A stretch of 64,000 nt of DNA from Trachythela sp. YZ-2020 (taxonomy: Eukaryota > Cnidaria > Anthozoa > Malacalcyonacea > Clavulariidae), in assembly GCA_016169945.1 (NCBI GenBank), contig JADLSH010000373.1, forward strand, positions 1,984,001 to 2,048,000. Reading direction: 5' to 3'. Below, in pieces: positions 1 to 64,000 of this stretch; the first letter of the stretch is position 1; each line of letters begins with the position of its first letter. Below the pieces are notes generated by a model, which had not been told where the DNA came from, did not search any database, and worked only from the letters and a program-made list of their open reading frames with translations. The position numbers and the translations under genes are program-made.

Positions 1-1
1 G

Positions 2-2577
2 CTGAATGATAGGGTAAACAACTGTGAAAAAATCTTAAATGACGGCAAACTACTAGCAAAACTCAGTGCAGGAGACATAGTTGCTCAAGAGTTTAAGTAC
101 CACCCAGCCTGCTTATCAGCACTGTATAACAGGGAGCGAGCCAAAATGGGTGCCAAAGAACAATCCACATGCAAGGGAATACTTCCAAAGAGAGAGGCCT
201 ATGCCATTGCTTTTTCTGAACTTGTCACATTTATAACCGAATCAAAAACAGCTACATCAGATGATGGTGCGGTCAGATTCAAGATGGCTGAACTAGTGAA
301 ACTGTATGGGCAGCGACTTGAGCATCTTGGTGTTGATTGTCCAGATCTGAACTCTACAAGATTGAAAGAACAATTGTTATTGCACATGACAGAAGTACAA
401 GCTTATAATGATGGCTGTGATGTGTTCATAGTGTTCCACATTAATATCGGTGATGTGTTAGCACAGAAAAATATTACTAGTGAAGCGATTCATCTTGCCA
501 AAACTGAATCGATAATCCGAAAGGACATGTTCTCCCACAAATGGGCATTGGAAAAAACCCTCAATGGAAATTCTATTGAGGAGGCTGTCCCCACATCGTT
601 ACTTGAATTTGTGTGCATGTTAGAACATGGGGCAGATATAAAATCACAAATTAGATATGGTGCCTCAAAACCAAATCTTGCATTGGCTCAACTTCTTCAG
701 TACAACTGCTCTGCCAGATACAATGAAGGTGTCAAGACTCACAGGCACTCAAAAGATCGCGAAACTCCTTTTCCAGTTTATGTTGGGTTGTCTGTATACT
801 CAAGACATAGGAACAGGAAACTTGTGGAAATGCTATACGATAGTGGAATTAGCATTTCCTATGACAGGGTCTTAGAAATTTCAGCACAACTAGGTGAAGC
901 TGTTGTCAACCAATATGTAGAGGATGGTGTTGTTTGCCCACCAACATTAAGGAAGGGTTTATTCATAAGCTCAGCAGTAGACAACATTGATCATAATCCT
1001 ACTTCGACTACAGCACAGACATCCTTCCACGGTACAGGCATTTCAATTTTTCAACACCCAAATTCCAAAAATGGAGGCGAATCACGCGAAGGTATCAAAC
1101 TGGGAGATAAAACGGTAAAGAGTGCCTGCACTTCCCGAATGTTACACCAATACCAAACCAGCCTATTTACGAGTGAGTCCTGAACCAACCGCAGTACCAA
1201 ATGGAGTGGTAGAATTAATGGGGTCTATATCAACAAACCCAAGTCTCGAATATGCCTGGTTAGAAATAGTAAATCTAATGGAGGATGCTGCTAAAAGTGT
1301 CAGTATCACATGGTCAGCTTACCATGCTTTGCAGCTTACCAAATAAGCATTGCAGCACTGCTACCTCTTTGGAGGGATGTAGCTCACTCTGTCACCACAA
1401 TCAAGCATGCAATGGGCAAAATTCGAGAAACCTGAGCATGAACCGCAAACAGATGCTATAATCATCGATGGATCTGCAATGGTAAATGCTCTTCCACCAA
1501 GTTCAAAGACGACATTCGAAGAGTATTTTAAGGAAGATATATTACCAAAGATGCAGGTTTACTCCAGAAAGTTTGAAAGAACAGACATTGTATTCGATAC
1601 ATACCGTGAATCAAGCTTGAAAAATGAGACAAGAACCAACAGAGGAAAAGGCATCAGAAGGAGGGTAACACCCACTACTAAAGCACCAGGAAATTGGAGA
1701 GCATTTTTGTGAGACAGTGAGAACAACAGAACTTTTTAAGTTCCTTGTTGACAAGATATCTGAAGCTGATGGCCTTGTAAACATGGTCGTAGTAACAAAG
1801 GGGGAAGATGTTGTTAGTAATAGAGCCGTACCTCAAGAGGTTACCCTGTGCAATCACAAAGAGGCCGATACACAGATTTTTGTACATGCCAGAAGTCTAG
1901 CAATTGCAAGGGCTTAAATCTGTTATAGTCAAAGCAAACGATACTGATGTCATTTGTTATCACTGTTGCTGTAATGCCATCCTTACAACACCTTGGATTA
2001 CGTTTGGAAGTGGGCAAAAAATGTGTTGGATTCCAGTCCACGACTTAGTCAATGCCATCGGGCCTGTACAATCCAGTACTATACCATTTTTTCATGCTTT
2101 CACAGGATGTGATACAGTATCTGCCTTCCATGGGAAGGGGAAGTCATATTCCAACAGAAGCAAGTGACGGGATATGTCCATCTTGGAAAAGTTTGTTGTT
2201 GCTATGTATGATAGGTCTAGCACAGCCACGACGGTAAATTATGCAAGACTAGATCTCTTCGCCTGAAAGCAGCGGTCATACCAGGCAATCCCTCCAACTC
2301 GAGCATCCCTTGAAAAGCATGCACAACATGCTGCATATCAAGCTGGATTAATCTGGGGACAAGCAACTAAAACAAATCCAGATATAGCAAGTCCTGAGAG
2401 ATGGGGATGGAGGAAGCTGGTCAATGGAAGATTAATTGGACAGATCTTCCACCTGTTGGGTCCACCTGCCAAGAACTAACAAAATGTGGCTGCAAGAAAG
2501 GTTGCTGTCGGAGATGTAAATGTTATCGGTCTGGCCTTGTTTGCACTCAACTTTGTAGCTGTAGCTGCCAGATTTGA
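2..2577 (+). pseudogene. Decayed GCDTVS/CXC multi-copy cnidarian protein, 5'-truncated by window edge
   Basis: The reading frame is open from base 2 (before the first ATG at 146) to 1183, then continues in other frames: 1122-1346, about 1337-1433, 1407-1712, 1717-1917 and 1904-2167. I recognise conserved blocks of a large, unnamed family common in cnidarian genomes: LRKGLFISSAVDNIDHNP, SFHGTGISIFQHP, IAALLPLWRDVAHSVTTIKH, KANDTDV and FHAFTGCDTVSAFHGKGK. The D-x-D and GCD motifs suggest a PIN/FEN1-like nuclease fold (inference). At 2442-2577 a cysteine cluster (CGCKKGCCRRCKCYRSGLVC) resembles the C-terminal tail of intact copies and CXC/tesmin-type zinc motifs. At least four frameshifts and one internal deletion (near 1433) show that this copy is dead. 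Its function is unknown; the copy number of the family suggests a mobile or selfish origin. Confidence 0.7.
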
Positions 2578-2977
2578 GAAAATATGACATTATTAAAGAC
2601 GACTCCTCTATAATGATAACTTCAACGTGGGAGTCCAGTGTAGGCAGTGGTTTACAATAATCAGTGTAGATGTGGGTATTCTTTTCTCACTACTTGAAAG
2701 AGATGATCATTTCAAGCTAAGCCCTTATTGAGGAGGTTAGATCAAATATGTTGTCAAACATTAAAAAGTGTTATCTGTAACAATAGTTCTAATAAAAACT
2801 TAGACAGAAGAATAAACATAGCATTGATAGAAAATATACTAACAGGGATATCACAAGATGGCGGCCATCTTGAAAAAATGCCGTCACATTTCAAAATGCC
2901 ATTATCGCCAAACGATTTAGATTTTCAATTGGCTAATCGATTAGAATTGTCAAGGAGTGCCTAAATGTCAATCCTGT

Positions 2978-3440
2978 GAAGTTTCATGCTTGTATCACAT
3001 TTCGAACAATTCTCACAAAAATTGCATTTATCTGCCCCACTATGATGTGTGTGTAGTAAGGAACAAGCGATTCACTGTAGTTTTGCTTGAGGTTTCCAAA
3101 TTGAAATCTAGCAAAATCTCTGTTCTTCTTTGGTATAAAGTTTTCCATAAGCGTTGTCACTTGCTTCGTCACCTGTAACTTCAAGAAGTGTGTCTTCTAA
3201 TCTGCTATTATTTGACCACCGTAAATTATTAGTCCGTCTTTCTTTATCTCTGGGTCTGTAATTCCAAAGTAGCAAAACTGCTTTCAATGTTTTTTAGCCA
3301 TTTCTCCCATCCCGAAGCGGTTTCTGTGCGATTGTTCATTTATCTGAAATGGTCTCGCGTTGAGTTGGCGGTTGGTCACGCTTATATTGTTTACACTCGC
3401 TTTTGTCCCTGAGCTAGAACCTTGTTTCTCCTTGTCATGG
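2978..3440 (-). pseudogene. Fragment resembling Gypsy-type gag
   Basis: Minus-strand frames contain WEKWLKNIESSF, FGITDPEIKKD, IIYGGQIIAD and PKKNRDFARFQFGNLKQNYS in the expected order. These resemble the capsid part of Ty3/Gypsy gag proteins ('ITDPxxKKxALLxYxG' and 'PKxNxxYExFxF' patterns). The blocks lie in at least three frames with stops between them, so this is a relic. No protease, RT or LTR is visible next to it. The call rests on short patterns only; an unrelated capsid-like multi-copy gene is possible. Confidence 0.4.
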
Positions 3441-5745
3441 CTCATTATTTCTTGCTCTAGATCAATCTTTAGTACATCCTCATTGCCAATGTAGTAACTT
3501 AGGTACTAGTATAATATATTAGTTGGTCTTAGGAAGACATGCTCTTCGCTTAACAAAATATCATCCAATTTACATGCATAACTAATGTTTTACATAATTA
3601 GTAATAACAGTTATGATTGGTTGTTACATAATAGAACAACAAAATGGTGATTTGAAACTACAAGATATAAAATCAATGATTATTCTTAGAAATTGTTTAA
3701 ACACATCTGCCATGAAAGATGAACTGGAAATGTTGATTTATGTTCTTTCACATTATGGCCTAGTTCTTTACAACTAAGAATAGGAGACTCTGTGAGGCGA
3801 AGTGTCACTTTAGATTGTTTACATGGTGTAGATGTTTGTCATTCTAGATAAATAAGTTGAATAAATGATCCAGGAACAGAGTAGGGTTTAAAACATAAAA
3901 AAAACAGTCTATTATAAAAGCCTAATTTTTCAGACACGGGTGTGAAATTTGATCAAAGTAATTATATTCCTTGCACTTTTTAATCTTTAATTTGAAGTTA
4001 AAACTTTTTTCAAGTGAATCCTGAAATATATATTCTCACCTTGACTGATGCCAGCTCGATCTTCAGCCATGTGACCAAGACCTTCTTCTGTTGTGTTTAA
4101 CGATACACCTCAGCTTGTGCCTTACCCCATGCTTTTCTATATTTGTTTTTATTCGCAAACCCAAGTATAAGTATACCCAAGTATAAATCAAGACGTATGT
4201 GCGTGATACATATAAGTTGGTACCATTGATCATCACTAAATTACCTTTCTTGCAATAATGGTAGAAGTAAATTTAAATGGCTCTATGTTGTCTCAAAAGA
4301 AAAATCTGGAATAACTAAATGTTTAATCAGCCAATTTTCACCAAACTTCACATACATATTAAACACAACATACTGGGGTTCTAAGTTCATGTTACGCACA
4401 CAATAGGGTTAGGGATTGGGTCGGGATTGGGGTTAATTAATTATGTTGTTGCAAGAGCACTTTGAGTACGATCTCCTTTGCAAAATATTTACCCCCTGGC
4501 AATGAAATTAACACCATTGGAATCCTTACAAAATAAGCTTTTTAACAGTGGGCTATTTTGCCGACTAAACATTACAGAATCAAAAATATTAAAAGTTTAG
4601 TCCCAAACATACCTCCAGTCATACTTCAGTTCAACTCAAACAATCTTTAATATCTTTTAAAATCTTTAATATCTTGAAAGACTTCTAATGGTCGAAATTT
4701 AGCTTTTTATCTGTTTCTTTTGGTTGTAAAACGTGGCATACAGAAAATATTGCATACCGCATGCCTTCGATACGGCTTTTAGAAATATTTATTTTGATTT
4801 TTTTTATTTATCAGGAATTTTCCAGCATGCACGCGCTTGTTGTAGTTTGACTATATATGGTTTGCCCACGCGCTTCAGTCCCGACAAAAGGATCTTATAT
4901 AGGGTATTGTACCCTGGGGAATTCATTCCGGCCACTTAAAAAAACATAGCAACAGTCTTTGTTTGTGTTCGGTCTTTTCCGGTTGTTTTTGTCTGAAATT
5001 CCGGTTTGACCCAAACGCTACATTTCAAATTTCGCCGTAGCATTAGTGAAGATCACACAGATTTTAAAACAGAAGTTATAATCGACCAAAGGTACTGAAT
5101 ATATAATTAGTTTACGATATAATAAATATCAGATTACAAAGGTGTTAAAACTCACGGAGTCTGTAAAACAATGTGTTTAGCGATTTGTTTGGATTTAGTC
5201 AAGAACAGGTGTGTTTGCTGAATCGTTTGGTGATATTTTCGTCCATTATGGGTGAGGGGCGCCAAAGATACAAGCGCTCAAAATCATCATCCGCTGGCGG
5301 TTGATATTCGACGCTACCGTTTAGAAAGAGTTAAGGTGGTATTTGTTACAGTTAATCAAGACAAAACCTACATAACATCAATAGTTTCATTGTAACACCT
5401 CCAAAATAAATACGATACTCTAAATTCTTGGATGCTCTTGTGTGAGCAACATTGCAATATTATCCCACAATATTGCAATTTGGATAGGCAGATTGCTCTG
5501 AGCAATTTGCAAGTGACACAAAAAAAATTGCAAGTTGAAATTCACAAAAGATTTTGGGACAAAGATTGTGGAACAACACTGCAATGTTGATCCCACAAGA
5601 TCATCCGGTTTGACTATAAAACTTGGCATCAGAATTTTCAATAGGAGACACTCTTTGCTAAGGGGATGAGATACAACCATTGAGTTGCCCTAGAATTCAG
5701 AGTATTGTGACTCACTTCATACAGTGAAAATGTTTATAAAAATAT
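3441..5745. other. No gene supported
   Basis: AT-rich sequence with only short open frames and no recognisable domain. Around 5420-5610 there are several short inverted words built on 'ttgcaatatt/aatattgcaa', possibly an old MITE, but I cannot define its ends. The outer DUF6589 copy should have its C-terminal exons and RecQ gene here if it were complete; neither is visible. Confidence 0.5.
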
Positions 5746-5774
5746 AGTGCAACCATTCATTTGAGTATAACCTT

Positions 5775-6501
5775 ACTCCAAGTGCTTTGTTCCAGCATGC
5801 CAATCTGCAATCTCACAATGAATTCCATCTAAGCATTCATCTGGGGTGCAACCATTGCTGAGTGACATACTGCTCTTTCAACTGTCAGCTGATCTCCAAC
5901 GATTGCCTGACTTGAGTATCTTCATTCTTCTCCATCGCCAACGAACGGAACATAACCGTGGAGTTCTTGCAATATTTTCTGTATGCCATTTGCATCGTTT
6001 TCACTCTCGAAAATAACCCCAAATAAATTCTGAAATAAATTAACAGTTGAAGTTAGGTGTGTTTCTCAGGTACCTTAATGTGTTGGTTATTTTGAGGCAA
6101 TTAGGGGCTATGCATTTATTCACTGAGGGCCAAGCCCATGATAAATAAATCACATATTCACAAGGTGCCTTGAATTAACCAGCTACTGACTGTATACAGT
6201 TAATATAGATAAATTATAAACTTACTGAATTTGTTGGTTGTGATGCTTCTTTGCTGTATTTGTGGTGAATGTGCTTCTCAACAACATCTTGTCCAAATTC
6301 AAGGCAGGGAATATTTTCAACCAGAATTCTCTGGACCAACGTGATGTAATTTGCTCTCTGTACTTTCGGTTCGATGTGATTAGGAATAGACTTGCCATTT
6401 TCCATTTGTTTCCATTCGTAACCCTCTCCAAACTCATCCAACTTCTTATAGAGGTGGGTTGGCGTTGTCACCAATCTTAATGGGGCTAACCTGGACATAA
6501 T
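5775..6501 (-). pseudogene. Outer DUF6589 gene: degenerate exons 2 and 3
   Basis: The minus-strand frame 6498-6214 (MSRLAPLRLVTTPTHLYKKL to HHKYSKEASQPTNS) is clearly paralogous to exon 2 of the DUF6589 gene in element B (17503-18054), but the middle hundred or so residues are missing, so it joins 'GYE' directly to 'MENGKSIPNHIE'. At 5775-6040 a second block matches exon 3 of element B (VGDQLTVERA), with a stop and a frameshift. The order 6.5 then 6.0 kb on the minus strand matches the gene in B. The N-terminal exon of this copy lies at 24.1-25.1 kb; the LINE and everything nested in it separate the two. Confidence 0.8.
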
Positions 6502-7881
6502 GGGCTGTTTAAAAATGTAAAAGTAGTAGATTAAACAAGCTGGATTGAGATTTGTTTGGGCTAAAGTTGTCTTACTGTTTCAAAAAGAAACCATATAATA
6601 ATGGGACACTCCAAAAAATATACACTCTCTCTTCATGGAGAAGATTTCTGAACTGCGAGGCAGAGAAAAATTTGATTGTGATTATAATAATATAGTAAGT
6701 GTATTATGATATCCTATGGGGGAGGTAGAGGGTTAACAGCCAATTTGTTCCATGGGGGATTTGTGGATGTTTTCTGGAATAACCCAATATAATATATAAA
6801 ATACATAAAGTATTATTTAGCATAATAATATTATGCACCTCAATAATAATAATAATCTTTATTGCACACATAAATTACATAACAAAAAAAATACAATTAG
6901 TAAAGGAAAAAAAGGAAGTTTTACAAAAGACAGTGTGCAAGATCACCTATTATAACCATAAGGGGCTAATCGAGACAGGCGATCTGCTAAAATAATACAT
7001 TTATATAACACAGAATTACGAAAAAAAAGATAGCATTACATCCACGGAAGATAAAGGTAGCACAGATCTTTATCTAAGCATGAGTTTGCTCCATATCAGT
7101 GCTTTTTTTTACTTAAATTAAAATTTATATTTTTAAATTATAGTAATCAGAGTTAGGTAACTAGCTAATATAGACTTATCAGAGATATTTGAAATTGTCT
7201 TTTAAATGCTTTATTACTTAATCATTTTAAGGATTCATCAACAGAGTTCCATGCCTTTGGACCACAGTATCTAATATTAAAGATGCCATAATTTGTTCGT
7301 ACTTTTGGCAAAGCAAAAGTAGATTTGGACGACAACCGCGTATTATAATTATGCTTATGTTCTTTAAAAAAATCAGTAAAAACAATTGGAAGAGTGTCAC
7401 AATGGTACTGATGCATAAATAGAACTGTACAAAATTGAACAATGTCAGGAAATTTCAATAAGTTAAGTTCTTTGAAAAGAGGAGAACTGTGAGTTCTGAA
7501 GGGTGAGAAAGTTATAATACGTATAGCTTTTTTTTGTAATACCATCAAAGGTTTAACGTTGGTCTTGTAAGTATTACCCCAGATTATTATTCCATCAATT
7601 AAAAATGGATAAATAATAGTAATAAATTTTAATTAATATATCCATCTTAACAAAATTGCGAAGCTTTAATAATATGCCAATACCACGGGAAATCTTTTTA
7701 GAAAGTTCATTAACATGCTCTTTCCAGTTGAGGTTAGAATCAATGATAACCCCTAGATATTTATAGCTCTTTTTTTCAACTAAATCTTTATTGTTAATGC
7801 TAAGATTAATAGTATAATCAACTGCCTTTTGAACTGGATGTGATTTAACAACATTTAACGATAACTTATTCACAGATAACC

Positions 7882-9929
7882 CAGGGGCGGATCCAGAAAT
7901 TTTCGTACGTTAGTCAAAATATCTGAAAATCCAATTTTGCGCCGCATGTGCAAAATTGGCCGAGCGCGGAAAGCACAAACATTTTTGATTTTTGAACCTC
8001 GGAAACACCATTTTGCGGCACTCTGGGAGCAGCTTCAGCCAAAAATTAACCTCATAAGATGGGACCCAATTATAGCAATTTTCAGTACCACTGACACCCA
8101 CAAATCACTCCTCAGGGAATATTAAAAGAGTAGTTCTTGCAGAAATACCACATAGTGTGTTTCTCAAAGTCCAGTATATATTTAGGCAAGAGTAGAGGCA
8201 TTTAAAACCCTTATTTCTTGGCTCAGAGACTTGTACAAAGCCAAAAGGCCTGGTACTGTTGCACTCATCACGGCCCAGATAACAGACAAAAATAACACAA
8301 TTACAATTCACACACATTGAATAGCGAGTTAGGTGCAACAGTTGCACACTAACGACTGATCATACATCTGAACATGAATAAAAATTCAATGCAGTATGAA
8401 CAGGGAGTTATTCATGATCGGCCAAAGATTGCTATTGGGGTCACCACATCTACAGTGTGTGGATATCTCCCCCTAGGGCCTAGAATAACGGAACATAATA
8501 AAATATAAAGTTATTATTAAAGAATATTAAGGACTGAACATACACATTCATATTGTCACATATCAACACATGAATAAACATAATATATCACATTAACTCA
8601 TTATTAATGAATGAGGAGTTAAGGACTGATCATACATCTGGACATGAATAAAAATTCAATGCAGTATGAACAGGGAGTTATTCATGATCGGCCAAAGATT
8701 ACTATTGGGGTCACCACATCTACAGTACTTGATCAGACATTTAAATATTTGAATCATTATATATGAAATAATATATGAAACTACGTCTGTGGCTGTGGAT
8801 TATATAAAAACATGAATTTCACAAAATAACACATGATCTATTACACATTTACACCAAGCTATCATTTAGCTGCCATGTGGTATTGCCTTTGTGTATTGCT
8901 CCATATACATTATATAAATCCAGTATAAATATAGATAATATTAAACTAATATTAGTCCACAAAAAGCATAAACAAACTTCCGATTCGCCTGGGTATTAAA
9001 CTTGGTTCGCTGTAAATCTTATCTATATTAAAAAGTATATTATTATAATGCGTCGAGTCGAAGTCTTGACCGCAATATTATGTAAATCAGTTCACCTCAT
9101 CACTTACGCGGGTCAATACTTTGTGCACAAATAAACAGTATAGGAGAATGTATTAATAATGTATAGGAGTCAAATTTAGTCAACATATAATATATTTACC
9201 TTAGGGCCGTACAACAGTTGCTCTTTCGATCTCGAACGTACTTCGGGATGTACGATTCGGCACCAAAATTTCTCCCAAGGCAAAAGCTTGTGTTGTTGAT
9301 GGCGCTCACTAGCTCTTCAACAGAACTCTTCGGTGAAGCGTCTATTCGCTTTTTTCAATCAACTATCTTGAAGATATCGCCGATCGTTTTTCGCAAATGC
9401 GGACTGTACGGTTTCGTAAATACTGGCAGACATTGGGATTTCTGGCTGTGCTACTGTGTTGAACAGTCAAAGGCTCAAAGCTGCGATCAGAAAGGCCTTC
9501 TAATACTTCTATAGTTCTATAAATATATTCAGGCTGACCAGGCTGACTCGCTTTGATCGGTCAAAATTATGCAGCCAATGAGAACTCAGATATTTTTTAA
9601 GATTGGCCAATGGCAGAGCTTATATTTGTGCCCCTGATGAGTTGCCCGGTCAGAACTCCCCGGAAAGTGGTCAACATCGCTGCTAACCAATCAAATGACC
9701 AGATTTGCCACCAAGTCGGTCAAGATTCAAGCGGAAGACCGCTGTTTTGACTGATCATCATATTGCTTTACAGTTTACAGAAATCTTTACAGGACTACAA
9801 ACTTAAATATGCTGACGCCACTGAACCCATTTGATAACTGGACCGCGATTTGAATTCGAATTAATTAACTTCGCGCAATTTTTTACCCTAGTCGCGTGAC
9901 CGGGTTGACTACCCCTGGATCCGCCCCTG
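7882..9929. mobile_element. Non-autonomous hAT-like DNA transposon
   Basis: The ends are inverted: CAGGGGCGGATCCAG at the left and CTGGATCCGCCCCTG at the right, 15 bp identical. The element is flanked by the perfect 8-bp duplication AGATAACC (7874-7881 and 9930-9937). An 8-bp target duplication and CAGGGG-type ends are typical of hAT elements. Removing it restores the LINE frame (NWLS to VNKL). No transposase-like frame is visible in its 2,048 bp, so it must have been mobilised in trans. Confidence 0.85.
8347..8728. repeat. Two direct ~110-bp repeats inside the hAT element
   Basis: Bases 8347-8457 and 8619-8728 are nearly identical, sharing GACTGATCATACATCT and CGGCCAAAGATT, and are separated by about 160 bp. 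They could be subterminal transposase-binding repeats or simply an internal duplication. Confidence 0.75.
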
Positions 9930-10069
9930 AGATAACCAGTTATGAATGTTTATTAGTTGATGATTAAAATGTTCTTCAGGAGACCTTAGGTTTTTGTGAG
10001 CATAAAATAGATTTGAATCATCGGCAAAAAGGTGAAAGTCGAGCAAATCAGATGGAGGGGGGCATTGGG

Positions 10070-10160
10070 GGGTACACCGAACCGCAATACCGCACAAAAA
10101 ATTGTCAAAAACCGAAATACCGTGTTGTAAATCAACAGAATACCGAAACGCCCGAAACCA
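10070..10160. repeat. Element A left subterminal ACCGxxATACCG words
   Basis: ACCGCAATACCGC, ACCGAAATACCG and AATACCGAAACG occur within 90 bp just inside the left end. They are in the same orientation as the words at the right end, so they are direct rather than inverted subterminal repeats. Confidence 0.65.
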
Positions 10161-11614
10161 CATTTCAAAAAGTTAGTTTATGACAATTTAACTGCAGCTA
10201 AATATAGATTGAAGTAGTAATGGGCAGTTTTAAAGAGGCTAACTACGATTTAACCATCTGACAATATTGGTCAATTCTTCCATCGAAATAATTTTTGTAA
10301 ATTACTTAAAAACAAGTACAAATTCTTGCCAAAAGGCCTTCGCTCTTTTTGCCTGTTTTGCTGAGCAATCTATTGTGTTCAGCTGGTTCAACTACCGCCG
10401 GAACACTGGCTTGACCGCTTATCTCAAATTTAATAATGATTCGTATTTGTGAGTAATGTTTACATGCAATATATAAAGAGAAATGTATTCACAGCGTACG
10501 CGCTAATTATAATTGAAATGAATTACCTTTTATTTCTTCAGTTCAATAACCGATTGTTGAAACGCGTAGCCCTTCCAAAACGAGATCGTGCACCAATTAG
10601 GAAAGTTAGAGAGCTCCCAATTTCTCCTTGCTGTTGGGACACTGGCTCAGTTTCATCTGTAGGTTCCTCTTCGTCACTGCTGGTGTCAAATTCATCCACT
10701 TAAATTCGTCCTGTGATTCTTGATCCGCTGACTCCACTGGTTCTCTCAAATCGCCTTCCGCAACTTCTACCTACATTCTCCCGAGTCTATCGTAACCGGC
10801 GCGTCTATTGTGACACACTTCCTTTGATACATGAATTCGGGTAGAGTGCCATGCTTCGCCATTGTTGTCTCTTGAGGTACTGTGCGTTGTCTAACAGCTG
10901 CTCAATAGGAGGATGCCCATTTTCGTAAAACGTCACAGTTGGCTTGGGACATTTCAACGATAGGCAAGGGCTGCATAGTGGGCACCTTTGAAAAAGGAAT
11001 GGTCTCTTCTGGTTTAGGATACCATGACTTCCTGCTCATATGATAGTATGCTGCCCACTGCATTACTCTCTTGATAGATTCTTTCATCATTAATCCAAAA
11101 GATCGGCTGTACTCCATCATAGACATGTTAGCCTGCTTAATGTGAACGGTTGAATGGCAATTATCCACGTCCAATGTCATGCAACTTAACAGGTTGGTAA
11201 CTTGGTAATCATGTTCCTTCAAGTTGTCTAACAGTCTCTGAAGACCCCACTCGATCAGGTTAACCGATGCTACAGTCTTGGCTGATTCATGTCCTTGAGG
11301 TCCATTTAGCGCTCCTGTGATTCCTGTGGTATTCCTGATGTCTGCAGTTTTTTAATCCAGTACGTATTTGCACTCGCGGACCAGTGTAAGAGCTTCTACA
11401 GATGACTTGACTGTGTAAGGCGACCCTTTGCTATGCATCATATAAGGAACCAATGGCATTTAGAAAATCAGCACACTCAGTAACCTTACTGCATAGTTTG
11501 ATGGAGTTGGTCTGAGCATCACAAAGATATACCACACTGTCAAATTCAGTGCATATTTCCATTGGTTGCTTCAAATGACAATTCTTGACTAATCCATCGA
11601 TACTACCTTCTTCC

Positions 11615-11700
11615 TAGCCTGCTTGCCGCCTGGAATTTCCAAGGGGGGATTATTCCAGTCTGCTAAACTGCAGGCATAATCGTGTTCCGTGACGTATGAC
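11615..11700 (+). repeat. Element B left terminal inverted repeat (86 bp)
   Basis: Identical, base for base, to the complement of 19455-19540; identity stops abruptly at 11701. Preceded by the 9-bp target duplication CCTTCTTCC. The RecQ start codon is 138 bp inside the repeat. Confidence 0.97.
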
Positions 11701-11838
11701 TTACAAGGATATAAGTAGCGTTCGTTGATTGGTTCATAGCCTGATTATATTTTGGGTTATGTAAGAAATGCCGTGATTGGTTCAAAATACAAAATATTAT
11801 AATTTAGCAGTGATTAAATATTTTATACTAAAAGCAAA

Positions 11839-14062
11839 ATGGCGTCGACAAAATACACTCGCTCTTTTCCAAATGATCTTTGGAATGACGCTTTAGCAAG
11901 TGTTTGTTCTGTGTTTACCATCAAAGATCTTTATTCAGAGCAAAAAGAAGCCTTGGAGAACTTTTTTGCTGGTAAACATGTGTATGTCAATCTGCCAACC
12001 GCGTTTGGAAAATCATTGATTTACCAAGCTATTCCAGTTATGGATGATTACGTCAAACGTCGAACAAAACGTAGCGGAATAATTGTCGTAATCTCGCCTT
12101 TAAAGTCTTTGATGATTGAGCAGGTCGCATTTTTAAATAGCATCGGTTTGCCGTCGGTTTCTCTAACTGATGCTGACTGTGAAAATGTAAAGATGATCCA
12201 AGATGTTATCCATGGGAAGTATTCACATGTTTATTCCTCGCCTGAATGCCTTCTTTCCATCAGCGTTTGGAGGGTATATTTGCATCTGAGCAGTTTAAAG
12301 AAAACCTTATTGGTGTTGCAATCGATGAAGCACACTGTATAAGTCAATGGTAAGTTGTAAATATATTAGCAAACATGCAAGAACTGTATGTAAATATGTT
12401 TGTAAAACAGACTTGCATATGAGTTTGAAATAGCTGTTGAAATAGTTAGGTCTTACAATGTATATATTCCCACTTGGATTATACAAACCCTAACATCCTA
12501 ATGTTGCTGAAGTAGCCTGCTTACAGGCTATATTATATTCTGGTAAAATTGTTTGCATGTAAACCAACTGAAAATAACCTAGTTTGTATTTGTGCATTTA
12601 CTGCACAGTACACTTGCACATTGCATAGTGAATGAGCAAGCCAGTGAATGATATAAAATAGAATATATACAATTCTTTGTTCTTTGTAGGGGAATGTCCA
12701 ATAGTGAACGAGGGATAAAAAAGATTCCGTTCCGGAAGTGGTATGGAAATCTTGGTGAGCTGATGTCTCTTGTTCCAAGTAACACCAATTTTGTGGTCCT
12801 CACTGCCACCGCAGGAAACGACTGATTGTATTTTTGAAAGTTTAAAGTTACCACCAAAGAAAACCCATACTGTGAAGCAAAGTCCTGATCGCCACAACCT
12901 ACGATACAGTGTCCAGTACATTGATAATAATATACCCTTGAAGATGGTTTTTGCTGGCCTCCTCAATGAAATGAATGAGAAAGGAGTGGAAGCGGACCGA
13001 ACATTGATATACTGTCAAACCCGAAAGCACTGCGGTTTATTATATCGTTTATTCGAGATACATCTGAAAGATAAATTTTACCATGGCTGTGCTAAACCCA
13101 AGAATCGAGTTGTTGAAATGTATCATGCGTCAACTCCTGATAATGTGAAAAAGCATATAATTGAAAATCTTAGTGATGAAAGTGGGCATATACGCATCTT
13201 AATCTCCACAATTGCATTCGGGATGGGTGTTAATTGTAAAAGCGTTCATCGTGTTGTACATTTTGGGCCTTCTAAAAATATGGAATGTTATGTGCAAGAG
13301 AGTGGTCGAGCCGGTCGGGATGGAAAGCCAAGTAATTGCATCATCCTTTATAATGGATTGCTAGCTAGTTATTCAACCCCTAAAATGAAGAAACTCCTCG
13401 CTAATGAAACATCAGAATGTTTGCGTCAATTGATATTTGCAGATTTCAATATAGGTAGCTCTCATTTTGACTTACCTCATCAGTGTTGTGATGTTTGTGC
13501 ACAAACATGTCACTGTGGTAACAGTGATTGTGAAAAAATACCAGTCATAAGTTGTGATCAAGATGATGATGATGACAATGATATTCCAACAATTATCCGA
13601 TCAGTGACATCAGAAGATAAGGCAACACTGAAAAGTCTTCTAATGTCATATAAAATGCAACTGATAGAGATGGAGGTGAACACTATGACCTCCTTTGTTG
13701 GCATTCGCAATGTATTTCTTGAATTTGGGGGAATGCAGATCTCCCAAGTCCTCAACACATGCCACAAACTATTCACAATTGATGACGTAATTGAGAATGT
13801 GGAAATTTGGAGGAAAAATCATGCTCTAGGAATTTTAGAAGCTATTAAACATGTTTTTAATGACATTGACATAGATTTGGATTTGTCTGCAGTTGAGGAT
13901 GAGGGATTGGACATTGACATGGATTGGGAAGAAGTCCGGGATGATTCTAGTTTTCTGAACATGGACAATTCGCAATCTATGGAGTGGAACCAAACAGACA
14001 CCTCTGCAGACACTACTTTAGTGGAAAACCGTAGTGACTTCTTCGAAGCTTTAGTACAGTAA
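11839..14062 (+). pseudogene. RecQ-type DNA helicase of element B (two frameshifts)
   Basis: Exon 1 (11839-12349) has the RecQ Q-motif (YSEQKEAL, residues 32-39), motif I as TAFGKS (residues 54-59), motif Ia (VVISPLKSL) and, after a frameshift near 12260, motif II ([12 protein letters not shown]). It ends at a good donor. Exon 2 starts near 12690 (acceptor TTTGTAG) with WGMSNSERG. Motif III (LTATA) is followed by another one-base shift near 12815. Motif IV ([12 protein letters not shown]), motif V ([14 protein letters not shown]), motif VI ([10 protein letters not shown]) and a small Cys cluster ([16 protein letters not shown]) follow. Total about 720 residues. It lacks the RQC and HRDC regions of host BLM/WRN and has an acidic C-terminus instead. 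Motif I reads TAFGKS where I would expect TGFGKS or TGSGKS. Family knowledge: 3'-5' unwinding driven by ATP. Inferred role: processing transposition intermediates. Confidence 0.88.
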
Positions 14063-15079
14063 GTACATAATTATTGACATTTCATTGGCAGAACAAGGCC
14101 GCAAATCACTGTAGGACATTGGACAATGTCCGTCTAAATTTGGCAAATGTCCGAGCAAAAGTAAGTTTGATAGGACATTGGTCCGATCATACAAAAAATG
14201 TCACTTTATACATCTCTTGCTGTGACAAAATCCGATTTCAAATTCACTCAATTTGCATTTTGCAATAAAATTTATGAGGCATTCTAGCATTTTACTTAAG
14301 TTAATGTCGCTGGAATGGCTATACATTCTTGTCTTGTGACTTATATATGTATGTATGTATGTACGTGACATATATATGTCCGACCAAAATTAAAAATGAT
14401 CGGACAAATGTCCTGTGAAGTCAAATATTTATTTGCGACCCAACTATCAAATTTTATTCACGCCAACTATTAACATTAATAGGTGCAACATTTACTTTAG
14501 GAGAGATCTAACTTGGGTATCAACACCTATTACCCACAGAAGAGGGCTTGACACAATTTGCAATTTGCCTCTAGACCATGGGTCGCCTGACCATCTTGTG
14601 GCCGGGATGTCTGATTGGTTGATTAGGCATGAGATATTTCTATTGGTTGCTTAAAAATAGCAAAGCCAAAATGACAACTGCCAAAGTCATATTTAAGGTT
14701 TTATCAAATTTAGTGTCAATCATATTTATCTCTGTCAATGCATAAACATTAACATGTGGATGGCCCATGGATTAAGCACAAATTGTGTCAAGCCTTATTC
14801 CAATAATAGAGATTGATACTCAGCAGATTGGGGGAGATCCTTCCTTAAAAATTCAGGCTGCAATAAGGCTAACTTGACCAATAAAATGCAAGAGTCTTAA
14901 AGCTATAAATGCATTGAGTTGCATTGCACCTTGAAAGGTTACTTTTGTAAATAGACTCCAGATGATATCAATCAGTATCACATGTAAAATACAGATTACT
15001 GTAGGTGTGTTGCAATTAAATTTAACATAAATTATCAGTGTGCTGCTAAAAGGTTAATGCAACCAGAGTACAAGGTTTT
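14063..15079. other. Convergent intergenic gap in element B
   Basis: About 1 kb between the two convergent stop regions. It holds a short (ATGT)n tract near 14347-14364 and an imperfect inverted repeat (listed separately), but no gene. Confidence 0.6.
14501..14840. repeat. Imperfect inverted repeat / MITE candidate
   Basis: The left arm has GAGATCTAACTTGGGTATC, GGGCTTGACACAATTTG and CCATGGGTCG; the right arm contains diverged complements in the mirrored order, ending GGGGGAGATCC. Arms are about 90 bp each with a loop of about 160 bp. No target duplication is clear. Confidence 0.5.
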
Positions 15080-17205
15080 CTACCTAGCCTTTCTATGTAG
15101 GATCATATATTGTTTATGATCATTGATCCAACTAAAGTATTTTTTCAAGTTAAAGCCAGATAATAAAGTTGGCTCAACTTTTGAGAAGCAACCATAACTT
15201 CTACCAGGTGTTATGGTCAACGCATTCTGTGATAAAAGTTCACCGATTATCTTTTCCATGTCAGCCTTTTCCGACTTGCGAACATGCTTCCCTGATCTTT
15301 TATACAACAACATTGATTCATCAAAATTGTCTGTGAGTTGCTTTGTTATCCCCAATGCATGGCAGATTCGGGCGATAGACTTTTTGCTGGCATTGGGACC
15401 TAGCTTTTTCACAACGTCCTTGAAAACTCTGTTGATAAATTCTAGGGCAAGATCTAGAGGAATGTTGCCACCCATTTTATTCTTGCGTTTGGAAAATCTG
15501 TTCCAAATAAGTTGATAGGCAGCTTTTGGACTCAAAAGCGCATTTATCTGGAAGAGCAGATAAAGGCCTTCCAAAGCATACTTATAGCTACCTTTGTCAT
15601 GATGTAGATACAATAAAGAAATTTCCAATTTCTAATAATTCTAGCACCATCACCTTCTGAAATTGCATCAAAGAAATTTAGGATGACCATACCATAATCG
15701 AGGAGAGCTTTCTGATAGTTATACATGTCATCTTGAACAATATCATCATGGATTTCAGTGAGAAGAGGTTGCTCTTGTATACTGACAGGTGGACTATGAG
15801 ACTGTTCGTGACTTTGTCTCCACTTTCCATCAGATTGGAAAGTTTTCTTGCAACCTGGAAAACGACACTTGTACCGACCGTCAAGTGTTCTATCCTTTGA
15901 ATCGAAGCTCTCTCTTCCAACTGTTTGACTGCTTTAGCAATTTTCTTGTGCTTTACTTCGTCAGGATGTACTTATCAACAATGGAAGTGGATAACTTTGT
16001 CAAATACTCTTTCTTATCTTTGTTATTCCATGTTTCTACATTGTTCAAGGTATCTGGCTCTTTTTCTAAGCTTTCCATTCCTAATTCAATCATGCCAGCA
16101 GCAACAACACGTGACTGGATTTCCAGGGTAAAGAAACGGCGGTTGGCATTAACCGCTGAATCTACATCCTTCTTAACAGAGCGACGATTGATAAGGTTTC
16201 TATCACTAAACATGGTGCATTTATCAGCTGCGGACACTGGGTTGTACAAATGGGAAAATAGCACCTGTTAGGAAAAATTTGTAGACATTAGAATACAGTA
16301 ATCCTAAAAGAATATTTTTATAGATTCAGTTATAATAATTTGTTATTTTCAGTCGTTTAACAATAAAGCCCTGGGCAAACTAGGAAACAATGTCGCGAAA
16401 ACATTGTTTCTTGCCAATGTTTCGCCATGTTTCCAAGATCGGGCAAACACTAGGAAACATTAATGAGAAACATATGGAAACATCAAATGTTGCTGAATTC
16501 GAAAACATTTTTGCTTTTTTAAGGCTTGGGAGGCTTATAGTCGGAGGTTTACGGTATTGTACTTTTTGTATTTACTGTTTCATAATTTTCATAATATTAC
16601 AAAGGTAGGGCATTTGAACGCTTAATTTCTTGTTACAGTGGGGCATGTGAAGACATTTGTTGCATAGGGGGTGGAGAATTTGATAAGTCAAATTTCAAAA
16701 AGTTTAAATTCCCAGGGTTGGCCCAGGGGAGGAGGGAGGCCATGCTGAAATTTTCGAATTGGTCAGTACATAATTGGACACTAATCATAATTCCATGCAC
16801 ATCGATATTATTTGTACACTATTATATACATACATTCAGGGCTTTGTTTCCAGCATGCCAATCGGCAATCTCACAATGCAAACCATCCATTCTCTCTTCA
16901 GGGGTGAAGCCGTTGATAAGAGTCATGTGGGCATTCACAACTCGTTCAACTGTCAGTTGATCACCAACAATTCCTTGGCTACAATACTTTCGTTCATCTC
17001 CTTCTCCAGCGTAAGGGACATATTGGTGGAGCTCCTTCAAAATCTTCTGAATTCCATCAGCATCATTCTCACTCTCAAATATTACTCCCATGAAAGTCTA
17101 AAAATTAAAACGTCAGAAAATTAAAGCATGCAATTATAACCTTTTTTGTCATATACATTATAATGCAATATATTGAACAGTATTTGCTACATACTGAGAG
17201 ACATA

Positions 17206-17465
17206 TTAACCCATTAAGCGCCAGGGCTCTCCCCTTGACGAGTAAAATCGTCTGGCGTTAGACATAGTAAAATACTCTGGCGTTAGACATAGTAAAATAC
17301 TAAAGTAGGGTGCATCAGGGTGCAATGCGACTCAATGGGTTAACTAGACACATGGGCAGATAGGCCAGTTAACTAACCCATTCAGTAGCAATGTGCCAAA
17401 ATGTGCACAACTTTATCATTTTACCCTGCCTAACACCAGATGATTTTACTGGACAAGGAGAGAGT
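17206..17465. repeat. TTAACCCATTAAG palindromic-ended dispersed repeat in a DUF6589 intron
   Basis: 17206-17344 starts TTAACCCATTAAGCGCCAG and ends CTCAATGGGTTAA, with a duplicated internal TCTGGCGTTAGACATAGT. A second copy in the opposite orientation follows at about 17376-17465. Relatives occur at 23861-24102, 45311-45385, 49428-49520 and 56530-56880. Confidence 0.75.
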
Positions 17466-18207
17466 CTTGCAGCTTAATATAGGTTGATAGACAAATACTT
17501 ACTGAATTTGTTGACTTTGCCATCTCTTTACTGTACTTATGAGGGATGTGTTTTTGGACAACATCTTTGGCAAAAGCAAGACAGCGAATATTCTCGACCA
17601 GAATCCTTTGAACAAGGGTGATATAATTGTCTCGTTGAGCTTTCTGTTCAATATAGTTGGGAATACATTTTCCGTTTTCCATCTTAAGAATACCATCCAA
17701 TGTAGGCGTTGTACTTAAATGATTTCCAGAAACTCGATTAGTTGTTGCATTTACTGTGACATAATGTTTATCAACATTTTGATGTTCTTCTGTCATGTAG
17801 TGCACGGTTTGATGGTAATCAACATTATCAATAGTAAGCTTGAATCCCGGGGATGGCTTAGGAGTAGTACTTGTTGAAACTTCCTCTTGTGAAGAATATT
17901 GCTCCTTATTAATCACCTCTGCAAACCATTTGCAATCAGTTTGGACCATTTCTTTCACTGCATTATCGTAGCCCTTTCCAAATTCTTCCAATTTCTTGTA
18001 AAGGTGTGTTGGTGAAGTCACTAATCGTAATGGGGCAAATCTGGACATAACAGGCTTTAAAAAAGAAAATATACTAAATACAGAACAATTACTAGAAACT
18101 AGGATGTGTACTCTTGGCCACATTGCAACATGGTACCTTGTCAAAATACTACCAAAATGCAGTCACAAGAGTAAAATCTCAATGCCCCTGCTTTCCCTTT
18201 CCTTCAT

Positions 18208-18366
18208 TGGCACCACCAGCTCGATAATTTGGGGGGGGGGAGAATATTCATATCTTTATGCTCTGCATTATTAATTTCTTTTGAAATTGATTGTTTTCAT
18301 GGTCTTTGAACATGAATATATGAATATTTGCCACCCCCCCCCAATTATTGAACTAGCAGTGGCACT
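18208..18366. repeat. Small inverted-repeat element (MITE) in first intron of DUF6589 gene
   Basis: The left end reads TGGCACCACCAGCTCGATAA plus a G run and AATATTCATA. The right end mirrors this with TATGAATATT, a C run and TTGAACTAGCAGTGGCA. About 160 bp, 45-bp imperfect arms. Confidence 0.65.
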
Positions 18367-19454
18367 GCTAAACCCTTCCACTGGCTATAACATACAATCT
18401 GTATACAGTATGGTAGGTCAAAATAAAAAAGTGAATAGACTTACTGCCCAGTTTGAATGGTATAAGAATATACCCAACATTAACTGCACTGCATTCATGT
18501 AGGGAGATCTGTTTCGGAGAAGAACAGACGCAGCCATCCCAACTGCAGGAATCCATGAGCACTTCTCTGTTTTCTTATTGTTGCAGCCACCAGCTACCAA
18601 GACAGAATAAAATAGTGGGGCCCTCTTTTCCAGCTCTTCATTCTCTCGCCCAAACGAAAAGTCAAGCATTTTCTGCTTTGATGGAGAACGCAAACAACTT
18701 GGGTTTTTCCTGGAACACAGATTCGAGCATTCTTTATCAATCTCTTGCAACATGAAAACAGTTAGGTGCTTTCGGATATGTTTACTTCTCCACGCTGCGT
18801 TTGCCATTTGCTTGAACGTGCCACGAACTAGCATTTTTCCCAATGACTCTAAGTCTGGATGCAAGCTTTTCTCCACTGTTTTGGAAGGCCATGCTACTTT
18901 GACATTCACATACGTTTTGACTGGTCGGGGTTCTTTAACGGGAGTTGAGTGAGCTTGTACAACAGGTTGAGCAGAGTTAGGAAAATTAGCACAAAACTCT
19001 AAATATGTCGGAGTATCGACTGTTTTTTCCAGCGCCGGCGGTGTTGTTGGTCTAACGGCGTTTGTCAAACTCGCTCGTTTCGCTGGTGGCTCAACCGCTG
19101 TTCCTTCTTGCCCTCTTGTAAGTTTCCCTTTTTGAAATAGACTGCTCAGCTCTGCTACAATGTTTTTTTCTTGAGAAATCAAGCTCTCTCTCTTTTGTAG
19201 TTTGTCCAAACACTGACGGCAAATGTATGGAGAAGAATCTAATACCTCGAACGGCAATTGCTGAATGGCTTCTTTAATGTTGAATTTAGACTTGCCGATG
19301 ATTAAATATCTTTCGTGTTTAAGTTTAATCACACGGAAACACAAAATACAACAAATATTGGCTTCTGAATATGAAACAGAATGTGCGTCCCCCATGAATA
19401 TTTATGACCGGAAATATTTTTGAGCTATTAATTTATTTAATTATGCACGAAGTT

Positions 19455-19540
19455 GTCATACGTCACGGAACACGATTATGCCTGCAGTTTAGCAGACTGG
19501 AATAATCCCCCCTTGGAAATTCCAGGCGGCAAGCAGGCTA
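19455..19540 (-). repeat. Element B right terminal inverted repeat (86 bp)
   Basis: Complement of the left repeat with no mismatch. Followed by CCTTCTTCC. The DUF6589 start codon (19395) lies 59 bp inside, so the repeat probably overlaps both promoters. Confidence 0.97.
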
Positions 19541-20581
19541 CCTTCTTCCTTGTCAGAGCCAGCAAACACATCTAACTCTCCACTCGCTTTGCGATGCCAC
19601 ACTGACGATTTCTTCTCATTTGTAAATAATACGTCTGAGCCAAACTTTGTTAGCACGCACAGTTGATTTAGGAGCCGAACAAGCAACCTGCATTCACCAT
19701 TCTCTGCGTTAATTTGTACGATTCCTTGGCAATGAGAAATTAATATGCTTCTGTCGCAAAGACACATGCTGTTGATCTTAAGCCAGTCAGGTTTGTACTG
19801 AACAATCACTTGCTCATAAACACCTTTTAGGCCGACACCGTCTTTTTCCACTTGAAAGGAAACTATAGCTTTTTTAGTATTCTCAGCAGCATAATAGCAG
19901 TTCACTTGCAACGCATAGCATGGCATAGCATAGCGTAAAAGTAGGGTTAACTGTCACGGTCCCAGAAGTGAATTGCGCCAGTAGTGACATGGTTCTCGGA
20001 ATATTTAGCCTTCAGCGTTCGGATGTACGTTAACAATCTAGCCCTGATCTCTGCGACGGTTCCAATAGATCGTACATGGAGTTTCTCCGCCTGTTCGATG
20101 ACGTCTTTTTTCTTCCTAAGTTTGGAGATGATGGTCTTGATGGAAATCGATCCTTCTATGAACTCTATAGCTTTGATAGGACCACTGTGAGAGAGGAGAA
20201 AGATGATCCCGTCAGAGCAATGAATCTCTTTGGCCTTGAGATTTCTGGCAATAGGAGAGATCTTGTCGACAGGGCTATGAAGGCGGGCCTTGAACAGAGT
20301 GGACACGGAACTCTTCACGTCGTACGACAAGAAGGCAATCCAACCATACGAAGGAATAGCAATACTTATAGGCGATGGATACATACCAAGTTGATTGTCC
20401 GATGAGTACTTGTCTAACTCGGGTATAATTGTGTGGCAGACATAATGTTATGATCCCCACAAAATCCTTAAGATCCAAAAATATCCTAAACATGTTGAGA
20501 TTCCAAAACAAGGCAAGGCATCGGGGTCCTCGAGCAAGGTTAGGGCGAAGCAAAGTATATTAAGCCAATATAAGGATAAAT

Positions 20582-20733
20582 TTACCGAATACCGTGTACT
20601 AAAATGCCAAAAAACCGCATACCGCACGACTAAATAAAACCGAAATACCGCTCTTAAAAAATTATATTACCGAAATACCGCATTAAAAATATCTGAAAAC
20701 CGTAATACCGAAAAAACCCCAATGCCCCCCTCC
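20582..20733. repeat. Element A right end with ACCGxxATACCG words
   Basis: Five or more copies of ACCG(A/C)AATACCG-like words (for example ACCGCATACCGC and ACCGAAATACCGC) precede the terminal CCCCAATGCCCCCCTCC. The density suggests binding sites or a degenerating minisatellite. Confidence 0.65.
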
Positions 20734-21214
20734 AGATGAGTTATTTAAATCATTAATATAAACTAAAAAAAGTAAGGGTCCCAAGACTGAACCTTGTGGT
20801 ACCCCACACACAATATCATTTAGGTCAGATTTTATAGTACCAACAGAAACAAACTGTTTCCTATCATCAAGATAAGAATTGAACCATTTATTTGCGATAC
20901 CTCTAATTCCATAGTGCTGCAATTTAATTATCAAAATGCTATGATCAACGGTATCAAAAGCTTTGCTAAGATCAAGGTATACACCACAAGAGAAAAGCTT
21001 TTCTTCAATGGCTTTTTTAATTTTATCAGTAATAAGTATCAGTGCTTGAGATGTGGAATGATTTTCTCGAAATCCAAACTGTCCATGAAATAAAACATCA
21101 TTTTTTTCAAAAAAATTTAAGCCTAGTATACATCGATTTTTCTAGCAATTTGCTGAATATAGAAAGTAGGGAGATTGGACAATAATTAGATAAATCTATT
21201 GTAGACCCCTTCTT

Positions 21215-21328
21215 ATATATTGGAATAACTTAAGTTTATTAGGAACAGTTCCTGACGAAAATGACCAATTATATATTGGAATAATTTAAGTTTATTAGGA
21301 ACAGTTCCTGACGAAAATGACCAATTAT
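21215..21328. repeat. Tandem duplication (~57 bp x 2) in LINE ORF2
   Basis: TATTGGAATAA...GACCAATTATA occurs twice back to back with one or two differences. It breaks the ORF2 frame between the linker and RT regions. Confidence 0.85.
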
Positions 21329-22960
21329 AAATATAGGTTAAAGGCTCAGATACATTCATTTTTATTGTCTTTAATAGATTTATTGGAATACTAAATGGCC
21401 CAGTTGATTTATCTCATTTTCAATAGCATAAAACTATTACAAAGGAATTTCTAAGGAATTTTTTATATGACAAATTAACCACTGGTATACTTTCAGCAAG
21501 CTTAGTGCCTATGTTAGTAAAATATTCATTAAATTCACTAGCAATAGCAGCAGCATCAGCAATTCTTTCATTTCCCACCTTTATTAATGTTGGGAAGGAA
21601 TAATTTACTTTTTTAAATGTTATTAGTTGCTTAATTCCCTTCCATATTTCCTTGATATTGTATTTTATTAAAAAATAATTATTGTAGTAATTTTTTTTGC
21701 TTATAAGCAATAAATGTTTTAATTTATTCCTAACCAATTTAAATTTAGATAGATAATATCCATTTTTAGACTTAGGATATGACTTGTAAAGCTTGTTTTT
21801 ATTCTTAATTGAAATCTTGAGGCCTTTTGTACTCCATGGTTTGGTTAGCAGCTTCACCTTATTTTTAGACAATTTTTTCAAAGGGACATGTTTCTCAATA
21901 ATTATATTTAGTTTATTAAAAAAAGTATTAAATGCTAAATTCGCATCATCACTATTATAAACAGTTTCCCAATTCACAGCACCAGTTTCTGTAATAAGAT
22001 CTTCTTCATTATAATGGGAATAATCTCTCACAAAGACATAATTTTTGAATATTTTAAAATTCAATTTACTTACGATAAGAAAATTAGGAAGGTGGTCGGA
22101 AATGTCAAATTATATTGCCACTAGTAGTAGAATGATCAATGGAATTAAAATAGATGTTGTCGATCAATGTAGTGGAATGATCAGTAATCCTACTGGGCTG
22201 CAAAATATGAGGTTGAAAAAAGTAAGAAATCATTGTGTTAAGAAATTCATCAGTACCACCATGAGACTCGCAATAAATTAAGGTTAAAATCTCCCATTAA
22301 TACACAATATTTCCTTTCATTTGAAATCTTTTCAATAATGGGAGTAAGATAGTTAGAGAAATTTTCAAGACAACTATGGGGATGTCGATATATCACCAAG
22401 CACACAGTGTTACATTGATTATTTGAATGAATTTCAATTGACAGACATTCAAAGTCATTAGTGGTAGTAGTGAAATCATCTCTAGCATGAAATTTAATTT
22501 TATCTTTAATAAAAAAACCAACTCCTCCAGCATTACAGAAGGTGGTTGGGAAATAAATGAATAATCTGGTATTGAAATATTAGTAAACAGATCCTTACCT
22601 TGCATTATTTTAGTTTCAGAAATACCTATAACATCGAAATCCAAATCAGATAGCAATGACATTAAGCTATCATGATTAGCAGACAGACTTCTTACATTGC
22701 AGTGTAACACAGAGAATGAAGAACAAGTTGTTACCCTGCAGATACTCTGTGCATTTTGGAACTCTGTTGTTGAGTAATATTTAAAATTAACCTCAGGCAA
22801 TAGATGATTTTCCACATCATGACCATCTAAGTTTGGTAAATTCGAAAGTCTAGAAATCAGTTCAAATTTTGGTAATTACATAGTACTTATCCTGTAGATG
22901 ATAATTTCTCCAAATCGGCAACCACATTCATAGCATGTGTAGGGCTAGTTGAATTTTTCC

Positions 22961-23600
22961 TCAAATAAATTCTGCCATTGTATGTCCATATATAGCGAAA
23001 GGCATGTTCCTTGGGCTGAGACTTTCAGAAATATATAATTTGTGTTCAGGTGACCTCAAAAAACGTAAACAACAAAGGTCGTAAACAACCTTGATAAAAC
23101 TTAGCTTTGGTGACTCTGCGTGTAAATTTGACAATGATTTTAGCAGAGGTGTTAGCTGCACTTCGATTTTCTTGCTGGTTTTCACTTCTCGATTTTGGAA
23201 GCCGGTGATATATAGATATGTCCCTCTCGTCTAGTTCGACATCCATTAAAGATCCAATTTTAACTACTAACTTGTTCAGATCTTCATCAATCTCTTGAGG
23301 TAGCCCCGAAATCACAACGCAGTCGCGTCAAGAATATTGCTCAATTTCATTTAATTCATTACTCTGTTGATCGACAATAGTTGAAAGTCGCAGAAGTTCG
23401 GCTTTGAGGTGCATGTTTTCTGAATGGACATGGGAGACCTTGTTGTCTAGTTCTTCTACCTTCTTGAAGACATCATCAAATTTTTCACTTAGGAACTGAA
23501 CAGAATCTTTAAGGCCATTAACAATCCGGAGAATTGGACTTAATTTCTCGTCTAGAATGGCTGAAATGGCTTCTGTAGTAATAGGTTTGTTTTTACTCAT
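22961..23600 (-). pseudogene. LINE ORF1, coiled-coil nucleic-acid-binding-type protein
   Basis: Two overlapping minus-strand frames, 23600-23328 (from MSKNKPITTEAISAILDEKL) and 23315-23046, read as one protein after a one-base shift near 23325. The first half is a heptad-rich coiled coil (VEELDNKVSHVHSENMHL). The second half (VISGLPQEIDEDLNKLV, then ISIYHRLPKS) resembles the RRM/C-terminal region of L1-like and CR1-like ORF1 proteins from invertebrates. Such proteins trimerise and bind the LINE RNA (family knowledge). It lies immediately 5' of ORF2. The last part is out of frame. Confidence 0.65.
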
Positions 23601-23860
23601 TATGGTGTATCACTCAAGGCAAAATAAAATTGCCTACAAAGATAAAAATGACCTTTAAAATAGCTTTTATTTCGATTTAATGTGGAGCTCATATTTTGTC
23701 TGCCATCTTGCTTTCGTGCTTCCACTTTAACTTTCATTATAGTCACACAATTGTTGCCTGCTCAAGATACATTGAGATAATTGTAAGCTACATAACTCCA
23801 AATCAACCAATGACAGTCCAATTTGTATACTGCAAAATGTCAGCTATACAACAAATTAGA

Positions 23861-24102
23861 TTAACCCATTGAATGGCAGCATTCTCCCCCTGATGAGGAA
23901 AGTTATCTGATGTCAGACAGAGTAAAATAATAAAGTAGGGCGCATCTGGATGCATTGCCACTTAAAGGGTTAACAGGGTGCACAGGCAAATAGCCTGATT
24001 AACCCATTGAGTGACAGCACTCTCCCCCTGACAAGTAAAATCATCTGGCGTTGGACATGGTAAAATAATAAAGTGGGGCGCATTGCCACTTAAGGGGGTT
24101 AA
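23861..24102. repeat. Two tandem copies of the TTAACCCATT dispersed repeat
   Basis: Copies at 23861-23973 and about 23999-24102 each begin TTAACCCATTGA and end with CACTTAA.GGGTTAA-like sequence. Both contain CTCTCCCCCTGA and the AGTAAAATCATCTGGCGTT-type core. They lie in the first intron of the outer DUF6589 copy, where element B's gene has the same repeat family in a later intron. Confidence 0.8.
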
Positions 24103-24123
24103 TTAAAATATGCATGTACTTAC

Positions 24124-25116
24124 AGCCCAATTGGAATGATATAAAAATATCCCCAACATTAGTTGCACAGCATTCATGTATTGTGATCGGTTTCTGAGCA
24201 GCACTGAAGCAGCCATTCCAACTGCTGGAATCCACGAGCTTTTATCAGTTTTATTCTTGTTGCAACTGCCTGCCACCAACACTTAATAAAACAATGGTGC
24301 TCTCTCTTCCAGCTCTTCCAGCTCTTCATTCTCTTTCTCAAATGAAAAATCCAGCATTTTCTGCTTTGAAGGTGATCTTAAACAACTAGGATTTTTCCAT
24401 GAGCAAATATTTGAGCACTACTTGTCAATTTGTTTTAGGACGATGATGGTGAGATGCTTTCTCATCTGTTTGCTTTTCCATGCTGCATTGACTATTTGTT
24501 TATAGGTACCACAGACCAGCATTTTCCTTAGTGACTCTAAGTCTGGATGCAATTGTTTTTCAACAGTTTTACTTGGCCATGATACTCTTATGTTAACATA
24601 TGTTCTAGCGGGTTGGTGTTCTTTAACAGGAGTGGAATGACTTAATGGAACAGTTGGAGGAGAACTAGCGATTAAGAAATCCAATTCACAAGAAGTTTTA
24701 CTTTTACCTTGCTGAAACGCTGGCTTAGCCTTTGATGTTGTTATTATATTTTTTGTCTTCTCAACATCTGCATTGGACATGTTCGATTGTTTTGTTACAG
24801 GTCCCTCTTCTGTCTTATCTTGCTGCCTTTTATATTTTCCTTTCTGGTAAACGCTAGTGAGCTCCGCAACAATGTTTATTTCTTGTAAAAGTAAGCTTGA
24901 TATTTTTTGTAATTTGGCCAAACACTGTCGGCAGATATGAGCGGAAGAAATATACGATACTTCGAAAGGTAATTTCTCAATGGCCTCTTTCACATTAAAT
25001 ATGGACTTCCCTAACACTAAATATATTTTGTGGGCTTTTTCAATTACACGGAAACACAAAACACACGAGAAACTGTTTAATTATTCCGAATAACAAGCAA
25101 GAACGCTTTCCGCCAT
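24124..25116 (-). pseudogene. Outer DUF6589 gene: exon 1
   Basis: Starts with MAESVLACYSE at 25116 and shows the same ZAD-like CxxC pairs as element B (VLCFRVIEKAHKIYLVLGKS; HICRQCLAKLQK), the VKEHQPARTYVNIRVSWPSK block, HPDLESLRKML and the exon-end block NAVQLMLGIF. The donor at 24124/24123 matches that of element B. In-frame stops occur just after the start, near 24420 and at 24283. Its divergence from the B copy is large at both DNA and protein level, so this is an older insertion. Its next exon is 17.6 kb away at 6.5 kb because of the nested LINE. Confidence 0.85.
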
Positions 25117-25170
25117 TAATAATTCATGACCCAAAAACAAAGCATGAAAGCAGTAATTTATGTAAGCCGT

Positions 25171-25193
25171 TCGGACATCACAGAACACGATTT
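25171..25193 (-). repeat. Remnant of the outer RecQ/DUF6589 element's terminal repeat
   Basis: CGGACATCACAGAACACGAT resembles ATACGTCACGGAACACGATT in element B's right TIR, and sits at a similar distance upstream of the DUF6589 start (about 55-80 bp). The outer part of the TIR is gone; BEL/Pao-like sequence starts immediately to the right. Confidence 0.5.
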
Positions 25194-25199
25194 TCACAA

Positions 25200-26215
25200 C
25201 TATTTTCCACTTTAAATTTTTGCATCTGATATAACATGCTTAGAAGAGCAATAGCCAATCTCCTAATTAAAGTAAAAACGTGGAAGACTTGAAGCCAAAG
25301 TTCAACTCCCCAAATGCAGAATGACGATCGAAACCAGTTAACCTTACCATCAGTTGGACAACTACCAAGAAATCCATCTGCTGCAGAATTAAGACAAAGT
25401 GAGATAGTGATGATCAAATCCGCGCAAAGAGAAGCATATGCCGAAGATATCACAGCCCTCCAGTCATCGCAGGACACAGTTTCCCCAAAATCCAGCTTAT
25501 ATTCCTTAGATCCATTTCTCATTCAGGATGGAATCCTTTGCATTGGTGGACGATTGAAACAAGCGAACCAGATGTTCCAAGAAAAACATCCAGCTATAAT
25601 ACCTAAAGGATGTCATTTGGCAAAACTGGCAATTACGCATCATCATAATGTAGTACACCACCAAGGAAGACAGATCACCCATGGTGCCATAAGACAAGCG
25701 GGTTGTGGATTGTCGGAGCAAAAAGAACGGTTTCAAAACTAATTAGCCAATGTATCACATGCAGAAAACTCAGAGGGAAACTAATGACTCAGCACATGGC
25801 AGACCTACCTTCTGACAGACTCAAACCACCACCACCATTCACAAACATTGGTTTCGACGTATTCGGACCTTGACAGATACGCACACTGAGACTAAGAGGA
25901 GGAGCGGCAAACTCGAAGAGATTGGGCCTGGTATTCACTTGTCTTAACAGCCGAGCAATCCACATCGAAGTTTTGGAGACAATGACGTCAAGTTCCTTTC
26001 TTTGCGCCCTTCGACGGTTCTTCACCATTCATGGACTACCATCACTTTTAAGGTGTGATCGAGGAACAAACTTCATCGGAGCAAAGTCAGAGTTGGACAA
26101 AGCTCTGAAGGAGATGAATCAGAAAATGATAGCGAAGTAAAATTGCGAATGGATTTTCAACCCCCCGCACGCGTCACACTTTGGTGGAATAATGGAACGT
26201 CAAATTAATACAATT
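25200..26215 (+). pseudogene. BEL/Pao pol fragment: integrase region
   Basis: Frames 25314-25742, about 25720-25880 and 25922-26140 give, in order, LDPFLIQDGILCIGGRLKQA, ITHHHNVVHHQGRQITHGAI (H2C2 zinc-binding region), CITCRKLRGKL, PPPFTNIGFDVFGP (first catalytic Asp), GLVFTCLNSRAIHIEVLE, LRCDRGTNFIGAKSEL (second Asp) and PHASHFGGIMERQI (Glu). This is the standard BEL/Pao integrase order. There is a stop in place of the usual residue after FGP and at least two frameshifts. The sequence breaks off right after the Glu motif. Confidence 0.8.
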
Positions 26216-26640
26216 AGCCAATTGGTATAAATAATGAGTACATGAACAAAGATCAATTAAATAGTAGGAAGAACAAATTTAAGTTTATTCTTGGACGAGG
26301 AGTGTGACGACTCATTAATTATGCTTGCTTAATACTTATCGCTTCAATGAACGCGGGGCGACGCTATATAAATTGACCAAAAGTTATTAAACTCAAAATA
26401 CGTTAGTCGTGGACTTGCACTACAACACTTCAGATTAAACCAGGGAATATGTGAATTGCGGGGATTACGGAGAACGTTATTCGTTTAGTCCAAGCAAAGA
26501 TGTAAGTTACTGTGTGTTTATATATGTTTATATATGTTTGTAATAAGTCTGTCTATTTATCTTGTTTACATTAAACTCTATGACTATGTAAATACTGTAG
26601 CTGCTTTGTAATCGCTTTTTTAGTTTTCACCGACTGGTAA
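26216..26640 (+). other. LTR-like / leader segment between two BEL/Pao pieces
   Basis: It lies between an integrase that ends abruptly and a gag start, which is where a 5' LTR and leader would be. It contains a TATATAAA-like box at about 26364. I cannot find a second copy to prove an LTR, so this call rests on position only. Confidence 0.35.
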
Positions 26641-29600
26641 TTTCTCATTAAATGTTTACGCTTTGGATTGCCTGTCTGGTTGATACTCCGTTCCCTGTCA
26701 GCAGGGACACAACAAGGAAGCAAACTGTAAATCCGTCAGAGAGATATGGCGAAGTACGAGAACAGAAAGTTCAATCAACAAAAGCCTCCCATGCAGGCAG
26801 ACTTTCTGCCCTAATCAAAAGAATGAATGAAGCAAAGTAGCTTATGAAAAACAAAGTGCCTATAATTAACTACAATACGGAATGTGATAACCAAGCGTTT
26901 ATGTCCAGATATCAAGGAAATCAACGAACCGTTAATATACTTATTTGTGTTAGAAAATGATAAACAAGTAGAGGAACCAATGCAAATGTCTGGGAAGCTA
27001 AAGAACTTTGTCTGAAAGAAATTGACAGTTATCTTATTGAGGGAGCAGAAATATTTTCATTGTTACCATACAGGCAGCAAAGAATCGGCAGCCCAAACGG
27101 CGAGAGCACACTTCATTGCATGTGACAAGCAAATCAGAAGTAATAAAGACGTCTTCGTCTTACAAGTTGTTAGCATTATCGGACTTCGCAAAACAATTCA
27201 AGCAAAAAGCATGCATAGACACTTTGAAGGCAACTCAAGCTCAAGGAACGGCTGAAAGGGAACTAAATTGTGAGAAGGAAATTATGGAAAATACGATTCA
27301 ACAATTACAGTTCCAGGTAGGAATAAAGCATTGAGAACCAGAGAACAAGCAATAGCAGCAGCAAATCAAGCTGAAATCAGTCATCTCAAATTGTGACTGT
27401 TCCAGCGGGATCTTGAAAGCATGCATGGTGAGAAGCTCAAAGAAAGATTGAGAGAATTTGATGGATAAGATTTGGAACCACATTTTCAGAGTCGAGAACA
27501 GCACATCCTTCAGAAGTGAAAAATCATATCCTTCAGAAGTCGAAAAATCCCATCAACCAAAAGCTGTATCAAAGGAAATCCATCCTTCAGAAGTTGTATG
27601 GAACGTAACTCATCCATCAAAGCCTGAAGCGCCTGTAATACATCATCCACAAGCCAAAAGTTCACCACTGTTCGACAGCATTCATGAATGTTCAACAAGC
27701 GGAAATGAATAACACAAGCATACCTCCTTTAGTACAGCAATCAGTTAAGCGGATACTCAATTTTCCTGCCTCATACCGAAAGGAAACAATTCCTGGACCT
27801 GAACCAAAGTCACCGATCTCCACAGCATCATCAGAATCCTTTCAACCATTACCTGGTTTCCATCATCCTATTCCAACCCCACAACCGAACATTCCAATAG
27901 CCAATTTGCCCACTACAGCTTGAAGAATGACAATCAAGCGCAAAGCTTTGGATGATGAACTGATTCCTTATCAATAAATGGTTGTTCCATACAAGAGCAA
28001 ATTTGGGATGACATCAGAAGAATCACTTTTAGGTCTAGAGCACGGTAGAGATGATCAAAAGATTTAACTTGTACTGTACGTTTCAGTGGTGAACTATTCA
28101 ATGGCCAAGACGAACATGTTCACAACAAGTCCTACTCAACAGATGCTTATAGGATGACACAGCTCCAAATGCATTTAGACTGTCAAGCAAAGTTACTAGT
28201 CCAAGGTGTTGGTTGCGATGGAAAGGCATATGCTGTGGCTCTGAAGTGGTTGAAGAAACGTTTTGGACATCCAGTGGTAGTGGCTCAAGCAGTGATTGAG
28301 AAAGTGACCAAAAGTGATAAGATTCCCTCTGGAAACAGATCCGCTTTAAGTCTATTCCATAATGAGCTTGACAATTGTATATTTACTTTGGAAAGAGTGA
28401 ACTTCTTCTCGGATCTTTTTTCCAGTGACAATCTGAGAATGACAATTGTGTGTCTCCCTGGTTTACGTCATTCTTGGGCTTCAGGAACGATTCAAACTCG
28501 AGAAATGCCAAACCTTATCCATTTTGAAGCGTGGATGAATATGGAAGTTGAGACTGCATATGATCCAGACTTGCCGGTAGATGATAAACCAACAAGAACC
28601 AACATAAAGGGTCCAGAGATACCTTCCGCCCGAGTGCAAACACTTGCAACTTCAACATAAGATGAAGAAGAGAATAATATAACACCATTTTCACAGGTAG
28701 AAACGCCATGTCCGCTCTGTCCTCTCAAACATCACCTTGGTCATTGTTGGAAATACCACAACAAATCAGAGCCAGAAAAACTCACTCTCGTAAGAACAAA
28801 GGTCTATGCTTCAATTGTCTATGGCCTGGTCATCATGCTCAGAAATGCTCATCAAAGTTTGTATGTTGTGTCACAACATGGTGTTGAAGTTGACACATTT
28901 GCTCTTTTGGACCCATGTTCAGAAGTAACTTTGATTCGAGAGGATCTTGTAAATAAACTAGAATTGGATGGACCATTGAGAAGTTTATGTATAGGAACTA
29001 TTCTATCTGATGGTGAACCGACGTTCTTCACAACTTGTTGATTTCACAGTCAGATCAGCAGTAAGTACAGTTCTGTTAACAGAGGTTAAAGCAAACCAAG
29101 CTTGGACAGTGCCACATTTGAACGTACTTTCTCGCCGCCAGCATATTCCTCATGATGGAGCAGCCTTTTCGTATTTGGAAGGACTGGACTTTCCTGATGT
29201 GAGCTCTTCAGACATTGCCATATTAATCGGTGCCAATGTTCCTGAATCGTTGATTGCTCTTGAAGTAAGATGTGGTCCTGATGCTCAACCATTGGCAGTA
29301 TGTACAGCACTAGGTTGGACGCTTCTGGGGTCAAACGCAGATGCAATCAATCAGAATGAGCTCTACGCTTTGTGTCTATTCCTGACGAGAATCTCCATCT
29401 CAGAGTAGAGGACTTTTGGAGAACAGAATCATTCGGTTGTTCTTTTGAAGGAAATATTCTCCAGTCTGTAGAAGATCAAAGCGCAATTCAAACACTCAAA
29501 GCGACAACAAAGCACACAGGCAAGTGGTACGGAATTTGAATGTTTTGGCTATGTGAGAACCCAGTTCTGCCATACAAATGTGTTTTAGCTGAAATGTGTT

Positions 29601-29675
29601 TGGAAAAGAAACTTCGAAGGGATGGAGAACTTGCAACAGCCTAAATATATAAATTAACACCCTTGATTTGCAGTG

Positions 29676-30440
29676 ATTTGAGTCTTATCTCAAGGAAAGA
29701 TCACAGGGAACTCCATGTGCAAATCATGCTTCGGATGCTTTACCAGTCACGGTCAGCGTTCCACAGGGTAGCATATTGGGACCGCTTCTGTTTATTATCT
29801 ATATAAACGATTTGCCAGGAATTGTCAATCATTGCCAAGTATCTATATACACTGATTATATGATTTTGTACTGTTTTTCGTCGTTGACGGACGGTATAGA
29901 GGATTCCCTTAATGCAGACCTTGAAGTGGTGACGGACTGGTTAAATATGAACAAGTTTTACGCTTAATTTTGAGAAGACCAAGTTAATGTTAATTGGGTA
30001 GTGAAAAGAAATGTAACGATCTCTCCCTTAGGGTGCAAGTGGCTGGAAATAAGATCCAAGTTAATGTTAATTGGTAGTGAAAAGAAATGTAATGATCTCT
30101 CCCTTAGTGTGCAAGTGGCTGGAAATAAGATAAAGGAAGTCAATCAATTAGAATATCTGGGAGTTACCTTGACATCAAATTTAAAATGGAGTTAGGGTGG
30201 GAACCTTTATCAAATCGCAGGTTTTATCATCGATGTTTGCATGTTTTTAAATGTCTAAATAATTTAGTTGACCACGAAATAAATTATATAACAGAGGCAT
30301 TCATAATTATAATACCAGACTTAAGAACATATTAAGGCTTCCTAACATAAAATGAAACTGGGGTAAATATATCGGACTGGAACTCTCTAGATGAGGAAAT
30401 CGTCACCTCAGATTTCTGAACTTTAATAAAGATTACAATC
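29676..30440 (+). mobile_element. 5'-truncated LINE fragment inserted in BEL/Pao pol
   Basis: RT motifs [31 protein letters not shown] (a degenerate YADD box) and EYLGVTLTSNLKWS are on the plus strand and out of context in the BEL element. The 3' side ends in ATCAATCAATGG, where the BEL coding sequence resumes (MDTYARKLGP). A separate insertion from the large LINE at 6.8-23.7 kb. Confidence 0.75.
29982..30136. repeat. Tandem duplication (~78 bp x 2) in the LINE fragment
   Basis: CCAAGTTAATGTTAATTGG through GTGCAAGTGGCTGGAAATAA occurs twice with three or four differences, disrupting the RT frame. Confidence 0.85.
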
Positions 30441-30730
30441 AATCAATGGACACTTATGCCAGAAAGCTTGGTCCAGATGAAGCGAAATCAAGACCAGAGA
30501 AAGCTTGGTACCTCCCCCATCACCCAGTGTAAGCTAAACATAAGAAGCTCCAAGTTGTGTTTAATGCTGCTGTGAAATTTCGTGGAACAAGTTTGACCAG
30601 ACCTACTCAACGATTTGGTAGGAGTATTAAGTCACGTTCGATCTGAGAAAGTTGCTATCTTAGCAGACATAGAAGCAATGTTTCACCAGGTGCGAGTAAA
30701 AGAAGAAGACCAACCTTCACTGAGATTTCT

Positions 30731-32346
30731 GTGGCCAAGTCTTGTGACCATACCTTGCAAAATGAGCAAATAATGGAGCACATTTGCGTGCTACAGAATT
30801 AAAACTGTAGGGAGCCTCCTTAATGGCCTGTTTATATGGCGGTGAGTTACCTAGCTAACTGGGCTGATTTAAGTCACGGAAATATTTTCTTGGTCACAGT
30901 AGCATGCTTTAATTAACTCAACGGTGGGTTTGCACCTCACCTAGTGCGGCTATTCCTTTCCGCTTTATTTCGCCTCAGTCAGTGCTTGGTTTACCATGTG
31001 TTTGGTAAACATCATGTTTATTGCAATATAAAGTTTTTTACAAGTTGGCAACTCCTTGCACATTCCCATGGACTAGGGTTTTCTGGACGAAAATTTTAAT
31101 CTAAAGAAAAAAATAGAAATATAAACGAAAAAAATACTAAATATAAAAATGTAAAGCTGCAGCTTTCGGCTTGGCCGGCATGCAGCATGCAACATATCAT
31201 TTAGGAATTTTCTGTGAGTTGGTTTCTAAAATTTATAAAAAATAACCATAAAAAAGTTCAATTGAAACCAAGGCATTTCCTCCAAGAAAACAAGATAAAC
31301 GTCAGTGTGAACATGTTTTTTCATCTCAAACAGCATTCAATGGTACAAAAAACATGTTTTCAACAGAGTAAAGCTGCAGCCCTGCTCAAAACGTACAGTC
31401 TTAGCAAGTTTAAACAATGAAAAACCAAACAAACAAAAATTGAATAAACAGGCATACCTTTTTCATTGTGTCCAAAAATAGTAACGACTACTACCGAGTT
31501 AACAAAGCCCATTGTCCGCTGGGTGGAAATTACCAGTAACGTGATGCCATTATTGAGGCTTTGTATTCTTGTGGACTTCAGCCACTCAGTTGCCGATGAA
31601 AGTAGGAAATCGTTGAGTCTTGTTGAGTAAATCAACCCAATAGAAAACTTTGTCTATACATCCAGTTCCTTCTGTAGAGTGGTGCTAAGACGTGTGGCAA
31701 GAACAGATGCTTGTAATTCTAAGTGTGGGACAGTCAGCGGTTTAAGAGGAGGCCACTCTTGACTTACCAACAAGAAATGCACATGAGACCTCTGCAGACA
31801 CATAATCGTCGGGGTGGATCAACTCTGACTTCCAGGTTGTCCAAACTTGTAATTCGTTGCTGGTTATCTCTTGATCCCAGTCCAGTTTCAAATGCCACAA
31901 CTCTTGTGTAACACCGTCTGTATAACAGCGTTCTCAAAACTCGAGGTGTTATCAGTTGCTGTTTGTCACAGAGCATAACTTGCACAGCATGGGGAAGATT
32001 TCGCTCCAAATATATGTACTTGCATTTGATAGGTATCAACGGGCTGCCTTTATATTGCAATAAACATGTTTACCAAACACATGGTAAACCAAGCACTAAC
32101 TGAGGCGAAATAAAGCCGAAAGGAATATAGCCGCACTAGGTGAGGTGCAAACCCGCCGTTGAGTTAATTAAAGCATGCTATTGTGACCAAGAAAATATTT
32201 CCATGACTTAAATCAACCCAGTTAGCTAGGTAACTAACCGCCATATAAACAGGCCATTCAGGAGGCTCCCTACAGTTAGCATGCAAATGTGCTCTAAGGT
32301 CCATTATTTGCTCATTTTGCAAGGTATGGTCACGAGACTCGGCCAT
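30731..32346. repeat. Fold-back element with ~300-bp inverted arms
   Basis: 30731-31033 and 32048-32346 are inverted copies at roughly 90 percent identity (landmarks: GACCATACCTTGCAAAATGA, GTTACCTAGCTAACTGGG, ACCATGTGTTTGGTAAAC). The loop is about 1 kb. A second inverted pair overlaps the right side: 31443-31525 against about 32395-32525 (GTTAACAAAGCCCAT). Neither arm encodes a recognisable protein. The structure cuts off the BEL/Pao RT at its left edge. Confidence 0.8.
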
Positions 32347-32525
32347 CAGATTGCCACAATATTGCGGATTACGAAAAACAAAAAATGTTTCTAAATATCC
32401 ACCCAGTGGACGATGGGCTTTGTTAACTCGGTAGTAGTGATTTGCTGTCAACTGAATTTGCCTCGGAATTTGCACAAACCGAATTTGCACTGTTTTTGGA
32501 ACACAATGAAAAAGGTATGCCTGTA

Positions 32526-33130
32526 TTATTTTTTGTCAATGTCAAGGTCGAAAGGTTAGGTTTACGCTAGAGTGACCTCCGTTTTATTTCAGAAATAAAC
32601 AAGTAAATCTCTATGCTCTTTATTTTATCTTTTTACTAAATTGAAGCAAAAGACCTTGCACACTTAGTTATCATATTTTCATCGTATTTGTGTATATTAT
32701 TGTGTCATATATGGTCATATACTACGGTCATACGATATGATTGAGCTCCGTAAACTGGTTAAAATTTAAACAACTTCCCTGGTTAAAAAGACAAACCTAC
32801 GTATAAAGTGTTGGTTAAAGTATTCAGCTACTGCAATTTTGGTAACATTATTGGAAATTTGTCTTGTAAAGAACTTATTTTTGTGTTTATAATTGTTGTT
32901 TTGGTCAAGTTGTTGAGATTAGAATAATTAGAACAGATTTTCACTTGGACGGTGTTCGTAAGTTTTATTTGTCTCCATATTATGTCCGTTTATGTCAGTA
33001 ACGTTATCCCGAACAATGTTTATTTTGGCTCATTATCAACGGAACTCATGATAGCTCTTGCATTAAACATACAAGTTTCGCCAACCGCATTTCATATTCG
33101 AAGAACAAATGGTTGAAAAAGTCAAGTCCC
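32526..33130. other. No gene supported
   Basis: AT-rich; no domain, repeat or open frame that I can interpret. Its right part may be the 5' UTR of the following LINE. Confidence 0.4.
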
Positions 33131-33149
33131 ATATTATTCCAACTCATCA

Positions 33150-35103
33150 GCTACGTTTAACATCTTAACCTGTGGTGATATCCATCCTCATCCTGGACCT
33201 GAATCATCTCGGACCTGAAGCATCCCATCCTTCATCGCGACCCCATATTCATACCAACAGCAACAACCCATCAGTCCTTCACTGTTATTATCAAAACGTG
33301 AGAAGTATTAGATCGGGAAACAAACTACAGGAGTTTCAGGATACAGTGTATGCCGATCAATATGACGTTGTAGCTATCTCGGAAACGTGGTTAACATGTA
33401 ACCATGGGGTTATGACATATTTCGGTACAACTGTAAAAGTTAAACAAACTCGGGTGACATCTCTTGAGGCGGCAGTGTTTTGTTAGCAAGTTGCAGTAAT
33501 TTACGATGCAGACGGGTTGCTTTTAACAAGAACAACCACCTTGAACTATCAGCCATTGAATTCCACACAAACAACTGCGGTAAAGCTCTAGTCGCTGTAG
33601 TCTATCGACCGCCCAATGCTAATACTAACTGGATTCATGACTTTGTCGAGTCCTTGAATGAGTGTAATTACAGCAAAGTGATTCTGCTTGGAGACTTTAA
33701 CTTGCCAACCATAACTTGGTTGATGGATCTAGATTTTGTGATTCTAGTGATTCAGCACTGTTTACGTTTTGTCAATGCCTTTCCAATAACAATCTTTGCC
33801 AATTAATTGACTCTCCCACCCGTTTGAATAATTGTTTGGATCTACTACTTACCAACATTGTTGAACGTGTCACTAACATTAGATTATCCGAGTGTGAGGA
33901 AACTGTTTTACCATCTGACCATAAAGCTGTTACTTTCGACTTGAACTTTGCTTCACACACCCATAATGAAAACAGGAAGGAAAAGTTCAACCTTAGAAAG
34001 GCGGACTTCCAAGGACTAAGAGCTGTGTTAACGATCAGTGCACTAGAGAACCAACTAAATGAAGATAACACCGTTGAAAACAACTGGACGTCTTGGAAGT
34101 CAGCATTTTTTGAAAAATTTAACTCCTTCGTACCGACATACAAACCCTGCAAGTTTGTGACACCGCCGTGGATTGATGAAGAGGTAACTCACTTGATACG
34201 GAAAAAGAACTCACTGTGGAAAAGAGCAAAACAAAAGGACAACCAGGCTATTTGGGACAGATTTCGTGAGAAACGCAAAGAGTTTAAATACTTAATAAGA
34301 TCTAAGCGTGTTGCCTTCTTAAAGAACATCTCAGACTCGTGTTTTCCTGACCCCAACCGTTTCTGAGGCTACTTTAACCGTTTGACGAGACGTTCGAATA
34401 TTCCAGAAGCTGTCAAGCTTAATGGATGCGCTTACTCGGATTAGAGGACAATGGCAGATGCGTTTAACACATATTTCACCTCCGTTTTCAACGCTGACAC
34501 ATCAATACCTGCCAGCCTTCCTTCCTCTCTATACAAAACGATATCGTATCAACACTGGAATTCTCTCATGAAGAAGTATAATCTGCGCTGCAAACTCTCA
34601 ATCCAAGTGAAACACCTGGACCTGACAATCTACATCCTAGAATCCTCAAAGAATGTGCGAATGAACTGGCGACCTCTATGTGCCTACTTTTCAACAAGTC
34701 GTTACTTTCGGGTAAATGGAAGACTCTTGCGTAAACTATCACTGTTTGGTATCCAGGGTTCTCTGCATGTGTGGTTCACAGACTACCTTAATTCGAGATC
34801 TCAGTGAGTTGTGTTATTGATGGGGTATTCTCCTCGTGGGTACCTGTAACATCTGGTGTTCCTCAAGGTAGTATATTAGGACCTTTTCTTTTCCTTTTGT
34901 ACGTTAACGACTTGCCTGATGTCCTGAGCACTCCAACAGCTATTGCCCTTCTTGCTGATGATGCCAAATGTTCCTGAGTGGTTCGTAACCAGAGGACTGT
35001 ATTGCTCTTCAGCGAGATCTGAATTCAGTGTCAGAATGGTCTAAAGTTTGGGGACTATCGTTTAACAGCAAGAAATGCGAAGTTCTAAGAATATCCAGAA
35101 AAT
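33150..35103 (+). pseudogene. CR1-like LINE ORF2 remnant
   Basis: It opens with CGDIHPHPGP, the usual start motif of CR1/L2-type ORF2. Endonuclease blocks follow: CYYQNVRSIRSGNKLQEF, DVVAISETWLT, VAVVYRPPNANTNW, VILLGDFNLPTITW and SDHKAVTFDL. A linker (33716-34366) has WIDEEVTHLIRKKNSLWKRA. RT pieces include [20 protein letters not shown] at 34844 and [11 protein letters not shown] near 34947, where the catalytic box reads LADD. There are stops and frameshifts in every segment, and the sequence ends within the RT, before a 3' UTR. Confidence 0.8.
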
Positions 35104-35149
35104 GAAGCAGTTTGTTGGAAGCCCCCACCTTTATCCTCGTACGTTTGCA

Positions 35150-35636
35150 CTGATATGGGAGGTGAAAATATTGATGTGGTTGAGTACATGATAAATAGAA
35201 GAGGTACTGACAGAGGTTCTGTGCTGGTTGGCAGAAGTGTCCACAAACAACATATAGAACGTCTATGGAGGGATGTATATCGTGATGTGTTGGATTTTTT
35301 TATGGTATCTTTACGTGCACGATACTAGATCCCAATAATTAAATAAATTTATGGTGTTTGCATTATTGTTTATACAAAGTAATTAACAGAAAGTTAATGT
35401 CTTGGATAAGACATCCTTTAAGTAGTGAGCAGAATCAAACTGCATTACAATTGTGGGAGAGAGGTAAATTTCACAATGCTGAACGACTAAATGTGGATCA
35501 GACTGTGGTACATGACGACCATGGTTTTGACTGGGATGGTCCTGCAAGTGCTGATACTGAAGATGATGTTCATGTAGCAGACACTAACTGCCCATTGTCT
35601 GAAGATCAGTTGGATCAGCTCGCTACCATGTTTTGA
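35150..35636 (+). pseudogene. Integrase-core-like (DDE) domain, C-terminal piece
   Basis: MGGENIDVVEYMINRRGTDR is followed by VGRSVHKQHIERLWRDVYRD, which matches the 'NxRIERLW' Glu motif of the metazoan integrase-core-domain family (I believe Pfam PF24764). After a few frame changes, LHYCLYKVINRKLMSWIRHP, LSSEQNQTALQLWERGKF and an acidic tail end at a stop (35634). The first catalytic Asp region is missing, and the upstream side abuts the LINE. It is not an obvious part of any neighbouring element. Confidence 0.65.
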
Positions 35637-36105
35637 GCCAAATTGTCCAGAAATGGTCAGATATCTGGATCTCTGCGATCTGAATCTCTTGTCATCATCC
35701 AAACAAGTTCGATAGTAAAAACGTGTAAAGCAGTCATTAAAGCTAAAATTTTAAGTTACCAACATTGGGTATATATGTGCTTCTTTTGTAGCCATACATG
35801 ACAAAGGGACTTCGCTCAAAATGTCAAAGAAATTGTTTTCTTATTTTTCAGGAGTTGTACAACCTACTCTTCGTAACTATATGTAACTTGGTCTTCCAGG
35901 TATTTTAGTATCACAGTACAAATTGTATATGTAACTAATATGGTCTTCCAGGAATATAAAACTGACCAGGAGTGATAATTTGTTTGCATTAACTTATCAA
36001 TATACAGGTAACCTGAGATGTGGGCGATGAAACATATACTATATTAACAATTCGAATGGCCAAATTTGAAATCTAATGAGTAATGTACAATAAATACTGC
36101 ATACT

Positions 36106-36600
36106 TGTTTCCGTCTGCACCGTCTTTATTAATTTTGGGTTTGTTTTTTGGCACTGATGACAGGATTCAAGGAAATCCTTGATATATTTCACCATCCCGT
36201 TCCAGTAAAATCGCTCCTCCATTTTCTGCACTGTTTTGTCTCGTCCAAAATGTGCATTACCAGGACCTTCATGGCATTGGCTATGGAGTATGGGTAATAG
36301 ACATTAAATTAATAATTCAGTCTATTATGAAATGTTGATAACAAAATGGCATGTAAAAGAAAATAATGAACTATTATCTTAGCAAAGAATTTGTGGCTGT
36401 GTTTCTTTGTCGAAAATAACTTGACCTGGAGCTTTTCCGAAATTGTTTCTGCTTCCCTGATAATACAATATACCATCATTTAAGATGAAATCTGTGGCTC
36501 TTTTTCTGAGATCTCACTTCTGCTGCTTCGTGTAAATCTCCGGATAGTTTTGCCAATCAAGATAAGTCAAAATATCTTCCATTGTTACTATCTTCCAATA
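36106..36600 (-). pseudogene. H2C2 integrase zinc-binding fragment (two exon-like blocks)
   Basis: Upstream block 36590-36380: MEDILTYLDWQNYPEIYTKQ, a stop, then LRKRATDFILNDGILYYQGS. Downstream block 36293-36106: CHEGPGNAHFGRDKTVQKME, then RFYWNGMVKYIKDFLESCHQ with CQK. The H-x3-H...C-x2-C pattern and RFYW are the H2C2 domain found in Gypsy integrases and in host genes of the GIN1/KRBA2 type. No DDE core follows to the left. The internal stop marks a pseudogene. Confidence 0.65.
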
Positions 36601-38045
36601 CGTCTTTCAATAAAGACTAAAGGCAAGTGATTTCTATTCATATCTTTGGCACTTTTATAGCTAGTGCATGTATACGTCACTTATTATAATATCAATAACT
36701 ATAAAAATAATCACTTGCAAATATGTCAGTGATGTAATCTTGATTCTTGACTTTCACAAAAAAATATTGCACGTGGTTTTATTCAAATAATTTCATGACA
36801 CTTTTATTTATTACTTATTACTATTAGTGCCTTACATGCTTGAGAGTGTAACTCTGTAAAACTAAAAGTATTTTTTTAAACGTTTTATTGGAAAGTTTTA
36901 TAATTCAGAGATTTGTAAACTAACAAGTAAAAAACAGTTTCATATGCGCGTTCACTGATGACAATTATAAGCAATACATTTTTTGATAACGACAAAAGGT
37001 GGATGCAAAACAATTTTAATAATGCACATATTTTATAAAGCATTTTGAAAATATTTAATATATCGAATAATGTTCAATTACGACAAAATGTTTCTGGGCC
37101 TTGCATGGGTATTATTCCATGCAACCGTTTGGAAGGCGAAATTTTTACGGAGGATGAAATTCCTAAAGGAAAGGCAAAGTTTCTAAAGGGGGGCAAATCT
37201 CCTAGAAATCCCAGAACCCCTGGGGGGCGAAATTGTGGGGGGGGGTAATTCCTGGGCCACCGGAATATCACAGAATATTGCGGAATATGCCTGAATATTA
37301 CGAAATTCAAAGTAGACTACAATTCAATCTTGGAAGGCACAATCTCAAAGAAGCAATTGATCTGACAAATGATTGCCCGGAGTCCTCAATTTATACAACA
37401 CGACCAGCAGCAGATCAAGTTTGTGATGTTCAGCAAGCTAATTATCTTAACTACGAAATGAAGCGGGTACATAGAAGAAACACAAAGAAGAGTTAGATGA
37501 ACTGTATAAATTATGTTGATGGCAGCTGCCAAAGAAGAGGAATGAGTACCTGCTCGAATACCTCGATAAGTTGTGTAGTGAAGAGCTATATTTCCGGCCG
37601 GTTACTATAGACCCCACCTTTACAAATGGAAATATAGCTTGAACTTATTTGTATGTAAATCCATTGTATTTCTAAAGCTTGAGATCGATCAATAAAGTAT
37701 TATTATTGTAAGTCAATTATTATTCAATCGCAGACCACTGTCATGGCGGCCGTGTAGTGAATGCTCAAGAAAAGATATATTCTATCACACAGGTCCACAA
37801 ATATGTTTGATATTAACTATATATATATATAAAGCTTTTGAAAGCCCACTAAAATTTTTCACTTACGTTTGGAAAACCGCATAGCTTATAAGAGCCTTTC
37901 AAAATAATGCTGACATCAGCAATATAAATTTTATATAAACAATATTTTAATTTTACCCCAAGAGCACATTGCTCATAAGTTATAAATTACATTTACAAGC
38001 ACACACAATTAACAAAAATACATAGCAAGTATACCAAATTACTTC
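36601..38045. other. No gene supported
   Basis: AT-rich; contains G runs near 37220 and a short block near 37255-37310 that is an inverted match (about 37 bp) to 39573-39625. An AATAAAGTATTATTATTG string at 37690 resembles a LINE tail. No coding feature. Confidence 0.4.
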
Positions 38046-38366
38046 TGAAGTAAGTAAGTAAGTAAGCAGGGGTGCTTATTATCCTTACTTGCAGCTGAGA
38101 GCTAAGCTGAATTGCGAAGGACACAGCTCAACGTGACCAAGTCGAAGGCTTTCTAGGGCGCATATGGCAGCCACCTTTTGCTCGCCATCACGGAGCACAG
38201 CTACGATGGAAGGGCCAGTTAGGGGTTAAACCCAACCCACCCTGTCAACATTCCCTGTGGGAGGAAACCGGAGTACCCGGAGAAAACCCACGACTTTCGG
38301 CAGAGCGTTGACTAACTCTTTTCACATGGCTATCATAAGTCATCCCCAACGGGACTTGAACCCACG
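38046..38366 (-). mobile_element. SINE, probably tRNA-derived
   Basis: Read on the minus strand it begins with GTGGGTTCAAGTCCCGTTGG, which contains a Pol III B-box (GGTTCAAGTCC). A body with TTCTCCGGGTACTCCGGTTT and CCTCCCAC follows, and it ends in a (CTTA)n tail (38049-38065). A strongly conserved CCGGAGTACCCGGAG core is known from SINEs across invertebrates. No A-box was confirmed. Confidence 0.7.
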
Positions 38367-38440
38367 TATATATAATAACCAAATTACTAAGATCTTAGGG
38401 TTAATTAAAACGTCCTGATTGTTTTATATTACTACCTGCA

Positions 38441-39115
38441 TTATACCTTACTGCAGTAAAACTCTGCACAATGGAGGAAAGCATAGTAGGGTGCAGAGCA
38501 GAAAAACGAGGGCAAAACATTAAACAGTGTGACATCTTCTATAGATGCACCACAAATACAAGAAGGTGATTCAATACAATTTTTTGAATATAAATAGTGA
38601 TTTAATCCACAATTCTCAAGTCTTAGTCTTGTATGTAAAATACTTAAATAGCGATCACCAAGATTAAACAATTTATTAGCAGGAAGCATATAAAATATCT
38701 CGCATAGCAAATTATTCCTAAATGAGACAACAGAGAAAGAATTTTGCAATAGTTCTGGAATAGTATTCCATAACTTTATGGTCGCTGGCAAAAAAAAATT
38801 TCTGTGGAATGCGAAAGGCACACACAAGTCATTGCTTGTTCGGAATGTATACCTAGTTCTTTGACCAACATGAAAAGAACAAAGATGAGAGATATACTCT
38901 GGCACTAAGCCATTAACAATCTTATATAACATAAGGGAAAAAACCATAGTTTTAGTTTTAGACGAATTCATAGTTACTAACAACTTTTTAGACCAGGAGT
39001 AAATGGCATCCAAATCATTATTTAGAATACGAGCAGTTGCTACTGGTAATGAAACGTCCTGGAGTAAAAACAAGTCATCGGCAAATAGAAAACACTCCTT
39101 TATAATAAGTTGAAA
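38441..39115 (-). pseudogene. LINE RT 3' fragment with internal deletion
   Basis: From 39100, ECFLFADDLFLLQ gives the RT catalytic box, then LDAIYSWSKKLLVTMNSSKT. A direct join to LMLYKIVNGLVPEYISHLCS follows, where RT thumb sequence should be, so there is an internal deletion. FLPATIKLWNTIP and LHTRLRLENCGLNHYLY are typical of the C-terminus of this LINE group, followed by a CxC-type motif (CICGAS). One long frame is still open. Different from the other LINEs in the window. Confidence 0.75.
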
Positions 39116-39737
39116 GGAATTACTGTATCGACTTGAAATTTGCCAGGAATACTTGTAGTAAGATATACAAACTATATAAAATCATGTAATATTTATAACA
39201 ACAAGCGATATTTCACGCACCTTGTTGGGAGAATCATTTTCTATATCGTGATCGTCATCGCTACTTAGTACAATCAGAACATTTTCTATACAATAAAACA
39301 CAGTATTTATTAGTAGACTACGGCTTTCAAAACATTCAGAATAACTGCTACGTTCTACAACATTTAGAGTAGAATCCCAAGCATATAACCCGAGGAGTGA
39401 GGTCTGAAACACATATACAAGTGTGAAATATATATTGCATATTTATAGAGTTCAATATTGTTTATTACTTACCGTCAAAATGGGAAATATCCTCGTAAAT
39501 ATCCGTCATTGTTTCATGTTTTTTTGTCAAACTATTGTTGAAGAAAAGCAGTCACATGGCTAACATCGGAAGATTCCGGTGAATTCCGCGATATTCAGAC
39601 ATATTCCGCAAAATTCCGGCTTTTCACAATGCCCATTAATAAAATCCCATTATATGATATAATTATGGTGGCTGTTAACATCTTCTCTTGTAAATATTAC
39701 TTGCCATTATCCAGTATATTCTGATTGTTGTTTTCAT

Positions 39738-40803
39738 CTATAAACAAATATTACCTCGATGGTGACAGCAAAGCTTATGGAAGTATTTGGGATACCTATG
39801 GTTGTTGCAATAAGTGTGAGAAATGGGAGAAGATGGACAAGCGGTCAGCAGAGTACAAGAAATGGCGCGCGTCCAAGGAGTATGAGATTTGGATTGTATT
39901 GGCCATGTGCAGAAAAGAATGGGGACACACTTGCGGGAACTTAGGAAGAAACAACCAAAGCTGAAGGATGGGAAATCAGTCAAAGGCAGCAAACACCGAC
40001 TGACAGACAAAACATTAGACAAGCTCCAAACTTATGGAAATGCCATCAGGGCTAATGTAAAGCCAGGAAAATTAACTCCACAGGAACAGAAAAAACAAAT
40101 AAAGGCTATACTGGCAGTTCTCTATCACACTTGCAAACTTCCAGATGACAAGAAGAGACACCAATACTATCCACCAGGGCCAGATAGCTGGTGCTCCTAC
40201 AGAAGAGATGGTACCTTCCAAAGGAAAGATCACCATTTGGATGCTGTTTTTTTAGATTTCCTGCTACCTGAGTTCCAGTGCCTCAGTGAGTATTCTCTGT
40301 TGCTACGCTGTCTTCCTGGGTATTCACAGAATGTGAACGAAAGCCTCAACAGCCTTGTTTGGAACCGTGCTCCTAAACACCGTTATAAAGGACCTCAAGT
40401 TGTGCAGATTGCTGTGATGTCTGCTATTCTTTATTTTAATTCTGGTGCTGCCTCAAGGCAGGATGTCATGGAAGCAGCTAACATTCCAGGTGGTGAGTTC
40501 ACTTTTGAGGGGTGTTTAGCAAAAGACAAGAAGAGGATGTCGAGCTCGGTTATAAGTGCGCAGATGAAAGAAAAGGAAAGGAGGAAAAGAAGACAAGCCA
40601 AGCTTGCAGCAAACCAAGGGGAATCATCCTATGCCAGTGGAAAGTTTAATGAAGTGGATCCACTTGACTTTGAAGCTTCATCATCATCATCATCTGATGA
40701 TGAAGACAATTATCCTTTAGCTTGGCTTGTTCATAACAACGATTCTGATGACAGTGATGATGCTCCATTAGCTCAATTGGTCAGTGGAAGTCAAAGAAAG
40801 TGA
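39738..40803 (+). pseudogene. Mutator-like transposase, C-terminal half
   Basis: LDGDSKAYGSIWDTYG (39755) contains the DGDSKAY motif that I associate with the second catalytic Asp of the arthropod/cnidarian Mutator-like transposase family (I believe Pfam PF20700). After a one-base shift, DCIGHVQKRMGTHLREL, RLTDKTLDKLQTYGNAIRAN, GPDSWCSYRRDG and NVNESLNSLVWNRAPK (probable Glu region) follow in one frame (39889-40803). The C-terminus is lysine-rich, then Ser/Asp-rich. The N-terminal half and first Asp are missing upstream of 39738. No TIRs were found. The remaining frame of 304 residues is intact. Confidence 0.75.
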
Positions 40804-41826
40804 CTGTTGCATTCCTACATTATGTGTTGATTTTTGTCAGGTACATTGTATCTATTCATAAGAATATCGGTGACATTCACTGTACTAACTTTATTAGCCG
40901 TTTTCTCAGAGACAAATGTGAGTGTTCTATACACAAAAGGGTCAAACGCATGAGATCCTTATGAAATATCTGTCGTTTTGACCAAAATATATGGTGTAGC
41001 ACCAAAAGCATTCATTTATCTGTTGCCTGGAATGTATTCTACTTATCTAGTTAAAATAAACACTTTCTGATGTTTAGTTTTTCACTAGATAGCATTCAAA
41101 GAATGGTTCGGCAGAAAATAGCTATTTTGCCTTTCCTTGTTTTTTTTTACAATTATGTTTTGGTCTTATAAGGCATCTGTATTGCTATTTGTGTAGAGCA
41201 TGTTATGAGCTTTAAAATGATGTATAACATGTTGCATATAAGTGAAACCATAAAAAATACAGTCATTAGTATACAATGTGTTCGCGACATGAATTTTCAG
41301 GTAGCATCCCCCCTTATTAATGCTGGCTCGTTCACAGGGCAAAGACAGCCAAACATGTATTCCGAATTGCGATTGCAGTGTTAGCCAGTATATTTCGTTT
41401 TATATACAAATATTAACCTTCCACATTTACCCAGAATGGAGCGAAAAGCGAATATTAGTAAATGCAAATCTGCCAAATCAACTAATCAAAGCCGAAATCT
41501 GGAAATCAAGATTTTAGTTTTCAAAATTTCAAAAAATTACTAAACTTTTCTAACCAACCAAAACATACCAAAAAATTGCCAAATATTACTGAAAGTAATT
41601 TAAATTACCAAGTCTGGTCATACTGACCAATGTGTGGATTCGCGGAAGAAAACAGTTCCTGTGCGTTTCAAAATTAATCCATTTAGCCACTGACCGTGAG
41701 TACATGCCCCCATTCGCCAAAATGATTTAACTTTCTTCATTTTTAATGTTTTTCAACTCTGTCGATAATTTATTGCGCAGATGGTATGTATCTTATATAT
41801 TTTATACATCGTTATGGCAACTCTCA
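40804..41826. other. No gene supported
   Basis: AT-rich 3' flank of the Mutator-like gene, with an A-rich run of ACCAAA-type words near 41540-41620. No domain or clear repeat end. Confidence 0.4.
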
Positions 41827-42292
41827 CACAAACCAAAGAATTGAAGCTTTCTGGTCAGTTTATCGCAGGACAAGATCATCATGGTGGATAGATTATTTCA
41901 AAAATCTAGTGCAGGGTGGAACACTATAGCTTGGAAACGTGCTTCACATGGAATGTCTTTGGTTTTGTTTCTCATCAGTATTGCAGAGGGATATTGACCT
42001 GGTAGTGGAACACTGGAACACTCATAGCATACGAGCCTGAAGGTACAACACTATTGCAGGAAAACCTGATGTACTCTATTACTTGCCAGAAAATTCAGGT
42101 GGCATTAGTTCTGGTGTGCATATTTCCAATGAAGTAATACAAGAAGTTCAACATCATTGTGAACGTGAGGAAGATGATAATGATTATCAGGAATACTTTC
42201 ATTACGTCATGGAAACAGAAAGGCTTTATTATCCCAACAGCCCCGAGGAATCCCTTAGTCTTTATGAAAGACTTTTAACAATAGCACAGTAA
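41827..42292 (+). pseudogene. Integrase-core-like family, C-terminal region (second locus)
   Basis: A single frame reads TNQRIEAFWSVYRRTRSSWW, then IDYFKNLVQGG, a stop, CLWFCFSSVLQRDIDLVVEH, WNTHSIRA, a stop, and GKPDVLYYLPENSGG to DYQEYFHYVMETERL with a natural end at 42292. NxRIExxW carries the expected catalytic Glu. Two in-frame stops mark it as dead. It differs in sequence from the piece at 35.2 kb, so they are two family members and not one split gene. The N-terminal catalytic part is absent. Confidence 0.7.
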
Positions 42293-42360
42293 AAGTGTTA
42301 AACTGTGAGTCTGACAAAACGTTAATGTTGTGTTGTTTTACCTTAAGTCTTTTGAGTAGA

Positions 42361-42556
42361 GCTTAAAAGCACGCAAAGCATGATGGGAGCACAAGTTCTT
42401 GCTTAGCAGTCGAATATTGCAGCTATTTGCGATTAAATGTTCTTGTAGAGAAATATTTTACCATGTTTCCGATAAATGGGCCCCGTATATGATTTCTAAA
42501 CTGAGTAAATTGTGCTCCCATTATGCTTTGCTCGCTTTGATTATAAAGTTTGAGAT
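42361..42556. repeat. MITE with ~35-bp inverted ends
   Basis: The left end (GCAAAGCATGATGGGAGCAC) is mirrored at the right by GTGCTCCCATTATGCTTTGC. About 190 bp. It sits directly outside the Kolobok element's left TTAA. Confidence 0.7.
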
Positions 42557-43671
42557 TTAGAGTTTAAAGTGCCTATGAAACGAAATTTTTTATTTCACTG
42601 CTTAACACTTTCGATCATGGAGAATTTGATATTGGAAACTTTGAATTGAATGTGTAAAGCGTAGTTTTTGTAACGTTTTTATATTCAAAAAGTGGTCCAG
42701 AGACTGGGAACGAATCGAACGCATGTGACGTAATTAGCAGGGCACACCAGTCACTCACATGAAACACTATACCATGATGTCGTCGACCGAGAGTAATATT
42801 TCCGGTTCAATTTCGGATTCAAGCGATTCAAGTGAATATGTTTTTAGTTCCCAATATTTACCATACGAAGGTGAACCATTAGCTCCTCTTGGAGACGACA
42901 TAATGGGAGGAAATGATGAGGAAGCTACCGAGGAAGCCGATCTAGATGGTTTGACACCGGCCATTCTTGAGTCGAGATACGATCGAAAGAATACAGTCGA
43001 TTCTTGGTAGGTAAAAAACCCCTTGTTAAATCAAGAGTTTACACTGTAAATCCATCAATTTAACTCAAAGCTGTTTCAATTTTCTATAGGTGTAAATGTG
43101 GAAAGTGCTCACACCAAAACTTAGTAGGTGCACTTGAATTTAGATGTTGCCATGAGATAGCAGAAGCCCTTGGAAAACTAACATTCGACCGGAGCATTGA
43201 AAAGATATCTTGCATTACGTTGCACGAACATTTTAGTGCTATGACAAACGAGACTGTGTTAGCGCAAGTTGGCCCTTTGTTGAGAGACCGAAAAGGAAGA
43301 TCCTATAGATGTCGGTCAGGGACTCCTTTCAAAGAGTAAGTACAGTGTTTGTATTAAATATGCTGTTAAAATTATGGACAGTGAATGGACAAGTTTGTAT
43401 GTTTTATACTGCACTTTGACGTAGAACACTATGGACACAGGATCTCTTTCATCCATATTTATGTTTATTATAAAGAAACAAAAAGTGAAGTTGTGCATGG
43501 ACTGTCTTATGAGTTATGTTTATGTGTTGACATTCCTACAAGACAAGCCAGATTGCTATTCGTGCGGAGTGCTATAAAAGCATATCATTACTTTTCCATA
43601 CAACTGGTTCCTAGTTGAGTGGAATTCTGGTAGAATTCCTGGCAAGTCGGAAAAAAAAGATGTGTTTCTAA

Positions 43672-44311
43672 GGGGCTGTTAATATGAAAGCTGGCTGGCC
43701 CGCTTTGCAAAACAGCCCAGAGTGGGATGAATTTCTCAATTTTGATGTTTTGACATTGGCACACCCGGGGTGAGGACCTTGGAACTTCCAGGAGGGGGCC
43801 AAGTTTTTCCACTTGGAAATTCCAGGCATGGGGGTAAAAAAATCCATTTCCAGGGGATGTTGGCTCCCAAGTGACTTGGAAATTCCAAGGGAGGGGGCAA
43901 AAATAATGCATTTTCAGGGGGCAGTTTTCAAAAATTGCTTTGAAATTCCTTTGAAATTCCAAGGGGCCCCCACGAAAAACCTTGTTTCTGGAAATTCCAG
44001 GGGGAGGGTCTAAAATTTGAAATTCCAAGGTCCTCATCCTCGGGTGTACGGATTAAAAATGCAATGTGCTATTGTTTTGACAGTTGTTAAAAATAGCTAG
44101 CGGCACCTTTGAACTTTCATTCTGGCAACCGAAAAAGCCCCCACCTTGTGAGTGTTCATATGGAGAAATCGGTCAGCCTGCTTGTCCATACAAATACACA
44201 GTAATTTTTGCCATAAAAGTAACTAGACAGCGAGATCTCCCTTACCAGGCTGCCTCGCTTACAGGGCTGTCTCGCTAAGCAGGCCAACCCAGCTTCCATA
44301 TAAACATGCCC
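43672..44311. repeat. Harbinger-like MITE (TAA target) with a nested MITE
   Basis: Ends GGGGCTGTTAATATGAAAGC and (complement) GGGCATGTTTATATGGAAGC, flanked by TAA at both sides (43669-43671 and 44312-44314). It contains the separate element at 43761-44047. Confidence 0.75.
43761..44047. repeat. ACACCC-type MITE with GGAAATTCCA internal repeats
   Basis: Inverted ends ACACCCGGGGTGAGGACCTT / ACACCCGAGGATGAGGACCT (complement). The interior is a run of TTGGAAATTCCA(A/G)GG palindromes spaced 40-60 bp. The related word GGAATTTCCAAGG also occurs in element B's TIR, probably by chance. Confidence 0.8.
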
Positions 44312-44314
44312 TAA

Positions 44315-44466
44315 AGCCTCTTTTCCACTCATCGCAAAACCCAACTCGCAAGCTCGCTGCGAGTAATTTCATCCAATCACAATGCTTGACAGTTTATTTT
44401 AATTAGATGCAAGCACTTGCAGCGAGCTTGCAAGTTGGGTTTTGCGATGAGTGGAAAAGAGCCTTA
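44315..44466. repeat. Palindromic MITE (~152 bp)
   Basis: AAGCCTCTTTTCCACTCATC at the left and its near-complement at the right, with about 45-bp arms that include CGCAAAACCCAACTCGCAAG. It lies end-to-end with the preceding MITE. Confidence 0.8.
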
Positions 44467-45310
44467 AGGCAGACAAGTCCTTCATTACCATCTGTTAGAA
44501 GAAAAATAATTTAGAAAATTGTTATTGGTTATATAATGCAGTATCAAAATTATACTAACAGAAATTATTTGTAATGATCACAGCTGACCTGATCTGGTGT
44601 TATACAATTGTGGTTATTATGTATATTCATAGAAAATTTCCAATGCTACAACTTTGGTATTTTACAAATATTTCAACGTTTCATCACAACAATTGAATAC
44701 TGTTACTTGGATGGCAGATTACCATTGGATGGGAAGATTTTAATCCCTTCAAGACTGGGACCAATTCAAAATTTACATATAACTTTATGTTGTTTTCACA
44801 GGTATATTCGTGCTGTTGGCTAGGTGGCTATTTGGCTACATGGGCCCAGAGAATACTAGGCCATTATCAGCTTGTATTTATGAAAATATTAGAACAAGAT
44901 ATAATGCTGGAGGCCCAACAGGTTATGCTGATGCAGAAGAACGTAGTTGAGGTACTACAAGCGCAGAGCCAGCTAACGTTTTAAATAGTCATGAACAAAT
45001 AAAGTTTCATACCACATTTTTTAAAATAAATAAAGTCATCAAGGGTTGTCTTGTAAATATTTGTAATAAAAAGCACTTTGAAGAAAACCAAATAACTTTT
45101 TTATTTTTATTTGATTGCTCAGCCTAATTACAGGACCCTCTTGTATGCCCTTTCCGAGGCTTGCCACATTTTCGACATTTTGGTGCTGGTCGCTTTTTGG
45201 TATTTTTGGTCTTCTGATTGGTACTTTCCTTTTCTGCTTGACTTTGCAGTCTATCTTGGTCTGCCTCTGTACAAATTTATAAAGTGAAAGTGTATTAAAA
45301 AATTATTACT

Positions 45311-45385
45311 TTAACCCAATAAGTGGCAGCACTCTCCCCTTGACGAGTAAAATTCTCTGGTGTTAGACAGGATAAAAATAAAGCA
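45311..45385. repeat. Half copy of TTAACCCATT dispersed repeat
   Basis: TTAACCCAATAAGTGGCAGC followed by CTCTCCCCTTGACGAGTAAA and TCTGGTGTTAGACAGG; truncated on the right. Lies in a transposase intron. Confidence 0.75.
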
Positions 45386-45895
45386 TAATCCACATAAAAC
45401 TATGTGCATGTTCAGGTTTTGATTTACAGAGAAAACTTGTTGATTGCTCAAATCTTGGGCCCACATTGACAACATGCTTTTATTAGGAGTATGCTTTATT
45501 TTACATTTTAACTTCATACATCCTCTTTACTGACTATTTACCCTATGTTATCACACACCTGGGGGATGCAATGCAACTTTATTCAAGCTTTTGCGTTGCT
45601 TTTGTTTTTCAATTGCTTCTTTCTTTCTCAATCGGTTAGTGAACTGACTGGTCAAGGATTGTGGTTGCATTGATTCATATCTTTTGAGGATCTTCTCCAG
45701 TGTGGTACTGTCCACTGCAAAGAGAATTTTGCCTATACTGTCCACATAGTCTATACAACAAACAGGCAATTGTTAACCAAGAACATGAAGTTACTACTAA
45801 CATTTCCTATGTATTTCAGTAACATCAATAGGCACCCTCTCTGGTAAGCCCCACAGGAAGCTCATTTATCACAAGTGATTAAAATCAGGGTTCTC

Positions 45896-46148
45896 ACCCT
45901 TTAGTGAAGATGAAATTGAAGGACTTTTCAAGGATGTTTTTCAGTAAATTCAAGGACCTAAAACTGGAAAAATCTTTGAAAAAGGCACAGGTTTTGTTTT
46001 CTGAAACACCACTAAACGTCTAAATGTTCAAGTATTATCAGCACAGCTGGAAAGAAATTCCAGGACTTTCAAGGACTTGCTCTAATTTTCAAGGACTTTC
46101 CAGGCTTGGATTTATTTTTTTTCAAATTCAAGGCCTGTGGGAACCCTG
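45896..46148. repeat. hAT-like MITE (CAGGGTTC ends)
   Basis: CAGGGTTCTCACCC at the left, GGGAACCCTG at the right. The interior repeats TTCAAGGACTTTCCAGG-like words. No clear 8-bp duplication. Confidence 0.65.
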
Positions 46149-46246
46149 TAAAACGTGGCTTACTGCATGATTTACAGTATGCTTTGTGTGAAATGATCTG
46201 ATTCAAATCTTTTTTGGTTATTTTATTGTAGGTTAAAATTAATTTA

Positions 46247-46563
46247 GGGCCTGTTCATATGATCTCGCTTGCCAGGACGAAATTCTAGCCAGGCTATTTT
46301 TCATGCATTGAAAGGTTACGGTCATTGATTTGTGAAATTGTGTTAATTTGCAAGGTACAGTATTACAACTGAATTATGAAGTGAAAGGAATTTTCTAGAA
46401 TAGCAATTATTTAATTTCAACTTCAAATTATGACGAACATCTTAGTTTCTCCGAACATTACTTGGCTCTTTGGTAATATGTTCTGGCTTATATTCAATAC
46501 ATCAAAAGTAGCCCAGCTACAGTAGAATTTCGTCAAAGCAAGTGAGATCATATGAACAGGCCC
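46247..46563. repeat. Harbinger-like MITE, TTA target duplication
   Basis: GGGCCTGTTCATATGATCTC at both ends in inverted orientation, with GACGAAATTCTA continuing the match; TTA on both sides (46244-46246 and 46564-46566). 317 bp. Confidence 0.85.
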
Positions 46564-47011
46564 TTAGTTCATTTACCATAGGTGGGTGGCCTTTTCACTT
46601 CTCTCACAATTTCTTCCCCCAGTTTATACTTTGGATAAGTAATTTTTGTGTATTGCTCTCCAGTTTTGGTTTTCTGGCCATCACGTTGTAAATTTTCGTT
46701 GAAGTGAAGTATAGCTAGGGCAGTCCTAAAATATTAAATGCCACAAATATCAACCTTATTCAGGCAATTGAACCAAGTACAATACTTTTCCTGATGTACA
46801 TGAAATTGCAACTTGCCTGCAGTAAGATCCCAACCATGAAAAACATAACATTTTGGGATGCCAGTGGTTTAACGTGGCATGGAACCCCTCCAGGCAACTG
46901 GTTTGTGCATCTGGTGACAGTTTCTTGATGCCTGATTCCAACCTTGCGTTGCCAAGTATCACTTGCACTTTGTCAAAAGCAGGTGTTCGTGAAATTAATG
47001 GTTGTCAATTA

Positions 47012-47214
47012 AGCCTAGTTTCGATTTGGTCGTTAGTTGTCGCTGTCATGACAAGCGGTAGATGTGAAATAGTCTAATATAATAATAGTTGTTTTGTGTG
47101 TTATATGCAAATCAGTCTTAATGATTGCAAAGTTATGTAAAGTTTTGTTGACACTCTATTACATCAGCCACTTGTCATGCCAGCGACAGCTAACGACCAA
47201 ATGGAAACTAGGCC
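47012..47214. repeat. MITE (GCCTAGTTTC ends), TTA target duplication
   Basis: About 55-bp inverted arms: GCCTAGTTTCGATTTGGTCG / GCCTAGTTTCCATTTGGTCG (complement), continuing through the CATGACAAG word; TTA at both sides. Confidence 0.8.
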
Positions 47215-48998
47215 TTACACACCTCAATATAGAAGTAAATAAAATTATTATACACCCATTAATTTCACCCATTAATTTATTGGTTCACCATACCAACACT
47301 GTCAATACATAGGAAGACAAGCATTAAACTGCTACAACTTATACTGTAATTTCCAAACAGTTTTGAATGATTCCATGTTTAAGTAAAGCTATGCCAGCCT
47401 GTCCTAGAAAAGATCCACACACACACAACACACAATGAAGGAAATGTTGGACAACTTCCCTTTCCTTCAGTGGAAGAGATGAGAATATTTTTGCACTGGC
47501 CTGATACTGAGGCTACAATGTATGTCATTGTAGCCTCAATAACAATTATTCCCAATTTTTTACAATCCATTTACCTATTTTGATCCATTCTCTTGGTGTT
47601 TCCAGCTCATCATGTGCACAGTTTGAAAATAATTTGTTAGCATGCCCTTCATGTCTATTTGCAACATGGTTTTTAAATGACCTCCACTTTGCCAGAATCA
47701 TTTCCCCAAACCCTTCTTTCGTCGATGTTGCACACCAATACAAATGATTTCTTACACCTTTGATCCAATGTAAAAGGATTTCACAGCCTTTTTCTTTGCC
47801 AGCTTTGACAAATTTCTTGGTGATGGATCGTGCCAGATGTCATAGAAGTGGATGGTCTGTGGTCTGGATTCTCTTACCCATTTTGCGATACCTGCATGGC
47901 GATCAGAAATGAATTTATTGATCTTCACACCTGCTCCTTCCAAAAAAGAAAAGCAACGCTTTGCTCCATCAAGTTCCATTTGATTACTTCCACCTGATTC
48001 ATTGCTCTATAATGGAAAAATAAATTATGATGATAATCAAATATTTATCTGTATTACAATATATAGTTATTTATTTTGTGTAGGGTGAAAAAATAACCAC
48101 ATTCTAGCTTACTATTGGTTCACTGTCTAGTGCTAGCTCACTTACCATGTGTGTCAAATAGAAAACAATTTCTCAAAATATATAAAAAAGATATAGCTAG
48201 GATTAATAAACTATGATTTATACCAAAATATAAATTCAATTCGATTCTAGTCTGATTCTAGTTCTAATAATCATGACCCTAACTCCTAACTTGAGGGTTA
48301 ATAAAATTGAAAATAACCTAAAATAATTACCTGTAAAAGTTCAAAATGAACAATCTTGTCAATGGGTGTGCAGAACATTGAATATGTGCCATACTTGGCA
48401 GAATGACCCATAGAATCAAATCTGCCATCACCGCTCCAGACAATGTCTTCCATCACCTTCAGTTTTTGGATCAGACCTTTTCTATATACCTCCCAATGAT
48501 GGAGAATTACAGGGATAATGAACTGCCTTTGATGAATGAAGAAGGTTTGGCTTCTTGTAGCACACATGCCCATATGCTTGAACACCAGAAGAATTTTACT
48601 CACACTTGCCCCAGCCATCAATATTCCAAAATTTAAGACAATATTACCAGCTGGGTACCTTCCAAGCACTAACGGTTGAGAACTCCATTTGAAGGCACCG
48701 TCACCACATTCTGGGCAATTTTGCGATAAAGTTACCATGGTCCCAGTCTTAAAAGCTTCAACTGTAGGAGTATGCTTTCGACATTTAAAGCAGAACATGG
48801 AAAACAGGCTTAGTAGCAACGAGTAAAATACCATAAACTTTGGCTCTTTATACACATCACTATCTGCTTCATTAAACCTATTGCAAGAAATTTGTGATCA
48901 TTAGCCTAAGGTTTCAATACAGCATTTGAATGAACCAAATATGCTTTGGGGTGAAGTTTTGTGCATTCAGAATAATTTCTAGGGATTTCGAACTAGGA

Positions 48999-49139
48999 AG
49001 TCAACGGTACTATGTTTTGAAAGTTTGTGGGTTGTTCAGTCCTTTTTATACCTACAGTACAGTGACCGGTAGTCAACGGTACTATGTTTTCAAAGTTTGT
49101 GGGTTGTTCAGTCCTTTTTATACCTACAGTACAGTGACC
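48999..49139. repeat. Tandem duplication, 72 bp x 2
   Basis: AGTCAACGGTACTATGTTTT to TACAGTACAGTGACC occurs twice with one or two differences. Lies in a transposase intron. Confidence 0.9.
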
Positions 49140-49427
49140 CACCCCAGTGCCCAAAAGTAGTAACTTAGTGCAAAACTCTGTTTAATTAATACCAGGTATA
49201 TTTACTCTGTTCATACCTGATTTGGTTTCTTTTTTGTATTTCTGGGTTGTCTTCATCATCAGAGGATTCTTTATCTACTGGGCATGACCAATTTTGATCT
49301 CTCTCTTCTGAACAATTGTCAACTTCAATATCATCGTCACTGTCAATTCCATATTCTTCATCTACTGGGATATACATGTTGCTTCCTGAAGTCTCACCAG
49401 CTCCCTAAAATTATTGATAAACCAATT

Positions 49428-49520
49428 AAGCTCCAGAGCTTCCCCATTGACAAATAAAATTGCCTGGTGTTTGTAAAAAAAGTAGGATGCACTGGGGCGC
49501 ATTGCGGCTTAATGGGTTAA
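49428..49520. repeat. TTAACCCATT dispersed repeat, one copy
   Basis: AACCAATTAAGCTCCAGAGC ... GCGGCTTAATGGGTTAA; palindromic ends with the usual AATAAAATTGCCTGG-type core. Confidence 0.7.
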
Positions 49521-49919
49521 TTAAAAAGGCATCCTCTTCCTATATTTTTACAGCTGAGCACGCTAAACTGGAACTGACTAAACTGTTTAAGAAACAAAAT
49601 GTTCTTATTTCTCTTGGAGAGGTGTTGTCGCACAGGAAGTTCACTGCATTCAATGCAAGGCAACAATGTATTGGTATTTTATATCTTACAAGTATGGCCA
49701 CAAATTTGTGTATGGCTATCAAAAGCACTGCTTACTTGTTCTTCCCTGTTTTTGGTTTTGAGCACTTGTAGTTTTTTCTTCAATCTTCGAACATATCTCT
49801 TTAAATTGTTGTTCCTTCTGATGTGAGTAAGACACTCTTCGCATCTGTTGACACCAGCACCATCACGCACCTCATCAACATCAGCATCTCCCAAGTTGTC
49901 AGCATCAGTACCAGCTTGT

Positions 49920-50060
49920 TCAGCTGAACCACCAGCACTATCAACCAAACAACCAGCACCATCAGCCAAACCAACACACCATCAGCCAAACCAACAGCAT
50001 CATCAACCAAACCACCATCACTCTCAGCCAAACCACCAGGACCATCAACCAATTTTCTTC
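49920..50060. repeat. Minisatellite within transposase exon 2
   Basis: About seven degenerate copies of ACCAGCACCATCAGCCAAACC-like units of about 21 bp or shorter. On the minus strand they encode a Gly/Val/Leu/Asp-rich low-complexity stretch in the transposase; on the plus strand a spurious His/Pro-rich frame. Confidence 0.75.
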
Positions 50061-50994
50061 GTTTTGTTTGCGGACCAGGTAAGTATTCTCGGGCAGCATC
50101 GCGTCTCAACTACAAAAAAGAATTCATAAAATATTCATTAGAAATACATACAAAATATGTGCCAAAATACAATATTAACTAGGGTAGCTACAAGGCTCAT
50201 CCAGTCATCCCACACACATTTAAAATCAAAACACGCTTTTTCTGACATGTCATGTGCTACGAGAGTATATGCATTAAAACGCGTAAATTTACGGAATTCA
50301 TATTGAAGAGATTCAGTTATAAAGGACCTATTTAAAAAACGAGGAAATATATAAGCACCAAAGGAAAAAATATCGTTAATACTTACAAGTCTCTTCTCTT
50401 TGGCGGAGATATCGCCAAGGACATTTCTGCATTTTCCACAGCATCGATCGTTGGAACTGAGCCCCGAACCTAGAAACGCTTTGTGTTGCTACTATCAAAA
50501 CCCTCGAGATTGTTTGCGAAACGCTTTGACAAGCAGCTCTGATCAAAATGCGTTGAACACAACCATATGTTCCATGAACACAACCATACGTACCCATTGC
50601 TTTCGTACTGAAGGATTTGTTGGAAAGCAATGCATACTAATCCCTGGTGTGTCACCATTATTTGTACACGACTTTTTATTTGGCCCTCCAGCCACACAAA
50701 ACACTTTAGACCGCCTTTTACCCGCCTCATTTGCACATGAATGACTTGTTTCCTCCATTATTGTACGACTATGTAAATCAAGGATGCCCTGCTCTTTACG
50801 TCACCGGAAGTAAGTTGATGCCTTTTGGCCGCGCGAATTAGAGAACCACATTTTGAAGTCAAAATAGCTATATTCAACCCTTTATAACTTTTGTCTGACT
50901 ACTTTTTAAAACCTGCGGTTTTCAAAATCGTTTTCTACACATTAAAGTCTATAGGAATATGGTAAAAAAATTTTTCGATTCATAGGCACTTTAA

Positions 50995-51679
50995 GGTGGC
51001 TCGATACAGTTTTCAAAAATTTAGGTGTTCAACATTTGGAAGTGTCTAAACTCTGTATTTTTAGGATTTATTTACTATATATCGGGGTTTTCATATATTT
51101 TTATGTTTCCACTTTCAGATTATCTTAGTTTTAGTAGCACATAGTTCGTTGCTATGGCGACATACGTGTGCAAAATTTGCTCAAAAATAGCCTATTGTCT
51201 TGTGTAGTTGGAAAGAAGCACAGTGACCCCCGAATTTTTTCGCGCATTATTTCACCTAGAACATAGACTAACAATAAGCAAAATATAAAAAAATTCTGTA
51301 ATGCCATTTTTTTAAGAAAGGCAAAAATGTCGTTTTCTTTAATAAAATGTTTTTAGCATTACAGAATTTTTTATTTTTCATATAGTGAGAGACCTTTTAC
51401 TTACAAAACAGCATGCAAATTTTGAACATAGGTCACCAGACAAAATAATGAGATATTGCGCATTGTTTTTAAAAAATGGAAAATTCTAATGACGTCAACG
51501 ATTGGAATGAAAACGAAATATAACGCGAGCAACTGCTCACGTCAGCTCATTTTGTAACTTCTTTTGATCGTTAGTAATATGCCCGCGCACAAATGGTCTC
51601 GCTGGTTTGTTCATATAGGCTGAAGTTTAGTTTCCGCGATTTTTGAGTAGAGCTTTTGTGATTATTATATTGAGCAACC
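50995..51679. repeat. TTAA-flanked non-autonomous element next to the Kolobok transposon
   Basis: The left end GGTGGCTCGATACAGTTTTC is mirrored by GGTTGCTCAATATAATAATC at the right. Flanks TTAA at 50991-50994 (shared with the big Kolobok element) and 51680-51683. 685 bp with no gene. The TTAA target suggests Kolobok or piggyBac mobilisation. Confidence 0.7.
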
Positions 51680-51872
51680 TTAAGGTTTGTAAAGGACAAC
51701 CTTTATTCAATTAGCTGTATATTATATATAATTATAACACTATCATAAGTATAGCAATAAGATTGTCAACTGTCCATACACCTGTGCAAACTGAAGTGCA
51801 GTTTACTTTTTAACATGAACAACAATATTAGTTTGTTTATCGATAAGTACCAAAACCTACTGTAAATAAAAT

Positions 51873-52700
51873 TTAAAGATTTCCAAAACCTAACGACTCG
51901 TGAATTTCAGAAAACATCATATCTTTAATCTCCTGGTCATAAAATGCACATGTAGATACAGTTGGCCTGCAGCGACATCCGTCATTACATCCATTAACGA
52001 ATCTGCATGTAAACACCTTGCTGAATCCAAGTGGTGGAACAGTTTTTGATCCTGTCAACCACATTAATACGTCTTGCATGCTCAACCCATGCGCATCTAT
52101 AATGATTAAGAGATTTACATGTATATGATTATTCATTGTAAAATATTAATTAATGTTCTTTACTTTAGTTAACCCATTCCCACCCAATACCACTTTTATT
52201 ACGATTGATACATATATAACCAAAGGTAGTACAGAAGAAAATAATTTATTTCCTATTACTTAACATGCTAATTAAGAACAGTAACATAGGTGGGGGGGGG
52301 TGTTTGACTATTGCAATTGCTGTTGCCAGTTATTGACTGCACTAGGGAACTCTTAGTATGACCGTTTACAACATTTTATACTAAACAATGATTTAAGTAA
52401 AATAAATTAATTTGGAAACAACTATCGCGAACTCACCAGGTTCTTCGAGATCTTCTATGAAGTCATTGAATAATTTGAAGGCATCCACCTCCTTTGTCTT
52501 GCGGACTTCGGATTCACTGAATTCTGGGACAAGATTTTCAATAAAACCATTTGCAGACAACTGGAAAAGGTCTGAATCTGTAAAGATAGGCTTCCATAAA
52601 CCTGCTTTTTTTCTCATGGCTTCGAGAATACCACAACTAGACAGGCCATCTTGAAATTGGATTACTTGTGGTAAAATATTGTAAAATTGATCTTTAACAA
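51873..52700 (-). pseudogene. HECT-like (G2E3-type) E3 domain, C-terminal exons
   Basis: Exon 52700-52437 reads NILPQVIQFQDGLSSCGILE, AMRKKAGLWKPIF, then a stretch ending IEDLEEP. It joins in phase 1 to exon 52096-51873, DAHGLSMQDVLMWLTGSKTV, PPLGF and RPTVSTCAFYDQEI with a natural stop. The 'LSLQDVLxFxTGxxxxPPLGF' and 'PTVSTC' signature is that of the HECT-like domain in G2/M-phase-specific E3-like proteins, which are multi-copy in fish and cnidarians; the Cys of STC would be the ubiquitin-accepting residue. No stop or shift is seen in these two exons. The upstream exons are not found past 52.7 kb, so it is listed as partial. It could be the 3' end of a live gene or a fragment. Confidence 0.65.
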
Positions 52701-52907
52701 TCGAAGCCGTGTGAAATTAAAATGAGAAGCCAGGATGTAAGTTAGGAAAAAAGAATATATATAACTCCAAACTACGATTAAAGTATTCCGGGCCGTCGCT
52801 AAGTGGTGTAGGCAGGGGAGTGCTAGTATCACATTTGCCAACAAAATTTAAATGACCCAAAATTGATTAAATAATTAATCAATTGTTTATTTGTCCTGTC
52901 CATCTGT

Positions 52908-53190
52908 ACTGTTCTTACTTGCATCTTTCTATACTTCTTACTTGCATCTGTACTGTTCTTACTTGCATCTGTACTGTTCTTTACTTGCATTTGTACTGTT
53001 CTTTACTTGCATTTGTACTGTTCTTACTGGCATCTGTATGACTCTTACTTGCATCTTTCTATACTTCTTACTTGCATCTGCACTGTTCTTACTTGCATCT
53101 GTACTGTTGTTACATGCATCTGTACTGTCTTTACTAGCATTTTTACTGTTCTTGCTTGCATTTCAACTGTTCTTATTAACATTAAACGAC
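52908..53190. repeat. Minisatellite, ~18-19-bp unit
   Basis: About 15 copies of CTGTTCTTACTTGCATCTGTA-like units, some with TTTCTATACTTC variants. It creates spurious long open frames on both strands (Leu/Cys/Phe-rich plus; Val/Gln/Met-rich minus). Confidence 0.9.
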
Positions 53191-53379
53191 ATTGCTTCCG
53201 TTTTGTTTTTATTTTCACTAACATAATAATTGTTTGCGCTGGCACTTGTGTGCCACCGTAGGCAAAGCTGTTCATCCTCTCAGAAAGATTGTTGCCTTTT
53301 TGTCAGGGCCACAATGTAAACCAGTAATTTGTGTTACCCAAATGAAGTGTCTAAAGTGTCTAATATTTCTCATTCATAG

Positions 53380-53529
53380 AATTTGGTGCAAAACCTTGTT
53401 GATGTAGATGTCCTTAGCAAACTTGCCCTTGAACTCCTCAGGAGACAACCTGCAGTCTTTGCAGATCTAACAAATGAGGAAATGGTGGAACATATTCAAC
53501 TTGAGCAGAGCGAGGAATTCAATTCTTGA
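53380..53529 (+). CDS. Possible terminal exon of an unrecognised gene
   Basis: After a plausible acceptor (ATTCATAG) a frame reads NLVQNLVDVDVLSKLALELL, RRQPAVFADLTNEEMVEHIQ and LEQSEEFNS, then a stop. The amphipathic helical composition and codon use look coding, but I do not recognise the family. No matching upstream exon is visible; a polyadenylation-like signal is not obvious. Confidence 0.3.
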   Translation, partial: NLVQNLVDVDVLSKLALELLRRQPAVFADLTNEEMVEHIQLEQSEEFNS

Positions 53530-53743
53530 TTTGGCAATGAGGTGCTGGGGAGACATTTTGGTAATGGACCTCTTTTGAAACAACAAGAACTTTAGACATC
53601 CAGGCAATATGTATTATGGCAACATGAGCATTTAGGTAGAGGGAATGCCAGATTTATCCCAAGTTGCTGTATCTTGGCAATTATGTCGTGATACTCTTCA
53701 GTTCACCAAATGATATATATACAGTATATACTGGATTCTATCC

Positions 53744-54099
53744 CATAGACGGATTTTCATATTTATTACTAGGGGGGTGCCAGACATTTTAGGCGGGGTG
53801 AGCTGGTGAGGTAACACAAGACGTCACCAAATGTTGTGCTGCAGGGCTCAGCCCCCAGGGGTGGAACCGCTGGTGAGAGGCTAGAAAGCAAAGCACCCCC
53901 AGAAAAATTGAAAAAATCAAGGTGTATAGAGCACATGAGAAGTCATAGGGTTCTATAGGGTTGCATGTTGAACTATTTATTATGGCAAAAATTGGGGGGG
54001 TTGAAAATTGTTTTAGAGGGGTGAATGTTTCGTTTGGGGGGGGGGGTAAAACAAATATTTGGGGGTAGCACCCCCTGCACCCCAGAAAATCCGTCTATG
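53744..54099. repeat. hAT-like MITE with 8-bp target duplication
   Basis: CATAGACGGATTTTC / GAAAATCCGTCTATG inverted ends, flanked by the perfect duplication TTCTATCC (53736-53743 and 54100-54107). 356 bp, with G-rich inner stretches. Confidence 0.9.
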
Positions 54100-54107
54100 T
54101 TCTATCC

Positions 54108-55916
54108 TACTAAGTTTGTAACACTTATGTAACTATGTAGAACAATTATGTAGACTATTTGTTGTATGCAGCCTAGGTTTCAGCCTAGGTATTGAAATAG
54201 TTAAATTTGTTTGAATAAAATGTGCTTTTATTCGCTTTATTCTAAGTTGAAATGTTGGGTGACTCCATAGAGAGCAAATTTAAATAATCTGTATTCATCT
54301 CATGCTAGCCAGCCATACACTTTCGAATATATAGATCATATTTCACGTAGCTTACCAAGAATGACACAGATGACAGGTATATTTACTTTATAATATTACA
54401 AAGTGTAGTCCTAGAAATGTGATATAATCCCAACCTCTGGGTGATCATACCTGGGACACTCAAAAAATTTGGTAATCAACTCCAGACGGTACAGTATGTG
54501 CATTCTTTTGGCTGTAATTACACCACAGAGGTCTCCACAGTCCACACCTTCGTTTGTTTGCTATACTGAGACTTAAACCTGCAAAATTCATTTATGGTAC
54601 ACAAGGTTGATTTATTACAAATTACAAAATAGAACACCTAAGTAAGCTACAGGGTATGTAATTTAACCCAGGTGATCAAAGTAGAGTAACTCTGCTGGAA
54701 AGCTTTGTTTTTGTTTACACAATCCATGTCTACTTGCTACTATTCATATCAGTATAGTGACTCTACTTCACATAAAACACTCAATACTTTGGAAGGGCTT
54801 ACTTAGTGGGGTAAGCCTACTACCAGGACAACCTTTTTCATGTATAAATGGGCCCATAAATAGGCCTATTGCCTAATGGAGCTTTGGCGCAATGCATGCC
54901 GGTAGAGTGGTATCAAATTCACTTCTTCGAGAAATTTTGTTCTCATGGCGGCAATTTTGTTTCAAAGAACAAATGATTAATTTTCTATCAAGTCTACGTA
55001 GCGATTGTTGTTATTTTTATCGCTGTGTGTAAAGAGAAGCCTTGGCTAAATTCTGTGCAAATTAAAAGGAATTTGCTGCACGTATTACGGAGAAAACAGC
55101 CGTGAAAGGACGCCATGAGTGAACACAATTCGAACATATTCATCGTTTTAGAATCGATTTGCTCAACGTTTTCAGGTATTGTAATGTTGTAAGAGACCGT
55201 CAGTAAACGATTTTGCTCTAGAAATATTCTCATGTTGTCTATCAATGCTGATCATGTATTTTTACCGATTGATCGTACGTTTTATAGCCATATTTTGCGA
55301 CTTAAAATTGATACAAAAACTGCCTTAGAATGCTGTAAACAATGGCCTTTGTGACGTACAAGAACAGAGTTTCTCTTGTGTTTTGGCGCGAAAATTTGAC
55401 TCGCATTCAGCCAAAATTTAATGTATTTTACAAAAGCATTATTTAAATTGCATATCTGCTAGTTTTTGCACGAGTTAAAGCAGTTTTTGTAAATGTTTTT
55501 CTACTTGGAGTGCCTTGGTTCTTTCATTCTACAAGTAAACAGTAGGTTTTTTTAAATTCTAAGTCATAAAACACACTCTAAATAGGTTTAAAAAGCAGCA
55601 GGATTTTTGTTTTAGCATTTATGCATCAGATACATTGAAGTTTTAGCATTACAGTCAGGTATTAAGTCATAGTTAAATTCTGTTTATAAATTATTAAACC
55701 TTTTGCACAGTATTAATTCAATATTAAAAGGTAGTCTGTAAATTATTTACTGTACATATTGTGTATTGAAATCATATTGTAAATAGTACTTTCTGAATAA
55801 GTGTAACTCGAGGTGTAGCTTAGGTTATTGTATTTTTAAATATTCAAGTGGTATTCAATTTTTCAACTAACTATAAAATATTATTTCAAATATTAGAATA
55901 GGATTAAATTATTGTA
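54108..55916. other. No gene supported
   Basis: AT-rich with short open frames only. The segment 54940-55400 is somewhat richer in CG and could be a promoter or first-exon region, but nothing decisive is visible. Confidence 0.4.
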
Positions 55917-56529
55917 ATGGTGATGAACCAAGCACTTCGAAAGAATCAAACGAACAGCTGCGACAAGCTCACTTGTCAATTGTAACCCCCACCCTCCAAC
56001 ATCGGGAAAAGGTGGGAAGATATATGTTAATACCTCCATACTAAACAATGGCCTGACTCCCTGAGGAAGACTGAACTGACTAACCCTGGCTAATCTCCCA
56101 ACACATGGGGGAAAGATTTAAAGACATTTCAATTGATTTATTGAACAAAGAATATCTTTTAAAATTTATACATTCTTGTTCAATATTTTCAAACACTGAA
56201 ACACAATGCTGTACAAATGCAGGACAGAACCGCTCTCTTTCAAATTATTGCAAATTATTCTGTGAGAAAACAAATCCAGGAACTAATTTCATTGTGCCAC
56301 TGTGTAGAAAAACAAACATGCAGGAAAACAAACAGATAATATTTTATTTAATTTGCTTAATATTTGAGATCATGTGTTTAGATCAGACTTAACAGGCCAA
56401 CCTTAGACTGTGACTAGGCTGTATAGTCAAGCCCCCTAAACGTTTCCCCATAATAATAATAATTTAATATGCCCCACATTCAGGAAGGGTCGGGAATCCA
56501 TACTAACTCATTAGCTGGAATACGCCGAA

Positions 56530-56880
56530 GGGTGCTCTACTTTAGTATTTTATTCTGTCTAACGCCCAACAATTTTTCTCGTCAGTGGTAGGGTACTGGC
56601 AGTTAATGGGTTAACAAAACTATCTGGCAGATGCACCCTACTTTTATATTTTTCAGTACTCTGTCTAATGCCAGAGGATCTTACTTGTCAGTGGCAGTGG
56701 CGTAGGAACCGGGGGCACATGACCCCCCCCCAACTTTTCTTGAAAGTGCCCCTTTCTCCAGCTAATTCAAAGTGCCCTTTACTAAAGAAGAGGTGCCCTT
56801 AAGAAGTGCCCCCCCCTTTAAGTAACAGTTACTTCCTATGCCTATAGTCAGTGGTAGGGTACTGACACTTAATGGGAAAT
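56530..56880. repeat. TTAACCCATT repeat copies, opposite orientation
   Basis: GTATTTTATTCTGTCTAACG and CAGTTAATGGGTTAAC mark one copy. A second begins at about 56620 and is split by the MITE at 56695-56846; it resumes at GGTAGGGTACTGACACTTAA. Confidence 0.7.
56695..56846. repeat. hAT-like MITE, 8-bp target duplication GTCAGTGG
   Basis: The left end CAGTGGCGTAGGAAC is mirrored imperfectly by TTCCTATGCCTATA. GTCAGTGG occurs at 56687-56694 and again at 56847-56854. Inserted into a TTAACCC-type repeat. Confidence 0.75.
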
Positions 56881-57775
56881 CCACCACCTAGTCATGCTTA
56901 ACCAACAGTCATTAGAGGAAAAACACCCCACATTTCCCTGCCATTCCTCAAGGTGCCCAGGGGGAGTGTGGGTTACAATTGACAACTGGAATTGAGTATT
57001 CAGTGGAATAAGTGCAAATGACAGCTCTGGGTCCCTACAACTGTTATTCTAACAGTGTGGCACACAATCCACCCCTCCTTGATACATACAATAGTATTCT
57101 AGCCTTAAATATATTGTCACTTGTAACTCCCACTCCACCACCTCAGGGAGTCGTGGGGCGTTATTTCCTCTATTGACTGTTACTAAAGCCTGACTAGGTG
57201 GGGAATATCCCATTATCATGGATTCCCGACCCTTGAATGTGGGGCATATTATACTATACAGCCTAGTCACAGTCTAAGCTTGGCCTGTTAAGCCTGATCT
57301 AAACACATGATCTGAAATATTGAGCAAATTAAATCCAATATTATCTGTTTGTTTTCCTGCATGTTTGCTTTTCTACAGTGGTACAATGAAATTAGTTCCT
57401 GGATTTGTTTTCTTGCAGAATAGCAAAATAATTTGCAATAATTTGAAAGAGAGTGGTTCTGCCCTGCATGTGTACAGCATTGTGTTGAACAAGAATTCAT
57501 AAATTTTAATAGATATTCTTTGTTCAATAAATCAATTGAAATGTCTTTAAATCTTTCCCCCATGTGTTGGGAGATTAGCCAGGGTTAGTCAGTTCAGTCT
57601 TCCTCAGGGAGTCAGGCCATTGTTTAGTATGGAGGTATTAACATCTATCTTCCCACCTTTTCCCGATGTTGGAAGGTGGGGTTACAATTGACAAGTGATT
57701 TTAAATAGCAGTTTCACCTTGTTGCAGCTGTTCGTTTGATTCTTTCGAAGTGCTTGGTTCATCATAGCCTGCGAA

Positions 57776-58278
57776 TACAGAATCTATTTATATTGCTTAT
57801 TCCACTGTGAGAATAATGCATGAGTCAATGTAAACCCCGACCCCCCCCACCCCGGGCCAAGGTGGGGGTTAATAGGGGATTGGTAGGGGTTTAGATCAGG
57901 AAACACTCCCAAGAGGGTGGGGGATTTGAAGCTTTTAGAATTTATTTATCCCCAGGGTATGGGGGATTGGGTAGGGATTAGTAATGAGCCAGTTGCCGAT
58001 TTTTCAGCGGTTGTTCATCTCAAGTGGCGTTTTATCATCTAGCGCTTATTATCTTTGCGTCTTTGCTTCGTTCGTGTGCTTTTCAACATTTACAGGTATG
58101 TAGATTTTATTTAAATCGCCAAATTTGTAATGCAGATTTTGACCATCTGTTCTTTAAAATATAAACCATGAGGATAAGGAATATGTATTAACAGTTTATA
58201 ATCATTGTTTGATATTATTTTGCATGAATTTATATTTGAAATGTCTCATATACATATATACACATATACAATTTTCAG
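57776..58278. other. Upstream region and first intron of the SAM-domain gene
   Basis: Contains C/G-run-rich sequence (57838-57960) resembling the ends of the inverted duplication, then a possible 5' UTR exon ending at a good donor (TTTACAG|GTATGT at 58095/58096). The next acceptor is ATTTTCAG at 58278. Confidence 0.45.
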
Positions 58279-59282
58279 ATCATCTATATTCAGACATCAT
58301 GGACTGGAAATCTTCGTTTTTTAACGACTGCGGCATACCGGAAGAATATGCGGAGCGGTATGCGAGGTGTTTTGAAGAAAACCGGTATTTATACTGTTTA
58401 TCAGTTTCATATTTTCGTATCTCTGAGGATAGTTCTGAAATATACTGTTTATATACACTGTATATATTTTATGGAATATGGAACACTCAATCTTTCACCT
58501 CGTGAAAATATTCTTACCATTGCACTCATAAACATCATTATTTGTATACATTTTTGGCATTCACAAACTGTGTTTTTCAAATATGACTTTATGGTGCAAA
58601 TATATAAAATGAAGACTATAAAGTGTCATGTATGCATTTATGATATTAAATAATTTAAGTGTGTAGAACTTTCTGTCACTAAAGAATGTAGAAAGTCAGC
58701 ATATTGTAGTGGTGTATTTAATAATGTATTTTAATATTCATTTAACTAGAATACAAAAAGATCACATTGGTGATTTAAATAAAGAATTGCTAAAAGAAAT
58801 TGGTATAACTGCCATTGGCGATGTTATGGCCATTTTGAGGCAGGTTAAAAAACAGAACAAGGTTGGTTTGTTTTGTGTATTAATAGAATTGATATGTTAG
58901 AAATAGTATAAATGATATATGTCATGGATTTTTCAAATATAGACAAGCAGCTGTGAAGGGGACGAGGACAACCCTAAACCACCACCAGCAAAAAAGACAA
59001 AGGTACAGAATAACTAGTTACACTAACTACAGTAGTTGGGCAATAAGTTGGGCAATAACTAGTTACAATAACAAGTTGGGTAATAAGGTTTGAGTAAGGG
59101 TTTTTAATGGAATTAATTATATTTTCTCAAATTACTGTATCATCATTAATCATTAAAATGGTATTTAAATTATTGTGGGTTTTTTTCTTCTTCAGGGACC
59201 AGATCAAACTAAAATCACAGTACATAGAACTGGGCAGCTCACATTAACCAGCAACCTCGATCATCTTGGACCTGAACTTGAG

Positions 59283-60679
59283 GTACAGTACTACATTAAT
59301 TATACAGTAGTATAAAAAAAGCATTTTCAAATTGTTATCCAGAGCAGATCTCGTTACTGAAATGTGTATTTCTATCAAAGTGACCATGTGTCTGGTAGTC
59401 TTCGTTTAAGACTTTAAGTAGCTATAATCATAGACAAATTTAGTTGGAGAAACATGGCAAATAAATTATTTTTTGAAACTTTTTCACATATACTTCATAA
59501 AGTCCATGAATGTCAATCCTGGGGGGGATGCATCCCCCCTAGTTTTTTTAGTGGGGGGGGGGTGAATATCTAATTATCCCCCCACTTTTTAACATGTTTA
59601 ATGAAATTTTGTTTCTTGGTAATCTAAAAACCTAATGCCTGGTATGCTATTCATCCAGACTTGTGGTTGGAACGAAGACATTTAATAAGATGAAGTACAA
59701 CGTAAGGCCTTTCTGTAGCCGCTGGGAGCAAATACTGACATCGCATATGTTATTTGAATACTAAAAAATATTCAAATTAAATTCAAATTTGTACATGTGT
59801 TGTAATTTTATAAACATTCACATAAAGGCACTATTTGACGTATCCACTTCCTGTTCTAACTGGCAAGCTGCACTGAATGAGACAATAATTCGTTTTGCTT
59901 CTTTTTGTTTTTGTTTTTTATTATTACGCCCGTAAAAAGTATTTAGAAGTTATTTACATTTTGGTTTTCTATTTTGGATAGGCTAGGGGCCTTCTAGAAA
60001 CCTAATAGGCTTTTAATTAATACCCTTACATTATTTCATTCTTATATTTAGTCAGTTCGAATTATTATATTGAACAAGAAAAAAGTATATAATATAACAT
60101 AAAACATTAACATGCATATAAACTTAATTATATATATTCGAAGTGGAAGATACTATATATGTATATTTACCATAAAGAAGGTCAAAATATTATGCATCAA
60201 TTATTGAGCTAATGGACATAATCGTAATTTACTAATTTAACGACTAAATTAAGATTTAAGACTAGATCATTTTATTTTACCATTTTCAAAAGTTCGAATA
60301 TAGTAAAATATTAAGGCTAAACATTCCATTTTTGTAGTTTCTCGCCTGACCCCAATTAAAAGTTGTGGACATAGCATTGCAATCTAACCAAATGAATAAC
60401 TAACAACTAATATAATCAACAACTTTGATCGTTCTTGATGTGTGAATAGAAAGCAGGTTCTACAACCCAATGCACAAAGGTTTCGATTGGTTAAGTCAAG
60501 TTAGTTATTAATGCCTTGCTGTTAGTTTTCAGTGAGGTAGGAAACCGTATTACCCAGGGAAAACACTCAGCATAGGAGAGAACCAAGCAAACTCTGCTTA
60601 GATGAGTTTTTCAAGTGCTGAGGTCAATCCACTAAAGAAAATCTCTAAACAAATGCTCTCCTGATTTGGCTAGATCCAG
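59283..60679. other. Fourth intron of the SAM-domain gene
   Basis: About 1.4 kb, AT-rich, with a short inverted G/C-run element at about 59517-59585 (GGGGGGGATGCATCCCCCC). No gene. Confidence 0.55.
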
Positions 60680-61734
60680 CAAGAAGCAAATGATAAAATA
60701 TCTATTCGAATGGATAGAGAATCCATAAAGAAAGAATCTCAAATATATGGTTCAAATTCAGATTCCGTCAATCTTACCAAGTACCAAAAAAGTATAAATG
60801 CTGCTGCTTTCCAATTGTGCCTTGAAAATCCAAGTCTTGTGAAAACTAAAGGCAAGCTTCTTGATCTCGCTAGAAAGAAGGTTGATAGTGATGGGTACAC
60901 TTATGTTAAGAAAAGAAGTCGTTCAACGAGATTTGGTGCAGAATCAGGTCGTAAAGAAAACAAGGTGGAAAAAAGGGAAAAATTAACAGATGGATTGAGA
61001 CAGAAAAGAATCGCGGAACTCTGTGAAGACATTGAAACTATCGACAAAGTCATCAGTTGTTTAGAAAGTGAAAGAGCCAAGCTAGTTAACATGCAGAAGT
61101 ACTCACAAGCTGCACAGATACTTCAACAAATGGGCGAAAAACGTAAAGAAAAACGCCAATTATCCGACCAGCTTACTACTATTCGAGCGAAGGAGGCAAA
61201 ATCTAAAAGCTATCACAAGAACAAACAATCGAGCTGCACAAAGAGTAAGTCTGTTAGTGATGTCAAAAGTGATAATCAAAGAAGCGTCGAGGATTTTTTT
61301 GCAAATTCGGGCAATATTAAAAGTAGAAATACCGATGCTTGTGTATTTGAGCTAGATTCGGGTAGTCGTGTTGACCCGAAGGTGGTTGTTGCAGAAGACA
61401 AAGAATGTCATAATTACTCTGGAAGTACAAATACCAAAGATAGTGAAGATATGGTTGATGGGTCAGAAAATTGTGTTCCATCCACAAATACAGATCCGAA
61501 AGATAGTGAAGTTTCAAGTGGTTCCCTGGTTGGCCTTGTAAGTTCATATCCTGAAGGTAATGAAGAAATGGCGCGGAATCCAGACGTATCAGATCAGAAT
61601 ATTGTTAAATCCAGCACATCACCACCACCATCACCAAAGTCAGCTATAACAACCTTCAACAAAAGTGATGCCGAAGAGGACAGTGCATTTGAAGAAAATA
61701 TCTCGGACAACGAAACCTCTTCTAGAAAAGTTGT

Positions 61735-61776
61735 TTTTTTATGCCATTAGGCTCCTCATCATTTGGATGTGGGGCC
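61735..61776 (+). promoter_or_regulatory. Candidate -1 ribosomal frameshift site
   Basis: The heptamer T TTT TTA is in the correct zero-frame register (codons GTT TTT TTA). It is followed by an 8-nt spacer and a 6-bp stem, GGCTCC (61750-61755) with GGGGCC (61771-61776, one G-T pair), loop 15 nt. The zero frame stops at 61748. A -1 slip enters the frame that encodes the rest of the protein (61741-62244). A simple indel in the T run is an equally good explanation. Confidence 0.4.
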
Positions 61777-64000
61777 GTTGACAGTCTTGGTTTAACTGAA
61801 AAACATTGCTTGCACGATAATTTTATAACTTTAGAACATGACGTTTTTACGCGATACATGAGTTGTGTTACTGAAAAAAAGCACGCTGAACGACCAGCTA
61901 GAGGCATTTACGTGTCCAGTATTCAAGATATTAGTTTGTTAGATTTTGTAGCAGTCAGAAAGCTTTACTGTAAAGTTCAAAGACATTCCGATTGGAAAGA
62001 GTGTAGTCAGTGTTTACCTTTGATACAACTGGCAAATGAAATTTTAGAACATGGAATTTGTCAAGTGTCAAATCTCTTTCAGACATTATTCCCTAATGTT
62101 AAGTATCAATCTGACAAAGCGATCCGAAAACTTATGCAACTTCCTGTTGTTATCTTTGAACTGGAACTTCAAGGTCCAGGGTCACAAAAACTTTTTGTAG
62201 CAGAGAGATATTCTGGGATGAATTACTTGTCTTTTCAAAGGTAGTTCAACAGTTTCTTTTATTACGAAACATGGGGAAAAGCGATAGAAAGATAACAGCT
62301 AACATGCCAAAAGAGAGCCTGCTACTGTTATAACCTTGCATCGTCAGAAGCTGACCGATTACTAATTAAGTACACTGCTTGTAAAAGCATGGGTCTCTCA
62401 GCAAAATCTGCTAAGACATTATATGGATTTCGAGACCTTCATAAACAAGAGGAGAGGATTATGGATGCTATTGAAACAACATACGTCATCAGAAAAACCA
62501 TAGCAGAATTAGCTAAGGCAGAAAGCACAGCATCTCTTAATGCACTTGGAATCCATGTTCCAGATGATTCTGAATCAGATTCTGATAGCATGGAAGAATC
62601 AGAATGCTGCGTGTCCAATGACTTTGAAGAAGATAATTCCAAGCAAAGCAACTCCGATAGTGATGAAAGAAAAATAATGGAATTTAATGAACAGCCTGAC
62701 CACACAGCCCATACTAGCTTGTTAACCGTTGACCAAGCTAACACCAGCCAGCCTCTTAAAGAAAGCCAAGGCATTCAGCTTCTCCCTACACTGAATCATA
62801 TGTTGTCAATTCTTCGTAGAAATAAGCTGAATTGGTTTGCACTTGTCGAAGAGTTGAACGTTTTAGCTAGGGAATGTTCTCCAGAATCAATTGATCAACT
62901 ATTGACTGATTTTGCACTTTTTCTGTCGAGCAGTGATGCGACAGTCGAAGAAAAGAAGTTGATTGAAGAATCCAGGCAAGCATACCTTGAAACAGAAAGA
63001 ATAAGATACAATTCTGAGGATTCGGAAGATATTCAAAGTGATAGTGACAGCGATGTTGTAAATCCGGATGACTGGCTGAATATCACTGAGTTAAATTCAG
63101 AAGCAGCCAAAGAGATGATTATTAAACAACGAAAAATCTACAAGAGAAAGAAAAAAAGAAGAGCTATTAAAGTAGCAACAAATGCTCGCATTCTCCGACG
63201 GCGACTGCCAAATCGAGTAGCTAGTATTCTTTTAAAATACCCTAACATAGGAGAAGACATAGAGACATTTGTCAAAGAACGAAAAGTTGGCGCAGACGCG
63301 TGGAGAAGAACTGGAGTTCTAACTTTCACTTATGGTAAGACTTCTCAAGTTTCTGGGCAGAAAGTTACGTACGGTCGGATCAAGAAATTCCTTGAAGACA
63401 AGTACGGGACTAATTTTGGTTATGGTACGATTGTGCAACTGTGTGTGGCAAGAAATCGTAGAAGATTATCTGCAAAGCGTTACAAAGGCGTAGCTAAAAT
63501 AACCTGTCGGAAAGCACGTAAAGGTTTCTCGGTTAAATTTAATCCGGACGCGCATTACAGCTCAGCAATGTACCGCGGTCTTGATTACCTGCAGTTAAGA
63601 GATGGTACTAAATCATTAACTTTGAATAGAGACGATGCTGCTGGTTTCCGACTTGACACGACATTTACCCACAAGCAGCATGCGTCCTTTTCAACATGTG
63701 ATGAACCCGAGAAGACAACTAGATCTGATTATCTGAACAAATATACATCCATCTTACAAGTATCGTCATATATGTTTATGTCTACTGAAACAACAAAGGA
63801 AGTGTGCGGTGGAGTGGTAAAGGCTCATAACCTGTTCGATAAAAGTCCCGCGCAACATGCAGCAGATCTGCAAATGTTGGAGGAAAAATCAGAGTTTAAA
63901 TCACTCTTTTGTGATAAACAGGTTGAGTATGTCCGTGTCGATGGAGGTTCTGATGAATCTCCCTCACATAAGGAAGTGCAGTTTTATTGGACCGAACGAC

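Follow-up and report, generated by a model that had tools for sequence, protein, structure and literature searches.

The window, that is, the whole 64,000-nucleotide stretch of Trachythela sp. DNA analysed here, contains a 7,926-bp DNA transposon at positions 11615-19540, bounded by perfect inverted ends. Within the element, a RecQ helicase gene on the plus strand converges with a gene for a DUF6589 protein on the minus strand, and both genes are spliced. The main features, including remnants of a related DUF6589 gene outside the element, are the following:

11606..11614, no strand: left target site duplication CCTTCTTCC, 9 bp, a size backed by other copies
11615..11700, plus strand: left terminal inverted repeat (TIR), 86 bp, beginning with TAGCCTGC
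11839..14062, plus strand: RecQ-type helicase gene with one intron (exon 1 11839-12349, exon 2 12690-14062)
15080..19395, minus strand: DUF6589 gene, the candidate transposase (exons 19395-18445, 18054-17503, 17097-16834 and 16264-15080)
19455..19540, minus strand: right TIR, 86 bp
19541..19549, no strand: right target site duplication CCTTCTTCC
24101..25192, minus strand: exon 1 remnant from a related DUF6589 gene, 69% DNA identity
5680..6531, minus strand: remnant of later DUF6589 exons, on the same strand as 24101-25192 and in order with it

The two 86-nt arms (11615-11700 and 19455-19540) are 100% complementary. The window contains CCTTCTTCC at two places only, each abutting one end of the element. 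Since two or more matches were also reached in 5 of 100 shuffled sequences, it is the placement against both ends that counts. Taken singly, the window copy would also allow an 11-bp duplication with ends at AGCC; because other copies settle the ends, the termini are read as 5'-TAGCC with duplications of 8-10 bp. With the element and one duplication deleted in silico, an open frame of 195 aa spans the site. An earlier note on this DNA had described identical 86-bp inverted ends, a perfect 9-bp duplication, a host frame that closes upon removal of the element and two convergent spliced genes, and all of this is borne out, the duplication size by the other copies and the gene pair by Pfam domains and splice sites. 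The same note called the element complete, which is true of its structure and not of its reading frames: in this copy the RecQ gene contains two frame changes (at about 12258-12264 and about 12800-12815) and the DUF6589 gene three, all in the last exon, with exons 1-3 open.

The RecQ gene matches the Pfam families DEAD (3.4e-10) and Helicase_C (3.6e-16). The DUF6589 gene consists of four exons separated by GT-AG introns; DUF6589 itself is matched on 15083-15631 (5.9e-11, passing the curated cut-off), with further matches below the cut-off on exon 3 (16834-17097; 0.0018) and on 15547-15933 (0.14). Pfam scanning of eight gene pieces of the element brought no further family above its cut-off, and no rival transposase candidate was seen among these pieces or the open frames of the element. 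The nearest DUF6589 homologues come from the octocorals Paramuricea clavata (82%) and Dendronephthya gigantea.

Outside the element, the DUF6589 remnant at 24101-25192 runs on for about 20 bp into the inner portion of a TIR-like end. Later insertions may have broken up a single old copy, of which this remnant and that at 5680-6531 would be the two parts. The earlier claim of an older copy in the window goes too far: the DUF6589 remnants are accompanied by neither a further RecQ match nor a further TIR pair within it. The region from 5680 to 25192 may be a nest, with the older remnants on either side of the young element. A LINE-like reverse transcriptase (RVT_1) lies between the remnants at 20686-21141, and two open frames that match no Pfam family (10905-11351 and 19950-20447) flank the young element. 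Elsewhere in the window, a Mutator-like transposase match at 39886-40800 (PF20700) falls just short of its cut-off (26.2 versus 26.5 bits), two sets of long imperfect inverted repeats occur at 30732-32345 and 55921-57764 (their best arms measure 151 and 197 nt and are about 1.2-1.3 kb apart), and an open frame at 60674-61747 with NAB conserved region 2 (PF04905) is probably a host gene.

A search with the 86-bp end for more copies, as the earlier note had proposed, gave 43 matches in the element's own genome (578 Mb). Twenty stretches were taken from these places for analysis of the ends, and both ends were matched in 17. The three stretches with a single matched end (L021, L024 and L028) were excluded from the duplication count; L024 was retained among the long copies. 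An exact target duplication is present in all 17 copies with both ends (9 bp in 13, 8 bp in three and 10 bp in one), and the duplicated sequences vary among them. Thirteen long copies of about 7.8-7.9 kb are 99.50-99.84% identical in pairwise comparison (mean 99.71%). Together with five short derivatives among the 17 (669, 318, 73, 73 and 74 bp), which have duplications but lack the genes, they show that the element is a family rather than a one-off, as had been stated. The TIR had no exact match in the viral collection. The element is well delimited, and its family is recently active and low-copy.

In the three smallest derivatives (L025, L026 and L027; 73-74 bp), two outer end pieces are joined back to back and nothing else is present; all three have a 9-bp duplication. 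They could stem from gap repair that was aborted after excision, or be internally deleted elements moved in trans. Their structure suggests that recognition needs no more than the outer ~31-42 bp of the ends, unless they are products of repair. Five short places with one TIR arm (L029-L033) were inspected by eye. At L033, two copies of CAAGTTGAA enclose 31 bp of one end and then a TA, which looks like an excision remnant; L032 has a 7-bp repeat only; and L029, L030 and L031 have 35-37 bp of the transposon end embedded in another repeated sequence.

Compared with their majority sequence, the 13 long copies contain 163 substitutions and 239 indel events. Single bases account for 168 of these events, and 150 adjoin runs of three or more, which make up 22% of bases. 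Of the 124 indel sites, 77 are private to one copy. In the expected frame, five of six exons are open in the majority row, the failing one being RecQ exon 2, which is open only in L020, in one of three frames. Individual copies have between 0 and 4 of the six exons open, and none of the 13 is open throughout. Because of the excess of indels, their bias towards runs and the many copy-specific changes, the sequences suggest that the frame changes fit assembly error better than age, and those of the window copy are possibly assembly errors. The same data could be read differently: the window copy would be a dead passenger moved in trans, and its RecQ a gene captured from the host that plays no part. 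This reading is compatible with the classification proposed below. It draws on the fact that RecQ and DUF6589 both change frame in the window copy, on the lack of a fully open copy and on the gene-less derivatives of 669, 318 and 73-74 bp that nevertheless have duplications. Against it stand the 77 single-copy indel sites and the 150 events near runs, which suggest assembly error, and the regular association of RecQ with DUF6589 described next; overall we consider it improbable.

A search of the genome for RecQ relatives (query P0080) gave at least 92 matches, many of which are separate exons of one gene. The search yielded 30 RecQ loci, which were taken with about 1.5 kb on either side; DUF6589 is matched as well in 26 of them, always in convergent orientation to RecQ. 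The remaining four are L040, L063, L064 and L065, the last of which belongs to a longer copy (L014) that was aligned full-length with the other copies. Five of the 30 loci (L043, L044, L046, L057 and L065) carry the TIR of the window family, and hence the 30 are not independent families. Five other families were tried and both ends were resolved for two: C321 has a 221-bp inverted repeat and an 8-bp duplication, TAAGGCTC, and C324 has a 9-bp duplication, CTGTTCAGT. TAGCCT ends are common to these two diverged families. Three families (C150, C384 and C142) were left uncounted; none of their ends was resolved, as these lie beyond the fetched stretches or have decayed.

Protein tables give a sign of pairing for two of 11 close RecQ relatives and do not decide for the other nine. 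In Rhopilema esculentum, a DUF6589 protein (P0007) and a RecQ protein (P0087) have consecutive gene identifiers and are placed on a contig of equal length; P0029 from the DUF6589 search and P0081 from the RecQ search lie on contigs of equal size (44,426). A tree was built from the window RecQ and 23 proteins picked from the best 120 of 4452 matches. It groups the window RecQ with 11 relatives at 100/100 support and keeps the other 12 apart from this clade. No RecQ-DUF6589 fusion protein with PF20231 was present among the best 120 of the 4452 matches (candidates of ~620-1970 aa), and a short-pattern search of the viral collection with P0080 found no RecQ relatives. Because the linkage in 26 of 30 loci extends across wide divergence and is always convergent, RecQ looks, from sequence comparison, like an old and kept partner of DUF6589. 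The earlier proposal of a dedicated partner is thus supported in the sense of a regular one, and this regularity argues against a captured gene without a role. Structure, termini, duplications, gene linkage and recent spread are established.

Two predicted structures of DUF6589 proteins resemble RNase-H transposases in strand order and fold matches. A D-D-E triad is conserved, its equivalents in P0004 being D421, D575 and E903. A Foldseek search of the predicted structure against the PDB returned nothing at E <= 0.001, and a search of solved structures by sequence gave two weak matches to C2H2 fingers only (E 0.1 and 0.48). Short-pattern searches of the viral and prokaryotic collections found no relatives of the transposase, as expected of an animal element. 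Judged by the predicted RNase-H-type fold and the conserved D-D-E, DUF6589 is probably a transposase; the earlier note, which had named it the best candidate and proposed a fold prediction, is supported on this point by the RNase-H core and triad of the models. A search of a limited literature for DUF6589 or PF20231 found no paper naming DUF6589, the single match to PF20231 being irrelevant, and a link between DUF6589 and Academ may be unwritten in the literature searched. The main value of the finding is that the Pfam family DUF6589 (PF20231) gains a likely function, so that coral, jellyfish and mollusc proteins annotated as 'unknown' may become readable as transposases or their relics. In addition, a very young family of near-identical copies offers a system for testing what leads a cut-and-paste element to maintain a RecQ helicase of its own.

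Very probably, the element represents a recently active, low-copy family of the AcademH kind, with DUF6589 as a DDE-type transposase and RecQ as its partner. Catalysis, excision and the role of RecQ are parts of this scheme that we infer. The DUF6589 protein is predicted to contain an RNase-H core, an all-helical insertion, a C2H2 finger and an N-terminal ZAD-like zinc module. It would bind and pair the 86-bp ends, excise the element and insert it into target DNA with a stagger of 9 bp, occasionally 8 or 10. For RecQ, the role we favour is to unwind DNA while the gap left by excision, or the gap at the target, is being repaired; Drosophila BLM, which acts in P-element gap repair, offers a parallel for the former. 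Alternatively, RecQ may act at the target in setting the stagger, as PMC10045372 suggests for AcademH versus AcademX.

The AcademH group was reportedly named by Kojima in 2020 (Mob DNA 11:15) for helicase-encoding elements from animals and fungi. The window element is filed here as a probable new AcademH family, matched by description. Four points agree with AcademH and ground this filing: the helicase, the size of the duplications, the kingdom of the host and the DDE fold of the models. A helicase lies in the element (DEAD, Helicase_C and RecQ relatives), the TIRs are perfect over 86 bp, the RNase-H-fold DDD/E transposase is seen in predicted models only, and the host is an animal, the closest proteins being from octocorals. 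Duplications of 9-10 bp are found in 14 of 17 copies, and the diverged families have 9 and 8 bp. According to PMC10045372, AcademH likewise combines a helicase beside the transposase with duplications of 9 or 10 bp and occurs in animals and fungi; a difference is that three of the 17 duplications here are 8 bp. The earlier statement that the element matches no named superfamily therefore fails against this description. AcademH elements are also low-copy in Basidiomycota, Ascomycota and Mucoromycota, as stated in PMC10799480.

An undescribed superfamily that merely resembles AcademH, with a RecQ partner and a DUF6589 transposase that is not homologous to Academ transposases, would fit the lack of a paper naming DUF6589 in the literature searched. 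Helicase, animal host and duplication length nevertheless agree with the AcademH description (PMC10045372), and the open frames and Pfam pieces hold no other transposase candidate, which makes such a superfamily very unlikely. Equally slim is the chance of a separate DUF6589 superfamily in which a convergent RecQ has long been kept and as little as the outer ~31-42 bp of the ends suffices for movement, as the 73-74-bp derivatives with 9-bp duplications of their own would indicate.

The P element, Hermes (hAT), ISCth4 (IS256) and RAG1 share the RNase-H core with helical insertion that is predicted for DUF6589, but identity in the aligned rows is at most 13% and the resemblance is at the level of the fold only. 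None of these four is known to be accompanied by a helicase gene. Kolobok elements duplicate TTAA, whereas all 17 duplications here are 8-10 bp long and varied in sequence. A Kolobok-type element with RecQ would be either KolobokH or Kolobok-1_CCri (RecQ on the complementary strand), both of which carry this helicase as a partner according to PMC9587614. They belong, however, to another transposase superfamily, KolobokH is stated to be known from fungi only (PMC9587614), and DUF6589 is the sole family passing the Pfam cut-off in the DUF6589 pieces and five relatives; together with the duplications, this renders a Kolobok-type origin extremely unlikely. KDZ/Zisupton elements are described with 8-bp duplications in PMC12730594, and this identity was rejected since no such domain is present in the pieces scanned with Pfam. 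No nuclease domain was found in the eight Pfam-scanned gene pieces, the intergenic stretch having been viewed as a list of open frames. AcademX, which belongs to the same superfamily as AcademH, has a nuclease of the XPG type. According to PMC10045372, a nuclease takes the place of the helicase and duplications are 3 or 4 bp in AcademX as opposed to 9 or 10 bp in AcademH, a difference related there to nuclease versus helicase; the element described here, with its RecQ gene and duplications of 8-10 bp in 17 of 17 copies, stands on the side of AcademH.
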